Positions 1 through 64,000 of a DNA stretch of 64,000 bases are shown here, piece after piece (the stretch's first letter is position 1; every line of letters starts with the position of its first letter). The translations under genes and the position numbers were made by a program. A model generated the notes under the pieces. That model saw only the letters and a list, made by a program, of their open reading frames with translations, did no database searches and had not been told where the DNA came from. This DNA comes from Lepisosteus oculatus. Lineage: Eukaryota; Chordata; Actinopteri; Semionotiformes; Lepisosteidae. Location: NCBI RefSeq assembly GCF_040954835.1, contig NC_090709.1, positions 41,114,490-41,178,489 on the forward strand, in the 5' to 3' direction.

Positions 1-2479
1 CCCACCACCAGCGTGCCGAGGTACCACAGGTAGTGCCTGCCTGGAAAACAGACGGGATTCTGGGTCCCTACATCTCCTCATGGCGTCTGGGGAGAAGTGT
101 CACGCTGGAGGAACTGAGGCTCTTTAGTCTGAAGGGAGCATCAGAGGAACTGAGTCTCTTGAGTCTGAAGGAAGCATCAGAGGAACTGAGTCTCTTGAGT
201 CTGAAGGGAGCATCAGAGGAACTGAGGCTCTTTAGTCTGAAGGGAGCATCAGAGGAACTGAGTCTCTTTAGTCTGAAGGAAGCATCAGAGGGACTGAGGC
301 TCTTTAGTCTGAAGGGAGGGTCCCGCACTGACAGGCTGCAGGAACTGAGTCTCTTTAGTCTGAAGGGAGCGTCCCGCACTGACAGGCTGGAGGAACTGAG
401 TCTCTTCAGTCTGAAGGGAGCGTCCCACACTGACAGGCTGCAGGAACTGAGTCTCTTTAGTCTGAAGGGAGCGTCCCGCACTGACAGGCTGGAGGAACTG
501 AGTCTCTTCAGTCTGAAGGGAGCGTCCCACACTGACAGGCTGCAGGAACTGAGTCTCTTTAGTCTGAAGGGAGCATCCCGCACTGACAGGCTGGAGGAAC
601 TGAGTCTCTTCAGTCTGAAGGGAGTGTCCCGCACTGACAGGCTGGAGGAACTGAGTCTCTTTAGTCTGAAGGGAGTGTCCCGCACTGACAGGCTGGAGGA
701 ACTGAGTCTCTTCAGTCTGAAGGGAGGGTCCCGCACTGACAGGCTTGAGGAACTGAGTCTCTTCAGTCTGAAGGGAGCGTCCCACACTGACAGGCTGCAG
801 GAACTGAGTCTCTTTAGTCTGAAGGGAGGGTCCTGCACTGACAGGCCGGAGGAACTGAGTCTCTTTAGTCTGAAGGGAGTGTCCCACACTGACAGGCTGG
901 AGGAACTGAGTCTCTTCAGTCTGAAGGGAGGGTCCCGCACTGACAGGCTGGAGGAACTGAGTCTCTTCAGTCTGAAGGGAGCGTCCCACACTGACAGGCT
1001 GCAGGAACTGAGTCTCTTCAGTCTGAAGGGAGGGTCCCGCACTGACAGGCCGGAGGAACTGAGTCTCTTTAGTCTGAAGGGAGCGTCCCGCACTGACAGG
1101 CTGGAGGAACTGAGTCTCTTCAGTCTGAAGGGAGGGTCCCGCACTGACAGGCCGGAGGAACTGAGTCTCTTTAGTCTGAAGGGAGGGACCCGCACTGATT
1201 CTGGCTCCTTGACAACCATGAATTAGAGGAAGTGGTTAGATGGATCAGCATGTCGAGTTTATTAGGAAATACAGATTCGCAGTTTCACTCAGAGAACAGA
1301 AACGCTGAAAAGGCGTTTTTTTTTTTTGTTTTGGGGGGGGGGGTCTGTTTTCACGCCGCAGCTGCGCTCAGCTTTTTCATCGAACGATTCTATCACGCCT
1401 CCGCGCGCCTCGCTGCCAGCTCGGTGGGCGCCTCGCGGCCGGGGCGCCGCCAGGTGTGCTTTGTGCTTCCGGGGCTGCGTCCGGCGCGAGGCCGTTAGGA
1501 GCCCCCGCAGGTGTGCCCGCGAGCCCGTTAAGGGGGCACACGTGCGATCAAAGGGAGCCGCCGACGGCTCGACGTCACACCCCGATAACGTCACCCGCGG
1601 TTTTGCCAACGCGACAGAAAAAACCCAAGAGTTTTGCAGACGCCTCTTGCGAGAGCCCCGTTTCGGTTCCCTCTTCCCTTACCCACCTCCCCCCCCGGTC
1701 TGCCCCCCAGCTCCTTCAGCCCGTCTTCCAGGGCTGTCGGACCGGGCGCACAAGTCGCGCTGGGGACGTCACTTCTGCCGTCGTCCGAAAACGATGAATT
1801 ACAGAGGCTATTCTGTTGTCACGCCGATAGCAGTTCGATACATATACACTCGTATTTTTCTCATATACCCCTCTATATAAGAACATTTAAATATATATCC
1901 ATCCTTGTATTCATTCTTGAATTGCTACATCTGTTCTTTTTCTTTTCCTGTTTACAGCCGTAATATTGTACCCGTGCAATACATTTATATTTCTATTTTA
2001 TATCTATATCTACATTCATGTGTGCAATGCGATTTTTCTGCGTGCTGTTCTGTTCTAGTTTCTCTGTGTGTCCTGGACTGTGAGTAACTCTGTTAGTGCC
2101 ACCCCCTCACTGTACTGATTGTATTGTGTTATTATTATTGTATCATTCGTTACACTGTGGCTGTGTTGTCTGTTTAAAGCTGCTGTTGTCCTGCAGTTTC
2201 CCTCACGGGATCAATAAAGTGTCCATCTCTCTTAATTCTGTGAACCTGAGCGTATGAACGGAAGACAAACCTCCAGTCCGATTTCAAGCATTCTGCTGAA
2301 TTAAAGTATCCAGTCGTCTGTCCCAGCAAGCAACAGGCACAAGGCAGGGTTCGCCCTGGACAGGACAGCAGTCCATCACAGGACACACACACACTCACAC
2401 ACCCTGGACAGGACAGCAGTCCATCACAGGACACAGACACACTCACACACACCCTGGACAAAACACCAGTCCATCACAG

Positions 2480-2529
<50 letters not shown>

Positions 2530-2650
2530 GGACAGGACACCAGTCCATCACAGGACACACACACACACAGCCTGGACAGGACAGCAGTCCATCACAGGAC
2601 ACACACACACACACTCACACACACCCTGGACAGGACACCAGTCCATCACA

Positions 2651-2689
<39 letters not shown>

Positions 2690-2768
2690 GTAGACAGGAC
2701 AGCAGTCCATCACAGGACACACACACACACACACACACACACCCTGGACAGGACACCAGTCCATCACA

Positions 2769-2804
<36 letters not shown>

Positions 2805-3362
2805 GACAGGACACCAGTACATCACAGGACACACACACACACACTCTCACACCCTGGACAGGACACCAGTCCATCACAGGACACACACACACACCCTGGA
2901 CAGGACACCAGTCCATCACAGGACACACACACACTCTCACACCCTGGACAGGACACCAGTCCATCACAGGACACACACACACACCCTGGACAGGACACCA
3001 GTCCATCACAGGACACACACACACACCCTGGACAGGACACACACTCACACCAGGGCCAGTTTTCCCAGAAACACCCCTTTAACCCACCTGCCCGTCTCTG
3101 GACTGTAGCAGGAAAACCGGAGCAGCCGAAAGGACACCCCCACTGACACAGCGAGACCATGCAGACTCCACACAGACAGCACCCCCAGGGTTGGGAAAGT
3201 GGGATCCGGTCGTTAAGAAGGGAGGGCGCCCGTGGAAAGGACGGGCTTCACGGGAGGTGGGGAGCGACCCGGCGCAAGCAGACAGACACCGGCGGCGGCG
3301 CGCTTACCGGCCGAGAGCGCGCCCCGCAGGCAGAGGAGGCCCAGCGCGCACGCCAGGCGCAT
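1..3362 (-). CDS. MHC class I heavy chain, 5' part (leader exon and start of alpha-1), cut by window edge
   Basis: Two exons are visible. Exon 1 (3308-3362) is 55 nt: 18 codons plus one base, reading MRLACALGLLCLRGALSA, a typical signal peptide, followed by a gtaagc donor. Exon 2 begins at 40 after a gttttccag acceptor and continues off the window. With the carried base it reads GRHYLWYLGTLVVG, which matches the first strand of a class I alpha-1 domain and keeps Tyr at the position of Tyr7. The leader exon has the same length (55 nt) and phase (1) as that of the complete class I gene at 15.5-22.4 kb, and the intron between holds the same two minisatellite families. Class I molecules present peptides or other ligands at the cell surface; whether this one is classical cannot be judged from 14 residues. 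A class II or other secreted protein is less likely, given the match in phase and length to the neighbour. The rest of the gene must lie left of position 1. Confidence 0.7.
90..1198. repeat. LINE-derived 51-bp minisatellite (36-bp variant at its left end)
   Basis: About 17 copies of a 51-bp unit (gaactgagtctctt(t/c)agtctgaagggag + cgtcccgcactgacaggctggag), preceded by about six 36-bp units lacking the second half. The translated motif EELSLFSLKGA resembles the well-known C-terminal segment of CR1/L2-type LINE ORFs (LxxLSLFSLExRRLRGDMI), so the unit probably derives from a LINE 3' coding end. Because 51 is divisible by three, all frames stay open on both strands, giving 383-397 aa ORFs that are not believed to be genes. 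The array lies in intron 1 of the left class I gene. Confidence 0.85.
1199..1800. other. CpG-rich intronic DNA, no feature recognised
   Basis: GC- and CpG-rich stretch with homopolymer runs (T and G near 1316-1346). Several overlapping ORFs exist, but none has splice sites or a recognisable domain. It lies within intron 1 of the left class I gene. Confidence 0.4.
1801..2235 (+). mobile_element. LINE 3' untranslated tail (L2/Rex-like)
   Basis: AT-rich sequence ending in cctcacgggatcaataaagt followed by gtccatct, the typical 3' end of many fish LINE copies (gggatcaataaagtatctatc). No coding part is preserved. Family assignment rests on memory of this tail. Confidence 0.5.
2345..3045 (-). repeat. 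GTCCTGTGATGGACTGG VNTR plus CA microsatellites
   Basis: Alternating units of ccatcacagga(ca)n and ccctggacaggacaccagt, about 13 copies, with variable (CA)n runs between them. The unit is part of the 3' region of a common fish SINE/LINE tail, which has expanded here. Same family at 14.4, 20.0, 39.6, 46.3 and 48.6 kb. It lies within intron 1 of the left class I gene. Confidence 0.85.
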
Positions 3363-3520
3363 GATCGTCTCTGCAGCTTCTCCGACACCAGCCGAGCCGA
3401 GCGGAGCAGGCGCTTGCAGGCGCGTTTAAAGACGGGGGGGGGGGGCCGCGCCTTGCGTGCGTGACGATATTCCGGGCCAATCGAGGAAGGGCGCGTCAGG
3501 CGCTGCCGACCCGGCGATGA
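3363..3520 (-). promoter_or_regulatory. Proximal promoter of the left MHC class I gene
   Basis: GC-rich DNA immediately upstream of the leader ATG. On the minus strand it holds TCGATTGGCCC (around 3473-3484), close to the Y box (CTGATTGG) of the MHC SXY module. A TGACGCG motif (about 3492-3498) lies just upstream, at a spacing suitable for an X2 box. TTTAAA at about 3424-3430 could act as a weak TATA. These are sequence matches only. Confidence 0.4.
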
Positions 3521-4560
3521 AGACCGTCGGGGGGTGATCGTTTTTGATCGCATCCGACAGAAATGCGGTGTTCGGGCGTTGTTATTTTACGGCGTCTCCA
3601 TTTGCATGCGTCTGTATTAAGTACGACAGCGAAGAACGACGGCGTGGTGTCGGGCCCACGCAAGGCGGAATCGTCGCTTTCTGTGACGGCAAAAGGCATT
3701 TCACGTATGGGAGAGGCATCGGCGCGCGCGTTGAACCCACGTTGTGCTGGAATCCGGACTCGGTGGTCCTACTGAGCCATTCGGATGGTACCGGCACCGG
3801 TCACGACGCGTACATGGGGTCTGACTACGGGCACATCGTTAGAGCCCCAGTTGCACATCGACGGTTTGCGGGGATCGGAGATTTGCATCGGCCGTTTGAA
3901 TGTTTTATTAGGGTTCGTTTTCTCTCGGAGGGGTTTCGCTGATTCTCTCCAAAACCCCGCACAATAATTCCGTGTACGACTGCGTTCTCCTTCATTAAAC
4001 ACCCGATCCGATTCATCCATCGATACGAAACGGGGGATTCCCTTATCCCACCGCTCATTCAGAATAATCAATCAATATGAAATGAGGAATGACCTTAATT
4101 CCACACCCGATCGGATTCACCCCTCGATATACGAAAGGAGGAATTCTGTTGTCCCACGCCTTATGAGATATCGATCGACCCAGTCCCGTGATGAGAGAGC
4201 CTCTCCTGATTTATGGGCGATTTATTTAGTGACTGCGTGGGGGGCTCATATCGAGTAGATAACGCCTGTTGTTTTACAGGTTTTCTGGTACAGAAGCAGC
4301 ACAAATGACACAGTCTCGGCCCCCGCCCCACCCGCCCCTGCGGTGTTACAGGGTGTCTGAGTCACGATTAAAAGAAAAAAAAGACCAGCCGGGTAAAATG
4401 CGTGCGGACGGAAAAATTAATTTCTGGTCGAGTCGCCCCGGCGTCGCGGGCTCGGTCGGGTTTTGAGACCTGTCGTGGAAAATCGTCCCCCACCCGCGAA
4501 CCCCTCGGCGTGACAGATGTCCCCCCCTTCTTCTGGAATTCAGAATTAGAATTTAGAATT
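3521..4560. other. Unique DNA, no gene recognised
   Basis: Non-repetitive, unusually CpG-containing sequence. An imperfect direct repeat of about 45 bp occurs around 4000-4045 and 4103-4146 (cacccgatc(c/g)gattca...cgata...acgaaa...ggattc). ORFs of 70-130 aa on both strands show no domain and no splice context. Confidence 0.4.
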
Positions 4561-4943
4561 TAGAATTGAGCTCATTCGTGCGCTTGAACCCTCGTGTCGG
4601 CCGCCTCTTTGGATGGGATTCGCTGGGATTCTGGGATTTGCTGGGATTCTCAGAGATCCAGGTGTTTTCCGTCGGTCCGGGCAGCGGCGGTCCATCCAGA
4701 CTGGGCAGTACCGGCCCATCCCAGACCGTCTCTTCAACAACCCGACTTGACATCGTAAAAAAAATAAATAAATAAAATAAAAATACGAGCGCTTTCTGCA
4801 CATCAGCTGGGAATCGTCTCTTGCCTGTTTCGTACCATTAACATTATTCAAGTTATGAATAATGTTAATGTAATGTTTCTTTATTAGCCCTATACAATTT
4901 CTTGCATTAGGAATTCGTCTTTTCGCATACCCCAGCTTTTTTC

Positions 4944-5151
4944 TCATGGAGACACAGACACACAGACAGGGAGAGAAGCTGGGGGTCAGAGCGCAGGGTC
5001 TGCCATTGTACGGCGCCCCTGGAGCAGTTGGGGTTGAGGGCCTCGCTCAGGGGCCCAACGGAGTAGGATTCCTCTGCCGGCCGTGGGATTTGAACCGGCA
5101 ACCTTCCAGTCACAGGCGCAGATCCTGAGCCACAGAGCCACCGCTCCGCCC
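4944..5151 (-). mobile_element. tRNA-derived SINE (reverse orientation)
   Basis: Read on the minus strand it begins agcggtggctctgtggctcag (A-box-like region) and contains ggttcaaatcc (RNA polymerase III B box), followed by a tRNA-unrelated body ending near gtctgtgtctccatgag. A second copy in forward orientation is at 43.04-43.24 kb and shares both head and body, which establishes it as an interspersed family. Confidence 0.75.
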
Positions 5152-5970
5152 TAGCGGGGGCGGATACCAGCTCGGCGACACTAAAACCAGGAGAGAGACT
5201 GGGAACTCGGGAGCTGGGGCACACAAAAAAGCGCTTTATAAACCTCCTCCTCCGCCAGCGATCTTCCGGCATCACACAGCTGAAGGGGAGGCAGATCTGA
5301 CTGCAGCAGAACAACCGGGGCTCGGCTCACAGGGCGGTGTCTGAAGAAGTACTCGTTTTTAGCTCCGATTCGTACACACGGAATCCATTTTTCATTGCTG
5401 GGCGAATAATGCAACCCCCCTGCCCTGCTTTCCGTTTAATTGCATTTTTTTTTGGTTTCCCCACGTACTCGGATGAGGAGGCCTCGCCGTGCGCCACTTG
5501 TAAAACGAAAAACCCGACGTTGTAAGTAGGAGAACCACTACCGCGGAGACGTAGACAGAGTGTGTTTCAGCCGAAATACGAGCCTTTCCAAACGTTCAAA
5601 AAAAAAAAACCGACTTCCACGTCTTCCTTTCTGTAATCGGACATTTCTCGACGTTTGATCCTGCGGACACGGGCCTAGTTGCACTGTCCCCTCCCAGACA
5701 CTAGGTGGCGGTAACGCGCCGCACTGGCCGGGCGGGAGAGCGCACTTTCGGACTCCTCACATGCGATTACCTGGGCCTGACGAGCCCTGTGATGTGAACC
5801 TGTTTATCCCTCCTGTTCTACCTCTCTCGTTTTCAGACGACGCGTTTTCACTGCCTCCCGATCAGCTGTATTGATCTGCCCATCAGATCGATCGATCGAT
5901 CAGGTTTCAGCCTCCCCACCCTCCCACTTCAGCACGAAGACGCACGCAGAGGGTTGTGCACGTTCAGAGC
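5152..5970. other. Unique DNA, no gene recognised
   Basis: No convincing exon. Poly-A and GATC-rich stretches are present, with short ORFs only. Confidence 0.35.
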
Positions 5971-5971
5971 T

Positions 5972-5977
5972 TTTATT
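5972..5977 (-). terminator. Possible polyadenylation signal for a minus-strand gene
   Basis: The minus strand reads gccAATAAAAgctctg, a canonical AATAAA in single-copy sequence. It lies downstream, in the minus direction, of the isolated exon at 10027-10314 and could end that gene. Nothing else supports the link. Confidence 0.3.
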
Positions 5978-6404
5978 GGCTTTCCGAAACAGAGCGCCGT
6001 GGAATCGCTTTCGTGAGCCGAAACATCTTAAGAGACCGCGTTGAAAAAGGGGTTTCGCGCTTCTTTTAAAACTTAAGGGCGTGTCGAGGTGACCTGTCAG
6101 GAGAGTATTGGTTTCAAGACAATCAGGGCTTCAAGTGTCAAGTCTCGTTCGTGTTTCTAATTCAGCACCCACAGTGGAGACACACTCAGGCTGAAGGCCT
6201 TCCCTCTCCAGTGATCGGCTGTCCTGTCGATTAGTCCTGTGCTTTACTGGGCTGACATGACAGAGGGATCTGTAGTGCGACTCTGGGGAAGATCTGCCAC
6301 CTGAGCGTCCCAGAGGCTCATGGGGAAACAGGCTGATCTCTCAGTACTGTGTCTCCAGTGAGAATCCAGTCCTACAGCACCTGGGCTGTGACAAGAGCTT
6401 ATGT

Positions 6405-7310
6405 GTCAGACACTTTGAACTACAGTACATCTACAGGATACAGTTGAACTGTAGAGCATCTACAGGATACAGTTGAACTGTAGAGCATCTACAGGTTACA
6501 GTTGAACTACAGTACATCTACAGGATACAGTTGAACTGTAGAGCATCTATAGGATACAGTTGAACTACAGTACATCTACAGGATACAGTTGAACTGTAGT
6601 TCATCTACAGGATACAGTTGAACTGCAGTTCATCTACAGGATACAGTTGAACTGTAGAGCATCTATAGGATACAGTTGAACTACAGTACATCTACAGGAT
6701 ACAGTTGAACTGTAGAGCATCTACAGGATACAGTTGAACTACAGTACATCTACAGGATATAGTTGAACTGCAGTTCATCTACAGGATACAGTTGAACTGT
6801 AGAGCATCTATAGGATACAGTTGAACTGCAGTTCATCTACAGGATACAGTTGAACTACAGTACATTTACAGGATACAGTTGAACTGTAGTTCATCTACAG
6901 GATACAGTTGAACTACAGTACATCTACAGGATACAGTTGAACTGCAGTTCATCTACAGGATACAGTTGAACTGTAGAGCATCTATAGGATACAGTTGAAC
7001 TACAGTACATCTACAGGATACAGTTGAACTGTAGAGCATCTACAGGATACAGTTGAACTACAGTACATCTACAGGATACAGCTGAACTGTAGAGCATCTA
7101 TAGGATACAGTTGAACTACAGTACATCTACAGGATACAGCTGAACTGTAGAGCATCTACAGGATACAGTTGAACTGCAGTACATCTACAGGATACAGCTG
7201 AACTGTAGAGCATCTACAGGATACAGTTGAACTACAGTACATCTACAGGATACAGCTGAACTGTAGAGCATCTACAGGATACAGTTGAACTGCAGTTCAT
7301 CTACAGGATA
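6405..7310. repeat. About 30-bp minisatellite (ttgaactacagtacatctacaggatacag)
   Basis: Roughly 29 tandem copies of a 30-31 bp unit with three alternating central variants (ctacagtacatc, ctgtagagcatc, ctgcagttcatc). The flanking 7311-7460 holds decayed copies. Confidence 0.9.
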
Positions 7311-7460
7311 CATGTATAGAATGCAGTTCGTATATAGAGTACAGGAGAGCTATAGGATATAATCGTCTATAAAATACACCCATCTAGAGCAGGATACACA
7401 TTAGCTTAAGATGCACTTTCCACATGCAGCACATCTGTAAGATATATAGTAGTACATATT

Positions 7461-8655
7461 TAGCAGTGCAGTAAATGCTGTATAATGCAGTATTCTGTAG
7501 GATACAATGTGTATATGTCTATCGAATCTACAGCAGGATTCGAGCGTTTCAGCTGAAGATACACTTTCCGCTGAGAGTGCTGTTGCTAACCTTGGTCCTC
7601 CACAGACTCAGTCCTGCAGGATCGGCTAGGGTCTCATCAGGCCTGAACACAGGGATTAAGATGCCTAGGAATGGGAATTAGGGGATGCAAAATTTCCAAT
7701 CCCAGATTCTGGAGACCAGATCCGGAGATTATCCAACATAATTTGCTTTGTTGACTCCGTGTGTTTTCCCACTCGGAGAGGATATGTGGGGAAAAACATA
7801 CTACACTCCTACACCCCCCTCCCTTATGAGAGTTGGTGGTGATGCAAGAGCTGCAGGTGTCCTGAATCTGACTCAACCCCGAGGAATTGTGGGAGATGAA
7901 GACCCAGGGCCCGGTACCGGTACCGCTGATGGGACCGAGACTGAGACCCCGCGAGAACTGCAGGAATGGGTTCATTAAGGACCGGACACCGGCGCCCCCT
8001 GCCGGTGTAGCAACACCACAGTCTCAGCTTATTAGAAAGCCTCATTCTGGTCCAGGCCAGCTGTGCTCCGGGTCTGGTTCTGGGTCTCTGCCGGAGCTTG
8101 GAGTACTCCAGATTCCGGTCTTTCCCCTCGGCTCAGGTCCGGGTTTCGGTTCTGGCTGGCCAGTGCAGCAGCTCCAGAAGAGGCCCGGGTCTGGCTCACT
8201 GCAGGTCTGGTCTGGGTGGTTAGTGTTGTGGTTAACGAGAGAGAGAGAAAAACAGAATGAAACAGAATGGGTTATAGGACAGGCAGGAGGAATGTGTAAC
8301 TTTCAGAGTTACGCACACACACACTCAACACACAGGGTCACAGCTCGCACACACAGGTCTGGTTCACTGCCGTCAGTGTGGTAGATTAGGAGAGAGAAGA
8401 AGACTCTAGTCACAGTCCAGGGTTGTGTAGGACAGAGAAATAAATCACACACATCACACACAACCCACACAGAATCATCTCAGCTACCAGACAACACACA
8501 GAGAATCACAGCTCACACACAAAGTCACCACCCTCACACACACAGCTTCAAAATATATCTGTAGGACATCTGCTGGCTGGAGCAGCACATTCCTGCCTCC
8601 CTCCTCATCCAAGAACAACAATTACCCAGCCAGGCCAGAGGTACGAGCTGCAGTA
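7461..8655. other. Mostly unique DNA, no gene established
   Basis: Contains minus-strand ORFs at 7637-7975 and 7824-8045 without recognisable domains or well-placed splice sites, then CA-rich low-complexity sequence (8300-8540). It could hold exons of the gene represented at 10027-10314, but none can be supported. Confidence 0.35.
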
Positions 8656-8659
8656 CTGT

Positions 8660-9905
8660 CACAACACTGATACAGCAGCAGTGAGGCCAGCCTGAATCAC
8701 ACTGACTGATCAATCACAGTGACAGTACAGAGTCACAACACTGATACAGCAGCAGTGAGCCCAGCCCCAATCACACTGACTGAGCAATCACAGTGACAGT
8801 ACAGAGTCACAACACTGATACAGCAGCAGTGAGCCCAGCCTCATTCACACTGACTGATCAATCAGAGTGACAGTACAGAGTCACAACACTGATACAGCAG
8901 CAGTGAGGCCAGCCTCAATCACACTGACTGATCAATCAGACTGGCAGTACAGAGTCACAACACTGATACAGCAGCAGTGAGCCCAGCCTGAATCACACTG
9001 ACTGATCAATCACAGTGACAGTACAGAGTCACAACACTGATACAGCAGCAGTGAGCCCAGTCTGAATCACACTGACTGATCAATCAGAGTGACAGTACAG
9101 AGTCACAACACTGATACAGCAGCAGTGAGCCCAGCCTCAATCACACTGACTGATCAATCAGAGTGACAGTACAGAGTCACAACACTGATACAGCAGCAGT
9201 GAGCCCAGCCTGAATCACACTGACTGATCAATCAGAGTGACAGTACAGAGTCACAACACTGATACAGCAGCAGTGAGCCCAGCCTCAATCACACTGACTG
9301 ATCAATCACAGTGACAGTACAGAGTCACAACACTGATACAGCAGCAGTGAGCCCAGCCTCATTCACACTGACTGATCAATCAGAGTGACAGTACAGAGTC
9401 ACAACACTGATACAGCAGCAGTGAGCCCAGCCCCAATCACACTGACTGATCAATCAGAGTGACAGTACAGAGTCACAACACTGATACAGCAGCAGTGAGC
9501 CCAGTCTGAATCACACTGACTGATCAATCAGAGTGACAGTACAGAGTCACAACACTGATACAGCAGCAGTGAGCCCAGCCTCAATCACACTGACTGATCA
9601 ATCAGAGTGACAGTACAGAGTCACAACACTGATACAGCAGCAGTGAGCCCAGTCTGAATCACACTGACTGATCAATCAGAGTGACAGTACAGAGTCACAA
9701 CACTGATACAGCAGCAGTGAGCCCAGCCCCAATCACACTGACTGATCAATCAGAGTGACAGTACAGAGTCACAACACTGATACAGCAGCAGTGAGCCCAG
9801 CCCCAATCACACTGACTGATCAATCAGAGTGACAGTACAGAGTCACAACACTGATACAGCAGCAGTGAGCCCAGCCTCATTCACACTGACTGATCAATAA
9901 CCAGC
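8660..9905. repeat. About 73-bp minisatellite
   Basis: About 17 copies of a unit built from agtcacaacactgatacagc, agcagtgagcccagcct and cactgactgatcaatcagag plus a short linker. Copies are very uniform, differing mainly at gcctgaatc/gcctcaatc/gccccaatc, which suggests recent expansion or homogenisation. Confidence 0.9.
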
Positions 9906-10026
9906 AATCACTGATCAATCAGAGTGCTAGAAAGATGGGTGGAGACAATCAGACAGGGTGAGGACAGGCTGATGAAGGGAGACCTAGAGAGAACAAATTC
10001 GGTAGATCATGAGATCAAGCGCTCAC

Positions 10027-10314
10027 CTCTCTTTGGGGTTCGAGCAGTAGAGATCGTCTTTCTGGTAAACTGGCTCACAGTGGAGAATTTACCCTCCTCC
10101 CCGGCCAGGATCACACAGAGTCTCGAACCCTGCACCAGGATGCGACACTTGTACCCGGGATCATTGCAGTTGTGCAGTGCGTAGTTCTCCACCACGCACA
10201 TGTCCTCTGACCTCCCTCCACCTCTGGGGTCGAAGCGCACAATCACTGGAGCAGAGGAGTCCAATGGGAGACACAGGATGTTGGGTGTCTGACATTTGCA
10301 GGATTCCTGAGGAT
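10027..10314 (-). CDS. Single phase 1-1 exon of an unrecognised Cys-rich, probably extracellular protein
   Basis: The minus strand shows an open exon of 288 nt between a pyrimidine-rich acceptor (ctgctcgtgctcag) and a gtgagc donor. It starts and ends in phase 1, the arrangement typical of extracellular domain modules. The translation, about 96 residues, starts DPQESCKCQTPNILCLP and includes PVIVRFDPRGGG, DMCVVENYALHNCNDPGYKC and GSRLCVILAGEEGKFSTV. There are seven cysteines in about 70 residues. A second acceptor eight bases inside would give a phase 0 start. I do not recognise the domain; it lacks the Trp and Tyr-x-Cys pattern of Ig domains. No partner exon could be found because both flanks are minisatellites. 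It lies between two class I genes, in the same orientation. It may be a broken gene or a gene with long repeat-filled introns. Confidence 0.5.
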
Positions 10315-10439
10315 CTGAGCACGAGCAGCAGAGACGAGAGACAGAGCAAAGAGCGTATGACTCTGATTATACATAATATACAAGTCAATGGGATGTGTAT
10401 CGCATACAAAGCCGACGATATATAATATACACACCAAAG

Positions 10440-11085
10440 TGCTATAGATCTCATATGACCCTTATTACTGTATATATAATATACATTACCAATGTGATAT
10501 AGATCTCATAGCACCCTGATTACATATTACATACAAACCAATGTGATATAGATCGCATAGCACCCTGATTACATATTACACACAAGCCAATGTGATATAG
10601 AGCCCACAAGACCTAGATTATATATAACATACGAGCCAATGTGATATAGATCCCACAAGACCTAGATTATATATAACATATGAGCCAATGTGATATAGAT
10701 CTCATAGCACCCTCATTACATATTACATACAAGCCAATGTGATATAGATCCCATAGCACCCTGATTACATATTACATACGAGCCAATGTGATACAGAACC
10801 CATACAACCCTGGTTATATATAATACACAAGCCATGAGATACAGAACCCATACAACGCTGGTTATATATAATACACAAGCCATGAGATACAGAACCCATA
10901 CAACGCTGGTTATATATAATACACAAGCCATGAGATACAGAACCCATACAACGCTGGTTATATATAATACACAAGCCATGAGATACAGAACCCATACAAC
11001 GCTGGTTATATATAATACACAAGCCATGAGATACAGAACCCATACAACGCTGGTTATATATAATACACAAGCCATGAGATATTAA
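10440..11085. repeat. 48-bp minisatellite and related diverged copies
   Basis: From 10800 on there are six nearly perfect 48-bp units (acagaacccatacaacgctg, gttatatataatacacaagc, catgagat). Before that there are diverged AT-rich units (gatatagatctcatagcacc ... attacatattacatac). Since 48 is a multiple of three, the array is open in several frames on both strands. Confidence 0.9.
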
Positions 11086-12080
11086 TGCTTGCACACCCCT
11101 GATACATAGAATAAATGTATTGCATAAAAACACAGGTCCACAATATAGGTCCCCCCAAGGTGATTCTTATATAGATTTAAAAAAAAAGTCAGAAACCCTT
11201 AAACAGTACATAAGCTTTGAGTCAAGTGTTGGAAAAAGTGTTGCGGTTCATCTGCGGTTTCGCCGAGCGATATATATATATATGTCTCTCAATTACTCAC
11301 GTCCGCCCTCGGCTACTCCGGCGACGGCCACGACGACCCACGCCGCCAAGAGAATATCGATCATCGTCCTGCGAGACACGAAGAGCCGAGGACTGGAGCG
11401 AACTGGGATTTGGGGGGCAGACCGCGCCACGTTTTACTGGGCAGTCAAGGTCTCTCTGGGCTTGTCCAGCCAGCACGTGACCCAGGTTGCTCGCCAGTTA
11501 AAATCCTGGGAATGAAGACAATTAAGTCATTGATCGACTGTCCGGGGAGCACACGCCTGTATGGGAAAAGTCAGACTACTAATAATTACTAGACAGTTAC
11601 TTGTAAAAGCGCAGTTCGCGGAGATAGGAAAGTTGAGAAAGACACGTTAAAAAAACCGACAAATCTGGAGACGGACTAATTAAGATTAACACGCAATTAC
11701 TTGTTTTTTTTAGCCCACTTTCTGCCTCGGTTTTGCGGCGCTGTCGTTTGATCCTGCAGCAGTGCACCCTGATGTATTATGGTTTGCGAAACAAACTGCA
11801 CAGCACGCAACTTGCGTGCAGCGTGAGCGGTGCACCGTGCAGTTTGCGTCTTGTCGAAGTGAGAAATTCTGCGTGCATAGTTTTTAGCTTTGGGCAGCTG
11901 TATTTCACCCCTCTCCCTTTCTGAGAAGGTGTCTCAGTGCCCGTGGCCCACGCGTGTTTCTGCCGCGGGGCGCGAACTGTATCTGGCGCGTCAGCGAGCG
12001 AGCGCAGGGTGTGTGTGTGTGTGTGTGTCGGCATTAAAGCATGATAAAACGCGAGTGTCTTCAATCGCTTTGAACCTTTG
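11086..12080. other. Unique DNA, no gene recognised
   Basis: Short ORFs only, no supported exon. A (TG)n run lies near 12010. Confidence 0.35.
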
Positions 12081-12084
12081 CTGC

Positions 12085-12300
12085 TGTCTAGTGACGGGGG
12101 ACACTGGACTGTAAACAGGCGCCGTCCTTCGGATGAGACGTCAAACCGAGGTCCTGACTCTCTGGGCTCATTAACAATCCCGGGGTGTCTCTGGAGAAGA
12201 GTAGGGGTGTCACCCTGGTGGCCCTGGCCAAATTTCCCCCCGTGGCCCTTCCCAATCATGGCCAGCTATGAATTGTTTTCTTCCCTCTGCTCTCCTTTTA
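12085..12300 (+). mobile_element. SINE-like interspersed repeat (family B)
   Basis: Begins gtgacgggggacactggact and contains ctcattaacaatcccggggt. The same sequence recurs at 18125-18400 (same strand) and, reversed, at 30775-30905. Related 3' parts with gctatata(c/a) tails occur near 27.0, 30.1 and 31.2 kb. Confidence 0.7.
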
Positions 12301-13430
12301 AGCTGACCCTCAGCTTCTCTCTCCCTGTCCGTGTGTCACAGCGATCTGATCCTGCTGTTCACTCGGTGGACCGGAGGCGTGAACAGTCAGGCTTGCTGCC
12401 TGCTGTGTCCTGCAGACGAGCACAGGGAAGGAATGGCGTGTCGGACCGTGAGGAGATGCACCAGCCATTGTGGTATCAAAAATAATAGGTATAAATCACA
12501 ATTCCCTGCAAGCTTGAAAAGGCATGACCTTGAACAAGGTAAAAGAAACAGAATGTACTGTTTTGCTCTGTAATAATTACAGCGGTAATAATAAATCAAT
12601 ACAAAAACCCCATATTTTAAGAGCTAAGCAATTTTTCAGCTTAAAGACCAGCACTTTTTGTTTGCCCATCTCAGTAAGAGCACCAGATGATGGCCTTTTG
12701 TTGCTACAAAGTGCAGATTTCCAGAACATTCCTGGAAGCCGGTGAAAACGGGATCATTTTTTCCCTAACATCTTTAGAGCTCGAAGCATTTCCGAAAGCC
12801 CAGCTGGCTCTCCGTGTGTCATTCCCGGGGGGGCGTAACTTCTCCGAGCTTCTCCAGATGGATTAAAAACACGTGCCGTGCCGGACCGCGACACGAGATC
12901 CGGAGAGCAGGACCCCGCTGGAAACCGAACCGAATCATCCGAACCACGAACAAGCCGGACCCGGTAATCGGTTGTTCGGAACGCTAATTTCGCGAGTCCG
13001 AACTTCGTGACTTTGGCCGAGATAGAGCTGTTCGTTCTGGGCCCTAAAACATATGTGATTTAATCCTGAGTAGTTTGTTTGTTTTTTTTTTCATATTTCT
13101 TGTCGATTTCTTCAGCGCAGTAGCCGACAACAAAGCGATGTCTTTTACGCAGAACCGGGAAACGGACCTGTTCTGTTGTTCCTGATGTTTCGAGCGCTGC
13201 AGCCGGCTCGGTGGAGCGGACACAGGGACCTGCGTTGGGTCTGTGTGGTGAGATGCGTCCAGGGCGGCTGTTCCTGAGCGCACTTGAGGTCGGTTCAGAA
13301 CGGGGTTGAACTTTTCCCCTCAAGAAATACAGTAACTGGAGTTTTCACTCCGATTTACGACCTCCTTCCGAACAGATTTTTCAGGAGGTCGCACACCGGA
13401 GTGTGAGAGCCCCGAGCGAGTGTTCAAAAG
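12301..13430. other. Unique DNA, no gene recognised
   Basis: Contains A+T-rich sequence and short ORFs on both strands without domains or splice support. Confidence 0.35.
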
Positions 13431-13436
13431 GCCAGG

Positions 13437-14046
13437 GAAAGTCTGGCCCTCCGAGGCAGAATTTGCAAAAGCAGGCGAAAGTTCATCGTTTTAATGCTAA
13501 AATTTATATATATATATCTCGTTTTTTTAAATTTGAAAGCAGACTAAGAGATGATCCCTGCTGTGGCCTACGCGTCGAATCTGAAAAATCCGGTGTCGGA
13601 TTCCGTCGGTGCTTGGAGAGGTCTCACAAAAGGGCCGGTCCGATTCTCAATGAGAACCACCTGCTTAGCCGATATTCTTGGCTTTTGAGGATCTGGAGAT
13701 CTGGCAGGTCTTCTTCCTGTCTGAAGAAGGCGTCCTGCTCGGAAAGTCTGGCCCTCCGAGGCAGAATTTGCAAAAGCAGGCGAAAGTTCATCGTTTTAAT
13801 GCTAAAATTTATATATATATATCTCGTTTTTTAAAATTTGAAAGCAGACTAAGAGATGATCCCTGCTGTGGCCTACGCGTCGAATCTGAAAAATCCGGTG
13901 TCGGATTCCGTCGGTGCTTGGAGAGGTCTCACAAAAGGGCCGGTCCGATTCTCAATGAGAACCACCTGCTTAGCCGATATTCTTGGCTTTTGAGGATCTG
14001 GAGATCTGGCAGGTCTTCTTCCTGTCTGAAGAAGGCGTCCTGCTCG
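13437..14046. repeat. Near-perfect tandem duplication of a 304-bp segment
   Basis: The segment from gaaagtctggccctccgagg to gaaggcgtcctgctcgg occurs twice head to tail. The copies begin at about 13437 and 13741, with only one or two differences in a T/A run. The near identity implies a very recent event, or an assembly artefact. Nothing coding is recognised in it. Confidence 0.9.
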
Positions 14047-14414
14047 GCGTCATCTTTCTGCTAGTGCGGCCAGGGCTGACTAGACGGTCTTCGGAGAGCC
14101 CCACTGGCACCGATCCGCAGCGGGAAACGGCTCGGTCCAGTTATACGCAATTCCCGCTGGCCCCGGGTTTGTGCTGGGCGATGCTCTTAGAATCGTTGCC
14201 AGATTAACAGGTCAGAGGGAGGGGTGTGTCGATCGGAGAGAGGCACAGGAACTGGCCAGCGGATGTGAACAGTGGACAATGAACTTGCATTCGTTTTCGT
14301 CATCGTTTTTGGTAGTTTTCCGGGATTTATGTGCTGTGACGCTGTTTCTAGGGCTTCAGTGTTTTGCCCGATGTTTGTGCATTTGGTCACACTTTTCTGC
14401 TTGAACACTAATAG

Positions 14415-14728
14415 ATGGACAGGTGTCCTCTCCTGGGTGTGTGTGTGTGTGTCCTGTGATGGACTGGTGTCCCCTCCAGGGTGTGTGAGTGTGTGTGTCC
14501 TGTGATGGACTGGTGTCCTGTCCAGGGTGCGTGAGTGTGTGTGTGTCCTGTGATGGACTGGTGTCCTGTCCAGGGTGTGTGAGTGTGTGTGTGTCCTGTA
14601 ATGGACTGGTGTCCTGTCCAGGGTGTGTGTGTGTGTGTCCTGTGATGGACTGGTGTCCCCTCCAGGGTGTGTGAGTGTGTGTGTGTCCTGTGATGGACTG
14701 GTGTCCTGTCCAGGCTGTGTGTGTGACA
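14415..14728 (+). repeat. GTCCTGTGATGGACTGG VNTR
   Basis: Seven copies of gtcctgtgatggactggtgt + cctgtccagggtgtgtgag(tg)n. Same family as at 2.3, 20.0, 39.6, 46.3 and 48.6 kb. Confidence 0.85.
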
Positions 14729-14730
14729 CA

Positions 14731-14778
14731 ACATTTCGGCCGTGGAGCCTTCTTCAGGTGTGAGGCCGAAACGTTTTG
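14731..14778 (-). mobile_element. Penelope-like element end with hammerhead-like core (tentative)
   Basis: An inverted repeat, acatttcggccg ... ggccgaaacgtttt. The minus strand reads CTGAAGA-AGG-ctccacg-GCC-GAAA, which resembles the hammerhead ribozyme core CUGANGA, stem II, GAAA. This arrangement is reported at the ends of Penelope-like retroelements. It is a short fragment with no RT or GIY-YIG part visible. Confidence 0.35.
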
Positions 14779-15373
14779 TTTTCTCTCTTCTCTTACTTGT
14801 TCCTTTGCAGCCTGCGCCTGCTGACGCAGATGCCCGCCTGGACGTCTTTAGCCCGGTTGGTTACTGAACGTCGTCGCACAGAATGACATAGTAGCCATCG
14901 TGCCCAGCGGCCCTCCAGTCCGGTTCACATCAGTTCTGAATGTCCACCTTATAAAATACTGCAGCTTCAGGAAAGGTGGGTACAAAACTCACAGAGACCC
15001 CCTCAACGAAGCGCTGTGCTCAAGCAATAAACACAGGAAAAAACCGTACATCAGCTCCCCCTGGTGGCCACTGTAGGGAAAAATATCTGGTCTCCGGAGA
15101 CCCTCCTGTATCTCTGCATATGCTGTCATACAGTACTGTCAGGTTAACAGTTTTGAATCAACAGCATGAACCACTGCTACAGGAAAAGGCACCTGAAACA
15201 CGTCAAGGTGCATTCATACAACATTATTAAATATCCAGAATCAACAATAAAGCCACATACTGACAGGCCAACAAGGATTTAGATTTTTATTATTATTTAC
15301 AACCTTGGAGGTGCAGATGTTATCCTCACTTCCAGTATTGCGGCACAAAAAAATTTCGTTATTAGTTATTCAC

Positions 15374-15379
15374 TTTATT
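15374..15379 (-). terminator. Polyadenylation signal of the complete MHC class I gene
   Basis: The minus strand reads cttAATAAAgtgaat, 170 nt past the stop codon at 15549-15551. It is the first canonical AATAAA in the direction of transcription. Confidence 0.55.
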
Positions 15380-15548
15380 AAGATGTGATTTCATTTTTTT
15401 TTTGATGATCAAATCTATGCAATGTAGCTGATACAAATGACCAAAGAAACCCAGCCCCACAGCGATGAATTCTGTTATAAGTGATTCAGGCCCTGCGAGA
15501 TCTCTGTCCACACTCTGCAGAGCTCCTCTCTCGGTCCGTACGGCCTCT

Positions 15549-18500
15549 CTAGGGACCAGAGCTGTTTGATGACGGGCCACTCTGTTCTTGTCCTGGAAGA
15601 CACCAGAGGGAGAGGTCAGAGGTCACAGAGAGGTCAGAGAGCATCGGGTTCAACAGCCTGGCTGGGCGGCTTGTTCCACACCCCCACCACTCTTTGTGTT
15701 TATCTTACTGTGATAAACATAAACTGTCAAGACGAGTACCACACCAGATAACTTATATTTCTTCACATCCCTCCAGTCAGTTGATCTCACACTCACCCTG
15801 GGCCTCAATGTACTTGATGTCAGACCTCCTACAGGCTCCTAGGATGTAAAAACACAGATCGGCGTCAGTGAGACAGCGGCGCTCTGCTCTGCTCTGAGCT
15901 GTGCTGTGTCTAAAGGGCTGTCAGGTGAATTACCACCTGTGTACATTCACAGAGAGCAGCTCTGATTCCCTGCAGACTGAGTGACTCCTGCAGAAGGTCA
16001 TGAGGTTTTCTCCTGCTGTACACACTGATCTCCACACCTCTCTCTCTCTCTCTCACCTCGTCCTTTCTTCCTCCAGAGGACACAGGCGGCGACGGGCAGC
16101 ACCAGAGCCACAATCAGGACCCCGATCACCACCCCAGCGATGAGCCCAGTGTCCAGGTCGGGTTCCGGTTCTGTCAACACAGCAGAGGGAAGAATGAGCC
16201 CGACTCCATGAGCTCTAGTTGGGAATGTGTGTCTGTGACTGTTTCTGGGGTGTGATTGAATATGCTCTGTTTCCTGTCCACAGTCTAGAGTCTAGTGGTT
16301 TAGATTCACACGACTATGTGTCACAATGTCCACGAGGAACCTGCAGAGCTGAGCCAAACAGCCGGATGTCTGTTCTGCCCTGAAGCCCTGCTCCAGCTGG
16401 AGAGAATCTCTCTCTCTCACCTCGGGCCACCTCCAGCATGTTGTCCAGACCGCTGTGCTGGACCCTGCAGGTGTAGCGATGTCTCTCTCGGCGCTCCTCC
16501 TCTTCCTCGCTGAGCGCCAGGGTCTTCCTCAGCTGGTAGGTCCCGTCTCCGTTGGGCAGCACCTCCCCCCCTGTCAGCTCCTGCTCCGGGACGGGACGCC
16601 CGTCTCTCAGCAGGGTCAGCTCCAGGGCCCGGGGGTAGAAGCCGGTGGCCAGGCAGGTCACCTCCGTCCCCCCAGAGAGGGCAGATGTCTTCTGGAAGAC
16701 CTGGACCCTGGGCTTGACTGTAGTGTGGGGGATTAGAGAGTTCGTTTGTGTAGAAAGTCAATCTTTTATGCCAGCAGGCAGTGCCGACTGCAATGCCTTG
16801 CTTGTGTCACATCAAGCCTGCTCATGCTGTAGTATGGGTAACCACAACAGAAACACCACACCCAGTGACAGACCCATCACTCAGGCCACTGGCGTGACAA
16901 CAACATCAGGCAGGAGATCAATCCCACCTGCAGGTGTCACACTTCAATGTGACAACCTACTAGTTTTGCCATCATATGACTCCTGCTCTTGCTACACTGT
17001 ATCTGTTACTGGTTATGTTTCAGACCTGGATGCTGAGCTACAACATTCTGAATTTCCTGGCTGTGTCTAGCCTACAGAAACACCTCACATCCCTTACACA
17101 TCATTAACGCCCTGATCCCGCTGACTGCTGGGTGTGACCACACCTGTGCCGGGCAGTAAAGAGTGTATCTGGTCCACTTTGCTGTCTGCAGCATAGGAAA
17201 ATCATCAATCGATCAGAGGCTGACTGCGCTGGGACAGCAGACTGACTCTGGCTGAGGGCTATAGAGTGAATGTCAAGTCTGAACGTCTGAACAGGGTGCT
17301 GTCTGGGTGGAGTTTGCGTGTTCTCCCTGCGTTCCTCTGAGGGCTCTGGTTTCCTCCCACAGTCCAGAGACACGCTGGTGGGTTAACGGGCTTATGGGCT
17401 TCTGGTGTGAGAGAGGGTGTTTCTGTGATGGATTGCTCTGCCCTGCCCTGTGACCCTGTACTGGATAAAGTGGATAGCCGATAAATGGATGGACTCCACT
17501 GTACTAGTCCTTTAGCTTTTCGCTGTAGCTACATGAAGTCTTGCCAGGGAAAAGGACACAGCTAATCGGCACTATGGGGTGATGTAGATGGGAAATTGCC
17601 CCCTGTGTCTGATGGAGAACAGACACAGTCTGTCATTCTAAGTACCTCTCATCACGGGTCTGTCCTTCTCCTGCTCCAGGTAGCTCTTCAGGACCTGGAT
17701 GCACAGTGGCTGGTAGGTGTTATTTTGCTCTATGTCATCAGAGTGCATCAGAGCCTTGTCGTTCTTTAGTTCGGGCACCAGAGGATCCCAGCGGAGGTGG
17801 TCCATATTGTATTGGAGGAGATCTTGACCATCGTAGGCATCCCGGGCGTGAAACAGCTGTGTGCCATCGTCGCTGAGCTCACAGCCAGCCTGTCTCTGGT
17901 AAGTGTGCAAACCTGTCACACACACACACATAGATAAACACAGATCGGCCATACCACCCTGCAACTCACGATGGGCAGCCCCCCCACTGGAGCCCAGCAG
18001 GTGTGAGCCGGGCCAGTACCTGGAGGGGAGACTCCTGGGAGAGCTGAGGCTGCTGCTGGGAGAGGTGTGAGTGGGGCCAGCAGGGGGCGCTCTCACCCTG
18101 CGGTCTGTGTGGGTCCTGATGCCCCAGTATAGTGACGGGGGACACTGGACTGTAAACAGGCGCCGTCCTTCAGACGAGATGTAAAACCGAGGTCCTGACT
18201 CTCTGTGCTCATTAACAATCCCGGGGTGTCTCTGGAGAAGAGTAGGGGTGTTACCCCAGTGTCCTGGCCTGATTCCTCCCCCCAGTCTTTGGTGGGGGCT
18301 GCACACTGGTGGGGCTAGAAGGGATCCCCATGACCTGGGAAGAGCTCTGAGTGGAGGGTCCAGCAAGGCGCTATATGAGTGAAGCTCTTCACTCTTTCAC
18401 TGACGAAAGAGCTAATTATTCTTGAGCTGTCCCGATCTGCCTTTCTGTGTTGTTTGGCCTAAAGGGGCTTTTTTATGTTCTATACATGTGCATGTGACAG

Positions 18501-21500
18501 TTGTTTTTCTAAGTCCTATACTCCCTGCTTCTCATTTAGTGTTAGTCTGTGTCTCTCCCAGAGAACCCCTCCCCCTTCTTTGGCGAAGGCATTAGTTCCA
18601 CATCCACTGTCAAGAAACACGCAAACGCCAATTCATTTGAGTATCTAGTCCAGGCATGTCCTGAAACAAGCTTGTTCCACACTCCCACCACCCTCTGTGT
18701 AAAGAAACACCACCTGGTGTCAGATTTAAATACTTCCATGCATTAAACACTTGTGCCTTGTGGTTCAGTGTTAATCTCGAGAATTTCTCTTCTCTGACTT
18801 TGTCGATGCCTTTTTTCAAAATGTTGAATATGCGTCTAAAGTCCCCTCCAGTTCTTAAAACAGCTCCAGTTCCTTCACCCTGTCAGGGCCGGATATCCCT
18901 GAGGTCCGGGAATGTGTGAAACAGGAACCAGAGAGCACAAGTGGAAACTGCAGGGAAGTTGTGTTAAAACTGAGAACAGGAGGCTCCCCTGTACACAGAG
19001 AGTGGTGGGGGTGGGGAACAAGCTGCCCAGTCCTGTGGTTGAAGCCGATACCCTGGCTTCTCTCCAGACACAGCTGGGTGAGCTCCTCCAGTCAGGACAG
19101 GGGGCTCTTCTGTACACAGGGGGGGTGGGGGAGGGGAACAAGCTGTCCAGCCCTGTTGTTGAAGCCGATACCCTGGCTTCTCTCCAGACACAGCTGGGTG
19201 AGCTCCTCCAGTCAGGACAGGGGGCTCTTCTGTACACAGAGGGGGGTGGGGGAGGGGAACAAGCTGCCCAGCCCATTGTTGAAGCCGATACCCTGGCTTC
19301 TCTCCAGACACAGCTGGGTGATCTCCTCCAGTCAGGACAGGGGGCTCTACTGTACACAGAGGGGGGTGGGGGTGGGGAACAAGCTGCCCAGCTGTGTCTG
19401 GAGAGAAGCCAGGGATCCTGGGATTAAATAACTACCAAGCAGGACTAAATGGCCCGCTCTCATTGGTGACCCATCGATATATAATTCTGCTTCTGGAAAA
19501 AAAACTGCGTGAATGCATAATGGGGGACATACCAATGTCTGGTCACTCACCTCCGCTGTGGTTAAAGTGCTTCATCGCGAGCTGCAGTTTTTCAAACATG
19601 GATATGTAAGTGTGTTCGGCTGCCCCTTTCTTTTCCTCCTCGTTCTCCGCGGGGGCCGGGTCCGGGCGCCAGTGCCGTCGAGACACGACCCTCTCGTGGG
19701 TGCTGTCGTAGTACTCCATGGGCAGGCCATCCAGATACCCCACGACTGCGAACTTGGGGACCCACTGGGCTCCTGGGGTCAGCGTGAAGGACCAGGACAT
19801 GGAGTGGGTGCCTGGAGTGGCAGAGAGAAATCCCAGGTTTCCAGGGAAGCTGTGTGCCAGGAATCGTCGGGCCTATCAGCACTGGCTCGGATTTCCAAGC
19901 CCAGCGCAGCCTCAGCTTGCTGACCCTCGCAGGACGAGAACTCGGGTGTGTCTGATTTTCCTCTCCAGTGAAAATATTCTAGATCTGAGATATCTCTGAT
20001 GTGCGAAATGGAGCTTCTCTTGTGAATATACCTCCAATCCTCCATCACAGGACACACACACACACTCACACACCCTGGACAGGACACCAGTCCATCACAG
20101 GACACACACACACACTCACACACACCCTGGACAGGACACCAGTCCATCACAGGACACACACTCACACACCCTGGACAGGACACCAGTCCATCACAGGACA
20201 CACACACACACTCACACACCCTGGACAGGACACCAGTCCATCACAGGACACACACACACACCCTGGACAGGACACCAGTCCATCACAGGACACACACACA
20301 CTCACACACCCTGGACAGGACACCAGTCCATCACAGGACACACACACACACACTCACACACCCTGGACAGGACACCAGTCCGTCACAGGACACACACACA
20401 CACTCACACACACCCTGGACAAGACACCAGTCCATCACAGGACACACACACACACACCAGGGCCAGTTTTCCCAGAAGCCCATTAAGAAGACAGAGTACC
20501 AGCCAAGCCATGGAGAACATGCAAACTCCCCACAGACGGCACCCCAGCCTGGATATTCCGAAAGATTGGGAAAATCGCCTCGTCCTACAGTGTCAGACGG
20601 ATCTTAATTTAAAATGCGATCTGTTTTTTTTCCCCTTGTTAAACCCTCCTGTCCTGTATCTTTGCAGTTTGTCAAGGTTCTGTATCTGAACCTCGTCTGA
20701 AATAGATACAAACACAGCCAGAACCTCCCGTCGGATCCAATCGGAGCCCGAGACTGGTTCGGGCACGAAGCTCCGACATCGAAAAAGCAGGGCACACCTT
20801 TTCGACGTCCAACCTTAAAGGCTGTGGACGCCAGAGGCAGCCGAGCCCCTGTGTCCCAACACAAGCTCCTGCCTGTCCTCCTGGGATCTGATTTTCTGTC
20901 TTTTCATCTCCCCGTCGGAAGCCGGCGAGCAAGTTTTTTCACACGGCCTCAGCCAGACCCCCGGGTTATCGAGCGACACGACGATTCCAGGACTTTTTCG
21001 GTCCGGACTCGCAGAGAGACAATTAAAACCTGCCTTCTGCCTTCCGACTGCAGCAACACTGCAGCAGAGGGCGGCTGGGTTTTGTTCAAGCCCTTTGCCG
21101 AAAAAAGGTGGGTTTGTTTTCTAGCGGTGCATCAGAGACAGAGACAGACCCCCCCGAGAGCCCACAATGGACATCCCACAGCGTCCCTGGAATTGAAAGA
21201 CAAGAGTCTTGTCCCAGTGGTGCTCGGTCCTAAACCCCCTGAACCAAGCACAGACGCCCCGGTTTTCCGAAACCTGCAAGCAAGTTTTTCCGTCCGCTTC
21301 TGTTGTGGAGGAAGATCAAAAAAGACTCTCCCGTCTCCTCCAGCCCCCCCCCCGGGCAAATTTTACAACAGGGGGGAGATCGTCTCGAGAGCAACAAGAC
21401 AGACAGAATGCTGGGATAGAGAGTTAAAGGTCTTGAATTCAGAGCCAGGGGTCTTTCGGGTTAACTGTATTATGCAGTAGGAGGGCCTCATTTACAAAGC

Positions 21501-22436
21501 TGTGTAGACTTTTAATCACTAGGTTGTAGAAAACATATTGACAGACTGAAGGAACTGAGTCTCTTCAGTCTGAAGGGAGTGTCCCACACTGACAGGCTGG
21601 AGGAACTGAGTCTCTTCAGTCTGAAGGGAGCGTCCAACACTGACAGGCTGGAGGAACTGAGTCTCTTCAGTCTGAAGGGAGTGTCCCACACTGACAGGCT
21701 GGAGGAACTGAGTCTCTTCAGTCTGAGGGGAGCGTCCAACACTGACAGGCTGGAGGAACTGAGTCTCTTCAGTCTGAAGGGAGCGTCCCGCACCGACGGG
21801 CTGGAGGAACTGAGTCCCTTCAGTCTGAAGGGAGTGTCCCACACTGACAGGCTGGAGGAACTGAGTCTCTTTAGTCTGAAGGGAGCGTCCCACACTGACA
21901 GGCTGCAGGAACTGAGTCTCTTCAGTCTGAAGGGAGTGCCCCACACTGACAGGCCGGAGGAACTGAGTCTCTTTAGTCTGAAGGGAGTGCCTCACACTGA
22001 CAGGCTGCAGGAACTGAGTCTCTTCAGTCTGGAGGGAGTGTCCCACACTGACAGGCTGGAGGAACTGAGTCTCTTTAGTCTGAAGGGAGCATCCCGCACT
22101 GACAGGCTGGAGGAACTGAGTCTCTTCAGTCTGAAGGGAGTGTCCCGCACTGACAGGCTGGAGGAACTGAGTCTCTTTAGTCTGAAGGGAGTGTCCCGCA
22201 CTGACAGGCTGGAGGAACTGAGTCTCTTCAGTCTGAAGGGAGTGTCCCACACTGACAGGCTGGAGGAACTGAGTCTCTTCAGTCTGAAGGGAGCATCCCA
22301 CACATGATTGTTATTATAGTCCTTCCCGAAACAACGCCAGACCGAACAGCTGGGCTGGGAAAAGAAGAAGGTGAAACCTACCTGCAGCAACGACTTCTCC
22401 CGTGAGCAGAACGGCGAATATCGCCGGGAGCTCCAT
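15549..22436 (-). CDS. MHC class I heavy chain, complete, probably non-classical
   Basis: Seven exons join in frame, all at phase 1, to 359 codons plus stop: leader 22382-22436 (MELPAIFAVLLTGEVVAA), alpha-1 19551-19811, alpha-2 17646-17912, alpha-3 16421-16717, transmembrane 16057-16170, cytoplasmic 15797-15838 and 15549-15592. Every junction has gt/ag. Alpha-1 starts GTHSM and ends with an Asn-His-Ser glycosylation site at the position of Asn86. The alpha-2 cysteines (GCEL; LCIQVL) and both alpha-3 Ig cysteines (VTCLATGF; YTCRVQHS) are kept. The membrane span is LIAGVVIGVLIVALVLPVAA, then WRKKG. By eye alignment to HLA, positions 7, 59, 84, 143, 147 and 159 read W, E, H, K, A and T; only Lys146 and Tyr171 of the peptide-terminus residues remain. 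Alpha-3 carries an extra acidic/basic stretch (SEEEEERRERHR). The gene is intact, so it is probably expressed at the cell surface but does not hold peptides in the classical way. Fish lineage not assigned. Confidence 0.93.
17270..17505 (+). mobile_element. LINE/SINE 3' tail fragment in intron 3 of the class I gene
   Basis: Contains gtttcctcccacagtccaga, gatggattgctctgccctgc and a tggataaa...aaatggatgg end. This is the common fish element tail whose central part (tgatggactggtgtcctgtc) is expanded as VNTRs elsewhere in the window. Confidence 0.65.
18125..18400 (+). mobile_element. SINE-like interspersed repeat (family B), near full length
   Basis: Matches the copy at 12.1 kb, then extends through gctgcacactggtggggct and gacctgggaagagctctgag to a gcgctatatgagtg tail. 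It lies in intron 2 of the class I gene. Confidence 0.75.
18600..18865 (-). mobile_element. LINE 3' coding end fragment (CR1/L2-like), decayed
   Basis: The minus strand encodes FNILKKGIDK, then VSLHRGWWECGTSLFQD in shifted frame. This resembles the LINE C-terminal consensus ...KRGxDKV...FFTxRVVxxWNKLP. It contains the sequence that gave rise to the arrays at 18.96, 25.9, 35.5, 39.2 and 49.4 kb. Confidence 0.6.
18960..19410 (+). repeat. LINE-derived tandem repeat, about 120-bp unit
   Basis: Four copies of a unit with ctgtacacagaggggggtgg, ggaacaagctgcccagccc, gttgaagccgataccctggc and cagctgggtgagctcctcca. The translation VGNKLPSPVVEADTLASLQT matches the C-terminus of CR1/L2-type LINE ORFs. 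It lies in intron 2 of the class I gene. Confidence 0.85.
20038..20462 (-). repeat. GTCCTGTGATGGACTGG VNTR in class I intron 1
   Basis: About nine copies of ccatcacaggacacac...ccctggacaggacaccagt. Its right end, cagggccagttttcccagaa, is the same flank as at 3050-3067 in the left class I gene, so the two intronic arrays are orthologous positions in duplicated genes. Confidence 0.85.
21535..22303. repeat. LINE-derived 51-bp minisatellite in class I intron 1
   Basis: Fifteen copies of the 51-bp unit (gaactgagtctcttcagtct, gaagggagtgtcccacactg, acaggctggag), homologous to 90-1198 and 43.59-44.06 kb. It starts 79 bp inside the intron, counted from the leader exon donor. It is open in all three frames on both strands but is not regarded as coding. 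Confidence 0.9.
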
Positions 22437-22620
22437 CGCCGCGGTGTGGCGTCGCCTCTGCGCCGGCTGTCCCGATCCGGCTGTCCTGCAAGCGCCGAGC
22501 GTCCTCGTCTCCGGCTTTCACTCCGGGGAATGAAACTTGCAGAAGCACGAACGCCAATGAGACATTCGCTCCACCTGGAAGGAGACGGGGCACATCCAGA
22601 CAAGCTGGGACAGCCCAGGA
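22437..22620 (-). promoter_or_regulatory. Proximal promoter of the complete MHC class I gene
   Basis: CpG-rich region upstream of the leader ATG. The minus strand shows ctcATTGGCg (about 22551-22560), a CCAAT/Y-box core. Downstream of it is aGTTTCATTCc (about 22534-22545), one T short of an interferon-stimulated response element (GTTTCnnTTTC). No clear X box was found. Confidence 0.35.
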
Positions 22621-22744
22621 GAGATTTGTTTTTAAAAGCGCGCCTGGCTTCAGACAGGACTGGCACAGATTAGACTTTTTTTTTCCGAACTGGGAATCGG
22701 AGCCAGATGGGAAAAAAAAAAGTCTTGGATTGTGATACAAACAA

Positions 22745-23925
22745 TCTTTAAAGCAGGGCTGTCCAGTCCTGGTCCTGGAGGGGTCAGTGTGTGTGTGTGT
22801 CTGCAGAGTCTCCAGGGGTCTTTAAAGCAGGGCTGTCCAGTCCTGGTCCTGGAGGGGTCAGTGTGTGTGTGTGTCTGCAGAGTCTCCAGGGGTCTTTAAA
22901 GCAGGGCTGTCCAGTCCTGGTCCTGGAGGGGTCAGTGTGTGTGTGTGTCTGCAGAGTCTCCAGGGGTCTTTAAAGCAGGGCTGTCCAGTCCTGGTCCTGG
23001 AGGGGTCAGTGTGTGTGTGTGTCTGCAGAGTCTCCAGGGGTCTTTAAAGCAGGGCTGTCCAGTCCTGGTCCTGGAGGGGTCAGTGTGTGTGTGTGTCTGC
23101 AGAGTCTCCAGGGGTCTTTAAAGCAGGGCTGTCCAGTCCTGGTCCTGGAGGGGTCAGTGTGTGTGTGTGTCTGCAGAGTCTCCAGGGGTCTTTAAAGCAG
23201 GGCTGTCCAGTCCTGGTCCTGGAGGGGTCAGTGTGTGTGTGTCTGCAGAGTCTCCAGGGGTCTTTAAAGCAGGGCTGTCCAGTCCTGGTCCTGGAGGGGT
23301 CAGTGTGTGTGTGTGTCTGCAGAGTCTCCAGGGGTCTTTAAAGCAGGGCTGTCCAGTCCTGGTCCTGGAGGGGTCAGTGTGTGTGTGTGTGTCTGCAGAG
23401 TCTCCAGGGGTCTTTAAAGCAGGACTGTCCAGTCCTGGTCCTGGAGAGGTCAGTGTGTGTGTCTGCAGAGTCTCCAGGGGTCTTTAAAGCAGGGCTGTCC
23501 AGTCCTGATCCTGGAGGGGTCAGTGTGTGTGTGTGTGTGTCTGCAGAGTCTCCAGGGGTCTTTAAAGCAGGGCTGTCCAGTCCTGGTCCTGGAGGGGTCA
23601 GTGTGTGTGTGTCTGCAGAGTCTCCAGGGGTCTTTAAATCAGGGCTGTCCAGTCCTGGTCCTGGAGGGGTCAGTGTGTGTGTGTCTGCAGAGTCTCCAGG
23701 AGTCTTTAAAGCAGGGCTGTCCAGTCCTGGTCCTGGAGGGGTCAGTGTGTGTGTGTCTGCAGAGTCTCCAGGGGTCTTTAAAGCAGGGCTGTCCAGTCCT
23801 GGTCCTGGAGGGGTCAGTGTGTGTGTGCAGAGTCTCCAGGGGTCTTTAAAGCAGGGCTGTCCAGTCCTGGTCCTGGAGGGGTCAGTGTGTGTGTGCAGAG
23901 TCTCCAGGGGTCTTTAAAGCAGGGC
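22745..23925. repeat. 74-bp minisatellite
   Basis: About 16 copies of tttaaagcagggctgtccag + tcctggtcctggaggggtca + gtgtgtgtgtgtgtctgcag + agtctccaggggtc. Length varies mostly in the (GT) run. The core gctgtccagtcctggtcctggag resembles a common interspersed vertebrate repeat. It lies just upstream of the class I promoter. Confidence 0.92.
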
Positions 23926-24715
23926 TTCAAGAGGTCTCCAGAAATGTCTGGTGGGGAATTTCCACATCTAAAGGTTTTGTGATTTTGCCAGATATGGATG
24001 ATTGTGCTCTGATCAATACTCCTGATGTCAAAGACAGGGGGATGAATACTGTCCAGAGTTCATTAACTATGCAATGTTACACATTGGTGAAACTGAGTAC
24101 CGTTCATTTATGACCCAGCAGAAAAACAAATAACGTTTATAAATGGTGTTTGATTTCCAGTCACAAAATGCACAGTGCTATTAAACTTCCGATCAGTTAA
24201 AAACCAACAGGTGATCGATTCTTCCTGATCTTCATTGATCTTCCGTTCACATGGACCCGATTTATAATCTGCCTCCCACTGTCCTGGTGCACAGGACCAC
24301 CCCAAGAATGAATAAAACAAGAAACGTCCACTAATTAGTCTTTATTGGTGAATAGATTGTCCCCAGCTTGTAACCGCGAATGAAATTTGAGTTGTTTTCA
24401 GCAGAAGCCGTCACCTTTTTTTTTTTAAGGCGAAGGAGATGGAAATGCACGTCTACTTAAACTCCATTTTTAATTAAAAAAAAAACACCAAGGCGAAAAG
24501 ATTTGTAATTATCTCCAGCGACTTTCTGTTTTTTTGTTTTTGTTCGTCCTTCTGTTTTTCAGACGGCGTCTCCTTTGCTCGTGTCGTTTGATGGTGATGT
24601 TCAGTCGCGCCAGGTGCCCACAGGGCGGCGCTGTGGCCGGCTTTGTTTTTGAGTCAGGCAGCGCGTCGGCCGCCAAAGACGGCGCGGAGGACCCCGCCTC
24701 CCCCCCCCCCCGTGC
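23926..24715. other. Unique DNA between the class I gene and the snoRNA host gene
   Basis: No exon recognised. The minus strand has accAATAAAgactaatt near 24330, a possible poly(A) signal with no gene to attach it to. From about 24590 it is CpG-rich and leads into the SNHG32 promoter. Confidence 0.35.
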
Positions 24716-24760
24716 GCGTGTATAAGACGGGCTGCACGTGAGTCTCGCTTCCTTCTCGTC
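24690..24760 (+). promoter_or_regulatory. 5'-TOP promoter of SNHG32
   Basis: CpG-rich sequence with a TATA-like gtataagac (24719-24727). About 25 bp downstream is a pyrimidine tract, ctcgcttccttctcg (24743-24758), fitting the 5' terminal oligopyrimidine start used by ribosomal protein and snoRNA host genes. The exact start base is a guess (C near 24746-24748). Confidence 0.6.
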
Positions 24761-25113
24761 GCTGGTTCTGCAGGCATGGCGGAGGTGAGGCGGTTGTCCT
24801 GGGGTCTTAACGGGATATTATTATTATTATTATTATTATTTTATTATTATTATTATTAGCACAAGCAGTCTGAGGGGTCCTAGGTGTTCAGAAATACCGC
24901 TTAGGCTGCAGTCCACGTCTCAACTTGAGGATTGTTTTACATGTGCGTTGGACCTTGCATCGGAACCGGGCAGGGTGACCGGACCGGCCTGTGTTCTTCT
25001 GAAATGACTTGTCATTTGTAGCAGCTGGGCCTTGATAATGTGGTTTTTGGACAAAATAAGACGCCAGAAGTTGGATGTAATTCGGGAGCGCGGGGACGCG
25101 CCTGGCGGGGACG

Positions 25114-25188
25114 CGCGCGGGGATGAGCCAGCAGACTAGAGTCTCTGATGACGTCATGAAGCTCTTTCACAGTGCACTGAGCGCGCTC
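25114..25188 (+). ncRNA. SNORD52: C/D box snoRNA SNORD52, copy 1
   Basis: Lies in intron 1 of SNHG32. A guide element, CAGACTAGAGTC, lies directly before D' (TCTGA), is complementary to GACTCTAGTCTG of the large-subunit rRNA, and places a U opposite the fifth base before the D' box. This fits the known SNORD52 target (28S Um3904 in human numbering). The D box is CTGA (25177-25180). The terminal stem is gcgcgc/gcgcgc. The C box reads GGGATGA, one mismatch from RTGATGA, so this copy may be less efficient than copy 2. Confidence 0.8.
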
Positions 25189-25894
25189 CCCGCCACGGAG
25201 ACCATGTGCGTCTGTGTGTGTGTGTGTGTTGGGTGGGGAATCTCGCTCGCTTTCACGCGTGTTGGGTGGGGTGAGCATCTGTAACGGGGCGTGTATTAAT
25301 GCGTGCGCGCGTTCCCAGGGTTCGGGAGACGAGCCGTCCCGGGTGGCGGTGGAGATCCCGGACTACACGCAGAGAGGCGGGAGGAGGAGACTTCGGGTAC
25401 GTGACGCTGCGGGTTTCTCTTCCGGCTGCGTTGGTCTCTTCCGGGTCGTTGGAAGAGCTTCCTCGGTCCCGTTTTCCGGCCGGTTTGGAGTCGCGAAAGC
25501 GGAGCTGTGGGACCGCCGGGACTGTTGGGTTGGCGTCTAAGGGGCGTGTTGCTGCACCCCCAAAATCGGTTTGCAGGGGAGGGGAGGGGCTTCTGCTGTA
25601 GTGCTGTCCATGTGGAGTCTGCACGTTCTCCCTGCGGTCGGGTGGGCTTCATCCCACAGACCAGCAAGTTAACGGGTTGGGGTCTGGGAGAACTGGCTCT
25701 GGAGTGTGTGCCTGTGGGTCAGGCGGGGTGGACGTGTGGGCACCGGTGTGGTGGTGTCCAGGCACTGACCTTTCTTCATTCCTTCCTTCCTTCCAGGGGG
25801 TGATGTAGCGTTTGACCGGGTGCTGGGAGCCTGGACGGTTGGACCTCAAGGTGAGCCTTTGAAGTGCATTTGAAATTGGGGTGGTGGGGGTAGG

Positions 25895-26555
25895 AGGTGC
25901 ATCCTTACACCGACAGTGGTAGGGGTGGGGAACAAGCTGCCCAGTCCGTGTGGCTGAAGCCGATACCCGGGCTTCTCTCCAGACACAGCTGGGTGAGCTC
26001 CTCCAGTCAGGACAGGGGGCTCTTCTGTACACAGAGGGGGGTGGGGGTGGGGAACAAGCTGCCCAGCCCTGTGGTTGAAGCCGATACCCCGGCTCCTCTC
26101 CAGATACAGCTGGGTGAGCTCCTCCAGTCAGGACAGGAGGCTCTTCTGTACACAGAGGGGGGTGGGGGTGGGGAACAAGCTGCCCAGCCCTGTGGTTGAA
26201 GCCGATACCCTGGCTTCTCTCCAGACACAGCTGGGTGAGCTCCTCCAGTCAGGCCAGGAGGCTCTACTGTACACAGAGGGTGGTGGGGGTGTGGAACAAG
26301 CTGCCCAGCCCTGTGGTTGAAGCCGATACCCTGGCTTCTCTCCAGACACAGCTGGGTGAGCTCCTCCAGTCAGGACAGGAGGCTCTGCTGTACACAGTGG
26401 GGCGGGGGTGGGGAACAAGCTGCCCAGCCCTGTGGTTGAAGCCGATACCCTGGCTCCTCTCCAGACACAGCTGGGTGAGCTCCTCCAGTCAGGACAGGAG
26501 GCTCTACTGTACACAGAGAGTGGCGGGGGTGGGGAACAAGCTGCCCAGCCCGGGA
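25895..26555 (+). repeat. LINE-derived tandem repeat (about 120 bp) in SNHG32 intron 3
   Basis: Five to six copies of the gtggggaacaagctgcccag/gttgaagccgatacc unit, as at 18.96 kb, directly before SNORD52 copy 2. Confidence 0.88.
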
Positions 26556-26585
26556 GCAGTTCACTTCCGGGCCGGGCGGGGGGGC

Positions 26586-26662
26586 GTGCGCGATGATGAG
26601 CCAGCAGACTAGAGTCTCTGATGACCTCATGAAGCTCTTTCACAGTGCACTGAGCGCGCTCC
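26586..26662 (+). ncRNA. SNORD52: C/D box snoRNA SNORD52, copy 2
   Basis: Lies in intron 3 of SNHG32. Same guide and D' box as copy 1, with a perfect C box ATGATGA (26593-26599) and D box CTGA (26650-26653). The terminal stem is longer (ggggcg.gcgcg with gcgcgc.cccc). Similarity to copy 1 continues about 20 bp past the D box (gcgcgctccccgc(c/t)acggagacc), showing that the copies arose by segmental duplication. This copy looks the more canonical one. Confidence 0.85.
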
Positions 26663-26919
26663 CCGCTACGGAGACCTGTAGGCACGGGTTCGATTTGTCT
26701 TTTTTTTTTTCCCTTCGGTGTCTGAACTGGCTTTTCGTGAACTCACTCACTCTCTCTCTCTGTCTCGGGTTCACAGGTGGGGCTCGAAGTCTGACCCCCC
26801 GAGGTGATGGGGGGGAGCCCAGATCGAGGACGAGGAGGGGGACCGACCCGTTTGTAGGTGAGTCTGGGGTCCCCGGCCCTGCTGTGGGGCGCCCCCGAGC
26901 TTCTGTGGGGTGCATAGCC

Positions 26920-27275
26920 AAGTAGACCCCCCCCCCCCCCCCCCTGGTCTTGACCCATCATGGCCTCCTAATCACCCCCCTCTCTGAACTGGCTCCATCC
27001 CTCTGCTCTCCTCCCCACTGAGAGCTGCTGTGTGCTGAGTGGACTGGAGCATCATCCAGGTGGGGGCTGCACACTAGGGGGGGCTGGAGGGGATCCCCCT
27101 GACCTGGGAAGAGCTCTGAGTGGAGGGGTCCGGCCAGGCACTATACAACTAAGAAATCACACTGAATACCCTGTGCGCTGACCCACTCATCACAGCTTTT
27201 ACCTGTGAAGACCTCTTGAGTGGAGTGGTCTAGAAAGACGCTATACAAGTGTGGGGAATTATTATTCGTGTGTAT
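26920..27275 (+). mobile_element. SINE-like repeat (family B) 3' part, in SNHG32 intron 4
   Basis: A poly-C run is followed by gaccatcatgg-type sequence, gctgcacactagggggggct and gacctgggaagagctctgag, with tails ggcactatacaact and gacgctatacaagtg. Confidence 0.65.
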
Positions 27276-27681
27276 ATCATCTCTCCATCTGATGTGTCCC
27301 GCTTGTCTCGTCTCCTAGGCGTGGAGGAGCCCTGCTGAGGAAGACTAGGACTTTTGTGGGTGAACAAGACTGGGATGTTCCCTGTTGAGGTAATTCATTT
27401 TCCTCTCTTCTGCATGGATAGAAACTCCAGTTTTAGGGAACTTGACCACCCCTGACCTGGACAGCAGTGGTGCTCGGACGGTTCGTCCACACCTTAACTG
27501 GGGCGATGAATTACCCATCCTGCACTGCAGCTGTATCTGCAGCTTCCCGAGCTGCGCCTGGTGAGGCGAGCCAGGCGCCGGACTCCATCTTGGCTCCGGG
27601 GTGGGTGGGACGCGGGGAGTGCAGCGTTGGAGCCCTGAGCCAAAATGGCGGCCGCCGCGCGACAGTTTCTTGCCCCGGAGG

Positions 27682-27755
27682 CGTCGGTGATGAGTGCTTT
27701 AATTCGGTTCACTGACTTCTGTCGTGATGATAAACCCGCAGCGCACTGAGACCCT
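27682..27755 (+). ncRNA. SNORD48: C/D box snoRNA SNORD48
   Basis: Lies in intron 5 of SNHG32. The boxes are C GTGATGA (27687-27693), D' CTGA (27712-27715), C' GTGATGA (27724-27730) and D CTGA (27746-27749), with a short terminal stem gtc/gac. The guide before D, CCCGCAGCGC, is complementary to GCGCTGCGGG of the large-subunit rRNA and matches the 3' half of human SNORD48 (target 28S Cm2279). The guide before D', TTCGGTTCA, is complementary to TGAACCGAA, immediately next to that site in the rRNA, suggesting two guides for neighbouring positions or extra pairing. Confidence 0.85.
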
Positions 27756-28329
27756 CTTCGCTGTGTGCGCCACAGCGCCCTCTGCATGGTGGGAGGGGGG
27801 AGGTGAACCTTTTAATCTGGCAGGAAGTAGTTGCGTCCGTCTAGATTACTGGGTCTTGTGCGTACCCAGTGCCAGATTTTCATGCCTCTTTTTCACTTAG
27901 TACCCAGACAAGCAGCTCAAGCTTCTGTTTGTCCAGACCTAGAACAGGAACTAGCTTATTTTGATGGCATGTTCAGGGCAACCTGTTCTTAAGCAGTGGT
28001 TCGGTCCAGGTGCCCCTTTCCTGGACCTCGGTGTTTTGCGGTGGACTCTACCATCTCCTGTTGGAGGAGGGGTGCCCTTCTAACTCTGTCCCCTTGTTTA
28101 TGCAGGGAGTGAAGACGTCGGGGGAGGAGCAGGAAGTCCAGGGACTGGACGAGCGCTTGAGCTTTGTGGATGCTGTCCATTCCGTCTGCTCCTTTTCTTT
28201 ATTTTTGTAATTAAACGTTTGGAAACGGTCTCCTTCGAGTCCTGCTTGATTCCTGGGGTGGGATGGCGTGGGTAGTTTCGGTTCTGTCGGTAACCGAGTG
28301 GGTTCTCTTTCCTGGTCGGCTGTGCAGTG

Positions 28330-29148
28330 GGGCCACTGGTGCAGAACGCTTGCTGTGCGTCTCTCAGGTGGGCCTTACTGGTGCAGAACGCTTGCTGTGC
28401 GTCTCTCAGGTGGGCCTTACTGGTGCAGAACGCTTGCTGTGCGTCTCTCAGGTGGGCCTTACTGGTGCAGAACGCTTGCTGTGGGCCTCTCAGGTGGGCC
28501 TTACTGGTGCAGAACGCTTGCTGTGCGTCTCTCAGGTGGGCCTTACTGGTGCAGAACGTTTGCTGTGCGTCTCTCAGGTGGGCCTTGCTGGTGCAGAATA
28601 ATTGCTGTGCGTCTCTCAGGTGGGCCTTGCTGGTGCAGAATAATTGCTGTGCGTCTCAGGTGGGCCTTACTGGTGCAGAATAATTGCTGTGCGTCTCTCA
28701 GGTGGGCCTTACTGGTGCAGAATGATTGCTGTGGGCCTTACTGGTGCAGGATGATTGCCGTGCGTCTCTCAGGTGGGCCTTACTGGTGCAGAATGATTGC
28801 TGTGCGTCTCTCAGGTGGGGCCACTGGTGCAGAATGATTGCTGTGCGTCTCTCAGGTGGGCCTTGCTGGTGCAGAATGATTGCTGTGCGTCTCTCAGGTG
28901 GGCCTTACTGGTGCAGAACGCTTGCCGTGCGTCTCTCAGGTGGGCCTTACTGGTGCAGAATGATTGCTGTGGGCCTTACTGGTGCAGAATGATTGCCGTG
29001 TGTCTCTCAGGTGGGCCTTACTGGTGCAGAATGATTGCCGTGCGTCTCTCAGGTGGGCCTTACTGGTGCAGAATGATTGCCGTGCGTCTCTCAGGTGGGC
29101 CTTACTGGTGCAGAACGATTGCTGTGCGTCTCCCAGCTCGGGGGTCAC
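28330..29148. repeat. 42-bp minisatellite
   Basis: About 19 copies of ggtgggccttactggtgcag + aatgattgctgtgcgtctct + ca, in three subtypes (aacgcttgct, aataattgct, aatgattgc(t/c)) arranged in blocks. It starts about 100 bp after the SNHG32 end. The 42-bp length keeps several frames open, so the ORFs of 100-190 aa here are by-products. Confidence 0.92.
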
Positions 29149-30104
29149 TGGCAAGAACGATCACTGCGCCTCTCCAAGGTGGGACTGCTCTTTACCAGAG
29201 GAGGGAGAGTGTCCCATTCTGTACATGTCCTGAAACTTGACAAACGCCTCTGTCCTGTTAAGACTGGACCCCCTCCTGGTCTCGGGTGGGTTTCGTTCTC
29301 GGTTGCAGACCGATTTGTGAAGGGCGAGCGGACAAAAAAGGTCTGCTGGGAGCTGTGGGGATCGATCGTTACAGCGGTTCATCTGCAGGGCCTGAGCGCG
29401 GTTCTGCTCGATGATGAAGACGAATCTTCCGTTTCTGTTCGTGTTGGGCCCCTGTGCTTCGTCGGTTCTGCCACTAGGTGGCGGTGTTACCCTCCGCCCA
29501 TACACACCCACACAGGGGAGAGAGGGCGGCGGTACCGGTCCGCCCAGCTGGGGCGGGAGGCTAAAGATAGATCCTGTGGGACAGCTGGAATGTGCTGCAG
29601 GCTGCTCCGAGGAGAGGGTGTGTTTCAGCTGGAGTCAGCAAAAAAAAAGGGCATTAACAGACCGAAACGCTTCTGCGTGCCAGAGAAACGCTGGAGCACG
29701 GCCCCTACCGAGCGTCTCGGCATCGCCTTGCAACTCTTCACGAAGGTCGCTTATCCCGTTTCCCAGGGCCCTGCGCTGACGATTCCTCACGCTCTTGGTG
29801 AAGACAACAACCGTGGGCGGCTCTCGGCAGCGCACTTGTCCATCTTGTTGGTGCGCAAAGTGTTAGAATAATCATCCTTACACTTGTCCTAGCGCTTTTC
29901 TGGACAGAAAACTCAAAAGCTCTTCCCACCTGAAAGTAAGGTGCCGTCCCGCCCCGCGTGACCCCCCCCAAAACCCCCCCGGCACACACATCTCATCCCG
30001 CCCCCTCGGTTGCCACCGACCAATCACAGCCCCAGCAGGCCATACCGGAAAGTCAACTCCCATAGGACGGCGGAGACGTCCATCGCAGCAAGAGAACGCC
30101 TCTT
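29149..30104. other. Unique, CpG-containing DNA; no gene established
   Basis: An open frame continues on the plus strand from the minisatellite to 29871 but has no recognisable domain. A CCAAT motif (gaccaatcacag) is near 30018. The stretch around 29880-29935 (agcgcttttctggacagaaa) is a SINE fragment. Confidence 0.35.
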
Positions 30105-30315
30105 GATGATAATAATAATTGCTGACACTTATATAGCGCTTTTCTGGACACTCCACTCAAAGCGCTTTACAGGTAATGGGGATCCCCTCCACCACCACCA
30201 GTGTGCAGCCCCCACCTGGGGCCATAGTGTGCCAGTCCTCTCCCCACACACCAGCTCTCAGTGGGGAGGAGAGCAGAGTGATGTTCAGAGAGGGGGTTAT
30301 TAGGAGGCCACGATA
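30105..30315 (-). mobile_element. SINE-like repeat (family B), reversed
   Basis: Read on the minus strand it ends in gcgctatataagtgtcagc. It contains gtgggggctgcacactggtg and tctgctctcctccccactga, the same body as at 26.95-27.15 kb. Confidence 0.7.
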
Positions 30316-30774
30316 GGTTCAATGTGGACAACTTATGCACTGGGTTTTTTTCTTTTACAATATCGACAGTCAAACGTGTCCAGGATGGGCAACTACTTCA
30401 ATGACCCAGCTTCTACAGACAATATGAATGCATCTTCATTTGACAAAACCTGGTCTTGCCAAAATATCAGACAGCCGTTTGGAGTATATTTGAACAAAAG
30501 TAGTACAAGTATTTTTGTACTTTTGTGTAATTAATAAATATGCATTTTGTGCAATTAAGTAATCTGTATAAGTTAATGTTTAGACTTTTTTTGAAAAATG
30601 CTGATTCTATCTATATCCTGTTTGAAGTAGTTAAGTGCAATTGTATTTTTTGGGGGGCTTGGTGTTAAATAAGTATTGACAGTGGCTGAACTGTTGGATT
30701 TAAAAGGACTGCTGACATGAGATTGCTGTAAAATTGCTGATCAGAGAATGTGAAACTGGATAATTTAAAAAAAA
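30316..30774. other. AT-rich unique DNA, no feature recognised
   Basis: AT-rich sequence without exon signals. An ORF at 30322-30534 has no domain. Confidence 0.35.
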
Positions 30775-30905
30775 AAATGATTGGTAAGGGCCGATGGGAA
30801 ATGTGGCCAGGACACTGGGGTTACACCCCTACTCTTTTCGAGAGACACCCTGGGATTGTTAATGAGGACAGAGAGTCAGGTTTTACGTCTCATCCAAAGG
30901 ATGAG
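30775..30905 (-). mobile_element. SINE-like repeat (family B) 5' part, reversed
   Basis: Contains, on the minus strand, catcctttggatgagacgta and cattaacaatcccagggtgt, matching the copies at 12.1 and 18.1 kb. Confidence 0.7.
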
Positions 30906-31319
30906 AGGGAAATTCGTGTAAGCGAAACTACAAATAAACCAGGCAGACTTTATTTGGCAAAGATACTGAATATCTTCCGACCCCCCCCCCTGTAGTCTAG
31001 CGCTACAGGGTAAAACCTCAAACTGGGGGACGCGAGTAGATTTTCCACTTCTGAAATATGAAGCGACACCTTTTCGCTCGTCAGAGGGCTACAAAAAAAG
31101 GCGATCGCTTTTTAAGCGGTCTCCATCTTTCACCACCGCCAGGAAAACGCTCACATCCAAGCTCAGAAAGATGCAGGTCTCCATGCCAGAGGGCAGCACG
31201 GCTGTCCCTGTTGTGTGTACAAAGAAATAAACAAAGACATCTTCTAAGGCGCTATATAAGTGTAAGCAATTTTATTATTATTATTGTTGTTGTTGTTGTT
31301 GTTATTGCTACGGGCTCAA

Positions 31320-34300
31320 TCGCCAAGCCAGGCGCGCGTCCGGTGACGGGGCCCCTCCGAGCCGCCGTAGTTGTAGTCCGCTCGGCTGCTTCCGGCTTCC
31401 GTCCCGGCGCTGGCTGGCTGCTGCTGCAGCAGTCTCGCCTGCTGTGAGCGTGTGAGAGAGAGAGAGACGCACACAGAGAGAGCTGGACGACTTCCCAACA
31501 AGCAGCGACTGGGAACGGGGAGAAAACTGGGAGACGGGAGGCAGGTCGGGAGCAGACCCTCTCCCCCTCCAACATTACAGAGGCCCGTCGCCTGCCACCT
31601 CTGCAGAAAGGGACAATAACGAGCGACAGCTTTCTGCGGGACACTCCTCCTCCTCCTCCCTGGATTTGAGACATGCCAGAGAACGAGGAACTTCCGACTA
31701 AAACTTTTAAGTTGTTTTTTTTTTCTGCGCTCTCTGGGTTAAACGGCGGTGTTTTTTTGGAGGGGAGGGTCGACTCGATCTAACTCCTTTTAAACGTTGT
31801 TGTTGGTGGTGTTTTTTTTTTTCTTGGTTTAAATAGAGGCGGGCAGGGGCGCAACGCGAGTGTATTGGTAGCGAAGAACCAGCCGGTGTTTCTCTCGGGT
31901 TCGGCTCTGGAGGGGGAAGAGAAGGATTTATTTTTTTTTGGTTCTTTCTTGCAGGAGTCTGCTTCGTCTCCCGTGTCGTGGAATTAACCCTTTAATTTTT
32001 TAAGGAAGGAGGGTCCAACTTCTCTGGGTTTTTGGGAATCGCGGTCGAACTTTGGCCGGACTTTGAGCGCTGTGGGGACGGGAGAGTTTTGGACCCGGGA
32101 CTGGTCCCCTGTCAAGTCGGATTAAGTCGTTTTTAAGGGGGTTTCTCGGCGCCCGACAGCCCAGTGTTGCCGGCTCGGTGGAAAGGAATTCGGGAGACGG
32201 CGAGGAAGTGTGTGTGGGTGTGGGACCGGGGGGGGAGAGTCACGGAGGAGGTCTTCCTGGGCCCCCCCACGCGTGAAGGGGAGGAGCGGGGAGCTGGTGG
32301 CTCCTGACCCCGCAGCCCAGCAGCTCAGCCCGACCCGGAACCGAGCTGGACCGGACTTTTCGCAGGCAGAGAAGGAGAGAGAGAGAGAGAGAGGGCGGGC
32401 CCGCTTTGCGACGTTGAAATGGAGTTTTACACTATTGAACACAACGGAAATCGATAAAGGGCCGGCAGCTCGATCAGAGGACGTGGAGAAGGAAAACCAG
32501 ACCTTGGACCTCCCCGAAAAGACAACACAGCACCCCCTTCGGCCAGAACAGACCAAGCTGGGGTGGGGTGCAGACCCACGGCCGCACTCCCGCGAGTCGT
32601 GGCGAGTTTCTGGGTGTAAACGCGCTGTCGGGGGAATTTTCTCCTCTCTGTGCTCCGGGAGGTGACGCGCAGGCAGCTGTTTGTGTGTGTGTGTGGGGGA
32701 GAAGGAGGAGTCGGCGCTTTTATCCCATATTCCTTAATAAGGACAGGCACGGCGGAAACAACCCCCGCCCGCCCGCCCCGCTGGAGCCGGGAGATACTTC
32801 GCGTTAGCAGGACCCGAGCGGGTCGGGTTGTTACCCCACCAAAAAAATAAAATAAATAAAACCTCCCCCCATTTGCGGTGAGGGCGGGCCGGAGTCGAAC
32901 CGAGCCCAAGCCCAAGTGAGCAGGCGGTTCGGAAATACCCTCGTGGGGGGAGGAGGGCAAGTTTAGCGAGGAGGAAGTGGGGGACCGATTGATCAATCGA
33001 TTGGGCATTTCGGTTCCTTTGAATGATCAAACTCCGTGGTCGCCGGCCCCTATTGTGTTAAACAGAACCAAGCTGTCGGGACGGCCGTGCTGTGCGATCC
33101 TAGGAGGGCCTGTGTCGTCTGAGAGGGCAGGAGGGAAGAGATTCAGTCCGGTCTGTGACACACACACACACATATACACACACCTGCCCGGCCGCGGGGT
33201 ATCGCGTGGCTCCCCGGGACAGGACGGCCCACGGGGAGTCGTCCCGAACTCGGGCTCCCCTTGAAGCGAAACCTCGGGCCGAGGCTTCCCAGAGAGGGAG
33301 AAAGAAAGAAAACACACACACACACACAACAGGAGTTATTGACCGGTTTTGGTGAGCGAAACGACTCCCCCTTCACAGTGCGGCCGCTTGGTCTCTCTCT
33401 CAAAGGAACTGGAGCCCAGCCCCGCCGTGTTCGAACACACCTCGTTCTCTGGGACAATATATTTAAAAAAAAAATCAAAACAAAACCACGAATTTACATC
33501 AGTCGGACGCTTTTTAGTTGTTGTTGTTTTTTTTTTTCCTGTGGGGCGAAATTTATGTTTGAGGGAACAACAACAACAACATATATATATATATTTCCGG
33601 GGACTAAATAACACGACTCGAAAGATTTGAGAGCTGAAGGTTTGTGGCTTTTGTCGTTTTTTGTTTTGTCGTTTTTTGTTGTTGTCCAAAGCGAGTCTAA
33701 CTCGGGTCCGTTCCGTGCCTCGGTAGTTTGTAGCGAGTTTATTCTCCAAAACGCACGGGTTTCTTTTTGTCGTTTGGGGGGGTTTGACATCACCTTTTTT
33801 TAACTCCTGCGGAACTGCCGTGTTTCTGAGTTCTCTCTGTCGGGCTTTTCGGGCTTTGCGTCCTCCGAAACGACACCCCCCGACAGACTTTTTTGGGGTT
33901 TTTTTTTTTACGACAGAAAGTCCAGGGGGCGCAACTTTTTGTCGCGTAAACCACCACGACGCCAACTTCTCCGCCACCTGGGCCAGCGGCCGGCCGTGCG
34001 CGCAGGTAACCGGGCGGGCCGCCATCTTTGTTCTCCTGCGCTCCCAGCTCCTCTCCCTCTCCTCTTCTCCGTCGTTCGCGAAACACAGGGTAGAGGCGGG
34101 GGGCTAGTCCGGATCAATACCGAGGTGTGTTTCGACCCAAGGCGGTGGAGAACCGAGTTCTTGTGCCCGAAAACGTCCGTCCCTCGCGGGTTAAGAGACC
34201 TGTAACCTGACGGGACGGGCCGGAGATGCGCCCGCGGGGCCGACGCCTGGAGACGGACTTTATTTTGACTTTATTCATTTTTCCCCCCTCGCGAACCATC

Positions 34301-34660
34301 TGTCATTTTCCCCTGCCGAGAGCCCCACTAGTGGAAGGGAAGGCTCCTTTTTGAGGGGAAAACCTGTACACACACACACACACTTTGTGTGGCACTTTTT
34401 TTTTAGAGAGTTTTTCTTTCTTAGTACCTTTCGTTGTGGGGTTCCCCCCCAAAACCGGGTGGGGCGCACTGTGCGAACAGACTGTTTCCCAGGCCTGGTA
34501 AATAGTTCACCCCCTGCTGACGGAGGGATTCTGTTCGAGCCCTTAATTGCTTAATTGGACTTGCTAATTGCTTAATTGGGCCAGGCCGAAGCCCCGGCTT
34601 GGGGGGTTTAAAGAGACAGCGCCCCCCGACCGAGGGGAGTTGGGGACCACTGTTGGGGGG
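31320..34660 (+). promoter_or_regulatory. CpG-rich promoter and leader region upstream of C6orf47
   Basis: 3.3 kb of GC-rich single-copy DNA with many CpGs, purine runs and no domain-bearing ORF. An ETS-like ggctgcttccggcttccgtc (31385-31404) and GA repeats (31455-31465, 32371-32390) fit a TATA-less start. A possible first-exon donor, gcgcagGTAACC, is at about 33999-34010. The region probably holds the promoter and 5' UTR, perhaps with an intron, of the gene starting at 34667, but no start site can be fixed. (TG) and (AT) runs occur at 32680, 33160 and 33580. Confidence 0.4.
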
Positions 34661-34666
34661 GTAGAG

Positions 34667-35473
34667 ATGGCGGTGTGGGGCCGAGGCTGGGGGTGGGTGA
34701 GTCCTGTGTTCTCCTACCGGCCCTGGGGGGCGAAGGAGGAAGAGGAGGAGGAGGAGGAGGAGGGGATGAAGTGTGAGGCGCAGGTGAAGAGGGCGGGAGG
34801 GGGCTGGGGAGGATGGGGTTGGGGCTGGCGGAGGGTAAAGGTCGCGGGGGCGGAAGGGGGGGTCGACGAGCTGGGGGCGACCGGGGAAGAAGAGGAAGAG
34901 GAGGAGGAGGAGGAGGAGGTGGAGTGTGAGGGCGCCCCCTGGTGGCGGAGGTGGAGAGCGGCGCTCTCTCCCGCCTCCTGGCTCCGGCCCCGGCAGGAGG
35001 CGGGGAACCCTGAGGAGGAGGAGGAGGTGGCGAGGGTGGGGGCGCCCGGGGCTCCCCAGCTCCGGGGCCTGTGGCGCTCCTGGCGGGGCTCGCTGCGGCC
35101 CGAGCACTACGAGATCTGCCCCAACCTCCTGCGCCACCTCTCCGACCTGGCCCTGGCGGCCCTGCTGCGGGCCGCGGGGCCCCCGGCGCGGGCGGCGCTG
35201 GACCTGCTGGGCGTGCCCGCCGGCGCCCCGCGGCTCTGGGCCCACGGCATGGCGCTCTTCCTGGCCGCCGCGGCGGGCCTGACGCTGCTGCTGGGGCTGC
35301 TGCAGGCCTACCTGCCCCACTTCGCCCTGGCCTACGGCGCGCTGCAGGCGCTCGTCATCTCCGTCAGCCTGCGGCGGGAGAGGGGCGAGGAGGACGAGGA
35401 GGAGGAGGAGGAGGAGGTGTACCTGGACACGGAGGAGGGGCCCGGCGGAGATCTGGAGGGCAGGCCCGGGTGA
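34667..35473 (+). CDS. C6orf47: C6orf47 (G4) homologue, MHC class III protein of unknown function
   Basis: Uninterrupted coding sequence of 269 codons including stop, like the single-exon mammalian gene (about 294 aa). The chosen ATG gives MAVWGRGWGWVSP...RPWG, parallel to the human start (a short W/G/P-rich head ending in PRPWG). An in-frame ATG 99 bp upstream is less like it. The middle is low-complexity, with three Glu runs and Trp/Gly-rich linkers. The conserved C-terminal half (about residues 140-240) contains EHYEICPNLLRHLSDLA, RAALDLLGVP, LWAHGMALFLAAAAG and LPHFALAYGALQALVISVSL. The last two are hydrophobic and may enter a membrane. It ends in another acidic tract. The function of the family is unknown. 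Linkage to class I genes and SNHG32 supports the identity. Confidence 0.85.
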   Translation: MAVWGRGWGWVSPVFSYRPWGAKEEEEEEEEEGMKCEAQVKRAGGGWGGWGWGWRRVKVAGAEGGVDELGATGEEEEEEEEEEEVECEGAPWWRRWRAALSPASWLRPRQEAGNPEEEEEVARVGAPGAPQLRGLWRSWRGSLRPEHYEICPNLLRHLSDLALAALLRAAGPPARAALDLLGVPAGAPRLWAHGMALFLAAAAGLTLLLGLLQAYLPHFALAYGALQALVISVSLRRERGEEDEEEEEEEVYLDTEEGPGGDLEGRPG

Positions 35474-35494
35474 GCGAGAGTTCGTCTTTGCTTT

Positions 35495-35965
35495 GGCAAC
35501 ATACTTGCGTTGAAGCCGATATCCTGGCTTCATCTCTAGACACAGCTTGTTCCCCACCCCCGCCCCCCTCTGTGTACAGAAGAGCCCCCCTGTCCTGACT
35601 GGAGGAGCTCACCCAGCTGTGTCTGGAGAGAAGCCGGGGTATCGGCTTCAACCACACGGGCTGGGCGGCTTGTTCCCCACCCCCACCCCCCTCTGTGTAC
35701 AGAAGAGCCCCCTGTCCTGACTGGAGGAGCTCACCCAGCTGTGTCTGGAGAGGAGCCAGGGTATCGGCTTCAACCACAGGGCTGGGCAGCTTGTTCCCCA
35801 CCCCCACCCCCCTCTGTGTACAGTGGAGCCTCCTGTCCTGACTGGAGGAGCTCACCCAGCTGCGTCTGGAGAGAAGCCAGGGTATCGGCTTCAGCCACAG
35901 GGCTGGGCGGCTTGTTCCCCACCCCCACGCCCCTCTGTGTACAGAAGAGCCCCCTGTCCTGGGTG
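35495..35965 (-). repeat. LINE-derived tandem repeat (about 120 bp), reversed
   Basis: Four copies of the same unit as at 18.96 and 25.9 kb, in opposite orientation. It begins about 20 bp after the C6orf47 stop codon, so it may be part of its 3' UTR. Confidence 0.88.
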
Positions 35966-36785
35966 TTGAACGCGCGCCCCTGTACTTTCTTCTTGTTGGC
36001 TTTTGAGGTTTGTGTTGGGTTGTAGGAAGTCCCTTCGTCGCCTTTCCGGTTACGAGTCTGTGTTCCTTTAAATGCAGAGTCTGGGTGGTAACTGGGTGGT
36101 TCTGGGTTCACGTCCGGGCTGTGCCACTGACTCATTGAAATAGAATGAAGAGGCGAGCAAGTGGTTCTTCTGGTGTCTTGAGCTTTAGGTGAAACTAGAA
36201 AACCGAGCTCCTGGCAAAAGCTGCTCCACAGCAATTAGAAATTGTTCCTATAATTAGGAGTATAAATTAGTTTCCTTTCAGTTCAGTAGGCGTGTCTGTT
36301 CAAAGAAATTGACCTCTTGAATCTTTGTAGCTTACGAGTGGCGCAGAGCTCATTTAACGGGCTCCAAAACCCAGACCGATCCAGACGTGTGAAATCTCAA
36401 TTTGACGGCGAAACCTTCCAGAACGAATTCGGTTTCTGGTCGCCTCTTCGCAGCGGACAGAGCAAAGCCGATCTCCGCTGTGCTGTCCCGATCGGCACGC
36501 CGTGTGACGCCAGACATCCGTGATGGAGCAGCTGGAAAGCAAATTGAATTTTCAGGGTTTGGGTGCAACGGGTGTGATTTCTAGGTACATACCTCCGTGT
36601 ACAAGAGAGGTTCAATGCCGCCGGCAGAGGCCGGAAAAGATCATCGTCCCCGACGGCAATACTGATCCACTGCTTCGGGATTGACGGATACCGAGGAACA
36701 GCTCAGCTGGAGTCATGCAGCCCCAGATGTCACCTCACAGGGGACAGTGAAGCAAAACCACACCTTACATATACAGCAGGCAGAA
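35966..36785. other. Unique DNA, no gene recognised
   Basis: Short ORFs only. No poly(A) signal for C6orf47 could be identified with confidence. Confidence 0.35.
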
Positions 36786-37728
36786 GGCGTTATGGGGGTG
36801 ATCGTGTCGGTCCAGTCCGTCACTGGGGTACAGCCCCCCTCTGTCGCTGACATATTTACAGCTCGCTGTCTGACTGGAAGGCGTTATGGGGGTGATCAGG
36901 TCGGTCCAGTCCGTCACTGGGGTACAGCCCCCCTCTGTCGCTGACATATTTACAGCTCGCTGTCTGACTGGAAGGCGTTATGGGTGGTGATCGGGTCGGC
37001 CCGGTCCGTCACTGGGGTACAGCCCCCCTCTGTCGCTGACATATTTACATCTCGCTGTCTGACTGGAAGGCGTTATGGGGGTGATCGGGTCGGCCCAGTC
37101 CGTCACTGGGGTACAGCCCCCCTCTGTCGCTGACATATTTACAGCTCGCTGTCTCAGGAAGGCGTTATGGGGGTGATCAGGTCGGTCCAGTCCGTCACTG
37201 GGGTACAGCGCCCCCTCGGTCGCTGACATATTTACAGCTCGCTGTCTCAGGAAGGCGTTATGGGGGTGATCGGGTCGGTCCAGTCCGTCACTGGGGTACA
37301 GTGCCCCCTCTGTCGCTGACAAATTTTCAGCTCACTTTCTCAGGAAGGCGTTATGGGGGTGATCGGGTCGGTCCAGTCCGTCACTGGGGTACAGCCCCCC
37401 TCTGTCGCTGACATATTTACAGCTCGCTGTCTGACTGGAAGGCGTTATGGGGGTGATCGGGTCGGCCCAGTCCGTCACTGGGGTACAGCCCCCCTCTGTC
37501 GCTGACATATTTACAGCTCGCTGTCGGACTGGAAGGCGTTATGGGGGTGATCGGGTCGGCCCAGTCCGTCACTGGGGTACAGCCCCCCTCTGTCGCTGAC
37601 ATATTTACAGCTCGCTGTCGGACTGGAAGGCGTTATGGGGGTGATCGGGTCGGCCCAGTCCGTCACTGGGGTACAGCGCCCCCTCGGTCGCTGACATATT
37701 TACAGCTCGCTGTCTGACTGGAAGGCCG
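36786..37728. repeat. About 92-bp minisatellite
   Basis: About ten copies of aaggcgttatgggggtgatc + gggtcggcccagtccgtcac + tggggtacagcccccctctg + tcgctgacatatttacagct + cgctgtctgactgg. Some units lack the final 'actgg' and read ctcaggaagg. Confidence 0.9.
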
Positions 37729-37949
37729 GGACTATCGATGGGGATACCAGTCACCCTGGGGTCTCTCTCTTCTCCGGGGAGCGTCACAGGAGCAGACAGA
37801 CACGAACCCCCAGATTCAGAGACGGGGTCTTCCCCCCAGGCTGTCACACGACTGACCTCCTGGCTCACACCGATGGGTCGTGTGAAGCCGCCGGTCCGGT
37901 CCGGTCCGGTCCGGTCCGGTCCACTCATTCCTCTCCCTCTCCCTGCAGG

Positions 37950-38750
37950 ACCAGCAGCGCCGGGGAGGACCAGCAGCCCTAGCGGAGGACCGGAGAGGGC
38001 GGTGGAGACGAGGGACCGGCGCCGACCCCGGTCCCGCTTTCCGGACGGATTCTCCCGGGTTTGGGACCGGCCCGACCGGTACCGCCCCTGGCGCGGGCCC
38101 GCCAGGCCGACCGGGACACGTGCCCGAGGAGAGCACGCGGAAGATGGGGCCGGCACCCCTCGGAGACGGGCCTGTCCAGCTGCTGACCGCTGGCCGGCCG
38201 GACACTGTCTCGTCTGGGGGGGGCTGTGATGAACACGCCGGAGTCGTCGGCGAAGAGCTGGCTGGGGGAGACTGCGAGGGACGCCGAGCGTGGGAGCGGG
38301 TTCGAGCCCGGGCGCTCTCTTCTGGACGCCGAGAGTGGTAGAGGCGGGCTTCGGGGGGCCAGGGACGAACACGCCAGAGTCGTCAGCGAAGAGCTGATTG
38401 GGGGGGGGGCAGTCGGCAGGAGAGGGACGAAGACGGCGGCCTGCGCAGGAGCGGGTTCGAGCCCGGCGCTCTCTTCTGTACGCCGAGAGTGGTAGAGGCG
38501 GGCTTCGGGGGCCAGGGACGAACACGCCAGAGTCGTTGGCGAAGAGCTGATTGGGGAGGGCGGGGGGGGGACAGCCGGCAGGAGAGGGACGAAGACGGCG
38601 GCCTGCGCAGCCCGGCGCGCTCTTCTGTACGCCGAGAGTGGCAGAGGCGGGCTTCGGTGGTGGGGGGTGGTTCTTGGTTGTGGTGCTGGTTCAGCAGGAA
38701 TACCCTGGTAATGACTTACCTTGTTCTGTTGTGGTTTAAATAAATGATTT
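37950..38750 (+). other. Possible terminal exon of an unidentified plus-strand gene
   Basis: A strong acceptor (cctctccctctccctgcag, ending 37949) is followed by CpG-rich sequence. One frame is open to 38229 and is rich in Arg/Pro (e.g. RDRRRPRSRFPDGF). An AATAAA lies at 38738-38743. No upstream exon or domain is recognised. From about 38240 to 38670 the sequence is a three-copy repeat. Confidence 0.25.
38240..38670. repeat. About 150-bp tandem repeat, three diverged copies
   Basis: Units contain agagtggtagaggcgggctt, cgaacacgccagagtcgt, gcgaagagctgattgggg, gcaggagagggacgaagacg and gggttcgagcccggcgctct. Confidence 0.75.
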
Positions 38751-39185
38751 CACCTCCTGCCTTCTGCGTTCGGACAGCACGTTTTCAGTACCTCGCAGGG
38801 GCGTGGGGCGCTTTTTTCAGACCGTGACGGCACGATGGCGGCGCCTGGCGGCGACAGCGCGCAACTGCAAGCGGTCGTCTCCACGGGGGAGGATGGTGTC
38901 ATTACAAGAGACTTAAGAGGGTTTAAATAAAGGAAAGATCCGTCCAAAACGAGCAGTCCTGCCAGGAGTGAGCAGACGCAGCCCTGGGGTTCAAGTTTTG
39001 TTGTTTTGTTTGTTTGTTTTTTACACTGACCCAGTCCTCGAGGGGGGAGGGAGAGGGGAGGAGTTCCCCAGGAGCTTCAAACGAATTCACAGTGTCAAAA
39101 AAAATGGGCTTCTTCAGCCTCAGCCTGGAGACATGAAGCAGGGCCCACAAGAGGAAACTTCGAGAACAGGCAAACTGAGGATAGG
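38751..39185. other. Unique DNA, no gene recognised
   Basis: Holds a small ORF at 38835-38930 (MAAPGGDSAQLQ..., 31 codons) preceded by cgcacgATGGCGG. It has no splice donor inside and is not supported further. Confidence 0.3.
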
Positions 39186-39189
39186 ATTT

Positions 39190-39360
39190 ACACAGATGGG
39201 GGTGGGGGTGGGGAACAAGCTGCCCAGCCCTGTGGTTGAAGCCGATACCCTGGCTCCTCTCCAGACACAGCTGGGTGAGCTCCTCCAGTCAGGACAGGAG
39301 GCTCTACTGTACACAGAGGGGGGTGGGGGTGGGGAACAAGCTGCCCAGCCTGGGAGCGGT
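39190..39360 (+). repeat. LINE-derived repeat, about 1.5 units
   Basis: Same unit as at 18.96 kb: ggggaacaagctgcccagcc, gttgaagccgataccctggc, and gtgagctcctccagtcagga. Confidence 0.85.
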
Positions 39361-39549
39361 TCACTTCTGCCAGATGGGCTGGGCGATCTCCTGTCTCGTG
39401 TTGTCCGTGACGGAATCAAGCTTTCCCAGCCTGGTGCTGGGGACCCCAGTCCAGTGCTTCTAATAGCGGACAGCGGGTATGCTCCTGCTTCTCACCATGC
39501 GTCAAGAGAGGCAGGAGGAGGTGACGCCTCGTGGGATTCAGGTACTTGT

Positions 39550-40285
39550 GTTGTGTCCTGTGATGGACTGGTGTCCTGTCCAGGGTGTGTGTGTGTCCTG
39601 TGATGGACTGGTGTCCTGTCCAGGGTGTGTGAGTGTGTGTGTGTCCTGTGATGGACTGGTGTCCTGTCCAGGGTGTGTGAGTGTGTGTGTGTGTGTCCTG
39701 TGATGGACTGGTGTCCTGTCCAGGGTGTGTGAGGGTGTGTGTCCTGTGATGGACTGCTGTCCTGTCCAGGGTGTGTGAGTGTGTGTGTCCTGTGATGGAC
39801 TGGTGTCCTGTCCAGGGTGTGTGAGTGTGTGTCCTGTGATGGACTGGTGTCCTGTTCAAGGTGTGTGAGTGTGTGTGTCCTGTGATGGACTGGTGTCCTG
39901 TCCAGGGTGTTTGTGTGTCCTGTGATGGACTGCTGTCCTGTCCAGGGTGTGTGAGTGTGTATGTGTCCTGTGATGGACAGCTGTCCTGTCCAGGGTGTGT
40001 GAGGGTGTGTGTGTGTCCTGTGATGGACTGGTGTCCTGTCCAGGGTGTGTGTGTGTGTGTCCTGTGATGGACTGGTGTCCTGTCCAGGGTGTGTGAGTGT
40101 GTGTGAGTGTGTGCTGTGATGGACTGGTGTCCTGTCCAGGGTGTGTGAGTGTGTGTGTGTGTCCTGTGATGGACTGGTGTCCTGTCCAGGGTGTGTGTGA
40201 GTGTGTCCTGTGATGGACTGGTGTCCTGTCCAGGGTGTGTGAGTGTGTGTGTGTCCTGTGATGGACTGCTGTCCTGTCCAGGGTG
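39550..40285 (+). repeat. GTCCTGTGATGGACTGG VNTR
   Basis: About 15 copies of gtcctgtgatggactggtgt + cctgtccagggtgtgtgag(tg)n. It ends in gaaccctgccttgtgcctgt + tgcttgctgggacagactcc, the intact 3' part of the source SINE/LINE tail. This shows how the array arose inside an element copy. Confidence 0.88.
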
Positions 40286-40653
40286 AACCCTGCCTTGTGC
40301 CTGTTGCTTGCTGGGACAGACTCCAGCTGCCCCAGTCTGTGACCCTGGACCAGATTCAGCTGTCAGAAGATGGGTGGATTGAGGGCTACTATGTCTTTGC
40401 ACCAAGAATGAGGCTACAGGGGCTGTCCTACAGGGGCTGGGGCTCGGCTCAGGCAAGGTGCAACTCCCTCCCACCCGACTAACTCCAGTGTCCCTCGCCC
40501 ACCCCCACCCCTCTTTTAATTATGCATCCACTCCCCCCTTTGCTCCGCAGTATGAAAATCAGTCTCTTATTTGCCTGTACGAGAGACGCCCAGACCATCC
40601 CCTCCTCCTGTCTCTCTGGATACTTTACTGTGTCGTTATTCTTTCGTTTCCCA

Positions 40654-40746
40654 GATGCCCTCTGGCTCCGCGCTCTGCAGGTCCGACTCTTCCTCTGTCC
40701 CCTGTGGAGACACTCGTCATCCTCACCGGTGAAGCGATCCCAGCAG
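40654..40746 (+). other. Candidate 5' untranslated exon of the lectin gene
   Basis: Lies between a good acceptor (ttctttcgtttcccag) and donor (cagcag/gtaaga). All frames carry no signal peptide and the first contains a stop, so it would be non-coding. It lies 1.35 kb upstream of the lectin start codon. Only splice motifs support it. Confidence 0.3.
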
Positions 40747-40769
40747 GTAAGACCAGACTTTTTTTTCAT

Positions 40770-42015
40770 CTCCTCCTCCTCAGATCTGTACAGGACTGGA
40801 GAGACACTCAGTCTGATCACCTCCAGCTTCACCCTCACACTCCTCCTCCTCCTCAGATCTGTACAGGACTGGAGAGACACTCAGTCTGATCACCTCCAGC
40901 TTCACCCTCACACTCCTCCTCCTCCTCAGATCTGTACAGGACTGGAGAGACACTCAGTCTGATCACCTCCAGCTTCACCCTCACACTCTTCCTCCTCCTC
41001 AGATCTGTACAGGACTGGAGAGACACTCAGTCTGATCACCTCCAGCTTCACCCTCACACTCCTCCTCCTCCTCAGATCCGTACAGGACTGGAGAGACACT
41101 CAGTCTGATCACCTCCAGCTTCACCCTCACACTCCTCCTCCTCAGATCTGTACAGGACTGGAGAGACACTCAGTCTGATCGCCTCCAGCTTCACCCTCAC
41201 ACTCCTCCTCCTCAGATCTGTACAGGACTGGAGAGACACTCAGTCTGATCGTCTCCAGCTTCACCCTCACACTCCTCCTCCTCCTCAGATCTGTACAGGA
41301 CTGGAGAGACACTCAGTCTGATCACCTCCAGCTTCACCCTCACACTCCTCCTCCTCCTCAGATCTGTACAGGACTGGAGAGACACTCAGTCTGATCACCT
41401 CCAGCTTCACCCTCACACTCTTCCTCCTCCTCAGATCTGTACAGGACTGGAGAGACACTCAGTCTGATCACCTCCAGCTTCACCCTCACACTCCTCCTCC
41501 TCCTCAGATCCGTACAGGACTGGAGAGACACTCAGTCTGATCACCTCCAGCTTCACCCTCACACTCCTCCTCCTCAGATCTGTACAGGACTGGAGAGACA
41601 CTCAGTCTGATCACCTCCAGCCTCACCCTCACACTCCTCCTCCTCCTCAGATCTGTACAGGACTGGAGAGACACTCAGTCTGATCGCCTCCAGCTTCACC
41701 CTCACACTCCTCCTCCTCCTCAGATCTGTACAGGACTGGAGAGACACTCAGTCTGATCACCTCCAGCTTCACCCTCACACTCCTCCTCCTCAGATCTGTA
41801 CAGGACTGGAGAGACACTCAGTCTGATCACCTCCAGCTTCACCCTCACACTCCTCCTCCTCAGATCTGTACAGGACTGGAGAGACACTCAGTCTGATCAC
41901 CTCCAGCTTCACCCTCACACTCCTCCTCCTCCTCCTCAGATCTGTACAGGACTGGAGAGACACTCAGTCTGATCACCTCCAGCTTCACCCTCACACTCCT
42001 CCTCCTCCTCAGATC
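40770..42015. repeat. 69-78 bp minisatellite with splice-acceptor-like units
   Basis: About 17 copies of ctcctcctcctcagatctgt + acaggactggagagacactc + agtctgatcacctccagctt + caccctcacactc. Length varies in the number of CTC triplets. Each unit has a pyrimidine tract followed by CAG. It ends 83 bp before the first coding exon of the lectin gene. Confidence 0.92.
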
Positions 42016-42097
42016 TGTAAGAATACTGTCTTGACTGTGCTTGGATGAATCTGTTTTGCAGGTGGGAAGCGTGCAGTTTGCCAGACGAGGAGAAAAG

Positions 42098-45000
42098 ATG
42101 TTCGTTTCTCTGCTGGGTGAGTCAATTCTCACTGGGGGTGGGGTGGGGGATGAATTTCTGACCTGCTCCTTCTCTTCCTGTCGAGTCACAGGGAATTTCA
42201 CAGAGATCGGCTTTCCCAGTTAGTTCCGAAGGGGAGGGAAAATGATTTTTTCGAGGCAAACCGAAGCGGGATATGACCTCCACAGCGTGCAAGTCTAATA
42301 GCACTGTGCTGTCCCGAGTCTGGCTTCTCCTGAGTCTGGCTTCGGCCTTCCCTGAGTCCCGAAAACGTCTGTGAAATTTGTTGGGCCAAACCGAATCGTC
42401 AGGGCTGCCCTGCTCTCCGCCCGCCTGCCCGTCTGCGTCTCCCTCTCGCTCCGTCCCTGTCCATCCTCCTCCGAGTCCCCCTGCATCGCGCCCGTCTGTC
42501 TCTTCCTGCCCTCGCCCCGAGCGTGCACGTCAGGCCCTGCGGGTGGAAACGCACCTGCTCTATTCAAATCCTGTTTGTCCAGGGACGGCGGCTGTCTCTC
42601 GCTTCGTAAGCAAATGGCCCGAGGTATCGATGGCCGCTAGTGGGGTTTGTTCAAGCTTTGTGATCTCAGGGAACTGCGTGTTTACCTTTCCTGCGTGATA
42701 TACGGACGTGTCTAACCTTCTTTTAACTCCTGAGCACACGCAGCAGGGAAAACAGACACTACAGGACAGGAGACACAGCGAGAGAGAGGAGATCACAGAG
42801 AATATCCCTCAGTATAAACACACACTACAGGACAGGAGACACAGCGAGAGAGAGGAGATCACAGAGAATGTCCCTCAGTTATAAACACACACAACAGGAC
42901 AAAGTGAGAGGAGATCACAGAGAATGTCCCTCAGTCATGAACACACGCAACAGGACAGGAGACACAGCGAGAGAGAGGAGACAGTACAGAAGAGGAGAGG
43001 TGAGTCCGTGCGTGAGGCTCTGAGTGACGTCGCCGATGTTGCTGACTGGGGGGCAGAGTGGCGGCTCTGTGGCTCAGGTTCTGCGCCTGTGGCTGGGAGG
43101 TTGCCGGTTCAAATCCTGTGGCAAGACCCCTTCACCCTAGCTGCTCCAGGGGGCGCCGTATAAATGGCCGACCCTGCGCTCTGACCCCCAGCTTCTCTCC
43201 CCCTGCCTGTGTGTCTCCTGGAGAGCCAGCTGGGGTCTGAGAGAAGACACGTTCCTCATGCGAGACATTGTATGGGGCCAGTAAGGCAGCGTTATCGTTA
43301 CTATTCTCATTCTTGCGTTGTCATCGTGTCTGTCCCCAGCTGCCGCCTGCCTCACTGGGGTGGCTATGCGCTCTCAGCTCTCGTCTGTCGCCACGACAAC
43401 GGCGGCCACGCCCGGCGGCGCTGGGAGAGGTGAGCGGCCCGCCGTACCGAGCTGGACGCGGGCCCGAGGCCCGGGCTGCAGGTCACGGTCCATAACCGCT
43501 CAGTCCACTAGAGGGCGGCGAGGAGCCCGGGCCTGACCTGTGTGGTGTGTGTGTGTCTAGTACAGTACATTGTACCTGTGGTACTGAGTCTCTTCAGTCT
43601 GAAGGGAGGGTCCCACACTGACAGGCTGGAGGAACTGAGTCTCTTCAGTCTGAAGGGAGGGTCCCACACTGACAGGCTGGAGGAACTGAGTCTCTTTAGT
43701 CTGAAAGGGGCGTCCCGCACTGACAGGCTGCAGAAACTGAGTCTCTTTAGTCTGAAGGGAGTGTCCCGCACCGACAGGCTGGAGGAACTGAGTCTCTTTA
43801 GTCTGAAGGGAGTGTCCCGCACTGACAGGCTGGAGGAACTGAGTCTCTTTAGTCTGAAAGGGGCGTCCCGCACTGACAGGCTACAGGAACTGAGTCTCTT
43901 CAGTCTGAAGGGAGCATCCCGCACTGACAGGCTGGAGGAACTGAGTCTCTTTTGTCTGAAGGGAGCGTCCAACACTGACAGGCTGGAGGAACTGAGTCTC
44001 TTTTGTCTGAAGGGAGCGTCCAACACTGACAGGCTGGAGGAACTGAGTCCCTTTAGTCTGGAGGGAGTCAGGACAGGAGGCTCTTCTTCACACAAGGGGT
44101 GGTGGGGGAGTGGAACAAGCCGCCCAGCCATGTCGTCGAAAAGAGCTCCTGACCGCCCCATCGGGGCAGGCGTGCCTCCTCTCGCTTGTGACCTGTCTTG
44201 TGTCCCCGTGCCCCCCCCCCCAGGCTACACGGCGTGGGTGCTGCTCCCGGAGGCCGTGACCCAGGAGAGAGCCGCGAAGGCCTGCCGGGAGGAGGGGTCG
44301 GCCCTGGCCTCCCTCCGGAGCGTGGGGGAGAACGAGTTCGTGCTGCGCTCCTTCGCGGGCGCGGCGGGCGCGTGGACCGGCCTGGCCTGGAGCAGCGGCG
44401 CGGCGCTGGAGTGGGAGTGGGCGTGGGGCGACGGCAGCCCGGCGCCGTACCGGAACTGGAGCGAGGGGGAGCCCCGGGGCCTGGCGGGGACGCCCCGCTG
44501 CGCGGAGGTGCTGCTGGGGGGCTCGCGGGCCGGAGCCTGGGGGACACTGAGCTGCAAGGAGGAGAGAGCGGCGCTGTGCAGGAGAGGTGCGGACCCCCGG
44601 ACCCCAGACTCACTGACTCACTGAACCCCAGACTCTCCGAACTCCAGACTCACTGACTCTCCGAACCCCAGACTCACTGATTCACTGACTCTCCGAACCC
44701 CAGACTCACTGACTCTCCGAACCCCAGACTCTCCGAACCCCAGACTCACTAACTCTCCGAACCCCAGACTCTCCGAACCCCAGACTCACTGACTCTCTGA
44801 ACCCCAGACTCACTTTCTCACTGACTCTCCGAACCCCAGGCTCACTGACTCACTGACTCTCCGAACCCCAGGCTCACTGACTCACTGACTCTCCGAACCC
44901 CAGGCTCACTGACTCACTGACTCTCCGAACCCCAGGCTCACTGACTCACTGACTCTCCGAACCCCAGACTCACTGACTCACTGACTCTCTGAACCCCAGA

Positions 45001-45904
45001 CTCACTGACTCTCTGAACCCCAGACTCACTGACTCTCTGAACCCCAGACTCACTGACTCTCTGAACCCCAGACTCACTTTCTCACTGACTCTCCGAACCC
45101 CAGGCTCACTGACTCACTGACTCTCCGAACCCCAGGCTCACTGACTCACTGACTCTCCGAACCCCAGACTCACTGACTCACTGACTCTCTGAACCCCAGA
45201 CTCACTGACTCTCCGAACCCCAGACTCACTGACTCTCTGAACCCCAGGCTCACTGACTCTCTGAACCCCAGGCTCACTGACTCTCTGAACCCCAGGCTCA
45301 CTGACTCACTGACTCTCCGAACCCCAGGCTCACTGACTCACTGACTCTCCGAACCCCAGGCTCACTGACTCACTGACTCACTGACTCTCTGAACCCCAGA
45401 CTCACTGACTCTCTGAACCCCAGACTCACTTTCTCACTGACTCTCCGAACCCCAGGCTCACTGACTCACTGACTCTCCGAACCCCAGGCTCACTGACTCA
45501 CTGACTCTCTGAACCCCAGGCTCACTGACTCTCCGAACCCCAGACTCACTGACTCTCCGAACCCCAGACTCACTTTCTCACTGACTCTCCGAACCCCAGA
45601 CTCACTGACTCACTGACTCTCCGAACCCCAGGCTCACTGACTCACTGACTCTCCGAACCCCAGACTCACTGACTCACTGACTCTCCGAACCCCAGACTCA
45701 CTTTCTCACTGACTCTCCGAACCCCAGGCTCACTGACTCACTGACTCTCCGAACCCCAGGCTCACTGACTCACTGACTCTCCGAACCCCAGGCTCACTGA
45801 CTCACTGACTCTCCGAACCTCGGACACACTGACACATTGATTTACTTGCTGGCACACTGAGTGCCAAAATATTCCCTACATGCACCTGTTCACTCCTGTA
45901 TAAC

Positions 45905-45973
<69 letters not shown>

Positions 45974-46582
45974 ACAGATGTGATTCCGACTTCCTCTACA
46001 GAGGTGATGTCCTCCAGTGCCGAGCTCACCGAACCCACTGAACCCACCGAACCCACCACCACTCCCACAGGTAGGACCACTGCTGGGCCCAAACTCTCTG
46101 TCCTCCAGTACCCTGTCCCAGCGTCCTCGAGCTTGAAGGCCCTGCTGCCTCACAGCGCTGGGGCCCTCAGTTCAGTTCCTGGGGTGCTGTCTGTGTGGAG
46201 TCTGCATGTTCTCCCTGCGTTCGTATGGGTTTCCTCCCACAGTCCAGAGACAGGCTGGTGGGTTAATTGGCTTCTGGGTGAACTTGCTCTGGTGTGTGTG
46301 TGTGTGTCCTGTGATGGACTGGTGTCCTGTCCAGGGTGTGTGAGTGTGTGTGTGTGTGTCCTGTGATGGACTGCTGTCCTGTCCAGGGTGTGTGAGTGTG
46401 TGTGTGTGTCCTGTGATGGACTGCTGTCCTGTCCAGGGTGTGTGAGTGTGTGTGTGTCCTGTGATGGACTGGTGTCCTGTCCAGGGTGTGTGTGTGTGTG
46501 TGTGTGTGTCCTGTGATGGACTGGTGTCCTGTCCAGGGTGTGTGTGTGTGTGTGTGTCCTGTGATGGACTGGTGTCCTGTCC

Positions 46583-46628
<46 letters not shown>

Positions 46629-47134
46629 TGTGATGGACTGCTGTCCTGTCCAGGGTGAGCCCTGCCTTGTGCCTGTTGCTTGCTGGGACAGAGGACTGAT
46701 GCCCCCCTCTCTGTCTCTCAGCAGGCAGCGGCAGTACCACCCCGGCCCGCCAGGGGGCGCTGTACCTGGTGACGCCGGGGCTGCCCTGGGCGCAGGCGCG
46801 CCTCTACTGCGAGCGGCGGCTCGGCGGGGGGCTGGCGGCCGCGCCGGACCCCCCGTCCCAGCAGCGCCTGGCCCGCTTCCTCGGCAACCAGACGGCGGGG
46901 CCGGGCCGGTTCTGGATCGGCCTGCGCTGGGCCGCGCTGCCCTCCCGCTGGGTCTGGGCCGGCGGGCCGGCGGGGGCGGACATCGCCGGCTGGGCTCCCG
47001 GGCAGCCGCGCCGGGAGGGCGCCGGGATGTGCGCCGCCGCCGGGGGAGGAGGCGGGTTCGCCCTGGCCAGCGAGTGCTGCGCCACCCGCCTGCCCTTCGT
47101 CTGCTGCGGGTCCGAGCCGGGCGGAGTCCTGTAG
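42098..47134 (+). CDS. Secreted protein with two C-type lectin-like domains
   Basis: Five coding exons, all phase 1, join to 324 codons plus stop: 42098-42116, 43340-43429, 44224-44586, 45978-46070 and 46725-47134. Exons 1 and 2 together encode a signal peptide (MFVSLLAAACLTGVAM), then a Thr/Ala linker (SSVATTTAATPGG). Exon 3 is a whole CTLD: YTAWVLLPEAVTQERAAKAC, WTGLAWSS, YRNWSEGEP, CAEVL, LSCKEERAALC. Exon 4 is a mucin-like linker (TEPTEPTEPTTTPT). Exon 5 is a second CTLD: ARLYCERRL, FWIGLRW, WAPGQP, ECCATRLPFVC, with an NQT glycosylation site. Neither domain keeps EPN/QPD or WND (EPR and WGT in the first; QPR and no WND in the second), so calcium-dependent sugar binding is unlikely. No membrane span or GPI signal is seen. 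C-type lectins of NK type lie in the chicken MHC, but those are type II membrane proteins. No name can be given. A SINE tail supplies AATAAA at 47451. Confidence 0.85.
42760..42985. repeat. About 75-bp tandem repeat, three copies
   Basis: Copies contain aggacaggagacacagcgag, agagaggagatcacagagaa and tccctcagt(a/t)ataaacac. It lies in intron 1 of the lectin gene. Confidence 0.8.
43043..43240 (+). mobile_element. tRNA-derived SINE
   Basis: Head gtggcggctctgtggctcag (A-box-like), B box ggttcaaatcc (43107-43117), then body gctccagggggcgccgtata and ctgacccccagcttctctcc. Same family as 4944-5151. It lies in intron 1 of the lectin gene. Confidence 0.78.
43583..44110. repeat. LINE-derived 51-bp minisatellite joined to LINE C-terminus
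   Basis: About nine 51-bp units (family of 90-1198 and 21.5-22.3 kb). They run directly into gtcaggacaggaggctcttc + ttcacacaaggggtggtggg + gagtggaacaagc, the next part of the same LINE ORF end (FFTxRVVGVWNK). This copy therefore links the two repeat families to one source element. It lies in intron 2 of the lectin gene. Confidence 0.9.
44600..45830. repeat. Short-period minisatellite (ctctccgaaccccagactcactga)
   Basis: About 50 short units built from ctctccgaaccccag(a/g) and ctcactga in different combinations, 20-36 bp each. It starts 14 bp after the exon 3 donor and fills most of intron 3 of the lectin gene. Confidence 0.92.
45905..45971. repeat. (GT)n microsatellite
   Basis: About 31 uninterrupted GT dinucleotides. 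It directly precedes the acceptor (tacacag) of lectin exon 4, in place of a normal pyrimidine tract. Confidence 0.95.
46150..46700 (+). mobile_element. SINE/LINE tail with internal VNTR expansion
   Basis: Intact left part (gtgtggagtctgcatgttct, gtttcctcccacagtccaga, gtgggttaattggcttctgg) is followed by seven gtcctgtgatggactg units, then the intact right part (gagccctgccttgtgcctgt). This shows the whole source element around its expanded core. It lies in intron 4 of the lectin gene. Confidence 0.85.
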
Positions 47135-47399
47135 CCTCGCCGCAGAAACAACGAACGGCCGCATTTACGAAACGAATTTGTCGATAATTCAGGCGGCATT
47201 TTGCTCTGCGTGTTTTTTCTTACTTACGATATATTCGCGACGTCTCCCGTTCAGATGGCCAATAGATGCGTCACATCGTGTTGACAAGTTTTTTAAAAAA
47301 AGTTATTTCCTTCTGTAGCTCCATTAGTGCTTCAGATGTATGTGCCCTCTATATATTGTCATTGCGTTTGATCCGGTGGATTCTTCTTATTTATTGTTG

Positions 47400-47475
47400 T
47401 TTTCGTCCTGTCAAGCGCTGTGAGAAGCCACCTTTAAAGGCGCTATATAAAATAAAGTTGATTATTCTTCCACAT
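47400..47475 (+). mobile_element. SINE/LINE 3' tail supplying a poly(A) signal
   Basis: agcgctgtgagaagccacct + ttaaaggcgctatataaaat + aaagttgattatt. AATAAA is at 47451-47456, 317 nt after the lectin stop codon. Confidence 0.6.
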
Positions 47476-47744
47476 GTCTTTTCAGCGGGTCTTCCGCAAA
47501 ACTGGGATGTGGCGTACAGCCAGACTGGGAACCGTGTGCTCGTTCCTCATGGGATTTCTGAGCAAACGGAGCAAAAACCAGGAACGAGTGTCACGCCTAG
47601 ATCTAGTGTTTAACCCCTCGATGTGAAATCGTTTCAGATCTGTCTTAAGCCCTTATGTGACCTTTCTCTGAAACACTTGGATTAAAAACAAACGCACACG
47701 AACATGTCTGCTTCAGGAGTGTCTGCGAGCGCAGTTCAGTCACA

Positions 47745-48110
47745 GTCACCGGCTTTAGGTTTTTGGGAATTCACGTCTCTAAAGACCTAACCTGGACTGT
47801 GAACACTGACTCTATCATGAAGAAGGCTCAGCAGCGCCTTTATTTCTTGAGGTGCCTCAAGCGATGGGGGATGCCAGTACCTGTGTTGGTGAACTTCTAC
47901 CGCTGCACTATCGAGAGCGTCCTCACCAACGGGATCACCGTGGGGTACGGCAACACCTCTTCCCGAGAAAGAAAGGCACTGCAGAGAATGGTCAATATGG
48001 CCCAGAAGATCATCGGCTGCGGTCTCACCGAGATTAAACAGCTCTATGAGGACCGCTGCCGTGGTAGAATTCTGGCCATCACAGAGGACAGTCACCACCC
48101 CGGTATGATG
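47745..48110 (+). mobile_element. LINE ORF2 C-terminal fragment
   Basis: An open frame encodes FLGIHVSKDLTWTVNTDS, KKAQQRLYFLRCLKRWGMPV, NFYRCTIESVLTNGITVGYG, RKALQRMVNMAQKIIGCGL and CRGRILAITEDSHHPG. This is the characteristic end of fish non-LTR retrotransposon reverse transcriptases (L2/Rex-like). It is 5' truncated; the reading frame is preserved, so insertion is recent. It is followed by a GT-rich low-complexity tract to about 48470. Confidence 0.88.
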
Positions 48111-48475
48111 TGTGCGTGTCAGCGTGTGTGTGTTGGCGTGCCGGTGTGTGTGGTTTTTGAGTGTGTCAGTGTGTGTGATGTGTGTGTGGTTTATGAGTGT
48201 GTGTGCGTGTGTCGGTGTGTGTGGTTTATGAGTGTGTGTGCGTGTGTCAGCGTGTGTGTGGTTTATGAGTGTGTGTGCGTGTGTCAGCGTGTGTGTGGTT
48301 TATGAGTGTGTGTGTGTGTCGGTGTGTGTGTGATGTGTGCGTGTGTCAGCCTGTGTCGGTGTGTGGTTTATGAGTGTGTATCAGCGTGTGTAGATCATGA
48401 GTGTGTGTGCGTGTGTATCAGCGCGTGTAGATCATGAGTGTGTGTGCGTGTGTATCAGCGCGTGTGCGTGGGTTG
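48111..48475. repeat. GT-rich minisatellite
   Basis: About 24-36 bp units of gtgtgtggtttatgagtgtg + tgtgcgtgtgtcag(c), directly following the LINE fragment. Confidence 0.8.
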
Positions 48476-48584
48476 GACCCACCTCTGTGCGCCTCGTACA
48501 GCAGGGGGGTGACCAGGATGAAGAAGATGGAGGTCATAGACACGTGGATGACCCAGGGCAGGCACTGTGGCAGGCATGCCGCTC

Positions 48585-49150
48585 TGGACAGGACACCAGT
48601 CCATCACAGGACAATTACACACTCACACACCCTGGACAGGACAGCAGTCCATCACAGGACACACACACTCACACACCCTGGACAGGACAGCAGTCCATCA
48701 CAGGACACACTCACACACACACCCTGGACAGGACAGCAGTCCATCACAGGACACACACACACACTCACACACCCTGGACAGGACAGCAGTCCATCACAGG
48801 ACACACACACACACACACACACACTCACACACCCTGGACAGGACAGCAGTCCATCACAGGACACACACACTCACACACCCTGGACAGGACAGCAGTCCAT
48901 CACAGGACACACTCACACACACACCCTGGACAGGACAGCAGTCCATCACAGGACACACACACACACTCACACACCCTGGACAGGACAGCAGTCCATCACA
49001 GGACACACACACACACACACACACTCACACACCCTGGACAGGACAGCAGTCCATCACAGGACACACACTCACATACCCTGGACAGGACAGCAGTCCATCA
49101 CAGGACACACACACCCACACACACACACACACACACACGCACACACACAA
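48585..49150 (-). repeat. GTCCTGTGATGGACTGC VNTR
   Basis: About ten copies of ccatcacaggacacac...ccctggacaggacagcagt. A block of about 245 bp is repeated almost exactly (48660-48845 and 48860-49050), a higher-order duplication. Confidence 0.88.
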
Positions 49151-49439
49151 GACCACCATCAGTCTAGATCCCACATAGTATCTGCTGCACTGGAAAAGGG
49201 GTTCGAGACTCCTGACAGTCGTCAACATTGCTGGAATAACATCAAGAGGATGTAGGTGCACTAACCCGCCCCTGGGTCTTCAGAATCGCTGGGGCCTGTG
49301 AAGACAAACTTTACAGCGCTTTTAGGGCTTCACAACAACAACAACAACAACAACAACAGCTGTGTGTGTGTGTGTGTGTGTGTCCTGTGATGGACTGGTG
49401 TCCTGTCCAGGGTGTGTGAGTGTGTGTGTCCTGTGATTG

Positions 49440-49565
49440 ACAGTTGCCCAGCCCTGTGGTTGAAGCCGATACCCTGGCTTCTCTCCAGACACAGCTGGGT
49501 GAGCTCCTCCAGTCAGGACAGGGGGCTCTTCTGTACACAGAGGGGGGTGGGGGTGGGGAACAAGT
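49440..49565 (+). repeat. LINE-derived repeat, single unit
   Basis: One unit of the 18.96-kb family: gttgaagccgataccctggc ... ctcctccagtcaggacaggg ... ggggtggggaacaag. Confidence 0.85.
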
Positions 49566-49679
49566 TCTCTCTGGACAGCGAGGTCTGCCTGTGGCCAGTT
49601 CCTGTGGCCAGGCTGTGGTCACTGAACCTGTTTCTCTCTGCTGTCTCTTACTCTGATCCGATGCTGTGGTAGTGTATTT

Positions 49680-50520
49680 TGTCCGTTAAGGATGTTGTGG
49701 TCTGGGATCAATGACGAATGTAGTTCCAAAGCGGAACGGGTGGGCACGGCTAAAAACTACATGTCCCAGAATGCACCGTTCGCGAAGGCTGTCGGGAAGG
49801 ACATTGTGCAAACTGACCAGTAACCGTTCACGAAAGAGACGCTTCGCCGTCAGGCGGCGGTCGTGTAGCGGCTGTTGATGGCGAAGCCCAGACGGAGTCG
49901 GAGGACCGAGGGGAACTCAAAACTAAGGATAAACCGCGGTAAAGGCGGCTGTTTCCAGCCCGGGACCGGAGTTTGCGGCCTGAGGCCGATGCGGGGACGG
50001 GGGGTTTGCGGCTGAAGGTGTCTGAGGCGGGTCGGTCCTCCGGGAGCGCGCAGCTCTAACGGCCGCCCGAATTCAAAACCCGCCCCGCGGGGTCGCGCGC
50101 GCACGCACGCACGCCCTTCCCGGCTCCTCCCCGGAAACAGGAAGTGTCGCCGGTGGCGGGAAGGGGCGGGAGCGGAGCTGTAGGAGAGGAACGTTTCCGC
50201 AGCGGAAAAAAGACGACGTGTCGTTTCGCTTTTTACCCGCGGCTTAAAAAAAATTATAGAGAACTAATAAAAGATGGCGGAGGGACCTCCCCTGAGGTCT
50301 CAACGCGCCACGAAAACGTTTGTCCAGGTTTAACAGGTCAGGGGCGGACTTTGCCGAGTCAGAAATTTCCGCGTTCAGCAACAACGCGGAGAAACGCAGC
50401 GAGAGCAGCCGGCTGTGGACGGAGGAGACGATGGACACAGACGGTCACGACGTCCAAGCAGCAGGAGCAGCTCTGTGGAAAGCTCAGGCCTGGGCCGCCA
50501 CAGGACAGAGACTCCGGGGA
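49680..50520. promoter_or_regulatory. CpG island with ZNF143/Staf-type motif
   Basis: The sequence ACTACATGTCCCAGAATGCA (49756-49775) closely matches the ZNF143 (Staf) SBS motif ACTACAnnTCCCAGnATGC, common at vertebrate promoters, often divergent ones. Downstream are many CpGs, gaaacaggaagtg (ETS, about 50135-50147) and ggggcggg (Sp1, about 50163). A small ORF begins at 50273 (MAEGPPLRSQRATKTFVQV) and another at 50430. No complete gene can be built, as a satellite begins at 50525. It may be the promoter and first exon of a gene whose rest lies beyond the satellites. Confidence 0.45.
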
Positions 50521-50524
50521 CATC

Positions 50525-53195
50525 GCTTTTAAAGGTCCTGTCGTTCACACACTGGACACTACAGCCTCGATAAGACAGCAGCCCACTGGACACGACACCC
50601 ACAGGTCCTGACGTTCACACACTGGACACTACAGCCTCGATAAGACAGCAGCCCACTGGACACGACGCCCACAGGTCCTGACGTTCACACACTGGACACT
50701 ACAGCCTTGATAAGACAGCAGCCCACTGGACACGACACCCACAGGTCCTGACGTTCACACACTGGACTGGACACTACAGCCTCGATAAGACAGCAGCCCA
50801 CTGGACACGACACCCACAGGTCCTGACGTTCACACACTGGACACTACAGCCTCGATAAGACAGCAGCCCACTGGACACGACACCCACAGGTCCTGACGTT
50901 CACACACTGGACACTACAGCCTTGATAAGACAGCAGCCCACTGGACACGACGCCCACAGGTCCTGACGTTCACACACTGGACACTACAGCCTTGATAAGA
51001 CAGCAGCCCACTGGACACGACACCCACAGGTCCTGACGTTCACACACTGGACACTACAGCCTCGATAAGACAGCAGCCCACTGGACACGACGCCCTCAGG
51101 TCCTGACGTTCACACACTGGACACTACAGCCTTGATAAGACAGCAGCCCACTGGACACGACGCCCACAGGTCCTGACGTTCACACACTGGACTGGACACT
51201 ACAGCCTCGATAAGACAGCAGCCCACTGGACACGACTCCCACAGGTCCTGACGTTCACACACTGGACACTACAGCCTTGATAAGACAGCAGCCCACTGGA
51301 CACGACGCCCACAGGTCCTGACGTTCACACACTGGACACTACAGCCTCGATAAGACAGCAGCCCACTGGACACGACGCCCACAGGTCCTGACGTTCACAC
51401 ACTGGACACTACAGCCTTGATAAGACAGCAGCCCACTGGACACGACACCCACAGGTCCTGACGTTCACACACTGGACACTACAGCCTCGATAAGACAGCA
51501 GCCCACTGGACATGACGCCCACAGGTCCTGACGTTCACACACTGGACTGGACACTACAGCCTCGATAAGACAGCAGCCCACTGGACACGACGCCCACAGG
51601 TCCTGACGTTCACACACTGGACACTACAGCCTCGATAAGACAGCAGCCCACTGGACACGACACCCACAGGTCCTGACGTTCACACACTGGACACTACAGC
51701 CTCGATAAGACAGCAGCCCACTGGACACGACACCCACAGGTCCTGACGTTCACACACTGGACACTACAGCATCGATAAGACAGCAGCCCACTGGACATGA
51801 CACCCACAGGTCCTGACGTTCACACACTGGACACTACAGCCTCGATAAGACAGCAGCCCACTGGACACGACACCCACAGGTCCTGACGTTCACACACTGG
51901 ACACTACAGCCTCGATAAGACAGCAGCCCACTGGACACGACGCCCTCAGGTCCTGACGTTCACACACTGGACTGGACACTACAGCCTCGATAAGACAGCA
52001 GCCCACTGGACACGACGCCCACAGGTCCTGACGTTCACACAATGGACAGGACACTACAGCCTCGATAAGACAGCAGCCCACTGGACACAGTGCCCACAGG
52101 TCCTGACATTCACACACTGGACACTACAGCCTCGATAAGACAGAAACCCACTGGACACGACGCCCACAGGTCCTGACGTTCACACACTGGATTGGACACT
52201 ACAGCCTCGATAAGACAGCAGCCCACTGGACACGACATCCTCAGGTCCTGACATTCACACACTGGACACTACAGCCTCGATAAGACAGCAGCCCACTGGA
52301 CACGACGCCCACAGGTCCTGACGTTCACACACTGGACACTATAGCTTCGATAAGACAGAAACCCACTGGACATGACACCCACAGGTCCTGACGTTCACAC
52401 ACTGGACACTACAGCGTCGATAAGACAGAAACCCACTGGACACGACGCCCACAGGTCCTGACATTCACACACTGGATTGGACACTACAGCCTCGATAAGA
52501 CAGCAGCCCACTGGACACGACACCCACAGGTCCTGACGTTCACACACTGGACACTACAGCCTCGATAAGACAGCAGCCCACTGGACACGACGCCCTCAGG
52601 TCCTGACGTTCACACACTGGACTGGACACTACAGCCTCGATAAGACAGCAGCCCACTGGACACGACACCCACAGGTCCTGACGTTCACACACTGGACACT
52701 ACAGCCTCGATAAGACAGCAGCCCACTGGACACGACACCCACAGGTCCTGACGTTCACACACTGGACTGGACACTACAGCCTCGATAAGACAGCAGCCCA
52801 CTGGACACGACGCCCACAGGTCCTGACGTTCACACACTGGACACTACAGCCTCGATAAGACAGCAGCCCACTGGACACGACGCCCTCAGGTCCTGACGTT
52901 CACACACTGGACACTACAGCCTCGATAAGACAGAAGCCCACTGGACACGACACCCACAGGTCCTGACGTTCACACACTGTACACTACAGCCTCGATTAGA
53001 CAGCAGCCCACTGGACACGACGCCCTCAGGTCCTGACGTTCACACACTGGACTGGACACTACAGCCTCGATAAGACAGCAGCCCACTGGACACGACGCCC
53101 ACAGGTCCTGACGTTCACACACTGGACACTACAGCCTCGATAAGACAGCAGCCCACTGGACACGACGCCCACAGGTCCTGACGTTTACACACTGG
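50525..53195. repeat. About 72-bp satellite array
   Basis: About 37 copies of aggtcctgacgttcacacac + tggacactacagcctcgata + agacagcagcccactggaca + cgacgcccac. Some units carry an extra 'actgg' (ggactggacac), spaced at irregular multiples. Variants tcg/ttg, cga(c/t)gccc(a/t)c and cagaaaccc mark subfamilies. Confidence 0.95.
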
Positions 53196-53330
53196 ACGCT
53201 GCAGATGGTGGAGATGGTAGTTGTGTCCCTATGGAGAGGACGATGTAGCCAGGGATCTGGGAAAGCCTGGGAGAATCCCAAGAAGATCCGAGGGAGGTGA
53301 GAGTTGTGGACCTGGTAAGTCAAGGCTGGT
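53196..53330. other. Single-copy junction between two satellites
   Basis: About 135 bp (ctgcagatggtggagatggt ... gtggacctggtaagtcaagg) resembling neither array. It contains ggaggtgagag and ctggtaagt, two donor-like motifs. Confidence 0.5.
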
Positions 53331-56300
53331 GTACGGAGGACTGTGTTTGGATGTTTGAGGAGATTGAATAATCTGAGGAATCAGGTGCTCGTAGTCCTCT
53401 GTGATTGAAGCTTATTCACTGTGCTGGTCTGTGACTGCACTGTGATCTATTTGCTGTGCTGGTATGTGGCTACACTGTGATCTATTTGCTGTTCTGGTCT
53501 GTAACTGCACTGGGATCTATTTGCTGTGCTGATCTGTGGCTATACTACGATCTATTTGCTGTCCATGTCTGTGATTACACTGGGATCTATTCACAGTGAT
53601 GTTCAGTGACTACGATGGGATCTATTCAAGGTGATGTTCAGTGACTGCACTGTGATCTACTCACTGTGCTGGTCTGTGTCTGCACTGTGATCTATTTGCT
53701 GTGCTGGTCTGTGTCTGCACTGTGATCTACTCACTGGGCTGGACTGTGTCTGCACTGTGATCTATTTGCTGTGCTGGTCTGTGTCTGCACTGTGATCTAC
53801 TCACTGGGCTGGACTGTGTCTGCACTGTGATCTACTCACTGGGCTGGTCTGTGACTGCACTGGGATCTACTCACTGGGCTGCTCTGTGACTGCACTGGGA
53901 TCTACTCACTGGGCTGCTCTGTGACTGCACTGGGATCTACTCACTGGGCTGCTCTGTGACTGCACTGGGATCTACTCACTGGGCTGCTCTGTGACTGCAC
54001 TGGGATCTACTCACTGGGCTGCTCTGTGACTGCACTGGGATCTATTTGCTGTGCTGGTATGTGGCTACACTGTGATCTATTTGCTGTTCTGGTCTGTAAC
54101 TGCACTGGGATCTATTTGCTGTGCTGATCTGTGGCTATACTACGATCTATTTGCTGTCCATGTCTGTGATTACACTGGGATCTATTCACAGTGATGTTCA
54201 GTGACTACGATGGGATCTATTCAAGGTGATGTTCAGTGACTGCACTGTGATCTACTCACTGTGCTGGTCTGTGTCTGCACTGTGATCTATTTGCTGTGCT
54301 GGTCTGTGTCTGCACTGTGATCTACTCACTGGGCTGGACTGTGTCTGCACTGTGATCTACTCACTGGGCTGGTCTGTGACTGCACTGGGATCTACTCACT
54401 GGGCTGCTCTGTGACTGCACTGGGATCTACTCACTGGGCTGCTCTGTGACTGCACTGGGATCTACTCACTGGGCTGCTCTGTGACTGCACTGGGATCTAC
54501 TCACTGGGCTGCTCTGTGACTGCACTGGGATCTATTTGCTGTGCTGGTATGTGGCTACACTGTGATCTATTTGCTGTTCTGGTCTGTAACTGCACTGGGA
54601 TCTATTTGCTGTGCTGATCTGTGGCTATACTACGATCTATTTGCTGTCCATGTCTGTGATTACACTGGGATCTATTCACAGTGATGTTCAGTGACTACGA
54701 TGGGATCTATTCAAGGTGATGTTCAGTGACTGCACTGTGATCTACTCACTGTGCTGGTCTGTGACTGCACTGGGATCTCTTTTTGCTGTTCTGGTCTGTG
54801 GCTATACTACAATCTATTTGCTGTCCATGTCTGTGATTACACTGGGATCTATTCACAGTGATGTTCAGTGACTACGATGGGATCTATTCAAGGTGATGTT
54901 CAGTGACTGCACTGTGATCTACTCACTGTGCTGGTCTGAGACTGCACTGTGATCTATTTGCTGTGCTGGTCTGTGTCTGCACTGTGATCTACTCACTGGG
55001 CTGGACTGTGTCTGCACTGTGATCTACTCACTGGGCTGGTCTGTGACTGCACTGGGATCTACTCACTGGGCTGCTCTGTGACTGCACTGGGATCTACTCA
55101 CTGGGCTGCTCTGTGACTGCACTGGGATCTACTCACTGGGCTGCTCTGTGACTGCACTGGGATCTATTTGCTGTGCTGGTATGTGGCTACACTGTGATCT
55201 ATTTGCTGTTCTGGTCTGTAACTGCACTGGGATCTATTTGCTGTGCTGATCTGTGGCTATACTACGATCTATTTGCTGTCCATGTCTGTGATTACACTGG
55301 GATCTATTCACAGTGATGTTCAGTGACTACGATGGGATCTATTCAAGGTGATGTTCAGTGACTGCACTGTGATCTACTCACTGTGCTGGTCTGTGTCTGC
55401 ACTGTGATCTATTTGCTGTGCTGGTCTGTGTCTGCACTGTGATCTACTCACTGGGCTGGACTGTGTCTGCACTGTGATCTACTCACTGGGCTGGTCTGTG
55501 ACTGCACTGGGATCTACTCACTGGGCTGCTCTGTGACTGCACTGGGATCTACTCACTGGGCTGCTCTGTGACTGCACTGGGATCTACTCACTGGGCTGCT
55601 CTGTGACTGCACTGGGATCTACTCACTGGGCTGCTCTGTGACTGCACTGGGATCTATTTGCTGTGCTGGTATGTGGCTACACTGTGATCTATTTGCTGTT
55701 CTGGTCTGTAACTGCACTGGGATCTATTTGCTGTGCTGATCTGTGGCTATACTACGATCTATTTGCTGTCCATGTCTGTGATTACACTGGGATCTATTCA
55801 CAGTGATGTTCAGTGACTACGATGGGATCTATTCAAGGTGATGTTCAGTGACTGCACTGTGATCTACTCACTGTGCTGGTCTGTGACTGCACTGGGATCT
55901 CTTTTTGCTGTTCTGGTCTGTGGCTATACTACAATCTATTTGCTGTCCATGTCTGTGATTACACTGGGATCTATTCACAGTGATGTTCAGTGACTACGAT
56001 GGGATCTATTCAAGGTGATGTTCAGTGACTGCACTGTGATCTACTCACTGTGCTGGTCTGTGACTGCACTGGGATCTACTCACTGGGCTGGTCTGTGACT
56101 GCACTGGGATCTACTCACTGGGCTGCTCTGTGACTGCACTGGGATCTACTCACTGGGCTGCTCTGTGACTGCACTGTGATCTCTTTTTGCTGTTCTGGTC
56201 TGTGACTACACTGTGATCTATTTGCTGTTCTGTTCTGTGACTGCACTGGGATCTATTTGCTGTGCTGATCTGTGGCTATACTACGATCTATTTGCTATCC

Positions 56301-59300
56301 ATGTCTGTGATTACACTGGGATCTATTCACAGTGATGTTCAGTGACTACGATGGGATCTATTCGCTGTGCTGGTCTGTGATTACACTGGGATCTATTTGC
56401 TGTGCTGGTCTGTGACTACACTGGGATCTCTTTTTGCTGTTCTGGTCTGTGACTACACTGGGATCTATTTGCTGTGCTGGTCTGTGACTACACTGGGATC
56501 TATTTGCTGTGCTGGTCTGTGACTACACTGGGATCTACTCACTGTGCTGGTCTGTGACTGCACTGTGATCTACTCACTGGGCTGGTCTGTGACTGCACTG
56601 GGATCTCTTTTTGCTGTTCTGGTCTGTGGCTATACTACAATCTATTTGCTGTCCATGTCTGTGATTACACTGGGATCTATTCACAGTGATGTTCAGTGAC
56701 TACGATGGGATCTATTCAAGGTGATGTTCAGTGACTGCACTGTGATCTACTCACTGTGCTGGTCTGTGTCTGCACTGTGATCTATTTGCTGTGCTGGTCT
56801 GTGTCTGCACTGTGATCTACTCACTGGGCTGGACTGTGTCTGCACTGTGATCTACTCACTGGGCTGGTCTGTGACTGCACTGGGATCTACTCACTGGGCT
56901 GCTCTGTGACTGCACTGGGATCTACTCACTGGGCTGCTCTGTGACTGCACTGGGATCTATTTGCTGTGCTGGTATGTGGCTACACTGTGATCTATTTGCT
57001 GTTCTGGTCTGTAACTGCACTGGGATCTATTTGCTGTGCTGATCTGTGGCTATACTACGATCTATTTGCTGTCCATGTCTGTGATTACACTGGGATCTAT
57101 TCACAGTGATGTTCAGTGACTACGATGGGATCTATTCAAGGTGATGTTCAGTGACTGCACTGTGATCTACTCACTGTGCTGGTCTGAGACTGCACTGTGA
57201 TCTATTTGCTGTGCTGGTCTGTGTCTGCACTGTGATCTACTCACTGGGCTGGACTGTGTCTGCACTGTGATCTACTCACTGGGCTGCTCTGTGACTGCAC
57301 TGGGATCTACTCACTGGGCTGCTCTGTGACTGCACTGGGATCTACTCACTGGGCTGCTCTGTGACTGCACTGGGATCTACTCACTGGGCTGCTCTGTGAC
57401 TGCACTGTGATCTCTTTTTGCTGTTCTGGTCTGTGACTACACTGTGATCTATTTGCTGTTCTGTTCTGTGACTGCACTGGGATCTATTTGCTGTGCTGAT
57501 CTGTGGCTATACTACGATCTATTTGCTATCCATGTCTGTGATTACACTGGGATCTATTCACAGTGATGTTCAGTGACTACGATGGGATCTATTCGCTGTG
57601 CTGGTCTGTGATTACACTGGGATCTATTTGCTGTGCTGGTCTGTGACTACACTGGGATCTCTTTTTGCTGTTCTGGTCTGTGACTGCACTGGGATCTATT
57701 TGCTGTGCTGGTCTGTGACTACACTGGGATCTATTTGCTGTGCTGGTCTGTGACTACACTGGGATCTACTCACTGTGCTGGTCTGTGACTGCACTGTGAT
57801 CTACTCACTGGGCTGGTCTGTGACTGCACTGGGATCTCTTTTTGCTGTTCTGGTCTGTGGCTATACTACAATCTATTTGCTGTCCATGTCTGTGATTACA
57901 CTGGGATCTATTCACAGTGATGTTCAGTGACTACGATGGGATCTATTCAAGGTGATGTTCAGTGACTGCACTGTGATCTACTCACTGTGCTGGTCTGTGT
58001 CTGCACTGTGATCTATTTGCTGTGCTGGTCTGTGTCTGCACTGTGATCTACTCACTGGGCTGGACTGTGTCTGCACTGTGATCTACTCACTGGGCTGGTC
58101 TGTGACTGCACTGGGATCTACTCACTGGGCTGCTCTGTGACTGCACTGGGATCTGTTTGCTGTGCTGGTCTATGACTACACTGTGATCTATTTGCTGTTC
58201 TGTTCTGTGATTGCACTGGGATCTATTTGCTGTGCTGATCTGTGGCTATACTCCGATCTATTTGCTGTCCATGTCTGTGATTACACTGGGATCTATTCAC
58301 AGTGATGTTCAGTGACTACGATGGGATCTATTCACAGTGATGTTCATTGACTGCACTGTGATCTACTCACTGTGCTGGTCTGTGGCTGCACTGTGATCTA
58401 TTCGCTGTGCTGGTCTGTGACTGCACTGTGATATTACTCACTGGGCTGGTCTGTGACTGCACTGGGATCTCTTTTTGCTGTGCTGGTCTTTGACTACTCT
58501 GGGATCTATTCGCTGTGCTGGTCTGTGACTGCACTGGGATCTCTTTTTGCTGTGCTGGTCTGTGACTACTCTGGGATCTACTCGCTCTGCTGGTCTGTGA
58601 CTGCTCTGGGATCTACTCCCTCTGCTGGTCTGTGACTGCTCTGGGATCTATTTGCTGTGCTGGTCTGTGTCTGCACTGTGATCTACTCACTGGGCTGGTC
58701 TGTGTCTGCACTGTGATCTACTCACTGGGCTGGTCTGTGACTGCACTGGGATCTACTCACTGGGCTGGTCTGTGACTGCACTGGGATCTCTTTTTGCTGT
58801 TCTGGTCTGTGGCTATACTACGATCTATTTGCTATCCATGTCTGTGATTACGCTGGGATCTATTCACGGTGATGTTCAGTGACTACGCTGGGATCTATTT
58901 GGTGTGGTGGTCTGTGATTACACTGGGATCTATTCGCTGTGCTGGTCTGTGACTACACTGGGATCTACTCGCTGTGCTGGTCTGTGACTACTCTGGGATC
59001 TACTCGCTGTGCTGATCTGTGACCACACTGGAATCTATTGGCTGTCCTGGTCTGTGACTACTCTGGGATCTACTCACTGTCTTGGTCTGTGACTGCACTG
59101 GGATCTATTTACTCTGTTGGTCTGTGACTGTACTGGGATCTACTCACTGTGCTGGTCTGTGACTGCACTGGGATCTATTCACTGTGCTTGTCTGTGACTG
59201 CACTGTGATCTCTTTTTGCTGTGCTGATCTGTGGCTATACTACGATCAATTTGCTGTGCATGTCTGTGATTACGCTGGGATCTACTTGCTGTGCAGGTCT

Positions 59301-62300
59301 GTGACTGCACTGTGATCTACTCACTGGGCTGGTCTGTGACTGCACTGTGATCTACTCACTGGGCTGGTCTGTGACTGCACTGTGATCTATTTGCTGTGCA
59401 TGTTTGTGATGACGCTGGGATCTATTCACGGTGATGTTCAGTGACTACGATGGGATCTATTCGCTGTGCAGGTCTGTGACTACACTGGGATCTACTCACT
59501 GTGCTGGTCTGTGACTGCTCTGGGATCTACTCGCTGTGCTGGTCTGTGACTGCTCTGGGATCTACTCGCTGTGCTGGTCTGTGACTGCTCTGGGATCTAC
59601 TCGCTGTGCTGGTCTGTGACTGCACTGATCTACTCGCTGTGCTGGTCTGTGACTGCACTGTGATCTGTTCACCGTGGTGGTCTGTGATTACTCTGGGATC
59701 TACTTGCTGTGCTGGTCTGTGACTGCGCTGGGATCTATTCACTGTGCTTGTCTGTGACTGCACTGTGATCTCTTTTTGCTGTGCTGATCTGTGGCTATAC
59801 TACGATCAATTTGCTGTGCATGTCTGTGATTACGCTGGGATCTACTTGCTGTGCAGGTCTGTGACTATTCTGGGATCTACTCACTGTGCTGGTCTGTGAC
59901 TGCACTGTGATCTACTCACTGGGCTGGTCTGTGACTGCTCTGGGATCTACTCACTGTGCTGGTCTGTGACTGCTCTGGGATCTACTCGCTGTGCTGGTCT
60001 GTTAGTGCACTGGGATCTACTCGCTGTGCTGGTCTGTGACTACTCTGGGATCTACTCGCTGTGCTGATCTGTGACCACACTGGAATCTATTGGCTGTCCT
60101 GGTCTGTGACTACTCTGGGATCTACTCACTGTCTTGGTCTGTGACTGCACTGGGATCTATTTACTCTGTTGGTCTGTGACTGTACTGGGATCTACTCACT
60201 GTGCTGGTCTGTGACTGCACTGGGATCTATTCACTGTGCTTGTCTGTGACTGCACTGTGATCTCTTTTTGCTGTGCTGATCTGTGGCTATACTACGATCA
60301 ATTTGCTGTGCATGTCTGTGATTACGCTGGGATCTACTTGCTGTGCAGGTCTGTGACTGCACTGTGATCTACTCACTGGGCTGGTCTGTGACTGCACTGT
60401 GATCTACTCACTGGGCTGGTCTGTGACTGCACTGTGATCTATTTGCTGTGCATGTTTGTGATGACGCTGGGATCTATTCACGGTGATGTTCAGTGACTAC
60501 GATGGGATCTATTCGCTGTGCAGGTCTGTGACTACACTGGGATCTACTCACTGTGCTGGTCTGTGACTGCTCTGGGATCTACTCACTGTGCTGGTCTGTG
60601 ACTGCTCTGGGATCTACTCGCTGTGCTGGTCTGTGACTGCTCTGGGATCTACTCGCTGTGCTGGTCTGTGACTGCTCTGGGATCTACTCGCTGTGCTGGT
60701 CTGTGACTGCTCTGGGATCTACTCGCTGTGCTGGTCTGTGACTGCACTGTGATCTGTTCACCGTGGTGGTCTGTGATTACTCTGGGATCTACTCACTGTG
60801 CTGGTCTGTGACTGCACTGGGATCTATTCACTGTGCTTGTCTGTGACTGCACTGTGATCTCTTTTTGCTGTGCTGATCTGTGGCTATACTACGATCAATT
60901 TGCTGTGCATGTCTGTGATTACGCTGGGATCTACTTGCTGTGCAGGTCTGTGACTGCACTGTGATCTACTCACTGGGCTGGTCTGTGACTGCACTGTGAT
61001 CTACTCACTGGGCTGGTCTGTGACTGCACTGTGATCTATTTGCTGTGCATGTTTGTGATGACGCTGGGATCTATTCACGGTGATGTTCAGTGACTACGCT
61101 GGGATCTATTTGGTGTGCTGGTCTGTGATTACACTGGGATCTATTCGCTGTGCTGGTCTGTGACTACACTGGGATCTATTCGCTGTGCTGGTCTGTTAGT
61201 GCACTGGGATCTACTCGCTGTGCTGGTCTGTGACTACTCTGGGATCTACTCGCTGTGCTGATCTGTGACCACACTGGAATCTATTGGCTGTCCTGGTCTG
61301 TGACTACTCTGGGATCTACTCACTGTCTTGGTCTGTGACTGCACTGGGATCTATTTACTCTGTTGGTCTGTGACTGTACTGGGATCTACTCACTGTGCTG
61401 GTCTGTGACTGCACTGGGATCTATTCACTGTGCTTGTCTGTGACTGCACTGTGATCTCTTTTTGCTGTGCTGATCTGTGGCTATACTACGATCAATTTGC
61501 TGTGCATGTCTGTGATTACGCTGGGATCTACTTGCTGTGCAGGTCTGTGACTGCACTGTGATCTACTCACTGGGCTGGTCTGTGACTGCACTGTGATCTA
61601 CTCACTGGGCTGGTCTGTGACTGCACTGTGATCTATTTGCTGTGCATGTTTGTGATGACGCTGGGATCTATTCACGGTGATGTTCAGTGACTACGATGGG
61701 ATCTATTCGCTGTGCAGGTCTGTGACTACACTGGGATCTACTCACTGTGCTGGTCTGTGACTGCTCTGGGATCTACTCGCTGTGCTGGTCTGTGACTGCT
61801 CTGGGATCTACTCGCTGTGCTGGTCTGTGACTGCTCTGGGATCTACTCGCTGTGCTGGTCTGTGACTGCACTGATCTACTCGCTGTGCTGGTCTGTGACT
61901 GCACTGTGATCTGTTCACCGTGGTGGTCTGTGATTACTCTGGGATCTACTTGCTGTGCTGGTCTGTGACTGCACTGGGATCTATTCACTGTGCTTGTCTG
62001 TGACTGCACTGTGATCTCTTTTTGCTGTGCTGATCTGTGGCTATACTACAATCAATTTGCTGTGCATGTCTGTGATTACGCTGGGATCTACTTGCTGTGC
62101 AGGTCTGTGACTATTCTGGGATCTACTCACTGTGCTGGTCTGTGACTGCACTGTGATCTACTCACTGGGCTGGTCTGTGACTGCTCTGGGATCTACTCGC
62201 TGTGCTGGTCTGTGACTGCACTGTGATCTACTCACTGGGCTGGTCTGTGACTGCACTGTGATCTACTCACTGGGCTGGTCTGTGACTGCACTGTGATCTA

Positions 62301-64000
62301 TTTGCTGTGCTGGTCTGTGACTACACTGGGATCTACTCACTGTGCTGGTCTGTGACTGCTCTGGGATCTACTCACTGTGCTGGTCTGTGACTGCTCTGGG
62401 ATCTACTCGCTGTGCTGGTCTGTGACTGCTCTGGGATCTACTCGCTGTGCTGGTCTGTGACTGCTCTGGGATCTACTCGCTGTGCTGGTCTGTGACTGCT
62501 CTGGGATCTACTCGCTGTGCTGGTCTGTGACTGCTCTGGGATCTACTCGCTGTGCTGGTCTGTGACTGCTCTGGGATCTACTCGCTGTGCTGGTCTGTGA
62601 CTGCTCTGGGATCTACTCGCTGTGCTGGTCTGTGACTGCTCTGGGATCTACTCGCTGTGCTGGTCTGTGACTGCTCTGGGATCTACTCGCTGTGCTGGTC
62701 TGTGACTGCTCTGGGATCTACTCGCTGTGCTGGTCTGTGACTGCTCTGGGATCTACTCGCTGTGCTGGTCTGTGACTGCTCTGGGATCTACTCGCTGTGC
62801 TGGTCTGTGACTGCACTGGGATCTATTCACTGTGCTTGTCTGTGACTGCACTGTGATCTCTTTTTGCTGTGCTGATCTGTGGCTATACTACAATCAATTT
62901 GCTGTGCATGTCTGTGATTACGCTGGGATCTACTTGCTGTGCAGGTCTGTGACTATTCTGGGATCTACTCACTGTGCTGGTCTGTGACTGCACTGTGATC
63001 TACTCACTGGACTGGTCTGTGACTGCTCTGGGATCTACTCGCTGTGCTGGTCTGTGACTGCTCTGGGATCTACTCGCTGTGCTGGTCTGTGACTGCACTG
63101 TGATCTGTTCACCGTGGTGGTCTGTGATTACTCTGGGATCTACTTGCTGTGCTGGTCTGTGACTGCACTGGGATCTATTCACTGTGCTTGTCTGTGACTG
63201 CACTGTGATCTCTTTTTGCTGTGCTGATCTGTGGCTATACTACGATCAATTTGCTGTGCATGTCTGTGATTACGCTGGGATCTACTTGCTGTGCAGGTCT
63301 GTGACTGCACTGTGATCTACTCACTGGGCTGGTCTGTGACTGCACTGTGATCTACTCACTGGGCTGGTCTGTGACTGCACTGTGATCTATTTGCTGTGCA
63401 TGTTTGTGATGACGCTGGGATCTATTCACGGTGATGTTCAGTGACTACGATGGGATCTATTCGCTGTGCAGGTCTGTGACTACACTGGGATCTACTCACT
63501 GTGCTGGTCTGTGACTGCTCTGGGATCTACTCGCTGTGCTGGTCTGTGACTGCTCTGGGATCTACTCGCTGTGCTGGTCTGTGACTGCTCTGGGATCTAC
63601 TCGCTGTGCTGGTCTGTGACTGCACTGATCTACTCGCTGTGCTGGTCTGTGACTGCACTGTGATCTGTTCACCGTGGTGGTCTGTGATTACTCTGGGATC
63701 TACTTGCTGTGCTGGTCTGTGACTGCACTGGGATCTATTCACTGTGCTTGTCTGTGACTGCACTGTGATCTCTTTTTGCTGTGCTGATCTGTGGCTATAC
63801 TACAATCAATTTGCTGTGCATGTCTGTGATTACGCTGGGATCTACTTGCTGTGCAGGTCTGTGACTATTCTGGGATCTACTCACTGTGCTGGTCTGTGAC
63901 TGCACTGTGATCTACTCACTGGGCTGGTCTGTGACTGCTCTGGGATCTACTCGCTGTGCTGGTCTGTGACTGCACTGTGATCTACTCGCTGTGCTGGTCT
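53331..64000. repeat. 35-bp satellite with higher-order structure, continues past window
   Basis: About 300 monomers of gggatctactcactgtgctg + gtctgtgactgcact, 10.7 kb, reaching the window end. Monomers differ at fixed points (tactcactg, tatttgctg, tattcgctg, ctttttgctg; gctggtc, gatgttca). Larger blocks repeat: the block with actacgatcaatttgctgtg recurs at about 59239, 59802, 60291, 60888, 61487, 62050, 62890, 63240 and 63801, and an earlier one with ctgtaactgcactgg at 53501, 54091, 54582, 55218 and 55703. Block lengths are mostly 490-600 bp. The right half (from about 58.4 kb) uses a different block from the left half. Confidence 0.95.

Follow-up and report, generated by a model that had tools for sequence, protein, structure and literature searches.

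A stretch of 64,000 nucleotides from Lepisosteus oculatus (NC_090709.1, positions 41,114,490 to 41,178,489; hereafter the window, numbered from its first letter) carries a gene with two C-type lectin-like domains (CTLDs) close to an MHC class I gene, which raises the question of what kind of lectin-like protein is encoded there and whether its location means anything for its function. In an initial annotation, the gene was taken to encode an undescribed kind of secreted double-CTLD protein, and a tie to the lectin-like NK receptors and their class I ligands was proposed. In the present analysis, it is probable that the gene is real and that its product is secreted, has two CTLDs, and acts independently of calcium, while the reading as an NK receptor relative with a class I ligand is not supported, since its support is positional only.

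As shown in Table 1, five predicted exons with AG/GT borders (19, 90, 363, 93, and 410 nt) splice on the + strand into one open frame of 324 residues, with all introns in phase 1. In composition shuffles (n = 2000), the frame was still open in 16% of cases for the CTLD1 exon and 32% for the CTLD2 exon; at such a GC an open frame says little by itself, and the case rests on domain matches and the codon-position signal. GC at codon positions 1/2/3 is 0.675/0.667/0.958 in the CTLD1 exon and 0.756/0.711/0.963 in the CTLD2 exon, compared with an overall GC of 0.56–0.58 in introns 1, 2, and 4; the two short exons show lower third-position GC (exon 2, 0.759; linker exon, 0.633). Together with the Pfam matches described below, third-position GC places the two CTLD exons beyond chance. 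Both the arrangement of one phase 1 exon per CTLD and the Thr/Pro/Glu linker between the domains had been proposed initially and were borne out, with the borders of the linker exon refined to 45978-46070.

Table 1. Features of the lectin gene and its neighbours, in positions of the window.
Feature	Positions	Strand	Details and evidence
MHC class I gene	16425..19812	-	alpha1 19549-19812, alpha2 17647-17913, alpha3 16425-16715; followed by a transmembrane exon near 16100; no leader exon located
C6orf47 homologue (DUF4661)	34667..35473	+	Pfam PF15576, E 1.9e-15; single open frame, 268 residues from first Met
Predicted exon 1: start codon and first 6 leader residues	42098..42116	+	Phase 1 donor GTGAGT; splice enumeration
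Predicted exon 2: remaining leader and short Thr/Ala/Gly-rich stretch	43340..43429	+	90 nt; acceptor CAG, donor GTGAGC; phase 1-1
Exon 3: CTLD1, four short-form CTLD cysteines, sequon NWS, EPR/WGT replacing EPN/WND	44224..44586	+	Phase 1-1; Pfam PF00059, PDB matches
Exon 4: Thr/Ser/Pro/Glu linker DVIPTSSTEVMSSSAELTEPTEPTEPTTTPTG	45978..46070	+	Phase 1-1; AG/GT borders, frame
Exon 5: CTLD2 with sequon NQT and two additional cysteines beside C3/C4, ending in stop codon TAG	46725..47134	+	Pfam PF00059, PDB matches, composition drop at stop

The leader was sought by enumerating starts and splice sites upstream of CTLD1, with two-exon starts from 42000 on and one-exon starts from 36000 on. Two two-exon models passed the filters, and the model of exons 42098-42116 and 43340-43429 was the better one, with a mean core hydropathy of 2.49 versus −1.55 in the other. 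Eight one-exon models also passed, at a weaker donor threshold, and leader-like cores were found among them at 42273-42366 (1.85) and 39497-39584 (2.15). The split leader is thus likely but not proven, splice prediction being its sole basis, and its N-terminal hydrophobic core is read as cleavable by prediction only. The signal peptide of the initial annotation is accordingly kept in part: the favoured model has the best hydrophobic core of the two-exon models, but it is a splice prediction divided over two exons, with eight one-exon models beside it at the weaker threshold. Among the points against a secreted functional gene are the split leader with its 19 nt first exon and the lack of a strong codon-position signal in exon 2 and the linker.

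The highest mean hydropathy over 19 residues in the spliced protein is 1.44, so that the proposed absence of a membrane anchor is supported for the predicted frame, with the hydrophobic stretches 3' of the stop codon as a caveat. A three-frame hydrophobic scan of 44587-50500 gave 17 rows, mostly translated GT repeats, from which an out-of-frame stretch at 47178-47234 (hydropathy 1.93) stood out just 3' of the stop; a weaker in-frame stretch beyond the stop reached 1.71. The hydropathy of 47178-47234 was matched by 10 of 400 shuffles of 200 nt and by 107 of 400 shuffles of 600 nt. At the stop codon GC falls from 0.77 to 0.42 over about 120 nt, and right after it GC at the three codon positions is 0.47/0.45/0.51, that is, the coding signal is gone; because of this composition both stretches are read as untranslated.

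Both domains match the Pfam family Lectin_C (PF00059, curated cut-off 22.6), CTLD1 with 51.8 bits (E 1.6e-13) and CTLD2 with 30.0 bits (E 9e-7). Both framework cysteine pairs (C1–C4 and C2–C3) are kept in both CTLDs, at Cys 57, 129, 147, and 155 in CTLD1 and at Cys 217, 291, 306 or 307, and 315 or 316 in CTLD2, where the extra cysteines by C3 and C4 could possibly form an extra bridge or a dimer contact. The canonical motifs of sugar-binding CTLDs are EPN and WND. In alignments, CTLD1 has EPR for EPN and WGT for WND, while CTLD2 has QPR and nothing WND-like, and the calcium/sugar motifs are therefore missing from both domains, as had been noted initially. Each CTLD carries one N-glycosylation sequon (NWS in CTLD1, NQT in CTLD2). 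When the two domains were compared with each other by BLASTP, the local match covered only 49 residues (E 2e-4). CTLD2 is rich in glycine and alanine, and its AlphaFold model from the single sequence had a mean pLDDT of 36.7, which makes it unusable for fold comparison. The weak Pfam match of CTLD2 (30 bits), its glycine/alanine richness, and its extra cysteines would fit decay as well.

The location of the gene in the MHC, already claimed in the initial annotation, is well supported by the presence of a class I gene and of the class III gene C6orf47 nearby in the same window. The class I gene was identified by Pfam matches to MHC_I (3.3e-10, alpha2 peptide) and C1-set (8.5e-15, alpha3 peptide) as well as by PDB matches, and its alpha-1 exon lies 22.3 kb from the lectin gene; the distance of about 20 kb given previously is thus close, but the window holds one class I gene rather than several. 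The C6orf47 homologue lies 6.6 kb from the lectin gene, and both neighbours are on its left. It has been reported that human C6orf47 is listed in class III with one coding exon, and that C6orf47 was not found in zebrafish or frog, in surveys of 2005 and 2006 (PMC1309616, PMC1654159). In bowfin and reedfish, psmb10 has been reported in the class III region with MHC-I genes nearby (PMC10751288), a layout that would fit the mixed class I/class III neighbourhood of the lectin gene.

The rest of the window was scanned with Pfam frame by frame, covering 220 of 252 filtered open frames (471 in total) in two sets of 123 and 97 frames, the latter from 29.1-53.4 kb; of the other 32 frames, 27 fall in the class I region, 2 are C6orf47 and the frame antisense to it, and 3 are the CTLD exons plus an antisense frame. 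The 220 frames yielded neither an additional CTLD nor another cellular gene that was convincing, at a sensitivity that lets exons below 62 unmasked residues escape. The four matches in the set of 123 frames, to bacterial, archaeal, and phage families (best E 0.0011), and two of the three in the set of 97 (E 0.0095 and 0.014) were taken as chance. TBLASTN of the window with both CTLDs gave no additional CTLD exon, since beyond self matches and mutual matches (E 0.13 and 0.048) nothing fell below E 0.18, and no Rfam match reached gathering scores. Neither the spliced frame nor the Pfam matches of the 97 frames from 29.1-53.4 kb contain EGF or sushi domains or an anchor, EGF-sized exons being under the length filter. 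Introns 2 to 4 contain minisatellites, as does the 5' flank, with none in intron 1 at the score threshold used, and a retroelement-like frame lies directly downstream of the lectin gene.

The nearest solved structures were taken from the best 60 of 119 PDB matches for the CTLD1 query (leader, CTLD1, and linker) and the best 60 of 68 for CTLD2. Among the matches listed for the CTLD1 query, mannose receptor family chains are on top by total score over many domains; DEC-205, for instance, reaches E 2.4e-35 in total, with a best single domain of 27.4 bits. The best single-CTLD chain among the matches listed is CL-P1 with 50.0 bits, followed by mannose receptor CTLDs, langerin, and CD23, and L-selectin gives 34.2 bits with this query. 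For CTLD2, the matches listed include the mannose receptor family, CD23, and lithostathine. The closest solved structures among the matches listed are mannose-receptor, collectin, CD23, and langerin domains, and in sequence the two CTLDs resemble domain types of groups II, III, and VI most among these matches. The mannose receptor family (group VI: DEC-205, MRC1, PLA2R) has the highest total PDB scores for both CTLDs among these matches. Its members, however, are large receptors anchored in the membrane that combine many CTLDs with cysteine-rich and fibronectin II domains, unlike the present protein with only two CTLDs and no anchor.

The closest known build is that of the fish group F1. It has been reported by Zelensky and Gready in 2004 that fugu and zebrafish have soluble proteins with two or three CTLDs (FDC-F1 to F7), which were initially taken for mannose receptor fragments and are supported by three zebrafish cDNAs (PMC514892), and a 2019 study of carp listed genes that encode two or three CTLDs but lack a transmembrane segment (PMC6400144). 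The two CTLDs, the solubility and lack of a transmembrane domain in the predicted gene model, and the similarity to mannose receptor CTLDs are shared with F1, and the description of the protein as a new kind is therefore withdrawn: a soluble two-CTLD layout is already known. Calcium/sugar residues have been reported in at least one CTLD of all fish F1 members (PMC514892), whereas they are absent from both CTLDs here; since these residues are missing and F1 is known here by published description rather than from a tree, the gene is not filed as F1. In the available part of PMC514892, MHC linkage of F1 genes is not mentioned, and no report of a soluble dual-CTLD gene inside an MHC was found in the available parts of the MHC literature (including PMC10751288, PMC8423624, PMC4364491, PMC7862078, PMC1309616, and PMC12619710; supplementary gene lists excepted). 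What is unusual about the gene is its MHC location and the loss of calcium residues.

Could the gene nevertheless be a soluble derivative of the lectin-like NK receptors and their ligands, stemming from a region once shared with the MHC and binding class I or a related ligand? Such a descent would agree with the position in the MHC, 22 kb from a class I gene, with calcium motifs absent as in group V, and with a published suggestion that MHC and NK complex once formed a single region (PMC5002281). The PDB comparison points elsewhere: for the CTLD1 query, no group V chain appears by molecule name in the best 60 of 119 matches (one row lacks a telling name), and for CTLD2 the best 60 of 68 include a single one (KLRB1B, 21.2 bits), with the domains nearest to groups II, III, and VI as described above. 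Group V NK receptors are type II membrane proteins with the CTLD spread over several exons, and the chicken MHC-linked pair B-NK and B-lec are likewise type II membrane receptors with multi-exon CTLDs. In the lectin gene, by contrast, each CTLD lies in a single phase 1 exon behind a predicted leader, and a type II layout was not found, given the hydropathy maximum of the spliced protein and the reading of its N-terminal core as a leader. A group V origin was rejected on these two grounds, the matches listed and the gene layout, and the NK reading is left with a very slight chance. What is shared with B-NK and B-lec is a CTLD gene inside the MHC; as the window CTLDs are not close to group V in sequence among the matches listed, the chicken parallel spans different CTLD branches, and the lectin gene is MHC-linked by position only. 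An ancient residence in the MHC, independent of the NK lineage, is also conceivable, though highly improbable: the single-exon CTLD genes on the human MHC-paralogous arm 1q (selectins, NLSLH) and the lectin gene, as their 6p21-type copy, would go back to a proto-MHC CTLD gene predating the genome duplications, and this copy would later have lost calcium binding, become soluble, and been co-inherited with class I. The selectin CTLD is a single phase 1 exon, as are both CTLDs here, and L-selectin is among the matches of the CTLD1 query, but selectins carry EGF and sushi domains and a membrane anchor. In fugu, the selectin CTLD is encoded by the 5' exon, and NLSLH (novel L-selectin homologue, 1q25.1) is likewise predicted soluble without sugar motifs, but has one CTLD rather than two (PMC514892).

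The reading that we favour, with a probability of roughly 0.55, is a functional gene of five exons that encodes a secreted protein of some 300 residues (roughly 31 kDa) with an F1-like build, both CTLDs lacking calcium ligands and binding non-calcium ligands. In the product, the leader would be followed by CTLD1, a Thr/Ser/Pro/Glu linker with probable O-glycosylation, and CTLD2; its build resembles that of the soluble dual-CTLD group F1 of fish, a mannose-receptor-like branch, but with calcium ligands lost in both CTLDs. After release from the cell, the linker may hold the two CTLD heads apart, and the ligands of the heads, proteins or others bound without calcium, may sit on host cells, on matrix, or on microbes, so that the protein would act as a soluble two-headed recognition or adaptor molecule. 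The same loss of both calcium sites, together with the low-complexity CTLD2, the minisatellites, and the adjoining retroelement-like frame, would also suit a decaying or non-expressed F1-type copy that was brought into the MHC by local duplication and is under relaxed selection; this is rather doubtful, as the five predicted exons are all open with AG/GT borders, third-position GC is near 0.96 in both CTLD exons, and the framework cysteine pairs are retained in both CTLDs. It is more doubtful still that the protein is a membrane receptor, which would gain a transmembrane segment through alternative splicing or through a haplotype difference close to the stop. Such a segment is favoured by the out-of-frame and the in-frame hydrophobic stretch directly behind the stop and by the low count in the 200 nt shuffles, but the codon-position signal is gone just after the stop, the same hydropathy is common in the 600 nt shuffles, and F1 proteins are soluble.

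Should the favoured gene for a secreted, calcium-independent protein prove to be expressed, and to be conserved in the MHC of further fishes, its product would be an innate factor that is secreted and inherited together with class I genes, and the gene would join the chicken NK-type pair as a second type of CTLD gene located in an MHC. Should a single lineage alone carry it in the MHC, a member of a fast-evolving gene family of fish would have been inserted there locally, which would be of little wider importance.

Among the best 60 of the 408 matches of the class I gene, an MHC neighbour to the left of the lectin gene (the predicted gene for a secreted protein with two C-type lectin-like domains), the closest solved chains were those of MR1, with 152.7 bits; ranks 1–13 were MR1 or MR1 fusions, while the next of the other class I chains reached 130.5 bits. 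Several of its peptide-anchor positions appear non-classical when judged by eye against those of HLA. The other left-hand neighbour listed in the Table is a homologue of C6orf47, a class III gene that was not found in zebrafish or frog, according to surveys of 2005 and 2006 (PMC1309616, PMC1654159).

Table. Features neighbouring or lying within the lectin gene, by position in the window
Feature	Position	Strand	Remarks
Class I gene	15500–19900	−	matches to solved chains
C6orf47 (DUF4661) homologue	34667–35473	+	single open frame with acidic repeats
Minisatellite array, lectin gene 5′ flank	40770–42019		unit 73 bp
Minisatellite array, lectin gene intron 2	43583–44067		unit 51 bp
Minisatellite array, lectin gene intron 3	44647–45840		unit 32 bp
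Minisatellite array, lectin gene intron 4	46292–46610		unit about 50 bp
Transmembrane-like stretch	47178–47234	+	out of frame, directly 3′ of lectin gene stop
Retroelement-like frame	47661–48302	+	a short way downstream of lectin gene
Satellite array 1	50533–53204		70-bp units
Satellite array 2	53413–window end (64000)		35-bp units, about 300 copies

Minisatellite arrays lie 5′ of and within the lectin gene, and the right end of the window (50533–64000) holds two long satellite arrays. The hydropathy of the transmembrane-like stretch was reached in 10 of 400 shuffles (200 nt shuffled). In the right half of the window, one open frame, probably the retroelement-like frame, matched Pfam ALKBH8_N (7.8e-18), a label that we take to catch LINE elements.
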